From Theobroma cacao (Eukaryota > Streptophyta > Magnoliopsida > Malvales > Malvaceae), in assembly GCF_000208745.1 (NCBI RefSeq), contig NC_030858.1, forward strand, positions 24,675,392 through 24,739,391: a DNA stretch of 64,000 nucleotides. The letters run 5' to 3'. A program made the translations under genes and the position numbers. Below are positions 1 to 64,000 of this stretch, piece after piece. Positions within the stretch are counted from its first letter, which is position 1, and each line of letters starts with the position of its first letter. The notes below the pieces were generated by a model that was given only the letters and a program-made list of their open reading frames with translations, was not told the origin of the DNA and did not search any database.

Positions 1-477
1 TTGTGATGTTTGTAAATCTATCTAGCATGCTGGTGACATCTTCACCACGCTCTATTTTGAACATTTAATAGTTATGTGTCAAGAGGGCAATTTTGGACTC
101 CTTGACTTGTGAAGTCCCTTCATGGATTTCTCTAAGTTTGTCCCACACTTGCTTAGCTGTTGTACAGCTTGAGACTTTGTTGAATTCAGTGGGGTTCAAG
201 GCACAATGCAATGTATTGATGGCCTTAAAATTTGTTTAGACTTTCTTAGTTTCAGCCTCGGTTCATTAAGACCTTGGCTTTGGCATAAACTCATTTGTAA
301 CTACATTTAAGGTTGAGGGAATAAAAGGTCCATCTGTTATGACGTCCCACATTTCATAATCTATAACTCTAATGTAAATTGACATCTTACAACTCCAATA
401 AGGATAGTTGAGCCATCAAATAGAGGTGGTCTATTTGTTGATTGTCCCTCAGCAACTATGGATTTTTGTTGAGCCAT
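1..477 (-). pseudogene. Ty1/copia gag N-terminus, left-edge element (partial)
   Basis: Reading leftward from an ATG at 477, the translation starts MAQQKSIVAEG and continues into the copia capsid precursor (UBN2-type gag). Recognisable stretches further left on the same strand are AKQVWDKLREIHEGTSQVKES and a segment ending in EDVTSMLDRF, both typical of plant copia gag. The frame is broken near 410-416, where an indel turns the expected DG-NYPYWSCKM stretch out of frame, and stop codons follow, so the gene is dead. It runs off the left edge. Its 5' leader and LTR lie to the right (2721-3892) but are separated from it by the solo LTR at 490-2720. The class is clear; the lineage is inferred to match the copia element at the right end because the LTRs are homologous. 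Confidence 0.8.
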
Positions 478-489
478 TTGGATCCTCCC

Positions 490-2720
490 CGTGAGACCTT
501 GACCTTTATAGACTCGTAGATAAAAGTACACGCGATATCCCTAATCAGGGGTAATTTCGTCATTACCTTAGTAAGCCCATAAAAGTAAGTTTTAAACAGT
601 ATTAAGGCCAAAGTAGGCCTAAGGCATTAATGAACGATGAAAATATTGGTAAAATGACAAGGAAACAAAAATTTTGATGATTTCCACAATAGGGGCAAAA
701 AGGTCATTTTTCACCTCGGGTTAGAATTTTTAAGTTTTCATAAACCTGAGCATTTCTAGACCATTATGAACTTGTCCCAGTGTCAAAGGAGTAAAAAGAT
801 TGCATAAAAGATTGGAGGAGAATAAGCTAATTTATGGAGGGGCATTTTGGTAATTTAAATGGAGTGGATAAGCATGGGCTATAAATATCTCTTCCTTCCA
901 GTAGCTTTTACATTCTCAAACAGCTTTTCTTGTTCTTCTTCTTCCATCTCACGTTGCTTCAATCCTCTATGGAAGCTTGATATGAAACTTTCATAACTTT
1001 CTCTCTCTAGCTCCAAATTTCATGCTTTTGGTGCACCCTTTCCATAAAACCCTTGTGCTCTTTCATTCTCTCACTTTAAAACCCTTAAAAAATCTTGTTT
1101 CCATACTCTCTTTCACTAGTTAGGTGTTTTAGAGAGAGAAAAAGGAAGCTTTACAATTGATTGGAGAATTGTTGGAAAGAATTTCAAAGTTTCAAAGCTA
1201 TTAAGGTGAGTAGTAAATTAGAGTTGAAAATTTAGTGTTGAGAATGATTAGAGATTTGAATTTGTGAATACTTTGTAGTTGAGATTGTTAATTCACTTTA
1301 GAGTGATAGGATAGTGAAAATGGATAGCCATTTAAATGGCAATTGAAAGCTAGCTAAGAGATAGCTTTTAGAATTTGTAAGTATGTGGCTTGAATTAATG
1401 GTGATATTAATGTGATGATAGATTCCAACAAAGCCAAACGTCCCAATTGGACCATTAGTGAAGTTAGAGTCGGTTAAAGGCTCAACAATACCGGTGAGTG
1501 GACTTGCATTTCAAACTTGTTTTGGGAAATGTGAATGATTTTATCCATCTTGTCTTTGAAAATGTGTGCCAGGGAGCAAGCCTTGATTAAATGTTTTTGA
1601 TATTATGAAATGGGAGATGTGTATAAGGATGAATCCATGTGTTTATTACTATGTTGGTATGTATGTATATATCTTATGAATACGTGCTGTGTATTGATGA
1701 ATGATGTTGGGTGATGATGTTGAGGTGTGCGAGTAGGGAGTGCACACATGATGATGATTGAGTGTGCAAGTAGGGAGTGCACACATGACGATGATGGAGT
1801 GTGCGAGTAAGGAGTGCACACATGATGATGATGTATGGATACGTAAATGTGTGTGTTATATAAAGTTCACAATATGGTATATGGATGTAATGCATTTGAG
1901 AAATTTGACATGTTAAACTTTGGGAAATTATATGAGTTTCATGTTGTGTTGGTCATGTGAACAGGGTGGCCTTTGCTTGAGGGAAAGAGGAATATTTTTG
2001 CTGGTGCCCTGCTTCTCGCTGCAGCAAGATTCTCTAGGGTTTTGAGGGGTGGTGCTGGCCAGAATCTCACTGCAGTGAGAATGTTACTATAGCCCATCAT
2101 TTAATTGACTTGATTAGCATGAATGCTATTAAAGTTTTCACTCTCCAAATCCTTTGTTGAGCATGGACTCCTTTCAATAAGTGATTGTTCTCATGTGGGG
2201 TTTACATGAGGGGTTTAATAAGAACTAAAATAAATTGCATTGTTTTGAAAAATGAATGCATCATGATTTCGTTAAACATTCCTTATGGTATGCTTGTTCC
2301 CTTTCTTGTTCACTCACCGGGTTTATACTCACCGTTTTAAACTTCATGTTTTCAGCTCAAGAGGCAGCTGGTAATTAGGTCAAGGTGCCCTTGTAGATTC
2401 GTTTCCTTGGTAGGTATCTCGGTATTCAGTAGCCATACATCACTCTGGTCTCTCCGCTGGAAATCGAGTCTTCTTTTTGAGATGTATAGACAAATTTGAT
2501 GTAAATTATTAAGATACATATTGTAGACAATGTACACTTGATTGGTATGCCAGTATGAGTTGGCAATGTTTAGTATCATTTTGATTCAAAGTTATGAAAT
2601 GAGACTTAGCAGCTTTTGATGGAATGATGAACATGTCAGATGAATAGGCTTGCTTAGGCTTAGTGGACTACGTCTAGTGGGCCCATGCACCGATCATGGC
2701 CCGAAATTTGGGTCGTGACA
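490..2720 (+). mobile_element. Solo LTR B1 (family B)
   Basis: This non-coding unit begins (C/T)GTGAGACC and ends GGTCGTGACA. Flanks are CTCCC (485-489) and CTACC (2721-2725), a 5-bp target duplication with one mismatch. It is inserted between the primer-binding site and the gag start of a copia element. Inside are a splice-donor-like AAG/GTGAGT at 1206, three 37-bp hairpin repeats (1725-1835), two CTGCAG-centred palindromes (2014-2029, 2065-2080) and a polypyrimidine plus CAG acceptor ending at 2355. It is homologous, in opposite orientation, to the unit at 4579-10153. No second LTR or internal domain is present. Confidence 0.8.
1725..1835 (+). repeat. 37-bp hairpin minisatellite in B1 (3 copies)
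   Basis: Three consecutive 37-bp units start at 1725, 1762 and 1799. Each contains GTGTGC, GAGTAGGGA and GTGCACAC, so the ends can pair as a hairpin, followed by ATGATGATGATGA. The reverse-complement array is present in B2. Confidence 0.9.
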
Positions 2721-2757
2721 CTACCAAATGATGTTAAGCCTTAATAACAGGGAACTA

Positions 2758-2769
2758 GCTCTAATACCA
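2758..2769 (-). other. Primer-binding site of left-edge copia element
   Basis: The minus strand reads TGGTATTAGAGC two bases inside the LTR end at 2772. This matches the initiator-methionine tRNA primer site used by plant copia elements (TGGTATCAGAGC, one change). It fixes the orientation of the element as minus and the LTR at 2772-3892 as its 5' LTR. Confidence 0.85.
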
Positions 2770-2771
2770 CT

Positions 2772-3892
2772 TGTTAGTCTCAAAAATATGTCCTAGAGGG
2801 GGTGAATAGCACAATTTGGCTCTTTCAAATATTGTCTCAAAGTCTAGACAAGTGCGAGACAAATGAAGAACAGAAAATGAAACAAAAACAAAGTAAAAAG
2901 ACAGCAGAATTTAGAGAGGTTCGGTCCAAGACCTACATCCACTATCTTGATTATCCAACCAAGGATTTTCCCAACAAATCCACTAAGAATTAGTGAAATT
3001 CACAATCTTTCACCAAGCTTTACAATGGCTTTTAGCAGGCTCAACGAAAACCTTTTACACTAGTTGTTCACGGGCTAAACTAAAACCCAACACCTAACTT
3101 TTCAAGGCTAAGTTAGAACCTTAACACCTTCAAGCAAACTTTGCTTGAAACAACCACTTAGAGTGAATCCCTCACTTTAAGAATACAAGAAGAGAAGTAA
3201 AAAAACATACCTATGGTCACAAGTTGATCTACATGGTACACGGTTGAGTGCAAAATACAAGTACAAAGAATGAGTGTTAAGGTGCAGCAAGGTACAAGAG
3301 AGATTTTTTGGTTTTTCAGCTTTTATGTGACTCAAATCTCTCTAATGCTTCTAAAAACTAATTTCTAACTATTGAAAGACCCTTTTATACATGGAGAAAC
3401 ATCTCTGATGGCAGTTTGACAGTTTTCTAGCCGTTGGAGATAGTTAGGAGTCGGTTCTAGCTGTTACTCTGTCTTTTAGCACAAATTTCAAACTTGCAGG
3501 CAGAATGCTTTTAGTCGACTAACTAATATCTTGATCAACTAAGTCGTTTCTGTTTTCTACTCCCTATCTCTGGCAGTTCTAGCAGTAAGCACTTAGTCGA
3601 CTAGCCCATTTCTTGGTCAACTAAGTTGGTACTGTTTCTCAATATCCTTCAGTCCGTCATTTCTCCAATTTAAATCTTGGCCAACCAACATTCTTCCTTA
3701 TTCAACTAATGAGCCTCCTTCTTGTTAAGCAGTCATGTCTTATTATTTTTATCTCTCTTTTTCTTTTGATATACACTTTGAAAGATTGATTTATTAACTT
3801 CATACATTAATTTTCCTACACACTCAAGTAAAGGCATTAGACATAAATGAATGGGAATGTTTTATTATCATCAAAAACTAATGGAGTCAACA
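2772..3892 (-). mobile_element. Ty1/copia 5' LTR (1121 bp)
   Basis: The unit is bounded TGTTAG...GTCAACA in plus-strand coordinates. It is homologous along its length to the LTR at 53861-54977; shared landmarks are the AGAGGGGGTGAATAG start, the paired GGTTCG/GGTCCAAGACCTACATCCAC region, the repeated LTR phrases about CTTAGTCGACTA, and the final segment ATCATCAAAAACTAATGGAG. The PBS lies just outside its low-coordinate end, making it the 5' LTR of the minus-strand element whose gag is at 1-477. The other LTR is beyond the left edge. Confidence 0.88.
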
Positions 3893-4573
3893 TTTTTGAC
3901 ACACTTTGTTAGAAAAAAAATTTGTGCAAATTATTTTTTGCTTGACTTGATTGGAAGTTTTTTAAAATTTTACACTAGTGCATTTTCCTTAAATAGTTTG
4001 AAAATTTATTTTTCAACTTGTTTGTTTATTAATTTGCTTATTAAATTACATCTAGTATGTTTTAAAGTGAAAACAAATTTGAGAAACTTATCTCCAAGCT
4101 TACGTTCATTAAAAGTTTACTTTCTTGAAAAGAATTTTATAAATCCAATTCACCTCTTTTGGTAACTCTACTATATAGAGTTATTCTACCACATTTTGGA
4201 TGCTAAAATCACTAAGTCCTTGTGTTTTTAAGTTGACTTTAGGTAGTTTTCATATCTTTTTATTAATAAGTTTGAAGCATGTTGAACTACTCTAATGCAA
4301 GTAATTCTTGCTCATTTTCATGTTAAAAGTCCTAATTGGATCCATCATTGGTTTATTCTTTGTTTAGGAAGGTTCTCAAGTGCACAAAGCTAATGGATGA
4401 TGAACCGTGCTAGGATGGCTAGGTGTAGACTCTTACTGAACATGTTGATATTTCTAGCATAACTCGAACTACAAAAGTCCAATCAATGTGATTCCTAAAC
4501 CGTTGGAAAGGTAAGAGGCATACCTACAACTTTTGTGTTTACCAATTTTCCCAAATTAGCCTCGAGGTAGCAA
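3893..4573. other. Old repeat-derived spacer
   Basis: No gene is seen. Positions 4130-4165 resemble the end of a copia-type LTR (AATCCAATTCACCTCTTTTGG). Positions about 4440-4570 carry a module of roughly 140 bp that recurs at about 5255-5405 and 21590-21745 (see the repeat entry). A 104-codon open frame at 3851-4165 crosses the LTR boundary and is AT-rich, so it is not considered a gene. Confidence 0.5.
4440..4570 (+). repeat. Dispersed ~140-bp module (3 copies)
   Basis: The module runs from ATATTTCTAGCATAACTC through AAGTCCAATCAATGTGATT and ACAACTTTTGTGTTTACCA to TTTTCCCAAATTAGCCTCGAGG. Related copies lie at about 5255-5405, inside B2, and at about 21590-21745, immediately right of A2. It is absent from B1, which is about 350 bp shorter than B2 without its insertion. 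Its origin is probably an LTR or leader of an unidentified element. Confidence 0.65.
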
Positions 4574-5220
4574 AAAATTGTCACGACCCAATTTTCAGGC
4601 CATGTCCTACTCATGGGCCCAATGGACGTAGCCCACTAAGCCCAAACAAACCTATTTATATAATCATACTCATTATCCCGTCAACTATTCTTACATTTAC
4701 ATCTCATAATCTTAACCCTTTAAGTACTTTAATAGTAAATTATAACAATCAAAACTACATTTATATTATCCCAAAATAACATTAACTATTGCCACTCATG
4801 GTAGCTTTACCAATTAAAATGTACATATATGGTCTAAGGTATTAGTACCTTACATCACAGGTATGTATTTACAACAAAAATGACTTTGGGCTTCTAGTGG
4901 AGTGAACAAGGTGAAGGTGCGACTATGAAATGCCAAGATACCTACCAAGGATACGAATCTACAAGAACACCTCGACCTAGTTACAAGCTACCTCTTGATC
5001 TGAAAACATGAATTTGAAAAAGGTGAGTTAAACTTAGTGAGTGAACATAAGAAGGGAACAAGCAATCGATAGGAAGAATTTGGAAATCATGATGCAGCCC
5101 CTCCTTTCAAACTTTGATTAATAACCTCATAGTGTTGCAAAAACCCATGATCAATCCATGAAGTTAAATGGGTGAAAAATATGTCAAAATCAAGCAAGGT
5201 AGCAAGCATGGCAGCAAGTT

Positions 5221-5540
5221 TCTCGCTGCAACGAGAAACAATGTTAGTTTTCATGTGTTTCAATTTTTCTAGCATATCTCCCATTACAGAAGTCCAATTG
5301 ACCTGATTTTTAGACCATTAGAAAGCTAAGAGACAAGGATACAACTTTTATGTTTACCACTTTTCCCAGTTCGGACTGGAAGGTGGTCAAAATCTTCATT
5401 GAAGTGAAAGTACTACACCAAAACCCGAGAGTTTTTCGCTACAGCGAGATTTATTCTCACTGCAGCGAGAATCAAGCCAGTGTGACCCCCAAAATCCGAG
5501 AGTTTCTCGCTACAGCGAAATGAATCTTGCTACAGCAAGA
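5221..5540. repeat. Array of 16-bp palindromes in B2
   Basis: Five near-palindromes fit the consensus TCTCGCTRCAGCGAGA, at 5221-5236, 5434-5449, 5455-5470, 5505-5520 and 5525-5540. In the last copy both arms change together (TCTTGC...GCAAGA), which preserves pairing. Two related copies lie in B1 at 2014-2029 and 2065-2080, the latter a perfect palindrome (TCTCACTGCAGTGAGA). Confidence 0.85.
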
Positions 5541-5742
5541 AACAGAGCATTTTAAGTGAAATGGGTCTTGTTACATCAAAAGCCATTTCCTTATTGAAAT
5601 GAAAAACAATTTGGGAGCAATTAACAATACCAACACACAACACAATCACAATTATTTTCATAAACTTTCTATAACATATATATATTTGTATATACATACA
5701 TCATCATGCATACCATCCCACCACACTCAACTCAATGCAATA

Positions 5743-5890
5743 TCATCATCATGTGTGCACTCCCTACTCGCACACTTCAACATCATCATGTGTGCACTCC
5801 CTACTCGCACACTCTATCATCATCATTCCCTACTCGCATACTCTATCATCATCACGTGTGCACTCCCTACTCGCACAGTTCAACATCATC
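5743..5890 (-). repeat. Hairpin minisatellite in B2 (4 copies)
   Basis: This is the reverse complement of the B1 array. The repeated core is GTGTGCACTCCCTACTCGCACAC, separated by TTCAA or TCTAT and CATCATCAT. The third copy lacks the GTGTGCAC arm. The frames open across it are repeat-derived and not genes. Confidence 0.88.
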
Positions 5891-5984
5891 ACACAACATT
5901 ATTCATCAATACAAAACATATATTCATATATATACCTACCAACATAATATAGAAGCACATGGATTCATCCTTTTACACATTTCA

Positions 5985-8974
5985 TGTCATGACCCGGTAC
6001 TTCCTTCAAGCCCGTGACATCTGCCGCGATGTCTCGATAGACATTCATTACCCAAAATGTCAACCAAAACCTCGAAAGGCTCTTGCATCAATTTTACATC
6101 TCCCCTGTGAGCAATAGTTACTAAATATCATGTTTTAAGGGAATATAAACTATTTTTAAGTCAAAACAAATAAAAAATAATTTTTGCCACATAGGGGTAT
6201 TTTGGTCATTTTTACTCAAAAATTTTAAAACTTGGTAAAAATATAGCATACAATCAAAAAATATACATTTCTTATTTAAAAATAATTTTCGTAATCTAAT
6301 TCATCTATTTAAAATAAAATTTTGGCTAATCAAACTTAATAAAAATATTAAATAAAATATTCTATTTTTTTATAAAACAATATTTATAGAACTCTGCATA
6401 AATAATTTTTGTAGCGTAAAAGCAAAATAAATTCATACATACAGTGACACACGTAGCCAGGTATACAAAATATTCTATAATGACATGTAGGCCCCGATAT
6501 AACCAAAAATATGCAAGACTATAGATCTTCGATTTCTAAAGATGCAGATCCAAAAGCAATCCTCAACAAAATCGACGATCTACAAACTAGACTGAGCCTG
6601 AAATGGGTGAAAAGAAGGGGTGAGTTTTTATAAACCCAGTGAGTAAGCAAAATTCATCTATAACATCTAAAGCCGAGTAAATGGAGACAGTTAAATCATC
6701 TCATCATAATATAATTCATAACATTCAAAACTCATTTCAATTCATATAAAACAATTACATTTCATCGAAAATAATCAATAAAGCTTATGACTCTCTTAAA
6801 CTTGGCTCGTGCCAAAACTCGTACTCGGTGACACCTTGGCCCGGGCATCCAATCGAGTCCCCCAAGGCTGTTAAAACTATATATACACATAAAACATGTT
6901 TTTACATTTAAAAACATAATCATTCCTTGGCGTTGGCTGAGTTTCACCCTCACGTGGTGGTTCGGCGTGAAGTGAACTCTAAATATACCTTAGGAGATAC
7001 CCTCCGCGCCTCTCATACTAAGGTAAAATATAATGGAGTTTATTGTGCCCCTCTAATAGGCTAGTCCACAGAAACCCGCCCACTGCAGTTAGCTAATCAA
7101 ATAACCCACCAAATCAATAAACATTTCGACAGCATAACATGGCTAATAAAATATTACCCAGCCTGTGTCACGGCAAAACAAAGCAGTTTATACATATTCC
7201 ACACAAAACACAAATCCAACCATTCATGCCATCACATTGTCATAAGCCACCAATTCAAACCACATATCAAAACACGAGTATATAGTCTCCACTTACTCAA
7301 TTTCCAAAACCAGTATTCAATTTCAAAACAAGTTATAAAACTCATTTCATTTAACCAACAATTCAAGTTTAAAACATAATAATTTACCATTTAAACTCAT
7401 TATTCTTTAAAACATAAAAACGAGTAGAAACAACTTTAGATAGTTAACATGAAAGTTTGTTACTCACAATAGCGGGAGTTTGGAGTACTCCTATTCTTAG
7501 TCCTCGGGTACAATATCTTTACCCTTATTAGAAGGCTCACCACCTATACATAATACACGACATGTAATTCAATATATTTGTGCCAAACTGTTATAAAATT
7601 ATTTCAGGCTCTATATGAATGCATGAAATTAAATGAGAATTGTCTGAATAATCACTTAAAGACTGTGTTCTACATGGGTTCAATTATGATCGGACTGAAT
7701 TTGTATTCGACCTAACTCAAACTATACACTGTTGAATCAACCAAAACATCCAATTGAACTTCAAATATATTCATTTCACTTCCAAAATTCCAAATACACC
7801 TAAGTACCTCAATGAGCTTAATTGTGACTTAATTCACCGTAATTAAAATTCATTCCGATTTCGATATCCGATACCATAAATCATCAATTATGAGCTAAAT
7901 AACTTGAAATACAACAAAATCCATCATCAATATGTCACCCATAAAATTCGGCCAAAGAGGGTTGTTGAAGGGCATGTGATTTTCTTGCTTGTTTTTCATG
8001 CCAAACATCATCAAACAACTAAAAACACTAAGATATCATGAAATCTAGCAAAATCCACCATCAAAACCTCTCTCCCTAAGTTCGGCCAGCATGCAATCCC
8101 TCATGGAAACTTGTGTTTCATCCATAGAAAGTGAAACAGAAAGCATGGGTAAGGTAAATCTTAAGCTAAAATTGAAAAATCTTACCTTTGATTATTTTGT
8201 TCCTTGAAATTCAACAAATTTCTCTTGGATTTTCTTCTCTAGGGTTTGCTCTTATTCTTTTCTCTTTGTTCTTTGCTTTGGCCGGCCATGAAGAGTGAAA
8301 TGGGAGGAGTGTGTGCTGGTTTTTAAAGAGAATTATAAAAGGATTAAAATTCACCACGTGTCACCATGTAATTGGTCCATGGTTAATAACTTAACAATTA
8401 AGTATTAGCTCACCACCACATGTAATTTCTTAATTATCTAAAGTATAAAATGATAATAGGTGAAATTCATGGGCTTGACAAGTGTTATGGTGGTGTAAAA
8501 TTCCAAAAATTCTAATTACGTCCTTGTGGACACGTAAATTGACCGTTTTGCCCTTATGTTCGAAAAAATGTCAAAATTAAAATTTTTCACTTCTAAAATT
8601 CAAATTATACTCCAATTAGTCAAACTTGGTCATAAATTTTGTCCAACATTCCAATTTTACCCTCGGGTGGCAAAATGGCCATCTTACCCTCGGGTGGTAA
8701 AATGACCATTTTGCCCCTACGTTATGAAAATTCCTAATTTGACTCCAAATTAATCCTCAAACTCCAAATCATCATATTAAAACATTCTAAGGTTCAATAA
8801 CTCTCAAATACATCCTAAAATCTCTATTCAAACTAGTTCAAGGTTTTAATCGACTTAATTGTACCACTAGGTACAATACCCACTTTTAACGATTCTTCGA
8901 GGTATCCCAGTATGTAGATATGTTATCAAGTACATGAATGATATGACAAGTATATAATAAAGTAGGGCTTGACA
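5985..8974 (-). mobile_element. Solo LTR A1 (family A), nested in B2
   Basis: The unit is bounded TGTCATGACCC...GGGCTTGACA and is 2990 bp long. It has a perfect 5-bp target duplication TTTCA at 5980-5984 and 8975-8979. It is inserted into B2, so it is younger than B2. On the minus strand it carries a TATA-like TTTAAAAACC near 8320, a donor AAAG/GTAAG at 8185 and an acceptor CATTTCAG ending at 6598. It shares whole blocks with A2, A3 and A4, such as the GGGGCACGGTAA-type block, the region around the Cys-free AACGCCAAGG phrase and the end GCCGCGATGTC. No coding capacity or PBS is seen. Confidence 0.88.
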
Positions 8975-10153
8975 TTTCACATTTTTCACAGCATCAAAAC
9001 ATTTTATCAAGGGGTTGTTCCCTAGCACACATATTTAAAGAAAAGTTGGATAAAATCATTCAAATGTTCATTCAAATACATTACATTTCCCAAAGAAATT
9101 TTGAAATGCAAGTTCACTCACCAGTCTTTATTGATGTTTTGGTGGGCTCTAGCTTCGACTAATGTTCCGAATGGAGGTGTAGGGTTTCGTTGGAACCTAT
9201 CACACACAACAACATCACCATCAACCCAACTTGGCATTATTACTATTCCAAAGCTATTTTCTAAATTGGGTTCTACTCGTCATTCCTAACTAGTTTCCAA
9301 CTACTATTAAATGGCTATTATTTGCACCATCCTAATCACTTTAAAATGAATAAACAACCTCAACTACAAAACATTCCCAAGTCTCATCACTAGCTATTCT
9401 CAACACTTAAATATCAAATTCTAATTCCCTACTCACCTTGGTAGCTTCGTAGTTGAATCTCTTTCTAAAAATTTCTAGCTATTATGGAAGCTCCCTCTTT
9501 CTCTTTCTAAACACCTAGCTAGTGAGAGAAAGTATGAAAGTAAGATTTTTTTTTTCAAGGGTTTTAAAGTGAAAGAGTGAAATAACACAAAGGTTCTATG
9601 AAAGGGTGCACAAAAGCATGAAAAATGAAGGTAGCTTGAGAGAGTTATGGAAGCCTAAAGAGAACTCCCATAGAGGATGAAGAAACGTGAGAGGGAAGAA
9701 GGAAGAAGAAGAAGAAGCTACTGAAAAATGTGAGAAGAAGCTACTGGAAGATGATATTTATAGCTCAAGCTTATCCAACTCCATTTAAATTATGAAAATG
9801 CCCTTAGCAAGTTAGCTTATTCTGCTCCAATCCTTTATGCAATCTTTTTACTCTTTTGACACTGAGGCCAAGTCCACAATGGTCTAAAAATACTTAAGTT
9901 TACAAAAAATTAAAATTTTGACCCGAGATGAAAAATGACCATTTTGCCCCTACTTTGGAAATCATCATTATTTTATTTCCTTCATCATTTAATCCTTATT
10001 TTCATAATTCATTTATGCTTTAGGCCTACTTAGGCCTTAAAAATGTTTGAAAGCATACTTCTTAGGGCTCACTAAAGAAATGACGAAATTACCCCTGGCT
10101 CGAGTTATTGTGTCTACACCTAGTTATGAGGCTATAGAGGTCGAGGTCTCACA

Positions 10154-10850
10154 AAAATCATGTTTGAAATTTGGTGAAGAAAATAGTCATTTTTCTTAGA
10201 TGTTTCGTGTCTAATAGCTATTTCTGGAGCTCTAAGATTGAGCTTGGTGTTTGGGGGTGTCAATCTTGGATTGAAATTTTCTTCAATTCCCACTTTTAGG
10301 ATCAAGCTTTTAAATGGCAATATCAACCCTAAACTCGAGACATGAGATCTTTCACCTCTTCTTCATCAAGGATCAAACTTGGGAGTGTTGAGGTCGATTC
10401 TCCAAGCTTCCAATGGCTCTTTGTCATGTTTGCTTCCATCTGGGATAGAGCTTGGCTTGTCTAATGTCAATCCTGGATTCAAATTTTCTTCAATTTATGC
10501 TTTTAGGATCAAGCTTTTAAATGGAAATATTGACCCTAGAACCAAGACATGATATGTTTCACCTCTTCTTCATCAAGGATCAAGCTTGGAAGTGTTAAGG
10601 TTGATTCTCCAAGCTTCTAGTGGCTCTTTGTCATTTTTGCTTCCTTCTAGGATAGAGCTTAGCTTGTCCAATGTCGATCCTCTAAGCTTTCTTCACATTT
10701 TCTTGGTTTTTGACTTAAGATCGAGCTTCAAGGCATTAGTGACTATCCTGAATCAAGGCTTTTCTTTTCCTTTCATCTTTTGCGCACTTAGGATCAAGCT
10801 TTAAAGGATAAATCTCAATCCTCTAAGTTTCAAGTATTGTTGCTATGTGC
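10154..10850. repeat. 207-bp tandem duplication, degenerate
   Basis: Two adjacent 207-bp units start at 10261 (CAATCTTGGATTGAAATTTT) and 10468 (CAATCCTGGATTCAAATTTT). A third partial unit starts at 10675 (CGATCCTCTAAGC). Each holds TTAGGATCAAGCTTTTAAATGG and CACCTCTTCTTCATCAAGG. A partial unit also precedes 10261. There is no coding signal: frames are short and not conserved between units. Confidence 0.85.
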
Positions 10851-12842
10851 AGGTCCGAGAACCCATCTGCTTAAGCATTAAAATTTTAGAGCCGCCACCA
10901 ATCTTTTTATCTGGGTGTGATTGGTTACTTATTAATTTTGTTATATTCAACGAGGTCTTAAATTGATTTTAGGTCTACCTAAAGAACAACAACTTGGTCG
11001 ATGTTTTTCTGAATTAGGTTTGGGAGTACGATAATGCATGGGGAAGGATTAGCACACTCGTGACACCTATTCCACAAACGATACCATTTAATCATAGGTT
11101 ATCTTATTTTAACCCTTAACTTTAATTTTATTCTCAAATTTCCTTAATCATTATTCATTATATAGCTCTTTGGTTTTATTTGCTACCTAAAGTCCATTAT
11201 TCAATTTTATGGGTGTGACGTGTACATGACGCAATTATGGAATACGTGGCATAAATCTCAATAAAAGTCAAATGAAAACCTTTTATTGAGAATATTTCCC
11301 AAATCCACCCATCATACTGGTGAGTCTTGGAGATATTTTCTCACCTAGGAAATTATTAAGAAAAACTCACCTTCACAAACTTATCAAGTAAATCCCATCA
11401 TCGAGGTAATCATTTACGAATAAAAACAATATTTTCGTGGATGCAAACCCTAGTGCAAGTAAAGACCTCTTATTATGAACATTCTCCAAGCCATCCCATC
11501 ATACTGATGGGACCTAGAGGTATTCTTTCACCTAGGGAATTTTTCAAGCAAACTCATCTTCGTAAGTTTTCTCGAAAAGCCTCATCATCAGAGCCTCAAC
11601 TTATATACAAAATATATCTAAATGGATGCAAATGACATTTAAATAACACAATGACGATACGCGGCTGCCTATGAATTTCAATATTAATTGTTATTTACCA
11701 TATGCTCATTATTATTGTTATTATTCATCATCTTACTATTTCCTTTTTATTTCATTTCTATTTTATGTTTTTTTCTTTCGTTGTTTTATTAACATCCTTT
11801 TTTATCAAGATTTTAGAGAAATATTTATTTACAATTAAAATATTGGGACTCAAGATTAAAACCCTCCAATCATATTGGTGGAGTTTTAACCAAAATCTCT
11901 CACCTAAGAAAATTAACTTGGGATTGTGACTTCTCGCATCCCAGGCAAATATTCCATCATCGGTATAATCCAAATAATATATCCTCGTTCTATTTTATAC
12001 CTTAATATTCCTTAGAACATAAATATTCTATATTTTATTTTATTTTTATTTTTATTTTTTAGATATGAACATTTTATGTTTCTATCCTAAGCTAACAATT
12101 TTCTTTATTTTTATATACTAATTTAAGATATTACTTGGATTAATAAATATTGAGAATTAAAACTAAAACACTCCCATCATACTAGTGGAGTTTTAGTTAA
12201 ATCTCTCACCAAAGAAAATTAACCCAAGATTGCGACTTCTAGCTTCCCAAGTAAAAGTCCTATCTTCAGTATAATCCAAATAACATGTTTTACATTATTA
12301 TGTATTTTATTTTAAAAGTATGAATATTATATATATATATATATATATTTAAGGCCTTGCTAAACTAATTTTTATGTTTTTTTGTTGTTTTTTTATTTTT
12401 ATTCTTTTATGCATCTGTTTTCTATAATGCATATTTATGGACATACATATATTCCCATATTTATTTTATTTTTAAAATAAAAAATTATTGTACTAATTAA
12501 AACTACCAACAAATAAATAGCAAAACCATGCATACACCCAATCAAAGCCCAATCAACAAATAGATTTTTAAGAAAGCCCATACCTTTTTATATCTGTCTG
12601 ACCTAAGGAATTGAGATTTGGGTATAACACAACATCAAGAGCCATTGAACCAGAAGGGGAGCATGAGCTAGGCTTAGCCTGGTTCTATTATAGGTTTGGA
12701 TAAATGCCCACACGCGGCCTGCTACAAGATGGCCCAAGCTCTGTGGGCTAGTTTTATGTGGGCCGCTTGCCTCAAGACTTTTCCCTTCTTCAACAAAAAC
12801 GACATCATTTTGCAACTTACTTACCAAAACCCTAAATATAAA
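10851..12842. mobile_element. Non-coding part of a large LTR element (Ty3, possibly Ogre/Tat-like)
   Basis: From 10851 the sequence has GAGCCGCCACCAATC, GGTGTGATTGG and GCATGGGGAAGGATTAGCAC, phrases I associate with untranslated parts of large plant Ty3 elements; that is recollection, not proof. Degenerate repeats occur: blocks of about 130 bp containing CTCACCTAAGAAAATTAAC and ATAATCCAAATAA at about 11847-11975 and 12149-12290, and an earlier pair at about 11290 and 11470. A (TA)n tract lies at about 12330-12349. The right end (12780-12842) is promoter-like and is interrupted by C1. No protein-coding domain was found. Confidence 0.4.
12800..12842 (+). promoter_or_regulatory. Promoter-like segment with disrupted TATA box
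   Basis: Upstream of C1 the sequence has AACGACATCATTTTG and then ACCCTAAATATAAA. Across C1 it resumes with ACCTC. With one duplicated ATAAA removed, the original site would read CTAAATATAAAACCTC, a good plant TATA context, followed by a long CT-rich leader (16484-16606). It may be the U3 promoter of the large element ending at 18117, or of a plant gene. Confidence 0.45.
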
Positions 12843-15800
12843 TGTAACACCCCGTACCCTCGTATAGAAGCCAATAAGACCTTATCGATAAGACGAAGGG
12901 TCAATTGATGTAAATTTAAGTGCCAAAAAACAGTGATGGATGAAAAGAATACTTTGGAATAAAATAATATTTTATTAATAGAATAATATTAAAATATTAA
13001 TATTTTATCTATTGTTGAAATTAGTAATGAAAGGGGACTATATGACTAGTCTAAGTGAGAGAAAAGAAGTAAGAAAGAATTTTGAAGAAAAACGACGTTA
13101 GTGGGGCTTGCATGCCTTTATTAAATAGACCAAGAGTGGGTAAGTATATATTTAAACATTATGGTGACACCTTGGTGAAGTGCAAATTTTATGTTTTATT
13201 TGTACAATTGTAAAGGAAGGAAAATAGAAGGAAATTGAGATTAAAGAAATGTTGGAAAGACCAAATTACAAAAGATGAAAAGTTGGAGGGTCGAATGGTA
13301 AATAAGGAAAAGTTTGAGGACTTATGTCCAATTTCAACATTTGGAGTTAAATGGAAAATAACTAACCAACGAAAGTTAGATTATGTGGGATAATGAGATG
13401 TGCATGTGAATTTACTATTACATACAAATCATAGCATGCAAAAAGGAGAAAGTTAGTGGAAAACATGTGGGACCCCCACCATGTGAAGTAAAAGGAAGAA
13501 TAAGACTAAGTTTACTTGCATGTAATGGCCAAATGAAAAAAGCAAAATGTGGGATGCATGTGACTTGATAGATTAATGAATGACCAAATAAAATACAAGA
13601 TAAAGGTTATGCATGAAATGTGATTGGAGAAATAAGGTGGTGCATGAAAGGAAATGCATGTGAAATGAAATGCAAATAAAATAAACCAAAAAGAATACCA
13701 TGTGAATCAATGCATGGGCAAGGTAATTTAACCAAAGGATAAAGGAATGGACAAGGAAACCTTGCATGCACAAGCCACCAATGGAAAGTGGCTTTAATAA
13801 CAAAGTGAGGAATTGAATGGCATGACATGTAAAGAAAAGAAAAATGCCAAAAGTTACCAAGCCTTGGGCAATCCGCCCATGAAAGGAAAGGAAAGGAAAA
13901 GAATACTTTCACTAGGCAATTTCAAGCTCATTTCTTATTATATCCTCCCACACTAAGAAATAGCAAACAAGTGACTTTGCCTTGAGAGATCTACACGCAC
14001 CTTTGAGAAAAAAGAAAGAGAATCAACCTTGAAAGCAAAAAGAAGGAAAGAAGGAGAAAGAAGAAAAAAAAAGGAGGAAAAAGAAAAAGGTTTGGAGGAG
14101 GCTCGGTTTTGGGGAAGATTAGAGAAAAATCGAAAGGTTTTCTCTTTCATGCCATTGTTGGAGCTTTGAAAAGGCATGAGAGGTTCGGCCTAGTGATTCC
14201 AAGCTAAGGAAGGTAAGAGTTATCATTTTTGTTGAATACATGCTTTGTAAACTGAATGTAATGTGAGATTGTGCTTGTGGTAGCAAGGATCTACAAAGAT
14301 TCAAAGAACCAGGTGCATGCATGCAGCTTGTTCTTGAAAGTATGGTGAGTTAAAGCAAGACAACTAACGGGTAAGTGCTTGAAACCTTAAGATCATGGGT
14401 GGAAAGAAAAGTAAGATGGATATTGATTACTTGTGCTTGTGGCAGCAATGGTGACCAAAGATGTGAGGAATTTGTGAGATATATGTGGAATTCACGATAA
14501 AAATCAAAAGGTAAGCATGCAATGTGAGCATATTATGTTGTATTGAATTTGGTTGGTTATAAGTTAATAGAATGCATGTTAGATTATTGTGAATGATGAG
14601 GATAAAAGATGTGAAATTTGATTAAGATTTGTTGATTGAGGTGCTGCCCCTATATGTATGTGCAATTAAGTATATTGAGTTTAATTTGTTGTTAGGAAGT
14701 GTATAAGTGAGGAAAGTTGTTGTGGTGGCATACCGGAGGAGTTAACGGGTGACCAGCGAGCTAGATTAGCTAGAGACACATCTGAACCAATAGTGACGTA
14801 GTGTCCCACTATTGTGAGGTAAGTAAGGGGTGTCTATTTCAAAAAGGTTCCATAGTATCTAGAATGTCATTTCGTATACTACTATTATGTTAAAGATTTA
14901 TAACTGTCATTGTGCAAAGCATGAGCTGGTAGAAATCCTAGGCGTTTGTGGATGCCATGACTTTTAAAATTTGTTTTGAACATATATATATATATAAGCT
15001 ATATATGTAAAGGGTTTTAAAAATCGGGGAAATAAGCTCTTTAACACGGTTTATGTCAAAATGTGCCTTATTGTTTGTGTGATGTGCATTCATGAATAAG
15101 TTACATATTCACCATGTTGATTTGATATTTAAACCTCATGCAAAGGTTTTATAATATAAAGTCTTACAAAAAGGGGTTTTATCATGTTACCATGATTGGT
15201 ATTTTGGAAATGGTTTTGAAATAAGCTTTTGAGAACCCAACTTGATTTTTAAATGGTTTTATCAAACTGGAAGATTCGAGAGTAAGCAGAATGTCACATC
15301 GGGATAGTGTGACCCTTGTGCACAAGTGAGCTCTAGCTAGAGAACCTTTAGGTCACCAACGGGCTGTTAGACGTGGCTAGGCCACGGTCTGTGATATATA
15401 TACGTTGTAAGGCCACGGGATGACATACGTGGCTAGGCCACTAGTTGATATACGTGGTTGTGACCACATGATTTCTCCGATGTCGGCCAACGTTGTCAAG
15501 ATTGCCATGGTTGTAGGAATCCGGTGGAAGGGAGCCTCCCGGATGTTATTATGTGAAAGCGGGTCCACGAGTTCTTTATTTCTATCACCTACTCGAGAGT
15601 GATATCTTTTTGGGTTTTCAAATACGTATTCTTTCACATGGTGAGAATTACAAGTTTTTCCATAGCTCCCTTATTTATACGATGGATTGTGTTTAATATC
15701 TCGAGGATGAGATCGTTTATAAACTTATGTATAAGCATCGATATTGCTTGATTTTATGAGAGTGTGCGTGTTTATGTTAGCCTGATTTTAAGTAAAAGAC

Positions 15801-16478
15801 AACAAATGATTTCAACGGTAGAAGTCTTTTACTTGCACTGGTATTTTTTTTTATATTACATAAAGTGATTATTTCGAAACATAACTTTTGGTTTATATAT
15901 AAGGCACAAATGCTTCATTTGATTTTAAATTGTTTATATATATTCGTATGCTTTTAATGTTCAAATTATCTATCCTTGGCTTGTTTCCCATCTACGCCTT
16001 GCTCACGGAGCCGATGATCATTGAGTTTGTGAGGCTCACCCCCTTATCTCCCTTTTTTGCAGATAAGTGATCAGCTTAAGTGTATCACCCCAATATTTTG
16101 ACTCGCTGCGACGTAGGTAATGGCATCTCTTAGACTTCCACTCCGAGTCACTCTGTTGCACAAGGCTCATGTTATGTAAAACTGTTAGATTCATAAAATT
16201 ATTATTAGTCTTTCGGATATGTATTTGATAAAAACTTTGAGGTTGTGTATTAGACGCTAAGTGTGATGTTGAAACTATCTTGAAGTTGGTTAAACGTGGA
16301 TATTGTATCTAGTTGCTACACTTTAATTACAGCTATTTATTTGGTTTAAGTAAACGATAGCATTAATATTGCAAGTCGATTTTAATTATCCGAAATCTCA
16401 ACTAAGGCTTTTTCAGGATTTGGCGAGTTCACTCACAAGTCTCGAATGCCGGTAACGATCGGGGATAAGGTCGTTACA
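12843..16478 (+). mobile_element. Solo LTR C1 (family C)
   Basis: The unit is bounded TGTAACACCCC...GTCGTTACA and is 3636 bp long. It has an exact 5-bp duplication ATAAA at 12838-12842 and 16479-16483. It is homologous throughout to C2 (41388-45023), which happens to have the same length. Landmarks are an AG-rich leader at about 13980-14110, a donor-like AAG/GTAAG at 14213, the dyad GTCACATCGGGATAGTGTGAC (15293-15313), repeated GTGGCTAGGCCAC dyads (15370-15470) and an acceptor TTTTTTGCAG ending at 16062. Frames within it are antisense or AT-rich and are not genes. Confidence 0.88.
15293..15470 (+). repeat. Dyad cluster in C1
   Basis: The perfect 6-bp stem GTCACA/TGTGAC with a 9-base loop sits at 15293-15313. 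It is followed by three or four degenerate repeats containing GTGGCTAGGCCAC (stem GTGGC/GCCAC) between about 15370 and 15470. The same cluster is at 43880-44055 in C2. Confidence 0.8.
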
Positions 16479-17130
16479 ATAAAACCTCTTTTTCAACCTA
16501 TCCCTTGTTTCTCCCATCTCTTTTCTCTTTCTCATAGTTCCTCTTTTCTCCAAACCTAAGCTTCCTTAAACCCTAAAAAACCACCTTCTCTACTACCTTT
16601 CTCCACCATGGCTACTGCTGTCAACCACAAACTCCCCTCTCTCCTTCCTTCGTGGTTTCTTTCAAACCTTTACCCTAGCCATAAATCTCCCACAAATCAC
16701 CAAGATCTGAGCCTCTCTCAACAAAGCCTCCTTCATTCTTGCTTCATTTCTCTTTTTTGTTTTTTTTTTATTTCTTCTTTTTGTGGTCTTTGTTTTGTTG
16801 GATGGCTTTGGATTTATGTGTAGTATCAACTGTTAGAGAAAAACTAGATTTTTGTTAGGGTGTTCTAGGTTTTTTTTTTTAGCTCTCTCCATCTCATTGT
16901 GCTCTTCTTTCATAGTTTTATAACCAAATGAGAGGGTGGTCACTTTGATGCTGCCATTGGTAGTGGACAAGAGGCTTGCTTGCTACCTTTAGCAACATTT
17001 GACTTGTCTTTTCCCTATCTTTTCTTAGTTTCATTTAATTGCAAATCCCTTCAAGTTAGTTTTATTTGATTCGATTTTATTATGTTAGAGATCGATTTCA
17101 GGGATTGTGGAGAAATTTTAAAGATTGAAA
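16479..17130 (+). other. CT-rich leader and short ORF of unknown nature
   Basis: Positions 16484-16606 are a pyrimidine-rich leader with AAACCCTAA-like motifs, followed by an ATG at 16608 in a CCACCATGGC context. The frame encodes 71 residues starting MATAVNHKLPSLLPSW; the second half is a hydrophobic, T-rich run that looks like translated non-coding sequence. I do not recognise the product. It could be the first exon fragment of a gene or an open frame inside the leader of a large LTR element. The rest, to 17130, has poly-T tracts and no further coding evidence. Confidence 0.25.
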
Positions 17131-17140
17131 ATGGGAGAGC

Positions 17141-17855
17141 CTATTTGGCTTAGCTTTTTTTTTTTTTAACTTAAAAGCTATTATGAAGCTCTTATGATAA
17201 ATAATTACTTTTAAAATTAAGCTAAAATTGTTTGATAAATTTACTTTTATAAGCTCTTTTTTATAGATGAGTTGTTTCGTAAAACAACTTATATAAACTC
17301 TAATTTTGGTTAAAATTACCATAAAGGATACTTAATAAATAACTTTCTATTAATCACGAATTCCATTGTTCACAATAAAAAATGAAAAAAAAAAAGAAAG
17401 AAAAAGAAGAAATAGTACTTGAATGCAACTTTGAATTTTGGGTCTTCTTTTTTCTTAATCTTTGTAAGAACAAAAAAACCACAGATGGTGTTATTTTGTT
17501 GTTGGGCCTTTCGCTTTTTTTTTTCTAGTAGTCTTTGTAAAAAGAAGGAGATCGTGATTTGCTTTGGATAGGGGTGACTCGCAAAGAAAGGGTATTTTTT
17601 TATAAGGTAATATTGAAATTATTTTTAATAGATGAGGACATTTTTGGAATAGAAAGAAAAATTTTCCTGAAAAGCTGGTGTGTTTTTAAAAGAAGAAAAG
17701 AGAAAGCTCCCCTCTAGAGCTTTTCCTGAGGCCTTTTTTTTTTAGATTTTGTTCTTTGAAAAAAACTATTTTTTTAAAAGCTTCTCAAAATCATATTTGG
17801 CACAACTTTAGCTTTTAAGAGGTAGATAAACTAAAAAAAAGCATAACCAAACAAG
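17141..17855. mobile_element. MITE-like element with imperfect TIRs
   Basis: The left end CTATTTGGCTTAGCTTTTTT and the reverse complement of the right end CTTGTTTGGTTATGCTTTTT form imperfect terminal inverted repeats about 715 bp apart. The interior is AT-rich and non-coding with repeated AAGCTCTTATGA-type phrases. No target duplication is obvious, so the superfamily is not assigned. Confidence 0.5.
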
Positions 17856-17919
17856 TAGTAACGATTTGACAAATGGAGGAAAGTTTGACTGCCATGGCAA
17901 CAAACCTTCCTTTTTTTAC

Positions 17920-18117
17920 TATTATTATTATTATTATTATTATTATGGTGTGCCTAGTAAGGGCTTTAAAGACATTTAGGCTTCAAGAGCCATGGAAGGG
18001 GTCCATTTAATAGTGACCCAAAAATTGAGTTCAATAATAGCCCTTTAGACATAAATAAAATAAGATAAAATAAATGGAAAAAGAAATAAAATGATTCGGA
18101 CAAAATGAGGTGTCTAC
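17920..18117 (+). mobile_element. 3' end of a large LTR, terminating TGTCTACA
   Basis: After an (ATT)n microsatellite (17922-17947) the sequence runs through GACCCAAAAATTGAGTTCAA and ends AATGAGGTGTCTACA at 18117, a typical terminus of large plant Ty3 LTRs (the other strand would start TGTAGACACCTCATTT). No PBS follows, so it is a 3' or solo LTR. With the promoter at 12838 it may form one plus-strand LTR that received C1 and the MITE at 17141. Confidence 0.4.
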
Positions 18118-18194
18118 AATTATAAGTTGAAATAAAAGTAAAATAAAAATATTGGATGTTGATTGTATTAATTTTTTTTAGGTTTAATTAAAGT

Positions 18195-18384
18195 ATGAGT
18201 AAATTGAAAACAATTGACAAATTCTTTAAAAGAAATTATGAAAATAGTCTAAATGATTCTTCTACACGTGAACCACCAAGCCTTAATGCTTCAACTCATG
18301 AACAAGAGTAATGTGAATCAAAATGTCCTAGCCTCAATCTTAAAGAAACATGGTTGAACACAACTTTTCTAAAAGGCTATTGTA
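18195..18384 (+). pseudogene. hAT-type zinc-finger protein, N-terminal fragment (tentative)
   Basis: An ATG at 18195 starts MSKLKTIDKFFKRNYEN. It resembles the basic N-terminus that precedes the TTF-type zinc finger in plant hAT-like transposases (zinc finger MYM-type 1-like proteins). The frame meets a TAA after about 38 codons, then stays readable (CESKCPSLNLKETWL) to 18384, where GTAAGT could be a splice donor. No finger domain or dimerisation domain follows before A2 begins at 18884. The family call rests on a short, low-complexity N-terminus and is weak. Confidence 0.3.
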
Positions 18385-18883
18385 AGTCTTTCTTTTTTTG
18401 ATTTACGTGTTATATAAAATTATTTACTATTATCAATTTTTTGACTGTTTGTTAAGTTCAACATATTAGTTTAAAAATTTTAAACCCTTGTTTCTTTATC
18501 TTTTGGCCCTTCCAATAAAAGTTGGCTAGCTTTGCCCTAGGTTTAAGGTATCCTAAGGGTGATACTCAAAACCTACCTAAACCCGAGTCAAGTATAAAAA
18601 GCGTTACGCAAATTGGCCCATATCAAAATATAAGGTAACCGAATCCTATGTTATCGAGTTAAGTGTTGATAACTCTATTTTATAAAGTTATTTGGTCACA
18701 ATTTCTAGTGTATTTTGTTCAAGTTCTTGAAATTTAATTTAAATGTTAAGAGTTTTTAATCATTTGTTTATTTAATTTAATTATGTTGGGTTCAATTGTT
18801 TTATGTTATTTTATGATGTTTGACTTTAAGTTTAGTTATTATTTAAGTTAGTTTGTTGCTTTTGTAAGTGTAATATGAAAAGG

Positions 18884-21552
18884 TGTCAAACCCTGTTTTA
18901 TAAAATAATTACGACATCATTTACATGCTCAATAGAATGTTTGCATATTTAGAAAGTTCGAGGAATCGTTAAAAGACGATATTGCCCTTAATGGTACCAT
19001 TAAGTCGATTAAGCCTCGAACTAGTTCAAATAGAAATTTTAAGGTGAAATTAAGAGTTTCACAGTCCATGGATGACTCAAAATGGTAATTCGAAGTTCAA
19101 TGATCAATTTGGAGCCAAACCGAAATTTTCACTATCTAGGGGTAAAATGGTCATTTGCCACTTAGGGATAAAATGAGAATTTTTAGAAAAGATTTTTTGA
19201 CCCCATTTGACTTATTGGAGTATGATTTGAGTATTGGAGTATGATTTGAGGATTTGAAGTGAAAAATTTTAATTTCAGCATAATTTGGAGTATAAGGGTG
19301 AAATGGTAATTTTGCCATCTGGGGGCATATCGGTAAATTTTCACCCCCGATACTTGTCAAGAACAAGGGATTTTATTCATCATGGAAATGGATAAACATG
19401 AGAAATGTGTGGTGGAGAATTAAAGAATTAAAAGTCAAATATATAAAATTCGAACCAATAAGAAAATGCCATGTGTCATGCTTTTATTATTTTATTGTTT
19501 CTTTATAAAAAGGCATAAAAATCAGCCCATTTCTCCCATAGTGGTCTGCCAAACCAGAAGAGAAGAGAAACCAAGGAAGAACAAATCCTAGGTGGGAAAA
19601 ATCAAATAGAAAGTGTTGGAATTCAAGGATTTGATCAAGCAAAGGTAAAATTTCTTTGATTTTGCTAATGATTTACCTTACCCATGCATTTTTCCTTAAT
19701 TTCCATGGTTGAAAAGCATGCTTTCATGGTGAATTCATGGCTGGTCAAAATGGGTATGGAGAGAGAATGATCTTGGATTGGTTTGATTTTTAGGTATGTT
19801 AGTGTTTTTAGGTGATTAATGATGTGTAACATGAAAATAAGTGAAGAAAACCACCAAAGGTTTGGTGTCCATCAATAGCCGAATTCTCTAAGTGATTAAT
19901 AAGGAAGAATGGGATGTTATTCTAGGTGATTTGATTAAGAAATAATAGTTTTTTGTGAATTGAGGAATTGGAAAAGAAATGGAGCAAGTTGGAGTGAAAT
20001 TGGACGCATTGACCAATTTATCGGATGAAAAATCGACTTAGGCCAATGCCGGGTCTAGATGGCTACCCGTGCATTTTTCATTTCATACCACGCATATATA
20101 TCGAGCCTGAAATAGCTTATGACTGTTAGACACAATTTAATTGGAATATGTGTTATGGATTATGGCTAGGTGGTGAGCCATTGGATACCGATAAAGGACT
20201 GTACCCGCGGACTGAAAATAGGTGTGTTTCTACTCTTTATACTGTGAGTGGACAATTTATCGTCTTAAATATCTAGAGTAATTATACTTTTTTGATGCTT
20301 TTATTGAATGGTGAGTTTAAATGATAAAATATTATGTTTTCCAATTAAAATGTTTTTTTAATAAAAATGAGATTTATACTAATTTTGAAATCAAATATTG
20401 TTTTGGGACAATTGAGTATATGGAGACTGTGTTAAATTTATGATTTTATATGTTATTGAAATTGTGGCTTATGACACTATGGCAGCATGATGGCTAAATT
20501 TTTGGGGTTGGCATGAAATATATGAACAATTTTGGATTGGTCTCGGTAGACTAGATTACATTTTATTCGCCATATTATGCTATTGAAAATTTTATGGGTC
20601 TGGTGGTATATTAAACGGTCACTGTAATGGTGGAGGTTTTCGTGGACTGCCTATGAGAGGGGCACGGTAACCCAATTATATACTAACCTCCATGGGGAGA
20701 TGTTGGGTGAAGTATCTCCTGAGGTAAGATTTGAGTGCACCTCACGTTCGGGCCACCACGTGAGAGTGAGACTCAGCCAACGCCAAGGAACAACTATGTG
20801 TCAGATGTGAAAACATGTTTATGGGTATGGGACATTTAACAGCCTTATCGGTCTCAGTGGGATACCTTGACGAAGGTACCCGTGAGAATGATTTTGGTAG
20901 GGGCCAAGTTTAAGAAATTCATAAGTCGGGAAATTTTGACAAAACGAAATTGTTTGGTATGGATTGAAACGAATTTTGCGTTATGAACATTATTGAGATA
21001 TAACGTTTTTATATTGTCTCCGTCTACTCGGCTTTAGATGCTTTTGATGGTAATTGTTTACTCACTGGGATTATGTAATCTCACCCTTCTTCCTATCCAT
21101 TTTTTAGGCTCAGGACAGTTTGTTGATAGTTGATTAAGATGAGAATTAATCTCGAAGTTGCATCCTAGAAAGTAAAGGTTCGTAGTCCTACACCTTCTTA
21201 GTCAGTTGGGGGCCCACGTGTCATTGTAAAAGTAATTTTATACTTCAGTTATCTGATTTAAAGTATGTATGAACATATTTAGCTTTTACACCATGTTTTT
21301 GGCGGGTTTCGGTATTTTTGAAAAAAAATGACAAAAAAGCCCTTGTGAGCTAGAAAATAATATTTTATTGTTTTGATTTGGAAACGACTTATGATTTCTT
21401 GAAATGCGAGATTTAATAATTGTCACTCACTGGGGAGATGCGGAAGCTGATGTTAAACCTTGTAGGGTTTCGATCGGCATTCGGGATAATGAGTACCTAT
21501 CAGGACGTTGAGGCGGTTGTCACTGGCCCGATGGGAGTTCCGAGTCGTGACA
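18884..21552 (+). mobile_element. Solo LTR A2 (family A)
   Basis: The unit is bounded TGTCAAACCC...GAGTCGTGACA and is about 2669 bp. AAAAGG precedes it (18878-18883) and follows it (21553-21558), consistent with a 5-bp target duplication plus one ambiguous base. It has a TATA-like TTTATAAAAAGG near 19501, a donor-like AAAG/GTAAAA at 19645, the hairpin CTCACGT...ACGTGAG (about 20741-20764) and an acceptor TTTTTTAG ending at 21107. It has the same orientation as A3 and is non-coding. Confidence 0.85.
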
Positions 21553-22960
21553 AAAAGGATGTTTAATTTGTGATGGAAACGCATTTAAGGTGTAGACTTC
21601 CACTGCACATATTTGGTATTTCAAGCATATCTTTCACTAAAAAAGTCTAATTGATGTGATTCTTGAACCAATGGAAAGATAAGATAGCTATAACTTTTAT
21701 ATCTACCACTTTGCCCAGTTCAACCTCAAAGTTGGAGAAAATAGCATCAAAATTTTGGAACACTGCAGTAGAGCCTAAAAACCAGGTCAGAAGTCTCGAT
21801 GTCGTGGCCACCATGGGACCAGTGCTGTGGCACTCTGATGTCCAACAACATTGCAAGGGCTTCCAAGATGCTTGGCACCGTAACCACCACTAGCTAGCGC
21901 CATGGCGCCAAAGAGAAAAATAAAAAAAATATATAAAGAGGTTTAAATGGGGGAAAGACTTCTTGTGCACTTGGAATTTTATTTTGACACAATCATGAGC
22001 CTATTTAAGCATTTTTTCAGTGCACTTATGAAATATGAAAAAAAGCAACAATTAAGCTAGGTTTTTCTGAAGAAAAGGGGGCATTGAAGTTAGCAAGAAA
22101 GCAAGGAAAATTGCATATTGAAGGCTTGATAAATATTAGAGTTTTTTCTTTTTTTGTTACCTTTGTACTTTCTTATTTAGATTTGATGGTTAAATTTTTT
22201 TTTCGGATGATGTTTTTAGGAGTTATCTTGAACTAATTTTTTGATCTAGAATTGCAATTAAACTGTAGTCTGAATTTTTAATATTCTTTCTTGCTTATGA
22301 TTGATAGTGTTTAAGTTGTTTATTTTAATCTTATTTTTAATGCGTCTAATTGCCTAATCACCAATTAGATTGATTTGAAAATCTAAACAAAACTAGAAGA
22401 GGGAATTTAGAGTAAGCCATGGATGAAATAGCATATGTTCACTATCAATTGCATGTGTTGATTGATTTGATTCGCATGTAGGGTAAGAATACACTTACAT
22501 GTCCTATGTAGCCATAATTAGAGTTTAAGCTTGATGAGTTTTTTTTTTTCTATTGTATAGAAATAAAGTAAATTGGTTAAAAAAGATATTTTTATAAGAA
22601 CATCGAAAAGCCTTATAAATAAATTAGAACTCTAAGTTAACAACTCATGCCTATCTAGTAAGTTAGGAGAGAATAGAAGAGATTCAGATGAAACATTAAG
22701 GGGATATTGTGGTTCTAGATTTTTAGTTGATTGATTAATTTGTTAATTTGATATTTTTGCTTTCAAGTCTAGTTTTAGTTGTAGTTTATATAATTTTCAA
22801 TAGTTTTAAATTCGGTTGTTTGAATAAGATTGAGTTGTTTTAATTTTAGTACTTAGCAAAAATATTTGGACAATTCTCTGTGGGAATAAATTTTACTTTC
22901 ATTATATTACTTGTTAACGATATGTGCAGTTGCGTGATAAATTCGATAAACAAGTACCCA
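21553..22960. mobile_element. LTR-element remnant, Ty3-like
   Basis: The first 200 bp hold the third copy of the ~140-bp module (about 21590-21745) followed by CACTGCAGTAGAG, related to the B-family palindrome. Later, GACAATTCTCTGTGGGAATA (about 22870) followed by GTTGCGTGATAAATTCGATAAACA resembles the 3' end of plant Ty3 LTRs, where a phrase about ordinary 'CTGTGGG' precedes the CA terminus. No coding domains were seen. A 76-codon frame at 21663-21893 overlaps an equally long antisense one and has no family signal. Confidence 0.4.
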
Positions 22961-23283
22961 TAAAAACCTATATAATAGCAACTCGTTTACATCCCTAACC
23001 CATACATTGGTAGAATGCCACGTTATTGAACCTTGCGACACTCCAAAAGCTTTTCCGTAAAAAAGTTAGGCCCAGTGTGGGACAGACAACAGGTCTTAAA
23101 CACGTGCCTTTGGTATGTAGATGGTAGATCCTTACCATCAAAGCTAGTGGGATTCACAAATACAAGGATCGCTTGTGAGATATCTTGAAATAGTTAAGAT
23201 TCCTTTGGCATGTGTGTGTGTGGAGTAGTGGTGCCTTTACTTTAGGAATATTTGATCTATTTAAAGATTGGAGACAGAGCAAG

Positions 23284-23687
23284 TGTTACACACTTGCTTA
23301 TGTTTCCAACTTAAAAGATGTACCTGTTAGGTGGAGGAAGAATTTAAAAACCTAAGACCAATCTTATCTCTTACTAATGTGGGATCCATGACGTTCTACC
23401 TCATCCAATTGTGCAACGCCTTTATTGCAACAACTATTTCACCCATAAAGGAGAAAGACCATACCTTTTGACCCTAGTATCTCTCATGGGGGTTTTTTTG
23501 TCAATGAAGAGTTGGGTTTGCTTTGATACCACTTGTTATGGACCCATATTTCCAATTCAAAAATATGACTATTAGGTGAAGGAAGACCTTTACATATAAA
23601 CCTAAAACCTATCCCATTTTTTATTAAGGTGATAACCGTGACACTAAAAAGAGGTCTACCTTGAGTTTAGATGTTAATAGCAACCAT
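23284..23687 (-). mobile_element. TRIM-like miniature LTR element (tentative)
   Basis: Two related segments of about 110 bp, starting near 23292 (TATGTTTCCAACTTAAAAG) and 23543 (CATATTTCCAATTCAAAAAT), both run on through GGTG(G)AGGAAGA, AAACCTAA and TCTACC. Just left of the second, the minus strand reads TGGTATCAAAGC (23520-23531), a PBS-like motif two bases from a TG (23534). This is the layout of a terminal-repeat retrotransposon in miniature. GCAAG occurs at 23279-23283 and 23688-23692 as a possible target duplication, but the right end lacks a clean CA. Confidence 0.45.
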
Positions 23688-23925
23688 GCAAGCATAAAAT
23701 GTGCGTTTGGAAGTAATTTAAGTAACATGATATGCTCTATTGATGTGCCACTTTATTATTGGGTCTTTATGGTTCAAAAGTCATTTCTATCTATTTGGTT
23801 TTTACTATTTTATGACTATTTAAATTGAGTGGAACTTCTTATTTATGAGTACTCTATTGAAATAAATATTTACTACCTAATAATTACATGTAATGTGTAA
23901 TAAATAATTTACTTTTTTAAAAAAA

Positions 23926-24686
23926 TCAAATTACGCAATTAGTCCATATACTTTGTCAAAAGAGTGGATTTAATTGCTATAAAATAATTTGTAAAATTTG
24001 AGTTACTATACTTTTTGAAATTGATAGTGTCAAACTATAAATACAATCATTAACGGTGTTAAATTTTTTTCGTTATCTATACTAACATGGTATTTGACTG
24101 TATAGACATGGCATCTAAGAATGATGCAATGATCATGCAATGAAGTTTTTCAGCTAACCTATTGAAACAAATAAAAAATCCAACTAAGTTGTCGAGCCCT
24201 TTGTTTGATTAGTCTCAATTCTTTTTCGATTTTTCCCCTTTCTTGATTCTCTCTCAATTATTCCTCAAACCAATATTGCAATTGGATTGAAACTTTGTTT
24301 ATCCTTTTTTGAAATCGTCGTAAATTATAATTGAATTGGAAAATTACAATGGAAATGAAAATGGCAAATATATGGTGTAGTTACTAGGAATGATTCACCA
24401 AAGTTGATTCTAAAGATTGCAAATTAGGTTTGAATACTAACACCACATAGGCATAATCATTACATCATTCTTAATCGTCGAGTCATCATTATCATATCAT
24501 CAAATTTAATGTCCGCCCATACAGTCAAATACCATGTCCAAATAGATAATGAAAACTTTTAACACATTATGATTAAACTAACATTGTTAATTTTGAAAAA
24601 TATAGACATTCAATTTTTACAAATTATAGTATAAAAATTAAATCCACTACTTTGATAAAGTACATGGAGTAATTACATAATTTAAC
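23926..24686. mobile_element. MITE with long terminal inverted repeats
   Basis: The left arm begins TCAAATTACGCAATTAGTCC and the reverse complement of the right arm begins GTTAAATTATGTAATTACTCC. Similarity continues for about 190 bp on each side through GTGGATTTAATT, ATTATCTAT and CATGGTATTTGACTGTATGG-like blocks. The loop is non-coding. Flanks ACTTTTTTAAAAAAA and TTTTAAAAG may hold a decayed 8-9-bp target duplication. Long TIRs plus such a TSD would suggest Mutator, but this is inference. Confidence 0.7.
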
Positions 24687-25597
24687 TTTTAAAAGTATAT
24701 TGAATTAATATGATTTGAACATAAACCACATATACTGAAACCTGAGGTAAACTAACCGTTTTATAAAATCATTTCATTTTGATGGAGCCTAAAATCATTT
24801 AAGAAACATGTCGCGAAACTTCAGGAGAGAGAACTTGAGTTGGAATCTTGTGATAGATGTAACTTAAAATATTTAAATCATTAAAGACAAGAAAGAAAGA
24901 AATGCCATGAGTGGAAATATTTTTCTTCTTCTCATTCTCCCACCAAATCGGTAATTCAAAAACCTTTCCTTTTTTTCTCCTACGCTTCCTTGGAAAGGGC
25001 AGTTTTTCCATAGTGCAAGCAAGAGCAAGTTAATGTAAACAATTTTAATAAAATGCAATGCAGTGAGAGATAAAGCCTCCTAAAACTACTTGTCAAGGCC
25101 AACCATTTTTAGGTTTATTTACCACAATTCCCCCATACCCTGTTCCTTTGGCCTTGTTGGTATTTACTTTCAAGCCGGGGCTCCATCAGAGGGAAGCAGT
25201 AATGCTCTGCGTAGGAGTTGAAAACTATTGGCTGGCTCCACTGTATTAGCAGGCTTTTCTTAACTCAGCAGATTGCTGTAGTACATAAAATTTTTCACAG
25301 CCTGCAGACTATTCATTTGCTAGCCATTTGGCGTTGCTTGACTCAAGTTAAACGTCCGATGGACCCATCACACTGTCATATTAATTGGAATTTAAGTAGC
25401 TGAATTTGATTGAGATCTGTTCCCAACCAAACCAATTTATCCACGTGGGTCCCCTTGATTTCCATTACAGTTGGAAAAAAAGTAATTGCAAAAATACAAC
25501 ACAAAGACAGAGAAAGAAAGAGATTATACAACACATCACTCATGTTGATGGTCCAGTGTTTATATGGATACAGTAATAACAGTAGCTGTAAATTCCA
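24687..25597. other. 3' flank of the lipid transfer protein gene
   Basis: This is unique-looking AT-rich sequence with no element recognised and no convincing gene. The first few hundred bases downstream of the stop codon (toward lower coordinates) should contain the gene's 3' UTR and poly(A) site. Short frames here (for example 24799-25011 minus, 25218-25403 plus) show no family features. Confidence 0.5.
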
Positions 25598-26372
25598 TCA
25601 CACACCAAAGCTTTGATGTAGAGTGAAAATCCATAAGGAAACACCAAAGGCCATCTCTACTCCCACCCATCTCTTTCCCTTTCCTCCATCACTTTTCTCT
25701 GCAGCAGTTGATGCACTGCTGGTGGAGTTCCCTACATATATCAGTAATAACAATGAGGGAAAAATGGTAAAGAGAAAATAAAAAGTTAATTTATGAAGAA
25801 AAAATTTATTAAAAATTGTCAGATATTAGCAAAGAGATCATGTATATGTTACCGTTGGCAGCTGGGGTATTGGCATGCCCCTCTGTCAGCTTTTCATATC
25901 CTTCAAATGCCTTTGCCTCTTGGGAGTTAGGTGCCAAGTGCAGAAGGGCTGAATTCACAGCCAAAATAGAAACCGGTCAAATTAAAAGAAAGAAAATCAA
26001 AGTTGTGATTATATACAGGAGTACATATGATTACTTACAGATGCACTCTGTCATGTTAACAGGTGCATGACATGTGCTAGGAAGGGTTGCTGCAAGAGTA
26101 GCGTTGATCTTGAGGCCCAGGCTGGGGTCATCTCTATCTTTAATCAAGACACAGAGGCACTTCCTGCTCTTATCCAGCACCTGTTTGAGCCCACTGCAAC
26201 AATCTATGGTGGGGGTTTTCGACTGCCCGCCAACATATGGGAGACATGAAGCAAGCCCGACTAGCTGATTAGCACATTCTGTTTTGTCTTGGTTGACATC
26301 AGAGCTTGCAAAACCAAGCAGCATCAGAAGCAAGATGAATGAGAGTGTCAAAGTTTCATGTGCTGAGTCCAT
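25598..26372 (-). CDS. GPI-anchored non-specific lipid transfer protein (LTPG/YLS3-like)
   Basis: Three exons on the minus strand: 26039-26372, 25853-25948 and 25598-25731, joined at GT/AG introns (GTAAGT at 26038, GTAACA at 25852). The total is 564 nt, encoding 187 residues. Residues 1-24 are a signal peptide ending near FASS. The eight-cysteine motif is complete: C33, C43, C58-C59, C72, C74, C101 and C110, in the C-C-CC-CxC-C-C order that forms four disulfides around a lipid-binding cavity. N90 and N106 are in N-x-T sites. Exon 3 encodes an S/T-rich linker, then a basic KGKRW and a hydrophobic tail (VGVEMAFGVSLWIF), the layout of a GPI-anchor signal. The protein should be exported and tethered to the outer plasma membrane or wall, where this family is linked to cuticular lipid export and defence. 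The segment IKDRDDPSLGLKINATL places it with LTPG/YLS3-like proteins. The exact orthologue is not assigned. Confidence 0.93.
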
Positions 26373-26486
26373 TATTTCCTCTGGTGGGGAGAAGGGAAAG
26401 GAAAAGGGAAGGCAAAAAGAGATAAAAGAAAAGAGAAGAGAGGGATGGAAGTGAAGAGACTGTTCCAGGGGGCTTTAGTTAAATAC
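26373..26486 (-). promoter_or_regulatory. 5' UTR and TATA box of the lipid transfer protein gene
   Basis: On the minus strand a TATTTAA box lies at 26479-26485, about 107 bp before the ATG. It is followed by a strongly CT-rich leader (pyrimidine patch) from about 26455 to 26385. The ATG context is AATAATGGAC. This supports 26372 as the start codon and transcription starting roughly 30 bp after the TATA. Confidence 0.6.
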
Positions 26487-28480
26487 CACTAAAACAAGAG
26501 AATGACAAATGGGAAAGAGTAGTGTTAAAAGTGGTGGGTGGCGGTGGGAGTTGAAGTTATTGTGGTACACACTATCAAGTCCCACACGGGTCTTCACATG
26601 TGATGAACATTATTTGTCTTTAACTAAGCAAGCCCACCTTTCTTTTTCTTTTTTTTTTTTGAAAGGTAAGTCTACCTTTCTACTTAAGTAATAAAATTCC
26701 AATATTAATCACCTTAACAACTGGCCACTGTATTACATCTGTTCTATGCTCCCTCTCCTCTCTCAACTTTGTTTTTTTTGTTGGATATCTTGAAATTATA
26801 ATTTTTTAGTATCTTGATATTCTTATTTTTTTATATTTTAAATTTATTTTTCATTTTTTATTAAAAATCAATATTGTAAAAGAATTTAAAAATTTTCTAT
26901 GATATACTCTAAATTCTAAAATCATATTTAATTAGTATATTTTATCTGAAAATCTATTATTTGATTTCAAACCTATAGGTCAAATCAGATGATAGATTTT
27001 TTTTTATTATGTATTTTATTTGATAGGCTTTATTTTTTATTTATAATGTATGTATATATAAGTACCGATAGTGGAAAACTTTTTGATTGATGAAAATGGT
27101 TATGTTTGTTCATTTATATTTCTGAATTTTCATTTTAAATTTTTTATTAATACTTTTTATAAAATTTATCTAATTTATAAATATATAAAGATTTTAATTG
27201 CCTCAAATGACTTTCATTAAAAAATATGTTTTTACTATTGATATTAATATATTTATCCCATTTGTGAATAAAATTTCTAATTGCATTAAATGAATTTATA
27301 AATTAAAATGTATTATAAAATTATATTAAAAATTATTATAAAAAGTATTAAATTAAATTTTTTATAATCTAGGCAAGATTGGGCCTTTAATAAGGCCACT
27401 TAAGTAAGGACTTTAGGCCTCAAATTTGAAAATGTCCTATATTTTTATAATAATAATATATTTAATTATATTAAAAATATGTAAAAATTAAGATAATTAA
27501 TAAAATATTCACCTATTCTCTCATACCTAATAAATATTTATTTTCTTTCACTTTTATATTCCTATTAATTCTGAAATAACTATCTCATTTTTAGTAAAAA
27601 TATGTAAAAATTAAAAATAATTATTAAAATAACATATTCTCTCACTTCTCTAACTATATTCCTAATAAATTTCAACTTTTTATCATTTCTCAATTCCTAC
27701 AATGCAATTAATTATTAACTATTTCTCCTATTTCCAATCTATTTAATGATCTCTAACAGTATTTTTTTTCTTATCTATTTTTTCTATTTCCAATCAATTA
27801 ACGGTAAGATGTATTTAATATTTTTCAACAACTATTCTATTTCCTATACATAAAATCAATTTTTTTTTCAATTTATAATATTCACTTTTGAATTCTTCTT
27901 CCTTCATTTGTTCTTTCTTCTTTTAATTTTAATTTTGCTCCAAAAAATATGCAGGAAGCCTATTATATTATTATTTTCATGAAACCGTGAACCTCATTTA
28001 TAATTTGCAATAAGTATTCAATAATTAGGTACTATTGTTCTAATCTTTACAAACTTTTTTATTTTAAATTAGAGTTTATATTATATTATTATATTATCCT
28101 TATTTTATGTGATAATAAATTTATTTGAATTAGAAATTTTGATCATTAATTTTATACTAACCATTTAAAAAATATAATATTATTATAATAGTTAAATATT
28201 TTTAATACTTTATAATAAATATTTGAATATATCAAATTAAAAATATTAATTTTGTCATTCAGAACTTAAAAAAAATTTAATTTCAATAAAAAAACCTCAT
28301 TTAAATATTTTACTTTCAATTTTTAAAATTATTAAGCGGTTCCCAAATCTAAGCTCTAAATAAAATGTGTCCTCCTATTGTTTTAGTATGAGGTAAGAGG
28401 AACTTGAATTGAGCTATGCCTATGAGAAACAAGATACATGTGTCAAGTGACGCATGTGACATTTTTCTCTGGGTAAAGTC
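26487..28480. other. AT-rich upstream region
   Basis: This is extremely AT-rich sequence with many short runs of A and T. No open frame with family features is present. GGCCTTTAATAAGGCC (27381-27396) is a near-perfect short palindrome, followed by a second AGGCCT at 27415. It may be decayed transposon sequence, but I cannot assign it. Confidence 0.4.
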
Positions 28481-28751
28481 AAAAATAATAATAATAATAA
28501 TAATAATATAGTAATAAGAGAAAAGCTTAACGTGGTTTTTGCTGGAAGAGTGGAACCTCCATTTATGTTCTCTAGGCTAAAAGGAAAGCCTCTATTGGAA
28601 GTAAAAAGGACAGTAGTACGATATTCTTTGGTCCATGAGGTGAAACATTTTTGTCGCACATGTGTGGCTCCTTGGAAGTGTCAGATTAATGGGTGGAATA
28701 AGACATAAAATTTAATCACATCTGATATATCTATATATCTATATCTATATA

Positions 28752-28795
<44 letters not shown>

Positions 28796-28800
28796 TATGC
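28480..28800. repeat. Microsatellites (AAT)n and (TA)n
   Basis: An (AAT/ATA)n tract lies at about 28482-28508, and an imperfect TATC/TA tract that becomes a pure (TA)n run lies at about 28722-28792. Confidence 0.95.
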
Positions 28801-29599
28801 TGTGAGAGCCAGCTCGTGAAAGTTTTGTTTTGAGTGAACCCGTGATCAGTATGGATCAATCCGTGATAAATGACCAATTACTTAACTTGATATGGGACCC
28901 CCCAAAATGATTTCTTCTTAACTAATATTGCAAGCGATGAAGCCCTACTTCGTCCATACAAACATCTGTCAACTCTTTCTTTTCTTTTTTGTTTATTACT
29001 GTTCCAGCTAAAATCTTGGACCTCAATCAACCTTGAAACTCATTTGGGCACCCGCAATTAATATATAAGTAATGAGAGAGATTAGAGCTTGATCCAACTA
29101 TTCGCCTTAATTTCTGACAATCAAGTCAGTAAAGAGGTGAGAGAAAACAAAGAGGGTATGAGAGAGAGAAAACAGGAGGCCTTGAAAAGCCAACCTGACT
29201 AGACTTATTGAGGTTGCCGCCCAAGTCAGGATACCACCTTAAAATCTCATCCATCCTCTTAAATTAATTATATTATTAAAATATTAAAAACTTATGTTAA
29301 TATTTCAATAATTTAAATATATCTTAAAACTAGCATTTAATTAAAATATATTATTAATTAATGTTATATGTTTTACAATTAGATTGAGTCGTATTTAAAT
29401 ATTTGACTCATTAATTATTACAAAATAATAAAGTTTAAATCCCCATTCTTTCAATTTTCAATAAAAAAAATTTACCTTGATTCAAAGTTTATCTTTATAA
29501 ATCTTATCCAAACCCTTACTTTAATATTATTATTATATTTTTATATGCTATGTATCAAAAAAAAAAAATTCCCCTTGAGGTTGTTGAGAACCATATATC

Positions 29600-29759
29600 C
29601 TTATTTTTCAATAAATGTTAGACTTTTTATCATAATTTTTTTCTTAGGATTTCTTATACAATAATGGAAGTCCAAATTAAGTTGATAGTTAATTCAAAAC
29701 ATTCATATGCTTAAAATTTTAAGATTTTTTTAATAAATTTTATTAGGAGTAAAAATGTT

Positions 29760-29801
<42 letters not shown>

Positions 29802-30710
29802 CATAAAATAATTGTTAGACTTTTTTATTCTGACTTTTTGGTTTGGATTTCTTATACAATAATGGGAACCTAAATTAAGTTGATAATTAACTCAAAAAGT
29901 TTCATATGCTCAAAATTTTTTATTTTGATAAATTTCAATGGGGGCAAAAATGTGTGTTTATGTAGTTTTACATAAAATAATTGTTAAGACTTTTTTATTA
30001 CAATTTTTTCTTTTGATTTCTTATACGATAATGGAAGTCTAAATCAATTAATGGTTAAATCAAAAAGATTAATATGCTAAAATTTTTAGATTTTTATAAA
30101 TTTTAGTTGGGAGTACTGTTTTCATTAAAAGTTCTAATGTTTTTAATTTTGTGGGGCAAACTGATTATTTTTATTAAAGTTTAAAAATCTTTTACATAAT
30201 TTCAATAAATTTTTAAAGTTCAGTGGAGGCAATTGCTCCACAATTTTACATGTAAATACGTACTTGAATAAGTAATAAGACCTATTTATAAAGTTGATAA
30301 TTAACTCAAATTAATGATTCATGTGATCAAATTTTGAATTTTGTTAAATTGTAGTGAAAGCGAAAGTGTGGGTTTGTGCATGTGCGCATTTGAATGTGTA
30401 TGTACATATAAAATAATTGTTGCAACTTTTTTATTATAATATTTTCATTGAATTTCTTATATAATTTTAAAAATCTGAATTAAGTTGGTGGTTAACTCGA
30501 AAAGATTCATATGCTGAAAATTTTAGATTTTTATAAATTGTGAGAGTAAAAGTATTATTTTCATTAAAAGTTTTAATATTTTTAATTTTGTGAGAGCAAA
30601 GCGATTATTTCTATTAAAGTTCTAAAATTTTTCATATAATTTCAATAAATTTTTAAAAGTTCAATGGAGGCAATTGCCTCACAAATTCACATGCAAATCC
30701 CTCCCCGATA
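29600..30710 (+). repeat. Degenerate direct-repeat array
   Basis: A block of about 170-195 bp containing TTTCTTATACAATAATGG, AATTAAGTTGAT and TCATATGC recurs near 29649, 29848, 30017 and 30453. The latter two belong to a higher-order unit of about 440 bp: the phrase AAAGTTCTAATGTTTTTAAT through GGAGGCAATTGC occurs near 30128 and 30567. A (TA)n tract at 29766-29798 lies inside. It is non-coding and its origin is unknown. Confidence 0.75.
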
Positions 30711-31549
30711 AGATTAAAATCTAGAGGTCCTAAGTTCAAGTTTTACGTTAATTTATTGGTGGGTTGATCCATTTTTGAGATGTAATACTTGATTTATATT
30801 GATACGATTTCACCAAAATAAACCTATTAATTTTTTCTTCCAATATATATTGGGTCAAGAAGGAATGGTTTCACATGCATTTTTTTTTCAATCAAATAGA
30901 GGAATTATTAATGCACCTACTTCCTGTTTATTGAGAGTATTGGTCATATGCGCATGATGACTACTGGTAACCAATTTCATTTATTTGACATGGAATCACC
31001 ATTAAAGGTCTGAGGATTGGAATAAACGAGAACGAAGTATCAATCAAAATGCCAGCGATGTAAGGTAATGTATACTGAGCTATTGGGCGACACGTGTACT
31101 TGCTAGCTAGACCAAAAGCTAACATGCTGTTTTCCTCCATTAGGTTTGACTGTTATGATGCAAAAATCAAATCATTAGTGAGATTAAATTTGAAATCAAA
31201 GAATCTTATATATATTTTTAGAAAAAATATAAAACATGCCTTTTTTTTAGAGATGTGGCATGCTGTTATTTTTGTGTTTGGACACGTCAAACATCTGATT
31301 ATTAACTCTATCCGTCAAAAGTACAATCTATTTAATGAGATGAAAGATGAAGTTCTTAATTATGAAATTATTTGTTCAAGTATCAATTGTGTCATTAACT
31401 CTTCATATATACAGGTATCCTTCCTCCTTGATTTTTAGTTTGTTACCACTGTTGAATTTGGTTGATTACAAATTTGAATCCAAGGTAGCAGTAGGATCAC
31501 CCTAACAGTTTGACTAATCACCAAAAATTTGATATGGACATTTATAATT
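30711..31549. other. Spacer left of the Ty3 element
   Basis: No gene is recognised. The 114-codon frame at 31094-31438 (plus) is AT-rich with no recognisable domain and no good start context, so I do not call it. The final 5 bp (31545-31549, ATAAT) are the target duplication of the Ty3 element. Confidence 0.4.
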
Positions 31550-31950
31550 GATGCAGTGAGTTAGCATGAAAACAAAGGTTTGTACTCGACATAGCTTTTA
31601 AGGTTGATAACCAAATTTCAAACGTAGAAACTTACACTCAAAATTTGAGAGACAATATAATATTATTCAATAATTCAAAAGAATAAATTAAGTTGTCTAA
31701 TAATTAAGCCTAAAGGTACTATTCATAATCTTACTTGATTTAAATTTAGAGTTCAAGTAAAGTAAATTAAAATAAGAAAGTATTCTACTCTAAACCCCTT
31801 TAGAGTACAAGAAAAGTAAATTCCTAAACTTATGGTTATTTGTTGTCCAAGTAAATTAAAATAAAAAAAATTCTATTATTCTTAATAAGAATCCTAACTA
31901 AATTAGAAAAATACTAAATATTAAAATTACTTGTTAGACTATCTACGTTA
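31550..31950 (-). repeat. 3' LTR of Ty3 element
   Basis: This LTR is bounded TGATGCAGTGAGTTAG...CTACGTTA and is 401 bp. It is aligned by eye over its full length with 37888-38300, with many substitutions and small indels. The terminal CA has mutated to TA. Confidence 0.9.
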
Positions 31951-31979
31951 TTCCCTTCCATTTGAGAAAAAAATCAACC

Positions 31980-32914
31980 TCAAGTTAACTTGTACATCTT
32001 AATATATGGTCATCTGACGAATAAAATGGGTAAATATCCGTCACATTAAATGTTTTCGAAATTTCCAATATGTCTGGCAAATCCACGACATATGCATTGT
32101 CATTAATCTTTTTAAAAATCTGGTATGGTCCATACTTCTTAGGCTATAACTTACTATTAGTTCCCACTGGAAACCTTTCTTTTCGTAGAAACACCATCAC
32201 CTAACCTTCTACTTCAAAAATTTGCTTTCTACGATGTTAGTCTGCAGCTTTCTTATACTTGGCATTAGCTTGCTCTAGATTTTGGTTCACCTTTGCTTGA
32301 ACATCTTGCATCTGATTAACCATATTTTTAGTAGCTACACTAAATCTAGGAACTTTAGGTAGTTTGATCAAGTCAAGAACATGTTGTGGTGACTTTGCGT
32401 ACACAATAGAAAATGGAGATTTTCCTGTCACACTATGAATATCACTATTATAAGCAAACTCTGCTTGTGCCAATGCAAAATCCCACTACTTTGGTTTATC
32501 TCAACAAATACTACGAATCAGATTGTCAAGGGTTCTGTTTACTGACTCAGCTTGGCCATTAGTTTATGGATGAGTTGTGCTACTATAATTTAAGGATGAA
32601 TCAAACATCTTTCATAAAATCCTTTTAAAATGGGCAAGAAATTTGTTGTCCCGATTTGAAGTGATGGTTTTAGTCACACCACGTAAACAAACAACCTCCT
32701 TGAAAAACAATTTAGCTATTCTGCTTGCATTTGAAGTCTTCTTACAAGGGATAAAGTGCGTCATTTTAGAAAACCTATCAAGCATGTCATCTAGCCTAGG
32801 AATTGGAAACTTGTATCCAACAATAATCTTGTTGATGGCTCGACTATCTACACACATCCTCCAAGTCCCATCCTTTTTTGGGGTTAGTAAGGCGGGAACT
32901 GCACATAGACTCAT
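31980..32914 (-). pseudogene. Ty3 pol: RT start fused to integrase
   Basis: Reading from 32914, residues [20 protein letters not shown] and the following SRAINKI...[10 protein letters not shown] are the start of reverse transcriptase. Directly after, in frame, comes [19 protein letters not shown], which belongs to the integrase core (the usual context is a D followed by RFSKM). The catalytic RT fingers and palm, RNase H and the integrase N-terminus are missing. Downstream follow a TNGQAESVNRTL integrase motif with a stop before it, [20 protein letters not shown] (32473 onward), and a C-terminal stretch (VFLRKERFPVG, KKYGPYQI) near 32200-31990. The product cannot be functional. Confidence 0.88.
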
Positions 32915-32920
32915 ACTTTC

Positions 32921-33640
32921 CTAAATATGTCTTTTACACAGTAATTCCTCCACTTTCTCATTAAGAATCTCGCTCTCTTTTGGGCTTAGCCTATAATGAG
33001 GCAAATTTGGTAAACTAGCACTAGGAATCAAATCAATAGGGTGCTGAATATCCCTCATGGGAGGTAAACTGTCAAGTAAATCTTCTGGTATCACCTCACT
33101 GAATTCTTCTAGTAATAGTTTGATTGCTTTTAAATGCTCTATTATTTTTTGATCTTCTTCAATTAACAATACTTGTTTTATAATCAAAGCACGCACCTCT
33201 TTTGACTCCTTGAAAGCAGCCTCTATCTCATTCCTTGAATGAGCAAGGGTAAAGAAAGTCCGCCCCTTTACTTTAGAAGCTTTTGTTTTGACACCTCCTT
33301 TCATTGGCAATAAAGTAAACTTTATGCCATCTTTCTCCAGTCTATAAGTGTTTTCTCTCCCATCATGCTATGCTGCAACATCAAATTGCCAAGTGACAAG
33401 CATCCATATTCATAATATTACAATATTCCTCATCCTTGTATTTGCTAATGGAAAAAGGTATTTTACACCATTTTGTTACATGAATCTTCTTTACTACCTT
33501 AATCTAGCCAATAGTGTATGGATTAGGGTGTTTTTTAGCTTTAAGACCCAAACTCTAAACAACAACCTTATCGATAATATTTTCACAACTTCCACTATCA
33601 ATAATCATATCAAATAATTGGTTAGTGATAGTGTATTTGG
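32921..33640 (-). pseudogene. Ty3 protease and protease-RT linker
   Basis: The minus strand near 33614-33550 reads IIDSGSCENIID, with the DSG catalytic triad of the aspartic protease, followed by an in-frame stop. The linker 33310-32921 (129 codons, including FSEVIPEDL and PMRDIQHPIDLIPSASLPNL) is the region that normally leads into RT. Upstream (33800-33640) the acidic DGDDDEYEDY stretch connects to gag across the A3 insertion. Confidence 0.82.
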
Positions 33641-33804
33641 TTTGAAATAATTGATTTTGTTGAGTGTTATCCTCCTATTTTGGAGACAACATCATTCTTC
33701 TCACCACATAGTTCTGACCATCTTTATAATCCTCATACTCGTCATCATCCCCATCTAGACTACAGCAAATTTCATCATTCTTTTCTTCTCGTTCCACCAC
33801 ATGA

Positions 33805-36721
33805 TGTCAAGCCCTACTCCATTATATACTCATCATAACATCCATATACTTGAGGACACATCTGCATGTTAGAATGCCTTAGAAATAGTTAAATAATCGG
33901 TATCGTAATTAGCTATGCAACTAAGTTAATTTAAAGCCTCGACCTAGTTCAAATAGGAATTTTAAGATGAAATTGAGAATTTTAAAACCCCAGAATGACT
34001 TAATATGGTGATTTGGAGTTCGAAGATTAAATTGGAGTCAATTAGGAATTTTCATACCATAGGGGCAAAATAGTAATTTTGCCACTCGAGGGCAAATTTG
34101 GAAAGTTGGATGAAAATTTTGATCAAGTTTGACCAATTGGAGTATAATTTGAGATTGAGAAGTGAAAAATTTCAATTTCGAGCATAAGGGCAAAAATGTC
34201 ATTTTTGGGGTCCACAAGGGTAAAATTGGAATTTTACGATTTTACACCACCATGATATTTTTCAAGCTCCAGAATTTTACCTATTATTATTTTATGCTAT
34301 GGATAAATATTAGAGCATTTGTGGTGGTGAGAAAAGGCTTAAAAATTAAGTTAAAATAAGTGGACCAATAAAAAGGTGACATGTGTCAAAAATTAAATAC
34401 TATTATATTACCATTTAAAAACCAGCCGATACTCTTCCACTTAGAAATTGAGGGCTGACCAGCACCTGCAGAAAAGAGAAGAAAAGAAAAGAAAAACCCT
34501 AGGGAGGAAAAACTAAGGAAAATTTGTTGAATTTTCAAGAAATTGGTGACTAAAGGTAAGATTTTTAATCTTAAGCTTGAAATTCATCTTGCCCATGCAT
34601 TCTTTTCCATTTTCCATGAATTAAATTCAAGTTTTCATGAGGGGCAATATGCTGGGCAAATTTAGAGAGAGAAAGTTGGTGATGAATTTAGTTGAATTTC
34701 AAGGTAACTTAGTGTTTTTAGGTGTTTAGTAACATTTAGTATGAAAATTAAGCAAGAAATCCACATGCCCATTATAGAACCTATCTTGGCCAAATTTTAT
34801 GGCTGAGGTTTGATGATGAATTTGGTTGTTTTTCATGCCCTTTAGATTGTATTTGGTGCTTAGGAATACCGAAAATCGAAAATGGGTACCGAAAAATTTT
34901 ACTCCCGCTAGTTAACAATTTACACCATAATGAGGGATATTTTGGTAATTGCACTTAGAATAGATTTTTAGTGAAGTGTGTGGAATTTTGGGGAGTATTG
35001 GAAGTGCAATAAATTAATTGGAATCGAATTGGACATTTAGACCGATTAAATAGTGTATAGTGTGCGATAGGCCGAACACCTCCCATTTTATTGCATGCAT
35101 TCATATAGAACATAGAATAGTTTTGTGACAATTTGGAATAAGTATATTAAATTTCCTGTTGCACATTATGTATAGGTGGTGAGCCATCAGATAAGGGCAA
35201 AGGTATTGCACCCGAGGATCAAGACTAGGAGTGTTGTAAATTCCTGTCAAAGTGAGTAACCACTGTTCATCTTATCTATCTAGAGTATTTTTACAATCGT
35301 TTTTATGATTTTAAGAATATTGAACCTAAATGAATTTTATGTTTTATGACTAATAATCGATTTAAGGAATAAGGTTTATGACTTATTTTACAATTCAATA
35401 ATATTTTTGAAAATGTGAGTATGTAGAGACCAACCTCTGATGTTGCCTATATATTTAAGTTTACGTACCTACGTTTGGAATTGATGATTTATGAACTGAT
35501 ACGTGATGACATATGTGGCTGGGTTTTTGGGTTGTGAAATATATAAACTGTTTGTTTTCCTTTGACAGGTTGGGTAGTATTATGTTAGCCACGTTATGTT
35601 GTCAAAATTTTATTGATTGGTGGGTTATTTAATTAGCCACTGCAGTAGGTGGGTTTCCATGGACCAGCCTATTAGAGGGGCACGGTAAACCCCGTTATAT
35701 TTACCTTAGTAGGAGAGGCGCGAAGGATATCTCCTAAGGTATGATAGAGTTCACTTCACGTCGAACCACCACTTGAGGATGAACTTTGCCAACGCCAAAG
35801 GATGGCTAAACTATGTTTTTATGAGTAGTTGTTAACTTAATAACCTTGGCGGACTCGGTTGATGCCTCGACCAAGGTATCACCGAGTATGATTTTTGGCA
35901 CGAGCCAAGTTTTTAAGAAAATCATAAGTCGTGATGTGTATTATAATGAAATGTGTTGTTTTATATGATTTGAAATAAGTACAAAATGTTGTAGATTATG
36001 GTATGATGAAAAGTTAACTGTCTCCATTTACTTGGCTTTAGAAGTTAATAACGGACTTTGTTTACTCACTGAGTTTATGAAAACTCACCCTTTCTTTTTA
36101 ACCATTCAGGTTCAAGATAGTCTGTAGGCAGTCGATTTCATCAAGGATCTCTTTGGGACTTACTTCCTTGGAAATCGTAGGTCTACATTCTTGCACACTT
36201 TTGATTATCTCGGGGTCCATATGCCACTGTAGGATAATTTTAAATACCTGGTTTACTGTATCACTATGTGTATGAATTTATTTTGTTCTTACACTATAAA
36301 AATTATTTATGCATAGTTCTATAAAAATTGTTTTATAAGAAAATGAAATATATTATCGAATATTTTTATTTAGTCTAATTAGCTAACTTTTCACTCCAAA
36401 TGGATGATTTAGATTACAAAAATTTATTTTTGATCAGAAATGGATATCTGTTTACCATATGTTGTATTTTTATCAGGTTTTAAAAATTTTGAGTAAAAAT
36501 GACCAAAAACCCCTGTGTGGCGAAAATTTTATTTTGATTGTTTTTGATCTAAAATAGTTTATATTCTCTTAAAACTCGATATTAGTAACTATTACTCATA
36601 GGGGAAGTGGAAAACTGATGCAAGAGCCTTGCGAGGTTTCGATTGACATTCCGGGTAATGAATGTCTATCGAGACTTCGCGGCAGTTGTCACGGGCTCGA
36701 AAGGAGTGCCAGGTCGTGAAA
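33805..36721 (+). mobile_element. Solo LTR A3 (family A), inside Ty3 element
   Basis: The unit starts TGTCAAGCCC and ends GTCGTGAAA (CA decayed to AA); it is 2917 bp. Exact 5-bp flanks CATGA occur at 33800-33804 and 36722-36726. It is inserted in opposite orientation between the zinc-knuckle and protease parts of the Ty3 element. It has a TATA-like TTTAAAAACCAG (about 34422), a donor AAAG/GTAAG at 34556 and an acceptor CATTCAG ending at 36109. It is homologous to A1, A2 and A4. Confidence 0.88.
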
Positions 36722-36726
36722 CATGA

Positions 36727-37552
36727 TGTGCTTTTTTAAGAGGATAGTCACTAGATCTATGACCATGTTGATTGTATTTGAACACTTTCTTTGGGTTGGT
36801 CATTTCTATCACCTTCTATTTTCCAGTCGCCTTTTCCATCCTGTACTAATCATTACGTGTAGAACTATCATGGACTAATTTATTCTTGTCATTGGATGCT
36901 ATATAATTATCCCTGTTGTAACTTTTGCGAGAATAATCAGATCTGTTCTTCTCTTGCAACATTAGTTCAACCTTAAAACAGTATTTTATGCTTTAGATAA
37001 ATTTCGCAATACTTGTACCCTTATCTTTTCTCTGATTACTAGCTTCAAGCCTTCAAGATACCTGGCAACCAATTGCCTTTCAGTCTCCCTCAAGTCATTC
37101 CTTTCTACCAATCTGATAAATTTTGTTGTATACTCATATACAATTTTTTGACCTTAATGGCATCTTTGGTACTTATGGAATAAAATCTACTTATAATCAA
37201 GAGGAACAAAATCCTTCTATAATAGCTATCCTATACCAAGTTTAAACTGGTGCTTTCCTTTCACAGTTTCTTTTGAGCTATAACTTTCCCACCATGCAGA
37301 AGTACCACCTTTTAATCTGCAAGCAACAAGTTTCACCCTTTTTCTTTCAGGAATCTCCATATATTCGAAAAACCTATCTATTTTCGCAATCCAATTTAGA
37401 AATTCTTCAATATTTAGATTTCCATTAAAGTAAGGAATATCCACCTTTAATATGAAATCTTTGGTATCTCGATCACCATAATTTTTCTTTCCATATCTAG
37501 CGTATCTCACAGGTTTTGCTAAATAATCATCTTTTTCATTTGAATATTTCAT
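36727..37552 (-). pseudogene. Ty3 gag with degenerate zinc knuckle
   Basis: An ATG at 37552 opens a 108-codon frame. It includes DIPYFNGNLNIEEFLNWIAK and RRFFEYMEIPE-like residues, then KLVACRLKGGTSAWWESY, the capsid signature of Ty3 gag. Frameshifts follow. Near 36780 the minus strand encodes FKYNQHGHRSSDYP, a CCHC zinc knuckle in which cysteines are replaced by tyrosine, so nucleic-acid binding is probably lost. A3 interrupts the frame just downstream. Confidence 0.82.
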
Positions 37553-37870
37553 GAAAACTTGTTGTTTACACGTGTTTGTAAGAACAGGTATGCCGACAAG
37601 CTATCCGTAAGCTACATCATCTCCGATACGTGGCCTTTTCTTCATTCTTGTTTCTATTGGCATCTACGCCTAAAGCATCAAATTGATCTACAATTTCTTT
37701 AAAGCATCGTTCCAGACACTGGAATTTGAGATTTATTCGTTGCTCCAAAGCTCTAAATGTCACCCTTTGATCTTGCACTGTAGATCGCAAGGTCTTAGTT
37801 CCACGGTCTTCGCCATAGAATCGCTGTTTACCATAATTGGGTCACCTACCATTAGATTGGGTGAGTTTTT

Positions 37871-37885
37871 CCCGCTTTGATACCA
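37871..37885 (-). other. PBS of Ty3 element
   Basis: TGGTATCAAAGCGGG on the minus strand, two bases inside the 5' LTR. It is complementary to the 3' end of initiator methionine tRNA in its first 10-12 bases. Confidence 0.85.
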
Positions 37886-37887
37886 AA

Positions 37888-38300
37888 TGATGTAGCGAGT
37901 TAGTGTGAAAACAAAGGTTAGCACTCAACAGAGCCTTTAAGATTGATAACCAAGTTTCAAATACAGAAACTTACACTCAAAATTTGAGAAAAAATATAAT
38001 ATTATTCAATATCTCAAAAGAAATAAGTTGTCTAATAACTAAGTCTAAGGGTGATACTTATAATAGCCTAATCCTACTTGAACTAAACTTAGAGTGCAAG
38101 TGAAGTAAATTAAAATAAAGAAGTATTCTACTCTAGACTTCCTTGGAGCACAAGAAAAGTAAAGTCTAAACTATGCTTACTTGTTGTCCAAGTAAATTAA
38201 AATAAAAAAAATTCTATTATTCCCTTAATTCCTAATAAGACTCTTGACTAAATTAGAAAAACACTAAATACTAAAATTACTTGTTAGACTATCTATGTCA
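37888..38300 (-). repeat. 5' LTR of Ty3 element
   Basis: This LTR is bounded TGATGTAGCGAGTTAG...CTATGTCA and is 413 bp. It pairs with 31550-31950. Confidence 0.9.
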
Positions 38301-40913
38301 ATAATTAACCAATTAAAAAAAATTAAGAGAGAGTACAAAGAGTTTTTTTTTTTTTGCAAATAGGCATAGAGGAGGAGCAACCATGGGTCACACTCAACAA
38401 GGATTTTAGGGCACAACGTATCATGGACAATTTGAATTGGCAAGATGGAGGAGGTTGTTGGATGGGATCTTTGTGCATGTATGTGTTTGTGTAAAGTTAT
38501 GGATTTAAAAAATTCTTCTAATCACGGAAGCATGCAATCCAAATACACAAGCGGAATTACACATTATACATCTAGCAAATCAATTTAATCACATTTAAAA
38601 ATGTAAGAATTGTAATAGATTAGAAATCATACCTACCTTTTGCAATGTTCTTGATTCTTGACTTGTAGTAAATTCACCACTACACCAAAAATTGATTTCT
38701 CAACAAAATCGACTTACTACTTACTTTTCAAGAATTTCATCAATTTGAACCTTAATTGGACAGCATGTGGAATGCTTAATCAAGATGGTAATTATTGTAT
38801 TTCTCTTTTTTCTTCTTTGAAACTATGGTTATCTTTTTTTTATAAGAGATTTATAAAAAAAACCAAAAATTGGAAAGAAAGAAAACACTAGAGAGAGTTT
38901 GTCCATGAAGGAATTCTTGGATGAGATTTTTGGCTATTAAGGTTTCAATTAAGAAAAAAAGCTCTCTTGAGAGCTACGACCTCTCTTTTTTATATATATA
39001 TATACTCATTTCTTAATTTTTAAAGAATTTAATTAAAATTAAATTCCTATCAAGAGTCCAAATAGGTCTTCCATAAAGAGTTATAGTTGCACCATGCTCC
39101 TCCAAGAATTATCCAACTTATAATTAAATAATAAATAATTTATTTATTTAATTATAATTATTTGTCCATGTCAAAATAGTATTCTTCATTGAATAATTAT
39201 TCTATTTTATTATTATCCATCTTTAATTAAAAAGAATTAATAATAAAATAAAGAAATCCTAATCAAACATGGAGTCTTGTAATTTATCAAGAAATTATAA
39301 TTAATCATAATTAAAGAATAAACAATTTAATTCTTTAATTATAATCAAAATCTTCCAATATTATGTTATCTTAAGACAATAATTATCTTAATAAATATTT
39401 CTCATTTTAAGACAACTCTTGTCTTAAAAATATTTATTTATTAAGACCATTTTTGACTTATAAAAAATAATGTAATTAAGACAACTCTTGTCTTAAAACA
39501 ACACATATACTCTTGTCTAAATTAAGACAACTTTTGTCTTAATTAAAAGAACATTAGAGTGATGCCCATGCATGTTCAAGACGGTTAATATTTTTCTATA
39601 TTCGGTTGTTAAGAAGTCGACGGAATAGATATGCAATTTTAAATGCATTATCATATAGAGCTGTTGGCAAATGTTTCAACTATATAGAGCATTTTGTTAC
39701 AAAATACATATGTAGTGGAAGCACAGTCATAAGGAAGCCTGGTGCCTTCATACAAAAAAGAGAAAGTTTGTTGTTTTACAATTGCCAAGAGCATTTTTTG
39801 CAGTTTCTTATGTACAAAAGGTAAACCAAAAGTGTATAGTGGAGTTGTGGACAATTAATAGCAGTTGTGTAAGGCTCCTACCTTTATACAAAAAGGAGAA
39901 AGGATCTCGTTCTGCAATCATCAAGTGCACGAAAGGTGAACAAAAAGCTTCTAGTGGGGTTATGTATATTTCACAACGATCTTTTGGAGAGTGACCTATA
40001 TTGGATGAATGGTGTTGAATGTTACTATTTTAATTTTTAAAGGGAAATGCATGTAAAAGTTTTGGGTTTGATGAGAAACTACACACGCATAATATTAATT
40101 GTAAACTCAAAAATGCTAGTTGAATAACAATGACATATACAAATATGCTTGAAACTTCAAGCTCAAAGATAGGAAAACTTGGGGGAAGGGTGAGCCAAAA
40201 GTATTTTGCATACTTTTATTTTACATTTAGTTTACAAACACAACAGTCTTGGTTAATAGATTTGTGAGATTTTAACTAAACATGTATATCTAACTATAAT
40301 GTAATGACAACAAATAACGATGAATGTACATACTCTTCAAAAAAAAAAAAACCCTATGAACGTACATAGTTTTGGAATGAGAATGTACAAACCACAATTA
40401 TAAGGAAGGAGGCATCACATCATGGAATGAAAATAACATTTTGTAAGGTATAGAAAACATGTAAGAGTTCAGATATAACATAGGAAAGAGAAATAATTGT
40501 TTCACACATTTAATAGCGAAAAATAATAGTATGATGCTTGTAAGAGTACAAATATAGTTGTGTAAGGTATGCAAACAATAATAGCATGATGCTTGTAAAC
40601 ATGTAGCGTAAATGTTATGTGTTTGGAGAAGTAAATGAAGATAGGATGGTATAGAATTATAAGTAAAAGGTAAATAATATAGTATTAGGACCATGTTTCG
40701 AAGACAATTGAAGAGTGGAAGCAGTAAATAGCAATAAATAGATTTAATATAGGAATATGATCATGATGGAATGAAGTTTTGAAATATTATTGAATAGACA
40801 TGGAGCAAATAGTTGACATTAACGTGTTTTGTTTTTTTGGTTGGTGATTCTTCTCCATGGCTATTGTCGGGCTGCTTGTGAGGTGTTGAGTCTGGGAAAA
40901 GCTCCTTCACAAC
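38301..40913. other. Decayed repeat spacer with palindromes
   Basis: No recognisable gene. Positions 38520-38700 resemble a copia-type LTR leader. Positions 39370-39545 hold AAGACAACTCTTGTCTT palindromes (separate entry). Short frames at 38658-38891, 39606-39994 and 40398-40694 show no family features. The low-coordinate end of the Helitron should lie in or near this stretch, but I could not place a CTRR terminus with a hairpin. Confidence 0.4.
39370..39545. repeat. Cluster of TAAGACAA...TTGTCTTA palindromes
   Basis: Perfect TAAGACAACTCTTGTCTTA palindromic units occur at about 39407-39425 and 39477-39495, with an ATTAAGACAACTTTTGTCTTAAT version at about 39520-39542 and degenerate versions nearby. 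Each can fold into an 8-11-bp hairpin with a 3-base loop. Confidence 0.85.
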
Positions 40914-41387
40914 TTAATTGATGATTAGAGATGGTGAAACTTGATATTGAGATTTGTCGAATGTGATTTGCATTAGTGTTGATCCAAATGTAGGTGTATT
41001 AGGTGCATTTAAGGACAATTCGTGTTGGATCTCACCACAATCATGTAATTTGTAATTTGCAATTCTTGCTTTGTTTGCCTTTGAGGTCAAGCCTATTATA
41101 AAGGTCTTCGTTTGATTGATTAATACGTTGACAGGTCCAGATAGTATCATTTGCTGGATGGTTTTCATGGCTGCGAGTTTGGCTTTGGTTGCCCTAATCT
41201 GTTTTTTTTGTCGGTCATTTGATATGTCCATTTGTTCATAATTGTCTTTAAGTACCAGTTGTATGTAGCATCTAAAAAAGGTGGAAAAGCATTGTCTTAA
41301 GTAGAATTATAGAAATAATATGCATTTTCAATCAATATAAAACACTTATATTTCGTATTTGATTTCAAGTAAAAATATATCTAAGCG
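40914..41387 (-). pseudogene. Probable distal exon of Helitron RPA-like gene
   Basis: The 105-codon frame (41231-40914) begins MDISNDRQKKQIRATKAKLA and continues into GPVNVLINQTKTFIIGLTSK. I do not recognise a defined domain in it. It lies directly beyond C2, on the same strand and side as the RPA-like exons at 45.9-48.4 kb. Because C2 carries a perfect target duplication, positions 41387 and 45029 were adjacent before insertion. A role as a tail exon of that gene is inferred from context only. Confidence 0.35.
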
Positions 41388-43334
41388 TGTAACACCCCAT
41401 ACCCTCGTATAAAAACCAATATGACTTTATCGACAAGACGAAGGGTCAATTGGCGTAAATGTAAGTGTTTAAGAGTGTTGAAGGATGAAAGGGATATCTT
41501 AGAATAAAATATTTCGGATGCGATAAAATAATAATAAAATAATAATATCTTGTTGAGGTCGAAGTTATGGAGTTAAAAGGTGCTATAGAGCTAAACCGAC
41601 GCAAAGTAAGGTATTTTGGAGCTTTATAAGGTTAGAGGAAAATTTTGGAATAAAATAATAATTTTTTGATAAAATAATATTAAAATAATACCGATGTCAA
41701 ATTGGTTATATTACATGAAGAATGGCTAATTTGTACAATTTGTCTAAGTGGGGGAGTGGAAGTAAGGAAGAATTTTGAAGAAAAACGACATTAGTGGGAC
41801 TCGCGTGTCTTTATTAAATAGAGCAAGATCGGGTAAGTAAATATTTAAATATTATGATGACATCTTGGTGAAGTGTAGCTTTGATATTTTGATTGTACAC
41901 ATGTAAAAGAAAAAAGATAGAAGGAAATTAGAATTGAATAAATGTTGGAAGGACCAAATTGTGAAGGATGAAAGTTTGGAGGGTCAAATGGTAAATAAAA
42001 AAAAGTTTGAGGACTTATGTACAATTTCAACATTTGAAGTTAAAAGGGAATTTACTAACCAAGGAAGGTTAGATTATGTGGAATATAAGATGTACATGTG
42101 AAATTCACAATTACATGCAAATTATTGAATGCAAAAAAGAGGAAGTCAGTGGGAAACATGTGGGACCCCACCATGTGATAGTTGACAAAGAGAAAAAGAA
42201 TAAAGAGTATTTAAGTGGAAGAAAATCATGGTTTGGCAAGGATAGCCCATGGTAAACAAGCAAGATTGGTAAAGTGATTTGAAAAGAAAAAGGCATAATC
42301 ATAACATTTAATAGAAAGAAAACAAAATAAGGAAATTTGAGTTGAATGGCATGACATGTAAAGAAAAAAGAAAAGAAAATAATAGAACAAGGAAGGACTT
42401 TGGGCAATCCACCCATGAGAGAAGAAAAGGAAAGAAAAAAAAGATTTCACAAGACCATTTCAAGGCCATTCCTTGTGATGTTCACCCACACCAAAGGAAT
42501 GAAAAGAAAACAAACAAATTTGACTTTTTCTTTGAGAAAATCGCACCATTGAGACAAAAAAGAGAGAATCAGCTTGGAGGCAAAGAGAGAAAGAAGGAAA
42601 TAAGAAAAAAGAAAGGAGAAAGGGAGAAAGGGAGAAAGAAAGAAAGGAGAAAGAAGAAAAAGACAAGGAAGGTTCGCCCTAGTGGTTCCGAGCTAAGGAA
42701 GGTAAGTAGAACTTTGATTTTAGTTGTGATTTCTTGAGGAAATGAGTTGGTAATTGTGTGAGAATGTTTGTGGCAACAAAGATCCTCCAAGATTTGAAAG
42801 AAATAGATGCATGCATGTGGGTCAATCTTGGAATGCATGGTGATTTTGAAGCTAGATAAGCAATAGGTGAGTATTTTCGTCTTGAAATCATAAATAGACA
42901 AGAGAAATGAGAAGTGCGCTAATTGTTTATGCTTGTGGCAGCAATGGTGACTGAGAATGTGAGGAATAGTGGATTATATGTGGAGCTCAAGCTAAAATCG
43001 AAAGGTAAGCATGCAATGTGACTACATTGTGATGTGTAAGCTTTGGTTGATTAATAGTATATTGAATGATTGTGAATCATGTTGATGGAAACTATGAAAT
43101 TAGGTTAAGGATTTATTGATTGATGTGCTGCCCGTATATGAGTATAATTTAATATATTGAGTTTGAATTGCTGCTAGGAAGTCGTGTAAGTGAAGAAGAT
43201 TTGCCGTGGTGGCATACTAGAGGAGGTAACGAGTGATCGGCAACTAAAATTAGCTAGATATGCACCCGAATTAATAATGACATAGTATCTCACTATTTTG
43301 AGGTGAGTAGAGGGTGTTGATTACCAAATTTCCA

Positions 43335-43371
<37 letters not shown>

Positions 43372-43395
43372 NGGGTGTTTATTACCAAATTTCCC

Positions 43396-43439
<44 letters not shown>

Positions 43440-45023
43440 CTATACGATTAATAGACATGTCGATTTACTTTAAATGTGATTTATGGAAAGCATGAGCTGG
43501 TAGAAACCATAGGAAATTGTGGATGCAAGTTGTTTTGAAAGTTGTTTTGGATATATCTATAGATAAGCTATATATGTAAAGTGTTTTAGAAAGAAAAAAC
43601 AAGCCTTTTTACGATGTTTGCATTAAAATTCATGCCTTGTATTTTTGTGTGATATGCATAGCTAAATGCATTTGTTAAATCATTTAAAATGCAAACTTTG
43701 AGCACCGATTTTATTCTGATCTTTGTACAAAGTTTTTATACCATGCCATTTAATGTGAAAAGCAATTTGAAGGGTTATCGAACCTTGATTTCAAACATTT
43801 GAATGAAAAAGCCTCGAAAAACTTGATTTTGTTTTGAAAATGGTTTTGACAAACTGAGAGTGTCGAGAGTAGGTTGAATGTCACATCGGGATAGTGTGAC
43901 CCTTTTGCACAAGTGAGCTCTAGCTAGAGAACCTTTGGGCCACCGACGGGCTATTAGACTTGGCTGAGGCCATGGTCTGTGATTATACATGGCAAGGCCA
44001 TGGGTTGTTATATGTGGTTAGGCCATAAGTGATATCGCAGTTACGACCACTTGATTTCTCCGATGTCGGCCAACATCGTCGAGACTGCCATGGCTATGGG
44101 AATCCAATGGAGCGAGGCTCTCGGATTGTTATTACGTGGAAGTGGGGTCACGGGTGATTACTATGCTTACCTACTTGAGAGCCTTGTGAGTTTTTGACAC
44201 ATACGCTTTTGCATGGTGGAGAGTTAAGGCTTCTCTGCAGCTCCCCTTGTTTGAATAAAAGCTTTCAGTGCTTACTTGATGATTATGAGTTGGTTTATTT
44301 GGCTGTACACGTTGATTTCTTTTCATGCCACACATTTTGGGAGCGTGCATACTTTTATACTATTTTTCATATTTTGATGGCAAGTGATGTTTTCGATGAT
44401 TGAAGTTTGTTTTACTACACTTGTTTCTGGCATTGTTTTGCCAAGTGAAATATTGCATTATAATTTTACGGCATCATTTTTACAAGGCACAAACACTGGA
44501 TTTGATTTTTCTAAGATTATTATTCTTATTCTGGTTTTATCATTTAAATTTATCTACTTTATGCTTGTTTCCCATCTACGCTCTGCTCACGGAGTCGATG
44601 ATCATTAAGTTTATGAGACTCATCCCCTATTTCCCCTTTTGCAGATAGTGATCAGCGTTGCATGCAATCATCGGTGCTTATGGTCCACCGTGGATAAGTA
44701 AAGGCATCCCATAACACTTTATTCCGAGTCGTTTTGCTGCTAAAGGTCGAGTCAATTATAGTTTGATGTATTTGTAAATAGTGTCAAGTAAATGTGCAGT
44801 TAGATACTATAGAATTTAATGTATTCTTACGATTACGGTGAATAAAGGATAAGATGGTTTAATATGATTTATGTTCAATTCTTATTACAAAGAGGTATAT
44901 GGTTCAAAGTAATTTCATGGATTGATGGCATATTAACTAAAGTTTCAATTAAGGCTGGTTCAGGACTTGGCGGTTTCCTTCACGAGACTCAGACGAGGTT
45001 GTGATCGAGGAGCGGTCGTTACA
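41388..45023 (+). mobile_element. Solo LTR C2 (family C), inside Helitron RPA region
   Basis: The unit is bounded TGTAACACCCC...GTCGTTACA, 3636 bp, with exact flanks AAGCG at 41383-41387 and 45024-45028. It is homologous to C1. It has an AG-rich leader (about 42540-42665), donor AAG/GTAAGT at 42702, dyad GTCACATCGGGATAGTGTGAC at 43880-43900, GTGGTTAGGCC-type repeats to 44055, and acceptor TTTTGCAG ending at 44644. It includes an undetermined base (43372) in a (TA)n tract. Frames inside are low-complexity. Confidence 0.88.
43310..43440 (+). repeat. Duplicated (TA)n segment with an N
   Basis: GGGTGTTGATTACCAAATTTCC plus (TA)n is followed by a single N at 43372 and then GGGTGTTTATTACCAAATTTCC plus a second (TA)n. 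C1 has only one comparable GGGGTGTCTATTTC segment, so this is either a local duplication or an assembly artefact. Confidence 0.85.
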
Positions 45024-45942
45024 AAGCGAATGCACAAAATGTTTGTTATTGTAATGTCAGGCCTATTAATGTTTTGATCTAAGAAATTAACAATTTCATA
45101 TTGGTTTTGTTAGCTTAAAAATAAACATAAATAGTTCTTAATTGTATTATTAGTTTTCATAATGTGTTCTCAGCTAATATCACTCAAATCTTGAAGTTTT
45201 TTTGTTTTTAATTCTTTTCCTTTGTTTTGTTCTTTTTTTTTTTTGCTTAACACCTGCAAATATAATAAGCATCATAGGCAAACAGAATGATTAAGCAATA
45301 TTCAAGATTGCAAAATTTAAGTAGCAGTTTTAATTAATTTAATTTGAGTTAATTACATTACAGTAAAATAAAGAGATGTTTTTGTATTCATATGTAAATT
45401 CCTATTTGCTATATTTTGAAAGTTAGTAAAACAATTTGGTATTTGATCATTAATGTAGGTATATTTCGATGTGCAACTCAAGCAACTCAAGAGATAATAG
45501 TAACAGTCTAGAAGAAAGAAAAAGAAACAAAAAAAGAAAAAAAATGAGCTGTAGAAGCGTCATCCTTCCAATTTCATTGTTCAGGCAAAACTATCAAATA
45601 TTGATAATGACCCTAATCAACAAAATCTTATCAATCTCACCATTGGATTTCATTTTCCAGAGATAAGTAAAAATTAGGAAACTTAATGAAAATCAAAGTT
45701 GGATGGCTTAATGTATAGAATAAAGCATAACTGAGAATCAAAGATAAATCAATGAATGACCGTCCAAGCTCAAGTCTTATGGGAATATTAAATATTCCTT
45801 TTAATCACATTCTATGCAATATATATCAACAGTCCAAATCAAGTTTGGGTCTTTCTACCTAATTTTAGTTATTAGTCCAATTTTTGCTTCTGATTAATAT
45901 CTTACATATGTAAAACACTACTTATAGCTGTATGGTGCTATT
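45024..45942. other. Helitron intronic or spacer sequence
   Basis: AT-rich sequence between C2 and the RPA-like OB-fold exon. The plus-strand frame at 45469-45666 is lysine-rich and without family features. It probably contains introns of the minus-strand RPA-like gene. Confidence 0.35.
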
Positions 45943-48387
45943 TCAAAGAAAATGAGAAGAAAGGTGACTATATAGTTGTGCAATGCAAAATTGAAGGAGT
46001 AGCTGAAGGAGAATAGCATATGCATTGATACAATGAAATGATCCATGAGGTGTTTTTACATGGTGACATACTTTTGTTGGCAATGGTTTTTTTTCTTCAT
46101 GATGCGTGCACCAATATTTGCTGGCGCAGAAGTGTAAGGCTGTTCCAAATTTCTTTGCATGAATTGTAAAACCATCCATTTGTACAGTCAATGTTAACAA
46201 TTGTGGCTTTCAACTTGAATTTGTTTTGCTGTAGTATGAATGCATCATCAATATATTTGTCAACAATGATATTTGTTAAAGAAATGTTTAATGGATTGGT
46301 TCTTTACTTGTATTGTGGTTGGGTCAGTTGCGAGTATCTCTACAATGTTTGCTTCTCTGGTTTAGCTGTTATCACCAAAAGATTGGTGGGGTTTGTATGT
46401 TGCGAACAATCTCCACACTAAATGGTTGATCCTCATGCCTATGATTTATAGATTAGTTTGCAGTTTTTATTTTTGGCATAGGATTGAAACTATTTTAAGC
46501 ATAGATATTACCTCTGTTTGAATGTTGCAGTTTCTTGAATGTCTAAGTCTACATGTATTTTTGTAATTGGGCATGATGCTAGGTAAATTGCATTTGAAAC
46601 ATTACGAAATTATAGTTATAGAGCGCAGGTTTTGCTTTGTGATGTCAAGCCAAAAATCATAATTGTATTCAAAGAATGCAGAATTACTTACATAATGAAT
46701 GAAAATAAAACAAAGTTGAAAGTATAGAATTTTGATAACCATTATGAATTCATATATTTTTTTCAATTAATAATAATTTTATAACTATCATTTATTTCGT
46801 TTGTCAAAATACAGATTTGACATGGCCAGTATTATTTATAAAGAATCATAACAAAATAATAGTAAATAAATTGATGAAAATTGTAAATTATGAAAGCCAT
46901 TATCATAGAGAAATAGTAAATTAAATGTCATGTACTTGTCATGCCAATGAAAAGATAATGAAGACATTGATTTAATGGTAATTATTGATGAAGGAACTAA
47001 AATTTAGATTTAATAAAGATATAAAGATTGGAATGCTGAAAATAAAAGAATTTACCATGTGAAAGATAAAATTCAAGGTAAGATGTGTATTTATGAAACT
47101 ACCATATTGATGCTAAAATATGATCACGTGGTAAAGATTTTTGTCTTATTAGTCCAAATATCATTTTTACATTGAGCTCTTGTATTTTCTATCCCCGAAA
47201 TGCACTAAAACAACTGTACCATATTTACTTATTCAAAATCATTTTATTTCAACATATTGACTATCTTGTAGAGCTATAGCACTCCTTTTATTAAATAAAA
47301 GCAATCTACGTTTTTCAGTGGACTTACTCTTGTATTTTTTGACCATTGGTGCAGCCAAGGTGAGAATGGGGTTTATTTTTTGATCTAGGAGCTCGATCCC
47401 CATATAAAACAACTTTTAAGTTGTTCCCACTGTCAATAAGAGATGTGAATGTTGATTTTGTTTAGTGTTCATGAAAAATAAATATGAATACAAACATATT
47501 GATTTATTGTTTTACCTGAGATCTTCAATGAAAAGGTTTCGTTTCTAAACGTCATTGATTCTATTAGCTAATCGAACCTTTTCAATAGTAGTCATGGATT
47601 TCGAAGCTCTAATGACATATAGTGGAGAGAAAGCAAGTAGGATCAACATTAATATTGTTAGATTCACATCATGAACAGTGTCATGGAGAGTAGGCATGAT
47701 GAATAAATGTTAAGGTTAAAACATATTTGAATTGTGTTCAACAACATGTATAATTTGGTGTGGTAGAAGTATTGTCAACGTAAATTGTTTGTGCGATAGT
47801 TTAGAAGACAAGTAAGATGGTAAGACCTATTAAGATAACATCATGACGAATCTTGTTGCCTAGTTATTCAAGTGTTGTAAAGACAAAGTAATGTGTTGAA
47901 TAAGGGGCCAAATCATCTTGAATTTCTTCAATCGAAGTATTACTTGTAAACATTATCATCAGCTTTGAGGGAATTGCATTGAAAGAGCTTTTTTTGTTGC
48001 TGACTTGAACCTTTTTCATTCGATAGAGGCAGTCGTGTTTTAGTTTAGATGCAAATAAATGCACGTCCAAGCTTCTAATCATATAGTGCATATCATTTTT
48101 CTGCATAATCAAAGGAAGTTAACATTAGTCGATGGCGAAGAAATCATGATTAAAGAGGAGTGGAAAAAAACTTATACTAATTGCGTATAGTCGAATTGTG
48201 GAAAGTATGTGTGAGTGATGTTTTTGCAACACAGAATTGTTTACCTGTACATCTGCGGCCAAAAAATCTAGGCTCAAGAGTGTATCTGGTCGAGATGGGT
48301 CAATTGATTCCCGTGTACGTACTATTCTGACTTCATTGAGGAGAAAGGTTGGAAAGGGCGGAGATCATGGAAGTATTGCTTAGCCAT
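45943..48387 (-). pseudogene. Helitron-associated RPA1-like gene
   Basis: An ATG at 48387 opens MAKQYFHDLRPFQPF. After a one-base slip the frame continues VRIVRTRESIDPSRPDTLLS and LDFLAADVQ to a donor GTAAAC (48249). The acceptor TTATGCAG precedes the next exon (48107-47864), which reads MIRSLDVHLFASKLKHDCLY and ends SIEEIQDDLAPYSTHYFVFT; this is the DUF223/RPA N-terminal OB-fold type. LGNKIRHDVIL follows after a stop. Near 46205-46080 a different frame reads ATIVNIDCTNGWFYNSCKEI, matching the RPA1 C-terminal OB domain with its WFYxSC element. Plant Helitrons often carry such single-strand-binding proteins beside RepHel. Stops and frameshifts show it is dead. Confidence 0.75.
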
Positions 48388-49244
48388 TGTTAATCTATGT
48401 GCAGTATTGATCAATACTGCAGCATATTATAAGTGCGACGCCAAAAAAAATTGATGCAAAAAGATACTGGTGTTAAAGTTGCTAATGTTTGGTCAAAACA
48501 AACACTAAGTGTAGGAAAGGCAATATACACAAAACGAAGGGAACATTGCAGGGGGTTAGTTTAAATAGGTAATGCGCATAAAATACATAGTAAAAAAGAG
48601 TGAAAATCTCAGTGAGTTAATTAGTAGTAATATAGCTCATGGTACATATAATGATCACAGCAACAATATATCAATGTAAAATGATTGATCATACGTCAAA
48701 TACACATAATGGAATTTATAAGAATGATGGTGAATGATGAATAACAAATTATTAAGAATAGTAAAGAATTATTTACATAAGTATTTATTATATCACTAAC
48801 ATAGGAAATTTATAATACTATAAATTCTTTTCTTTTAACAGAAGAATAATATCATAAGTTTTGAATGTCATTCACAAATTAAGCCTTAATCCCATAATTA
48901 TTTGAGCCAAGACCTAACTGTCATATCTATCAAGCACATCGAAAGTCATAGCCTTATCAACAGTGGAGGTGCTAATCATTTCAGTAAAATAAATTAGAGA
49001 AAGTTTTTTAAAAAATTGAGTGTATTATTTGTCTAAGAATAAGGTGTTGTTCTTAACAAACAGCAAAATGAAAGTTGTCAACAATCAAATTTCTTATGAG
49101 TTGGAGACATTGAGAAGTAGAAGGTAGATAAGAGAAATGGTAAGAAACAGCCAAATTAAATGTTTAGTCACATGTGAAATATACATAAGAGAATATAACA
49201 TAATTATAGTGAAATTTGTTGAGCATAGAATTGCATGCCTGAAA

Positions 49245-52200
49245 CTATTTTGTGCGTAAGTGATGTATCACAAAATTTAGATCTCTAAAAAGTGTAAAAC
49301 AAAAACAGATATATAATTGTAAAAGAAGAAAATATAAATTTGTATGTAGGTTATCAAATATCTCCTTGTAAACTATGTTTTTCATTTTATTAGTCGATCG
49401 GCCATCATTATCTATGACTGAGATTATTAATTCATTACAAGATGTGACCCTTAAGAGAGCTACATATAATTGATCGTGGGTGAAAACAGGTTTTGGCAAG
49501 TATGAACCAACATTTTCAAGTGTTTATCCTTGGCTTTTGTTCATGGTCATATCATAGCATGACCTAATGGGAAATTATTTTTTTATTAAAAACATAAGGC
49601 CATTTGCGATGTTTGGTTGTCAAAACAATTTGTGGTATTTAAAAACTTTAGTTTCTGCTTACACGCCATAGATGATTTTTTCGTCTATAATATTAAGAGC
49701 TAATTATGCAATTATAAGCCTGATACCATTACATAAACCAAAATTCTGGTTGATATTCTTAAACAACATGATCACACAACCTACTTTAAAATGTAGTGCA
49801 TGATTTGGTAAATAGGGTAATTTGAGTGTATTTAGGAATTCTGTTAGATAAAGTAATTGATGGTCTAATATTTGGTCTGTTGCTTGTGAAATATTGTCGA
49901 TGCTAAAGTATGTTTTTATGGGTCCTGATATCAAATCAAGTGTATACGCATTAATTATATCAATTGTTTTGTTTTAAGGTCCGATGATAGCTTTTTCCTA
50001 AGGTATGTTGGATCTGCATGGTATTTATCCAAATTGTCATAAACAACTGTGATTATATCTTTTATGGGATCGACCTTCATTGAGACTAATACATCATTTA
50101 GCAGTGCGATCCAATTTACATTATCTTCATTTTTAATGGTCAATGATACTCAATTTCCGTCACCAATATTTAATAACCATTGTACAAATGTTTAGATCTC
50201 TTTTGTTGATTTATCATCAAGTTCAGGACGCATTAGTCTCATATCAGTTTTCAAATGAAAGACCTTGAACTTGTCCTATAATGTTGATCGATTTATTATA
50301 GCATTGATAATATCAGCTTGTAATCTAAATTCAACAACAGGTAAAATTTATCAAAAATCTCCCTTAAATAAAACTGTTTTCCCTCCAAAAGGTTTCTCAA
50401 AGTCTTGAACAAATTCATGATCTACGACATCCCTCAAAGTTTTGTCTAAATCCTTAAAGCAATGTCTATGAACCAGTGGTGCTTCATCCCATACTATTAA
50501 ACTACTTGCTTGGACTAATCTAGTGAGCTGTGTTCCCTTTGTTATTTGACATGTAAAGCATTCATTTATAGTAAAAGGTATTTTAAATCTTGAATGAGTT
50601 GTTCTACCAGTTAGTAGTAGTAAGGAAGCGATATAAGAGGATGCTATAAAAAGTACTATTTTTCTTATTGATCGTATCCCTGATGTGATAGCATTCCATA
50701 AATAAGTTTTGCATACACCTCCATGTCCATAAACAAAGGTCATCTGTCCGTCATTATTGTTAATAAATTGTCTCACACATTGATAAATTTCTATCTGCTC
50801 ATGATTTAGGTTTGAAACTAATTGCAAGTGAAGTTGTTGGATATACACTAAATTGTAATTCATTTCTTTATGTATCAATCTATTTTTTCCTAAATGGTTA
50901 TCAACATGATTTAGCATAGGTAAGGTATATTCTGATAATGAGCTACAATTTTTATTGAATAGATCTTCTAAAGAAATCAAAACATAATTTTTCAGATGAT
51001 TTTTGGGAATTATGTATTCTAGAGCTTTAAATGCATGCTTTAGCCTAAACTTAATATCCTCTAAAAATAGATGCCAATTATTTTCCCAAAGTGTTATTAG
51101 ATTCGCTACTTGACAAAACATGATAATAGTCACAAATAATAGTTGTAACTAGTAGCTTGAAGCCCACTGCGAAAGCCTGAGTTAATGCTTCACTCCATTC
51201 TTGATCATTTCTTAGCAGTCCTAGTGCCTAACATGTTACTTGATAAGTAGGATGGAAAACTTAATGAAAAGAATCATTTCGGCTGTGCTACAGTTTTGAG
51301 CCAATTAAATAAAACAACAACTATGTTTTATATAAAACACAATTTTTTTTAATTATTAAATGCTTCAATCTTTTAATACACTAATATACTTTTCTTTCCT
51401 CTACAATACTCAACCATTTGTACCATTGAATTCTAAAAACAAGGTTGCCACATGTACATATCCTCCTTTGGTTAGATGTCCATCATAAATGCTTATATTT
51501 TAAAGATATTGATACAAGTATATCAAGTGAGCTACCAGACAAACATGTAGATCCAATACGATACCAAGCGATTGCAAATTTTATGATCCATGGACCATAC
51601 GACCCATTACGACCTAAATCTCCATGCATGAGTAAAGGACATTAGTCCAAATATTACCCAAAAGAATTTCAAGCCAAAACTGAAATAAATGAATATGGAT
51701 ACCTAGTATACATAAGAAGAAATGCACCACATAATATAGTAATGAAAAACGGAATCGAATTAGACAATAGAGATGTTGTTCCACACAATGTTGATCTGGT
51801 TGTCAAATATCAAGCATACATAAATGTTGAAATTTGTAGTTGATTTAGAACCATCAAATACCCATTCAAGTACATAAATAAATGGCTAGATAGGGCAAGG
51901 ATTGGTTTACAGAACATTAACTCACATCTTGATCAAAGTCAAGAAAATCGATCTATTGAGATCGATGAAATCAAAACATATTTAGACTGTAGGTATTTAT
52001 CAGAGTACGAGGCATATTGGAGATTATTTAGTTTTCCTATACACCACAAAGAGCTAACCATTCAAAGATTATTTGTTAATTTACCAAATGAAAAAAGTGT
52101 TTTTTTCCATGATAACTCAAATTTGTCTAGCATTTTACATAAGTCAGATATTAACAAGACTACCTTCACTAAATGGATGGTTAGTAACCAACTCAACTAG

Positions 52201-53651
52201 TCTGGTGGGCAATTACTTTTATCTAGACTTTCCCACAGAATATGTTTGGCATAAACAAGAAATGAAATGGAAGAGAAGAAAACAAGAATGATCTATTGGT
52301 AGGATCAATTATATACATCCAATAGTTGAGGAATTATACTTTTTGCAGATGTTATTAAATGTTGTTAGAGGAGCAACTACATATGAAAAAATATTAAAAC
52401 TATAGATAGTGTTATTTAAGTATTGGAGCTTAAGTTTAACAAATCTTGAAGTTATATTTGGCCTGTCTTTTGATTTTTTATGTGGTATCAAACTTAATGT
52501 TGCTTCAATTTTTTTCCATCGATCATTGCTTATAAATGTGATAAAAAAGTCTTGACAACCATAATATTTGCAAATGGAGATGGCATCTTGATAATTTTGC
52601 AGTAAGTATCTAGGGTTACTAGTCAAGCTTGAGGGTAGTACTATTCGCTTGCCAACATTGTTTGCATCATTAGCACCACTTTTGAAAGCATGTTTTAAAC
52701 CTTTATACAATTCAAATCTTAAATTTTTTTGATTGTTTCTTATAAAAAGTAGCCTTTCTTTTTCTATAGTTGCAAATGCATCAACAACTAATTGTTGGAA
52801 AGTTTGGACCCTCTTAATAATGTGTTTTGTAAAACCATTTATTGTTGGATTATGTAAGCATAATATTCTCACATTGTTACATAATTTTTTTTTTGGTTTT
52901 CTCTTGTCGGTGAACAAACTAAATTTATCTCAAGTGTATATCTATTTTTACTATAATGGAAAAGAAGAAGATATTACATAACCATAAAAGAAAGATGAAG
53001 CTCGTTTATATGTTTTAGACCTTTAGTAACATGGTTAACTATTATGTCTTGATGGCCATCATTTTCTCCTATATCTCACATTATTAGGCCAACAATTTCA
53101 GAGGTTGTTGGTGGAGTGTAGTTTGGCTCTAAATTACTATGAAACCTTATAAGCCTTAATTGAAGGGGGGCAAAATTTGTTGATCTAAATGTATCTTTGA
53201 TTAATCTAAAACCTTTAACAATTTGATTATTCTCATCAAGCATGTTCATCAAACCTTCCATAATTGATCTATCAGGAAAGGTGTCATTTTGTTCATGAAA
53301 ATTTTTTATTCTATTTAAGATTTCATTATCTATGTCATTAGATTTACCATTAATGTCTGTGTTACCGAGCATTGCTGATCTAGCAATATGATGCAAAGAA
53401 ACATAATTGAGATGATTCCGATTCAAGTTTGCACGATGGCTTGTAAGAACATTGTCTAAATTGTGGCTAGAGCTTGCTAGAGGAAAAAAATTAAAATTGG
53501 ATTTTGTTTCTCTACAAATAGCATTTATTGCACTAGGTATCAAGGAAGCAGTAACAGGTTTAACCAGAATAATTTCCAATTCTCCTTCAACAGTAATAGT
53601 AGAGTGAACTGTCACATGCCTTTTGATAGGTAGTTCAATAAAATTGGACAC
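49245..53651 (-). pseudogene. Helitron RepHel transposase, internally inverted
   Basis: The gene reads on the minus strand from about 53651: a region ending PTTSEIVGLIM (53076), GDIGENDGHQDIIV and INELHLSFM across 53075-52970, then the Helitron_like_N domain (52917-52420; FQQLVVDAFATIEKERLLFI, GKRIVLPSSLT, NYQDAISICKYYG). From 52405 down to about 51400 the continuation is on the plus strand. Minus-strand coding resumes at about 51255 (ALGLLRNDQEW), followed by the PIF1-type helicase: Walker A YGHGGVCKTYLW (G-to-C relative to GGVGKT), Walker B LIVWDEAP, and the C-terminal PKPVFTHDQLYVALLRVTS at 49499-49430. Stops and frameshifts are frequent. RepHel proteins combine a rolling-circle nuclease and a 5'-3' helicase. 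Confidence 0.88.
51400..52410 (+). pseudogene. Inverted central segment of RepHel
   Basis: The plus strand encodes, in order: TIEF-stop-KQG, PHVHILLWLDVHHK, DIDTSISSELPDKHVDPIRY, FMIHGPYDPLRP, then CSxYYPKEFQAKTEINEYGY-like residues, NAPHNIV, VVPHNVDLVVKYQAYINVE, IKYPFKYINKWLDRARIG, DEIKTYLDCRYLSEYEAYWR, FSFPIHHKELTIQRLFVNLP, FTKWMVSN, FPTEYVWHKQ, and IGRINYIHPIVEELYFLQML. This is the stretch of RepHel that belongs exactly between the two flanking minus-strand parts. The minus-strand frame after about 52415 is its antisense, so the change of strand is real and not two overlapping genes. Confidence 0.88.
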
Positions 53652-53860
53652 ACATATATGTTGTTGAATATGGGTGTTTGAGTTTTAGCAATTGGTTGGT
53701 AGCATGTTTCTTTTTCTTTGTTGACATTGATTATCATTTGTATGTTCGGATTGTGTTTTTGTTTTCTTTGTTGTTTGATGTAATTAGGCAATGTTTAGTA
53801 AACTTGCTATATTTAGCAATTCTCTTAATTTTCAAGGTTTTCATTCTTTTAAGTCTATTT
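53652..53860. other. Helitron 5' flank of RepHel
   Basis: About 210 bp between the upstream end of the readable RepHel frame and the copia LTR. No domain is recognised; it may be an intron or N-terminal coding sequence of the Helitron gene, truncated by the copia insertion. Confidence 0.35.
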
Positions 53861-54977
53861 TGTTGGTCCTAAATAAATGTGCTAGAGGGGGGGTGAATAG
53901 TACTTTTTGGCTCTTACTAAACTTGATTTCGAATTGGGGGCAAATTGATGAGAACTTTAATGCAAGATGAAGGACTGATTTAAGAAAGAACGAATATGAA
54001 AAATAAAACAGAGGAGACAATACATAAAGATTTATAGTGGTTCGATCAAAGATCTACATCCACTACCTTGATTGTTCAACCAAGGATTTACCAAACCAAA
54101 TGACTATAAATGATGGAATTCCCAAGCTCCCACCAAGCTTTTACAATGGCTTTTCACAGGCTCAGCAATAACCTTTAACAATGGTTTTTTTTTAGATCAA
54201 TCAAAACCCAAAACTAACTTTTTCTAGGCCGAGTTAGAACCTATACACCCAATCAAGCTAACCCAAGCTTGATCAATCTCCTTAGAGTGACTCGCACACT
54301 CTAAGTAATCAAGGAGAATAGAAATAAAGATGTACTTATGATCACTAACCTGATTTGAATGGTACAAGATGAAGTGCTTAACTCTATTACAAGGATAAGA
54401 GTGAAGTGCAGAAAGTATGCAGAGAGTTTTTGCTATTTTTGAGTTCTTTTTGATCTTGGAAGCATCTAATCTTGTTCTTAGCTGTTAGGAGTGCCTTATA
54501 TACTTGAAAAACCAACTCTAATGGATGTTTGATAATTTTTGACAATCGGGAAACAGTTTGGAGTCAATTCTAGCCATTAATCTGTCTTCTAGTATTCAAA
54601 TTCAAATATTCAAATAGAATGCTCTTAGTTGACTAATTATGCTTCTTAGTCAATTAAGTCACCTTTGTCTCTAAACCCAGTTTCTGGTAGTAAGCTCTTA
54701 GTTGACTAACCATGCTTCTTGGTCCACTAAGTCTTTTTTGTTTCTAGATCAGCCAACTTCATTTGAATTTTAGTTGACTATCTCCCTTCTTTATTTGACT
54801 ACGAGGCTTTTTTTTTATGGCTTATTTGTAGCTCCTTATTCTTATGAGTTTTGATATTTGCTTTTTAATGATTAATTCATTTTTGACATACATTTTTATC
54901 TTGCACTCTCAAGTAGTATGGTTAGACATAAATAAGTGGTAATGTTTTATTATCATCAAAAACTAATAGAGTCAACA
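53861..54977 (-). repeat. 3' LTR of the right-hand copia element (1117 bp)
   Basis: Bounded TGTTGGTCCT...GAGTCAACA in plus coordinates and homologous along its length to 2772-3892. The adjacent sequence at 54978-54993 is ATCTCCCCTTTTTTGA, a polypurine tract on the minus strand, which makes this the 3' LTR. Confidence 0.9.
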
Positions 54978-55573
54978 ATCTCCCCTTTTTTGATAATGAC
55001 AAAACATTCCTTGATTAACAACATAGTGTCTATTAGTTTCTTTTTGTTCTGCACAAAATGAGGATTTTCTCCCCCTAAGTGTGTCCTCCCCCTTAGAGTA
55101 TGCATGATTTTATTGTTCATTTTAGCAAGTTCTTATCTATCTCTTAAAGAAAATGACAGGTATAGATTCAACCATTTGACAAAATATTTTTATACAGCCT
55201 TACAAAACAATCAGTTATAGGTGACAGAAATATCATTCATTGTCATCAACATATTTTCAACAAATCATATCCATTCCAAAAATAAATGCCATTAACTATC
55301 CAACAGAAATAACATATATCATAAAAGCATAAGCAGCATCCATTTTCATTTTAAAAACAGTTTCAGTTCACAATTCAACAAAACAACTATAAAAATAAGT
55401 TATCAACATCCAATTTTCAACCATCAACGCATAAATAACATAAACAGCCTAATATCGTTAGAGTCAGGTTTAGATTCCTAAATTACCCCTAAATCACTTC
55501 TACGTTCTCCCTAAAATTTTATTACTTTCTATCTCCCTTAAGCTTTCTATCATATTTCTCCCCTGTTTTGTCA
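54978..55573 (-). other. PPT and 3' untranslated region of copia element
   Basis: The polypurine tract at 54978-54993 starts this region. A second pyrimidine-rich stretch, TTCTCCCCCTAAGTGTGTCCTCCCCC, split here by position as 55068-55095, may be an extra PPT-like signal as reported for Sireviruses. No coding sequence is present. Confidence 0.6.
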
Positions 55574-56621
55574 TCAACAAAAAAAACAGGGGTGGTCAAC
55601 TGGTTTGAAAAGAGTTAGAGGTGGTAGACTCATCAGTGCCAAAATGGACATTGAGGGGTTCAAGAGATGGCACGGGTGATGATCTTTTTGGTGAGGAGTC
55701 AAGGGAGGATCTATCTGAAATTTGGAGTGGATCTTGAGCAGAAACTTGATTGAGGGTTTAGCTTTCTCAACTATTCTTGAAGACTTTCTTCTCTTAAGGA
55801 ATTTTGTCTTTGTTGCCATGGTCTTCCTACCTTTACCAGTAGGTTTGGATTTAGCTTTGATGGAAGTAGTTGTTTGCCTTAGTTCTATATCAGTAGATCC
55901 ACTTTCTTTGGCAATGTGAACTGACTCAAGAGAAGACTTTGTAGATGCTGACTTCTGAGCTTTATTCTTTGCTGCTTCTCTTTCTGCTTGTTCTTCTCTG
56001 ACCATTTGGTGAAAGACATCCATTATTGAAACTTCCTCAGAGTTAAGAGGAGATGGTTTTTCTAGTTGTGGTTCATCATGTGGTGGAGAGTTGTCATTAA
56101 AGCATCCAAGTACTTTAGTGTCTTCATTGGATTCCTCTTCATTTTAAGGCTCAAGAATGGGAGATTTCCTTGCTGGAACAAATTGTTGTTCATCACCTTC
56201 AGCTTGGAGGATAGCAGTTTCAACAGCTTGTTCTGCTAGTGCTGGACTTAGTGTTGTAGAAATGTCTTCAGTTGCAAGACCAAAAGGTAATTTTCCTTTT
56301 TCTTTCATCACATTTTCTAGCTCTTCCAACTTATCTTCAATTTTTTGTATCCTTGTAGACTGGCCAGGGAGTTTCCCATTAATTCTCATTAGCAAATTCA
56401 GAATCATTTCATTCAAAATTTGGGAGGAAGTTGTCTGAGCAGGGATGGAATGTTCATCCCTTGGAGTAATCTTAGGGGTCTTGACAAACTTTTCTCCTTC
56501 TAGTTTGTACCCCATCTTTGGCAAACTTCCTAAATAGATTACCTAGTCCCTACTTTTCGCTTGGTCTAGTTCATATCTTGAACTCCATATGCCCTTTTTT
56601 CTTAATTAGAGAGGTAATTAT

Positions 56622-59600
56622 TATAATACCTCGTACTTTGATATGGTAACTAATAAAGCTTATTGGATGCCAATTGAGGTTAATTATAATGTTTAGAAAT
56701 GATGAAAGATGAAAGGAATAGTTTGGGATAAAAAATTTTGCACACACGAGGAAATAATAATAAAATAATGATATTTTTATCGAAAAAGAATTTGCAAGAT
56801 AAAAAGTAATTCGGAAGTCAATTGAGGCATAATAAGGTATTTTGGGTACCAAGGTGACAAGAGGAGACAAGAGGAAATTTTTAGAATAAAATAATATTTT
56901 ATTAATAAATAATATTAAAATATTAATATTTTATTCAGTGTCAAAATTTTTCATGAAAAAGGAGTATATGGTCAATTTAAGTGGGGGAGAAGAAGAATGA
57001 GAGGATTTTGGAGAAAAATGACGTTAATGGGGCCACGTGTCTTTATTAAGTAAAGATAACGTGGGCAAATAAATATTTTAAATATTATGGGGATATTGTG
57101 TTAGAGTACAAACTTCATACTTTGTTTGTGCATGTGTAGAAGAAGGTAATAGAATGAAATTAGAGTTAATGAGTGTTGAGAGGACTAACTAAAATGGAAG
57201 GAAACAAAAAAGGGCAAAACAGTAATTTTATGTGAAGTTTGGTCAAAGCTTCCAAAAGGAATCTTTGACTCTGATTTTTTTAGGCCAAGACCGACCTTAT
57301 CCTTTCCCCAGCAGATTTTTCTTCTTCTTCATCCATGTTCCATGCCATTCTTGAAGCTTCCGTGCCATTTTCTCTTTATTCACCATGAAATCAAGTTTCT
57401 TCACTTTCCTTTCCATGTTTTCTTTGCCTTTCTTCTCCAAACTTCTTGAACATTAAATTTATAGCCTTTAACCCCAATTTTCAGCACACCAAAACCCTAG
57501 GAGAAGAAGAAAGAAAAAGAGAGAAAGGAAGAAAAAGCTTGGTTTTGGTGATTCAAGCAAAGAACGATAAGACTTCTTGTTTTTGGCTTGAGTAGTCTTT
57601 GAAAATGAGTTAGTGACTTAGAGAAATGTCTTGTGGCAGCAAAGATTGGCTTGATTCGAGAAAAATTGGTAACATGTAAGCCAATAAACCCATGGGTACA
57701 TGAAGGACTGAAAGTGGAAAAGGAAAACGGTAAGCTTAGCACTATGTTTTAAAGCCTACGGTTAGTTGAATATTATGAGGAATTATAGTTGTTGCAAGGA
57801 TTTATTTGCCTAAGCTAGTTGAAAACTATTAAGATTGTATGGCATGTTGTTTGAAAGAAATGAAAAAGGAATATTGTGGATGGAGGATTGAGAAACAAAG
57901 TATTGAAAGTTAGATAGATAACAATGCATGTAAACTAGGAAATAATTGAGTGAAAGTGAGAATAATTGTTGCTGCCATATATGTGGATTATGTGTGGAAA
58001 TACAAGATGGATTTGGGCGAAAATTATTTAGAAAGGTTGAAGTAGGCATGTGACATCATAAATAAGTTATCGGTGATATAATCTAAGGAAGTTCGTAAGC
58101 AATGGATGTAAGTAATTTTGGTAAAAATGTATTAAGATGTGAGTTAATTGAAGATGGTTTCATGATAGGATGAAAATATAAATTTGAGTAACGATTAATT
58201 GATTGAAGTGCTGCCCGTATACGTTTGTAATTAAATATATTGAGTTCGTATTATTGCTAGGAAGTGCAAAGATAAAGTTAGAGAACTGTGGTGGCATGCT
58301 GGAGTAAATAACGAGCGACCAGCCAATGAAAATAGTTAGAGACACCTCCGAACAAATAGCGACTTAAAATCTCATTGTTGCCAAGTGAGTGAACTTGCAT
58401 TAAAATGTCTTGGGATATACACGTTTATGTTTGATTGAATCCTTTAAAACGTTTTATTGGTTTTTCTTCAAAAACTTGCACAGGAACAAGCCCTTATAAA
58501 ATGTTTTTACGTTATGAAATAGATAGTGTGATGAATTCATATGTTTCTGTATAATGATATGTATATATACTATGTCATAAATGGTACCATTGTGTGACAA
58601 ATGCAACTGTGCATGTGTGGAGTGGGTAGTGCACATGCCGGTAATGATGCTGTCGTGATAATTACAACCGTGCATGTGCCAAGTGGGTAGTGCACATGCC
58701 GGTAATGATGCTATCGTGATAATTATAATCGTGCATGTGCGAAGTGGGCAGTGCACATGCCGGTAATGATGATGTCGTGATAATTACAACCGTGCATGTG
58801 CGGAGTGGCAGTGCACATGCCGGTAATGATTCTGTTATGATAATTACAATCGTGCATGTGCGGAGTGGGCAGAGCACATGCCGGTGATGATGTACATGAC
58901 CTGGATGAGGTGTGGTGGTATATTAATTGATGTATGCTTAAGTATATGTATATGCAATAGAAAGATTATGATTATAATATGTGATTATATGGCATGATAA
59001 ATCTTGAAAATTTCCCATTTACATGTGCATTGATTTTATTGCAACAAGAACATTTTGTTTATACTGCCTTGCTTGGTTGATTGTTGGAAATTTCCTCTCT
59101 TTTCGATTTCTTGCTAAATATGGTTCCTTCATTATGAAATGATTTAATAACCCAGGGTTAATGGAAAGATTTTAATAAGAACTTGAACTAGGTTGCATTG
59201 TTTTCGAATGTAAGTGCATCATGATTTCTAAATCATTCCTTGTAATTGCTTGTTCCCTTCCTATGTTCACTCACTGAGTTTATACTCACGTTTTTAACTT
59301 CATGTTTTCAAATTCAGGGGTGGTTGAGACGTAGATTGAGGTGTTCGCATACTCCCATCTTTTGGGCAGGTACTTTGACATTGAGTAGTCATATCTCCTA
59401 TCCAGAGTCACTCCGCTGACGGTCAAGGTCTAATCATGTGTATATGAATACTTGGTGTGAAATATTAAGAATCATTTGTTACTCTATCTATAAATATATA
59501 GGTGGATAATGCCATTATGAATGTATGATTGAGTTTTATGAATTATTTTTAAAGGAACAGTATTTGAATATTTCAAATTTTGGATTCTAAACAAATAGGG

Positions 59601-59699
59601 ATTAATGTATAAGATCAATTTAGTAGTCTTGCTTGGGCTTAATGGGTTGAGCCCATTGAGTCTTTGCGCCGATCATGGCCCGCGAATTGGGTTGTGACA
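56622..59699 (+). mobile_element. Solo LTR B3 (mosaic of families C and B)
   Basis: The unit starts TATAATACCTCG (TG decayed to TA) and ends GGGTTGTGACA, 3078 bp, with exact flanks ATTAT at 56617-56621 and 59700-59704. The left part, to about 58385, aligns with C1/C2 (TGCTGCCCGTATACG, TATTGAGTT, GGTGGCATGCTGGAG, GAGACACCTCCGAAC). The right part aligns with B1/B2 (GTGAACTTGCATT, GAACAAGCC, TCACTCACTGAGTTTATACT, TTCATGTTTTCA, CGATCATGGCCCG). The canonical donor seen in C is GATAAG here (about 57567); a CAG acceptor lies at about 59316. Confidence 0.85.
58600..58885 (+). repeat. 60-62-bp hairpin minisatellite in B3 (5 copies)
   Basis: Units begin GTGCATGTG near 58611, 58671, 58732, 58792 and 58851. 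Each has GCATGTGC, a CGAAGTGGGCA-type spacer and GCACATGC (a perfect 8-bp inverted repeat), then CGGTAATGATG and CGTGATAATTACAA. Frames across it are repeat-derived. Confidence 0.92.
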
Positions 59700-60565
59700 A
59701 TTATGTTTCCGTATGACAGATTTACCTTATAAACTCGACATGTTCCTTTCATCTTTTCTATCATGAATCTTCCTAAGTTAAGGGGAGTAGCATTAAAGGT
59801 ATGCTTCATTAGCCGCATATCTTGAAGGCTTACGTAGTTGAAGCTACCGCTTCTTCCATGAATTATAGAGGCAATGGAATAATGTAGGATCCTAATATGA
59901 AGGCTTTTAATTAAACTGGCATAACTTTTGGATGAATATCTTTCCTTTTTTCTTATTATTATTTCCCACAGAGATGAGGGATTATAATCTTCAGGAATTT
60001 GATATTCTCCCTCTTCACACTCAACTTTGAGCAGACTTCCCAAATCCGTGGCCCTGACCACAAACTTTTTTCCATTCGGGAACACATTCAGACCATCCTC
60101 AAGTTCCTCAAGTTCATTTTCATCTAGTGCAATGCTAGCATAGAATTCCTTCATTAAGCTAGCACTATAGGTTCTGTTATTAAAAACACTCAATTTCCTT
60201 AATTTTATCTCTTTAAGATAATTCGATAAACCCTCTTTAATTTTTGAAACCTCATTAAAGCTATCCCAGTCAATGTATTTTCCACATGAAATGGGTGCAT
60301 TCTTTATCTTCCTAAACCTATCCTCATGAGTTTTATTTCTAAATTTGGTGGATAGAGGAGTACCTTTTTTGGATGATTTTTCTTTTTCCTTCTTTTTCTC
60401 TAATTTTTGTTCTTTCTCTTTTTGTTTCTTCCTAGTTTTCTCTGTCACCAAAGCTGACTCACTCTTCTTCCTCTTCTTTTGAATCTCGGATGGTGTACTT
60501 TTTTCCATGGGTCGTTTTCCTTTCTTTTTTTCCAAAATATTATTGGATAATGTGGTTTTGGCCAT

Positions 60566-60988
60566 TGATTTTGAATGGTTTTAGACTTAGGGTTTAAGAG
60601 TTTGAGGGAAATGGGGTTTCGATTTTAAGAGGAGTGGCTTCTAGTATGAGAGAATAAAAGTGAGAAGTTAAGAGTGGTTTTTCTTCTTTAAAAAATTGTT
60701 AGACTCCCTCTTTTAAATGTAGTCAGTTACCCCCTTTTTCAAATTTCAAAATTTTGCCTCTCTTTTTATTTTTCACTTAAGTGGTTTTTTCCTTTCTTCT
60801 TCACTCGATATGCTTGCTCTTTTTCTTTTTATTATATTTTATCTTGGTTTCTTAACTAACTAAGTTTTGCTCTTATTCGACTAAGTCTATTAACAAAAAA
60901 AAAAAATAGAATGCTCTTAGTTGGTTAAGCGATTCTCTTAATCAACTAAGTACCTACCGTCTTATGAATGAAAAGCTCACAAATTTTC
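60566..60988 (-). other. Spacer between RNase H and envelope-like ORF
   Basis: The minus strand contains no long frame here. An (A)n run at about 60896-60906 and TTAGTCGACTAAG-like phrases resembling those in the LTR are present. It corresponds to the pol-ORF2 spacer of this lineage. Confidence 0.5.
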
Positions 60989-61762
60989 CTAAAGCTCCTG
61001 TACATTAACCATTCCTAGATTTCTCCTAATTTCATAGAATCTGTTCTCATTCAAGGGCTTGGTGAATATATAAGCTAATTGTTGCAAAGTGTTAACAAAC
61101 TCAATCTTAATGTCTCCTTTAATCACATGGTCTCTAATAAAGTGATGTCTAATTTCAATATGTTTGGTCCTAGAGTGCTGAACTGAATTCTTTGAGATGT
61201 TTATGGCATTTGTGTTATCACAGAATATTGGTACATTATGCATGGTTACTCCAAAGTCTTTTAATTGTTGTTTAATCCATAAAATCTGAGCATAGCAACT
61301 ACCTAAGGAAATGTATTCAGCTTCAGCAGTTGAAAGTGCAACAGAGTTCTGTTTCTTACTTGACCAAGATACAAGCATGTTTACTAAAAGCTGACAAGTG
61401 CCACTAGTAGTTTTTCTATCTGTTTTACTTCTTGCAAAGTCAGCATCAGAATATCCAATGAGATCAAAAGATGATTCTCTTGGATACCATAGTCCTAGAC
61501 TTTGTGTGTCTAATAGGTACCTAAAGATTCTTTTTACTATAGTTAAGTGTGATTCTTTAGACTGTGATTGAAACCGTACACACACGCATACACTAAATTG
61601 AATATCAAGCCTATTAACAGTTAAGTAAAGCAAAGATCCAATCATACCTTTATAAAGCTTTTGATCAACATTATTTTCTTTTTCATCTTTATCAAGCTTG
61701 CTAGAGGGACTCATTGGAGTTCTGATTAGCTTCAGCTTCATCACATCAAACTTTTTCAGCAT
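60989..61762 (-). pseudogene. Copia RNase H domain
   Basis: A 257-codon frame covers the RT thumb and the RNase H. KLIRTPMSPSSKLDKDE and YKGMIGSLLYLTVNRLDIQF come from the RT connection. Then YSDADFARSKTDRKTTSGTC with catalytic D, ALSTAEAEYISLGSC with E, and CDNTNAINISKNSVQHSRTK with D give the RNase H core; the end HFIRDHVIKGDIKIEF and YIFTKPLNENRF matches copia pol C-termini. This is the best-preserved part of the element: no internal stop. The ATG at 61762 is internal to pol and not a true start. Confidence 0.9.
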
Positions 61763-61926
61763 GTCTTGAATATATCTTTCTTGATTGATAAAGATAACAT
61801 CCTTGCATTGTTTGATTTAAAGGCCAAGAAACAATTTTAGTTCACCCATCATGCTCATTTCAAACTCACCTTGCATTTCTTCAGCAAAGTTCTTGCACAA
61901 AACCTCATTGTAGCACCAATTACAAT

Positions 61927-62602
61927 ATCATCCATATAAATTTGAACAACAATTAAATCATTCATGTATTTCTTAATGAATAGTGTTGTATCTACGCTTC
62001 CTCTAATATACCCTTTTTTCAACTAAAAACTTTGAGAGTCTTTCATACCAAGCTCTTGGAGCTTGTTTCAATCCATATAATGCCTTATGTAGTTTGAAAA
62101 TATAATAAGGTTTTTCAAAGTCCTCAAATCTGAGGGATTGTTTAACATAGACTTCTTCTTGAATGAGACCATTTAAAAATGCATTTTTCACATCTATTTG
62201 AAATAATTTGAAGTTCATGAAACATGTAAATGCAAGCAATAATCTTATGGCTTCTATTCTAGCAACAAGAGCAAATGTTTCATCATAGTCAATGCCTTCT
62301 TCTTGGTTATATCCTTGAGCCACTAACCTAGCTTTTTTCCTAATAACATTACCTTGCTCATCTGCCTTATTTCTGAACACCCACTTTGTACCAACAATTG
62401 GGTGATTGAATGGCCTAGAAACCAGTGTCCATACACGATTTCTTTCAAATTGTTCAAGTTCTTCTTGCATGGCTAATATCCAACTTTCCTCTTTTATTTG
62501 CCTCTTCAAAACTTTTAGCCTCAATTTGTGAGATAAAAGTTGTGAATTCACATGTTTCTCTAATTTTTCTCCTGGTTTTGACTCCTTATGTAAGATCACC
62601 AA
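61927..62602 (-). pseudogene. Copia reverse transcriptase, frameshifted
   Basis: The frame from 62602 holds NHPIVGTKWVFRNKADEQGN, ARLVAQGYNQEEGIDYDETF, FQIDVKNAFLNGLIQEEVYV (first catalytic D) and YGLKQAPRAWYERLSKFL. A frameshift at about 62010 ends it. In another frame the YMDD catalytic box is encoded at 61927-61938 (IYMDDIVIGAT). Further stops separate this from the RNase H frame at 61762. Function in reverse transcription is lost. Confidence 0.9.
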
Positions 62603-62685
62603 TGATCTACTCTTGTGGATGATCTTTGGTATATTTCCAACTCTTGGAAGATTGCTGTGTTGATTTTTAGTCCTTTGCAGAGTTT

Positions 62686-63260
62686 CTAAAGGTGGAGGTT
62701 CTGTTTCTCTTCCAAGGGGTTCTCTTCATTGTTTTTCTTGTTTTCTAGGCTTATTTCTTCCATTTGTCTTTCAAAGTCCTCTACATCATTTTCATCAACA
62801 AGAACTTCCTCTTGCACAACATTAGATTCATCAAAAACTACATGGATAAACTCTTCAACTGTTAAAGTTCTTTTGTTTAAAACTCTATAAGCTTTTGAGT
62901 TCAATGCATATCCTAGAAATATTGCATCATCACTATTAGCATTAAACTTTCCTAGAGAATGTTTTCCATTGTTCAATACAAAGCATTTGCAGCCAAAACT
63001 TCTAAGGAGAGAGATGTTTGGCTTTTTTCCTTTGTATAGTTCATATGGGGTTTTTGATATCATGGCCCTTATTGAGACTCTATTAAGAGTGTAGGCTGTT
63101 GTGTTGACAGCTTCTGCCCAAAAATACTTTGGTAGATTATATTCACAAAGCATGGTTTGAGCCATTTCTTCTAATGTTTGATTTTTTCTTTCTACAATTG
63201 CATTTTGTTAAGGTGTTCTAGGTGCTAAAAAATTATGATCTAACCCTTTTTCATTACAAT
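62686..63260 (-). pseudogene. Copia integrase C-terminal half, truncated by A4
   Basis: From 63260 the minus strand encodes CNEKGLDHNFLAPRTP, then a TAA where CAA is expected (63210), QNAIVERKN and TLEEMAQTMLCEYNLPKYFW, the conserved end of the integrase core. The rest is the C-terminal GKKPNISLLRSFGCKCFVLN and LGYALNSKAYRVLNKRTLTV regions, then an acidic linker leading to RT. The DD part of the DDE triad is beyond the A4 insertion. The substitution stop and the insertion both inactivate it. Confidence 0.88.
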
Positions 63261-64000
63261 TGTCAAGACCCGAAACCATCCTTGAGTCCGTGACAACCGC
63301 CGCGATGTCCCGATAGGCACTCATCCCCCCAATGCCATATTGAGACCTCGCAAGGCTTTCGTATCAGTTTCTTATCTCCCTTGTGGTTAATCGTTCCCAA
63401 ATGTCGTATTTTAGAGGCTTTTAAGCCTTTTTTCGATTTAAAACAGTGAAAAAATAAATTTCACTTCACAGGGGCATTTTGGTCATTTTTCATCAACAAT
63501 TTCAAATTCGACCAAAATATAGTACTTAAGCGAGAAATGCATATTTCGAAATCAAAATTAAATTTGAATGTCTAAAACGTGATTTAAAATGGAATTATAA
63601 ATTAATAAATTAAAATAAAAAATTATTCGACAAAATATTCTATTTCTTACAAATTAATATTTATAGAGTATTCTGAAAATGATTTTTAGTAGCGTAAAAG
63701 TTAAATATATTTATACAAACTATAATACGGAAACCAAAGTATGAAATTTAATTTACAGTGCTACGTGGGCCCACAAATGAAAAAAAGTAGTAAAGACAGT
63801 AAACCTTTAGTTTTTGAAATAGTATGGCCAACTATAGTTCTCGACGATGTCTGCTATCTACAGGGTAACTCGGCCTGAAATGATGAGATAAAAAAAAGGG
63901 TGAGATTATAAAAACTCAGTGAGTAAACAAACACCATCTAAATAATCTAAGGCGAGTAAAGGGAGACAATTAAAATAATTCATTTCAGCAAATTTCTCAC
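63261..64000 (-). mobile_element. Family A LTR A4 (partial, window edge)
   Basis: The unit starts TGTCAAGACCCG at 63261 and follows A1 block by block: GTGACAACCGCCGCGATGTC, GATAGGCACTCAT, CCTCGCAAGGC, GGGGCATTTTGGTCATTTTT. An acceptor-like CATTTCAG (minus strand) ends at 63875, preceded by the same ACTCACCC/ACTCAGTGAG context as in A1. It is inserted into copia integrase and runs off the window, so its far end and target duplication are not visible. Confidence 0.85.

Follow-up and report, generated by a model that had tools for sequence, protein, structure and literature searches.

Introduction

Ogre is a plant LTR retrotransposon with spliced and unspliced RNA, and its intron is located in the coding region. 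HTLV-1, BLV and the foamy viruses present a splice donor in R, inside the LTR, and their unspliced RNA is the genome, but their acceptor lies outside the 5′ LTR. BARE1 and EVADE, two further LTR retrotransposons of plants, likewise produce both RNA forms, but the passages describing them place the introns in the coding region, outside the LTR (PMC3735527, PMC12786077); the passages on BARE list Bagy2 env and CRR among the spliced cases too (PMC3735527). Long-read studies of sunflower and triticale describe introns in gag transcripts (PMC7730604, PMC7765848), and the LTRs of plant Metaviridae are presented as too variable in length to be modeled (PMC3601003).

The earlier note on this DNA knew of no described plant LTR family with an intron inside the LTR. 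Among the literature matches listed, no title or beginning of an abstract dealt with an intron inside a plant LTR; strict terms gave no match, and one further search gave a single paper, on a lentiviral vector. Two elements, Diaspora and Revolver, qualify the claim of the earlier note. According to the cited part of the Diaspora paper, this element has a long LTR in which donors are predicted, with predicted acceptors on either side of the gag start, and it faces the same leader problem; no acceptor is placed inside the LTR, the sites are predictions, and the paper adds that introns upstream of gag had not been reported (PMC1142308). Revolver, from rye and other Triticeae, is a repeat of 2.9–3.0 kb with TGT-type ends, for which cDNA supports exons of 342, 88 and 292 nt and introns of 750 and 1237 nt; it is 60% similar at both ends to the barley LARD LTRs, and its author, in the text cited, does not describe it as an LTR (PMC2851119). 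The LARD LTRs are, like the units described below, long and non-coding with a variable middle and more similar ends, but other sequence is said to replace Revolver's exons 1 and 2 and the cited text gives no exon plan (PMC2851119).

Solo LTRs in the Window

The window (the whole stretch of 64,000 nucleotides of Theobroma cacao that was analyzed) holds nine LTR units over its full length: A1–A4, B1–B2 and C1–C3 (Table 1). These units are identified as solo LTRs, derived from plant LTR retrotransposons, by their TG..CA ends and target duplications. The duplications, of 5–6 bp, are identical in seven of the nine units and match at four of five positions in B1; eight units were testable, the 5′ end of A4 being located beyond the window. 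The termini are decayed in B1, C3 and A3. The empty site of the A1 insertion is visible in B1, and C3 is a composite with a C-like 5′ part and a B-like 3′ part. The seven units listed previously stand as LTRs, but that list had missed C3 and the partial A4.

Table 1. Coordinates of LTR units and candidate transcript features in the window.
Feature	Position	Strand	Remarks
A1 solo LTR	5985..8974	-	nested in B2; duplication TGAAA
A1 putative intron	6598..8185	-	TATA-like site at 8327
A2 solo LTR	18884..21552	+	duplication AAAAGG
A2 putative intron	19645..21107	+	GTAAAA..TTTTAG, weakest signals among these introns; TATA-like site at 19504
A2 possible second exon	21108..21177	+	ends AAAG/GTTCG
A3 solo LTR	33805..36721	+	duplication CATGA
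A3 putative intron	34556..36109	+	TATA-like site at 34414
A4, fourth A LTR, 3′ part	63261..64000	-	acceptor 63875
B1 solo LTR	490..2720	+	start decayed to CG; duplication CTCCC/CTACC
B1 putative intron	1206..2355	+	TATA-like CTATAAATA at 879
B1 possible second exon	2356..2413	+	ends GTAG/GTATCT; its AG is B's best-scoring conserved acceptor
B2 solo LTR	4579..10153	-	split by A1; duplication ATTTT
B2 putative intron	5000..9436	-	interrupted by A1; TATA-like site at 9763
C1 solo LTR	12843..16478	+	ends TGTAACACCCC..GGTCGTTACA; duplication ATAAA
C1 TATA-like site	13938..13946	+	upstream of donor
C1 putative intron	14213..16062	+	GTAAGA..TTTTGCAG
C1 candidate middle exon	14446..14510	+	GTGGCAG/CAATGG..AAAAG/GTAAGC; common to C2
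C1 branch-like CTCAC	16035..16039	+	upstream of acceptor G
C1 possible short second exon	16063..16116	+	ends TAG/GTAATG
C2 solo LTR	41388..45023	+	duplication AAGCG
C2 putative intron	42702..44644	+	donor and acceptor signals
C2 candidate middle exon	42942..43004	+	counterpart of C1 candidate
C3 solo LTR	56622..59699	+	duplication ATTAT; donor destroyed at ~57565; acceptor 59317

The Element Flanked by A-Type LTRs

Among the three families, the surrounding full element was traced for family A alone, through a search of the host genome that was limited to this family and in which 40 of 2625 candidates were scored. A-type LTRs flank a Ty3/gypsy element with a primer-binding site. In copy C8, the LTR pair is 92.8% alike over 1457 bp, and TTGGTATTAGAGC, the primer-binding site, lies downstream of the 5′ LTR, along with gag and integrase pieces; copy C5 is a sister of it. 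The domain order, a composite of two sister copies, is Retrotrans_gag, RVP_2, RT_RNaseH, Integrase_H2C2 and SH3_Tf2-1, and a match to Chromo at the integrase end (E = 2e-4; 21.7 bits) falls under the cut-off of 25.1. The A-type LTRs belong to a Ty3/gypsy element that carries gag, protease, RNase H and integrase and whose end is chromodomain-like; it is presumably of the Ty3/gypsy chromovirus lineage.

Splice-Like Signals inside the LTRs

Like the ends, the duplications and the element around the A-type LTRs, the splice-like signals are directly established. All seven intron spans proposed in the earlier note were reproduced to the base, as the first and last bases of each putative intron (1442 nt for B2 once A1 is subtracted). 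The donor is present in seven of the eight units covering its position and the acceptor in all nine units of the window. The donors read CAAAG/GTAAGA, CAAAG/GTAAAA and TAAAG/GTAAGA in A1, A2 and A3, TTAAG/GTGAGT and CCAAG/GTGAGT in B1 and B2, and GGAAG/GTAAGA and GGAAG/GTAAGT in C1 and C2. The general pattern proposed for these sites, AAG/GTRAG with a CAG acceptor, fits six of the listed units but not A2, which presents GTAAAA and TAG. GT-AG borders, a consensus donor and a branch motif at the usual distance, which are the signals of U2-type plant introns, are all present. Both splice-like sites lie inside the LTR, so these are not gag-pol introns of the BARE1 or EVADE type. Sites were scored with splice frequencies, and additional sites with scores equal to the chosen ones occur within the units.

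The distance from a branch-like adenine to the acceptor G is 23, 24 and 22 nt in A1, A2 and A3, 24 nt in B1, B2 and C1, 22 nt in C2 and 29 nt in C3, that is, 22–24 nt in seven of eight units; A4 was scored separately (26 nt; motif CTCAC). Each unit contains two to three CTNAY motifs, and the one counted is the closest to the optimum spacing. This spacing is compatible with the idea that the conserved block before the acceptor holds the branch point. The block CTCACTGRGTTTAT gave nine matches at two mismatches or fewer, relative to 1.14 expected, and seven of these are located at unit acceptors. It had been thought to precede every acceptor, but even with two mismatches allowed the pattern is missing from C1 and C2, and in B2 it is degenerate.

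A TATA-like site is located 142, 141 and 142 nt upstream of the donor in A, 327 nt in both B units and 275 nt in C1, and a search for the C1 match in C2 and C3 found none. The T content rises across the donor in all seven units and falls across the acceptor in six of seven (60-nt flanks); in B, the whole of exon 1 equals the intron in T-richness. A putative intron inside the LTR, as first suggested in the earlier note, is the best single reading of these signals, but it may be only part of the story.

Proposed Leader Structure

An acceptor-like TTCTGTTTCTTTTTATAG lies 6 nt upstream of the gag ATG in both A-type copies with an internal region; the stretch upstream of it is not unusual, since 87 of 401 windows are equally conserved. 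A second AG/GT or similar site is found about 70 nt past the LTR acceptor in 28 of 28 aligned A copies; its GT is present in all 28 (25 from outside the window), and A1 in the window has GA. This second donor-like site of A, GTCTAC, is a poor match. Together, the gag-side site and the second AG/GT suggest that the A leader may hold two introns, the second of which would remove the primer-binding site.

From these features we infer the start sites, the splicing, the second intron and a division of labor between messenger and genome. Transcription probably begins just past the TATA box, 0.4–1.1 kb into the LTR, and a leader exon of about 110–300 nt would end at AAG/GTRAG. A spliceosomal intron of 1.15–1.94 kb would follow inside the LTR, with the CTCAC branch region and CAG at its 3′ end, and then a short second exon of 52–71 nt that would close at a weaker AG/GT. 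The second intron would take in what is left of the LTR together with the primer-binding site and leader, up to the acceptor beside the gag ATG. After splicing, the RNA would have a short leader and act as the messenger for gag-pol; because its primer-binding site would be removed, it could not be copied. Replication would therefore be limited to the unspliced form, and the intron would be kept. As a whole, this combination of LTR intron, second leader intron and unspliced-only replication is the explanation that we favor, and we consider it probable, if far from certain.

The gag-side acceptor-like site in two copies implies that the LTR donor might instead be joined there directly. The LTR acceptor would then be skipped in the 5′ LTR and would at most define the terminal exon of a 3′ or solo LTR. 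Diaspora, whose predicted sites comprise donors in the LTR and acceptors on both sides of the start codon (PMC1142308), is consistent with such a junction. However, the LTR acceptor and the branch-like block are common to A, B and C3 with tight spacing everywhere, and Revolver cDNA is spliced inside the unit (PMC2851119), which makes the direct junction rather unlikely.

Regarding the favored intron inside the LTR, a candidate middle exon is shared by C1 and C2. Shuffles as good as this exon were obtained in 1 of 1000 cases for C and 36 of 1000 for B, where it is doubtful; for A, it was rejected, with 409 of 1000 shuffles as good. The possible short second exon past the LTR acceptor is another candidate for the small middle exon of a Revolver-like plan.

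Chance and Conservation

We compared the sites with column shuffles, using as threshold the true scores of the donor/acceptor pairs from the earlier note. A conserved donor, acceptor and CTNAY were matched in 2 (A), 17 (B) and 0 (C) of 3000 shuffles, and in 113, 416 and 2 of 3000 without the branch condition. Splice-like pairs with a branch motif exceed chance, and the antisense strand scores below the sense strand in all three families.

Between subfamilies, the windows conserved at least as well as the donor 9-mer number 140 of 3090 in A, 228 of 2610 in B and 862 of 3940 in C, and islands inside the intron reach equal conservation. Among young A relics, 12 of 20 retain the acceptor CAG, vs. 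121 of 212 for other CAGs, and 7 of 8 the donor GT, vs. 0.81 of 2228 for other GTs; no extra conservation of the splice-like sites was found relative to other CAGs or GTs in these relics. The expectation that the sites are more conserved than their neighbors is thus weakly supported at best between subfamilies and fails among young relics. Outside the window, the donor GT is present in 14 of 15 donor copies and the acceptor AG is absent from 9 of 28 copies (8 CAA and 1 CGG). Cross-family acceptor matches (E = 0.001–0.06) are no better than several non-collinear matches, and B's best-scoring conserved acceptor-like AG sits 58 nt downstream of the chosen acceptor.

The ordinary identity of the sites, their neutral decay in young relics, the equal-scoring sites elsewhere in the units and the equally conserved intron islands speak for a reading without splicing, in which AT-rich relics merely supply good-looking GT and AG sites and the conserved blocks have another role. 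The shuffle test, the fixed spacings and the single plan across three families argue against this reading, to which we give a low probability.

Comparison with Revolver

The size, TATA position and exon plan of the units recall Revolver, but that they are gene-like transposons, as its author saw Revolver, rather than LTRs is extremely improbable given the duplications and TG..CA ends, the gag-pol with primer-binding site bounded by A units (which refutes it for A) and a longest ORF of 37 aa in nine spliced models of seven units (402–600 nt, cut 290 nt past the acceptor), from which a Revolver-like 139-aa ORF across exons is absent. We consider that Revolver is probably an unrecognized spliced LTR. 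In the text cited, it resembles the units in its length of about 3 kb, in TGT..CCC-type ends reading TG..CA, in a TATA box located near 0.2 kb and in its leader exon, small 88-nt middle exon and two introns (0.75 and 1.24 kb); at the sequence level, the comparison covered its printed 20-nt ends. It differs in that 139 aa are said to be encoded and that it is classed as class II-like, and it is a grass element (PMC2851119).

A retroelement copied through RNA is expected to lose its introns. If an intron is kept in a repeat that is rebuilt each round, the spliced RNA must stay out of replication, and loss of the primer-binding site by splicing would be a simple way to exclude it. With such an intron, many solo LTRs would be promoter-plus-leader-intron cassettes beside genes, two-exon non-coding transcripts could be accounted for, and Revolver would be reclassified. 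More tentatively, a widespread plant lineage might use the two-intron leader as an RNA-fate switch, with Revolver and the LARD LTRs as its grass branch, misread as a class of their own; we see this as possible but doubtful. If it were true, every spliced RNA would be an uncopyable messenger and the unspliced RNA would rebuild the LTR with its intron.

Other Searches

No already-spliced copy was found in the window with 24-nt junction probes of seven units (none under six mismatches), and the A1 junction had no match at six mismatches or fewer in 148,858 bases of host stretches. A search against Rfam gave no match at gathering scores. In two non-plant collections (14 loci; context seen for 6/7 and 7/7), the acceptor block presented only chance similarity in IMG/VR (7 + 4 loci) and GTDB genomes (2 loci), and the C 5′ end was no more similar than chance in IMG/VR (1 locus). 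Depletion of upstream ATGs in exon 1 was rejected as a composition effect (14 observed vs. a shuffle mean of 13.8). We do not claim a conserved RNA hairpin in the A intron (z of about −2 in A1 and A3), for which the covariation term is positive with three rows. As for hairpin arrays, neither C stretch folds better than shuffles; one of two B stretches and one of two C3 stretches do (z of about −3.9).

Intron-like signals within the LTR units

The intron-like architecture that the earlier note described inside the LTR units was confirmed, and its seven proposed intron spans (in A1-A3, B1, B2, C1 and C2) were all exact. A leader intron inside the LTR is, with fair likelihood, the best reading of these sequence signals, and it would probably be the first of two.

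The window is AT-rich, plant-like DNA crowded with transposon relics, among which Helitron, PIF1, ATHILA ORF-1 and copia-type reverse transcriptase domains were found. Self-comparison revealed three repeat families with LTR-like ends: TGTCAARCCC..GTCGTGACA in A, TGTGAGACC..GTCGTGACA in B and TGTAACACCCC..GGTCGTTACA in C. Target duplications flank the units (A1, TGAAA; A2, AAAAGG; A3, CATGA; B1, CTCCC/CTACC; B2, ATTTT; C1, ATAAA; C2, AAGCG; C3, ATTAT), and no two-LTR element of these families was found within the window. B2 hosts the nested A1, and the empty site is visible in B1. Beyond the seven units, we detected two more: C3 and, by its 3' part, A4. The former is a mosaic LTR whose first 1.75 kb is C-like and whose remainder is B-like; the switch, near 58370, falls within the putative intron, and the single ATTAT duplication encloses the whole mosaic. 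An ATHILA ORF-1-like ORF ends in C3 and more ORFs lie on its opposite flank, as if C3 had inserted into an ATHILA ORF-1-bearing element. On either side of A3 and a retroelement-like ORF (without Pfam match) lie direct repeats of ~0.4 kb, probably the short LTRs of another element, with A3 nested inside.

Coordinates of features in the window and in one host-genome copy
Feature	Position	Strand	Remarks
Mosaic LTR C3	56622-59699
ORFs at C3 (ATHILA ORF-1-like and further)	59639-60565, 55574-56524	-
Direct repeats flanking A3	31546-31948, 37885-38298
Retroelement-like ORF beside A3	32921-33310
Helitron relic	50351-52917	-	PIF1 helicase and Helitron_like_N domains, separate ORFs
Copia-type relic	62003-63165	-	RVT_2, SH3-like; broken into ORFs; A4 directly upstream
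Hairpin-forming tandem array	1712-1832	+
Hairpin-forming tandem array	5742-5891	-
Hairpin-forming tandem array	58604-58892	+
Hairpin-forming tandem array	15410-15457	+
Conserved island, A intron	6890-7030	-
Conserved island, A intron	35700-35840	+
Conserved island, A intron	20660-20790	+
3' LTR of C8 copy	L039:1881-5021	-

All GT and AG dinucleotides were scored with approximate dicot splice-site frequencies. Within their units, the donors ranked 1/178 (A1), 4/158 (A2), 1/167 (A3), 2/151 (B1), 1/174 (B2), 4/234 (C1) and 1/214 (C2), and the acceptors 1/158 (A1), 2/145 (A2), 3/170 (A3), 6/144 (B1), 10/161 (B2), 1/250 (C1), 1/259 (C2) and 4/185 (C3). Eight units cover the donor position; the eighth, C3, reads AACGATAAG there, and the acceptor is intact in both C3 and A4. 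Among dinucleotides common to all aligned rows, the donor ranked 1/41, 1/80 and 2/101 and the acceptor 1/43, 4/77 and 1/108 (A, B and C, respectively). Because the sites had been picked by their looks, the fair test was to seek the best such pair in column-shuffled alignments. When CTNAY was required before AG, the pair was matched in 2/3000 (A), 17/3000 (B) and 0/3000 (C) shuffles, and without this condition in 113/3000, 416/3000 and 2/3000. The antisense strand scored lower in all three families.

In seven of eight units, the CTCAC or CTCAT adenine nearest the optimum lies 22-24 nt upstream of the acceptor G; the distance is 29 nt in C3 and 26 nt in A4. TATA-like sites precede the donor by 142 (A1), 141 (A2), 142 (A3), 327 (B1 and B2) and 275 nt (C1), with further pattern matches at 154 (A1), 143, 203 and 205 (A2) and 326, 352/353 and 131/132 nt (B); none precedes the donor in C2 or C3. 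Gapped columns make up 1% of the 120 before the donor in A, against 14-31% in U3, the intron and the post-acceptor part; the figure for C is 26%.

Conservation of the sites

By plain identity, the sites are unremarkable among their neighbors. Nine-column windows as conserved as the donor's numbered 140/3090 (A), 228/2610 (B) and 862/3940 (C), and windows as conserved as the 49 columns up to the acceptor 433/3050, 345/2570 and 942/3900. The TACTCACTGGGTTTAT..ACTCACCC stretch is the joint best 30-column window of A, tied with two others. The ACTCAC-type acceptor block attributed to every unit is absent from C1 and C2. Every one of the six A-B pairs matches collinearly in U3 (E 4e-7 to 0.001), and three of them do so at the acceptor as well; A3 and C3 also match there (E 0.001), and several non-collinear cross-family matches are equally good. 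At the donor, the sole cross-family match is A1-C1 (21 nt, E 0.64). Scarcity of upstream ATGs in exon 1 was rejected (14 seen, 13.8 expected from shuffles).

Using the A1 acceptor region as query against the 325-Mb host assembly, we scored 40 places of 2625 candidates. Outside the window, A copies present the donor GT in 14/15 and the acceptor AG in 19/28, with eight of the nine losses being CAG to CAA. In the same alignments, the acceptor CAG was kept in 12/20, relative to 121/212 for all other CAGs, and the donor GT in 7/8, relative to 0.81 of 2228 other GTs. The acceptor CAG is thus lost at a normal rate in young relics, which lend no support to site conservation. We infer that these losses reflect decay, by deamination, of methylated CAG (CHG) sites in silenced relics, which would make young relics uninformative on this question. 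The TAG acceptor of A2 and one outside copy (L017) fits deamination on the other strand. Among divergent donor copies, GT was kept in 8/8; 33/80 columns were equally kept.

The putative introns also harbor tandem hairpin-forming arrays, with units GTGTGC..GCACAC in B, GCATGTGC..GCACATGC in C3 and GCCACG..CGTGGC in C1, which fold better than shuffles in some stretches only. The putative A intron contains a conserved island (CACGTGAGGGTGAAACTCAGCCAACGCCAA) with a long hairpin, for which covariation across the three available rows was not supportive.

Comparison with known elements

Ogre and EVADE are singled out in a December 2025 review as notable intron-bearing LTR elements of plants (PMC12786077), and the Diaspora authors state that no introns had been reported upstream of gag (PMC1142308). 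Revolver of rye is described as a 3-kb element with a TATA at 221 and a 728-nt cDNA of three exons; its inversely oriented ends, TGTgAcGCCC and TGTaAtGCCC, are 60% similar to LARD LTRs (PMC2851119). Revolver is the precedent for the proposed LTR splice plan. It is likely itself a spliced LTR, since the window LTRs share its plan and their spliced models contain no ORF; the sequences were compared at the printed ends alone.

The A-type element and a possible second intron

Two A-type LTR copies from the host genome (L020 and L028) are followed by TTGGTATTAGAGC or TTGGTATAAGAGC, a sequence resembling the primer-binding site for initiator methionine seen in plant elements. Between the two copies, the flanks agree at 83% over 948 bp. 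The C8 copy comprises a 5' LTR (with another A LTR inserted), a 5.06-kb internal region and a 3' LTR, the pair being 92.8% alike over 1457 bp. Matches pooled from the two copies include gag, protease, RNase H, integrase zinc finger and an SH3 domain, and a chromodomain match in these pieces fell below the cut-off. Judged by these matches, the A-type element is Ty3/gypsy and chromovirus-like; Tekay/Del is our guess for its lineage. Its genes are broken in both copies. In the C8 copy, the 3' LTR retains both donor and acceptor, and its donor region forms a tandem pair (AAAG^GTAAGC and AAAG^GTAAGA) with a spacing of ~51-53 nt.

In both copies, the leader closes with TTCTGTTTCTTTTTATAG^ATCATCATG. 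This acceptor-like site lies 6 nt upstream of the presumed gag ATG and 147 or 148 nt downstream of the LTR, and it ranks second and third within its 700-nt stretch. CTNAY was not found at the usual distance by the pattern used, and the surroundings are not unusually conserved (87/401 windows as good). A second donor-like site, AG^GT or AA^GT, lies ~70 nt after the LTR acceptor in A copies; counted directly from the aligned sequences, its GT is present in 28/28 copies, three of them in the window, and is preceded by G in 22 copies and by A in six. A1 has GA in place of this GT. Similar sites follow the acceptor by 58 nt in B (GTAG^GTATCT), 52 nt in C3 (GCAG^GTACTT), 54 nt in C1 (GTAG^GTAATG) and 53 nt in C2 (AA^GT). 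Both the second donor-like and the gag-side acceptor-like sites would be accounted for if a 52-71-nt exon preceded an intron spanning the remainder of U5, the primer-binding site and the leader. Such a spliced RNA, lacking the primer site, would not be copyable. Finally, in family C, another candidate exon, 63-65 nt long, lies within the putative LTR intron; 1/1000 shuffles were as good.
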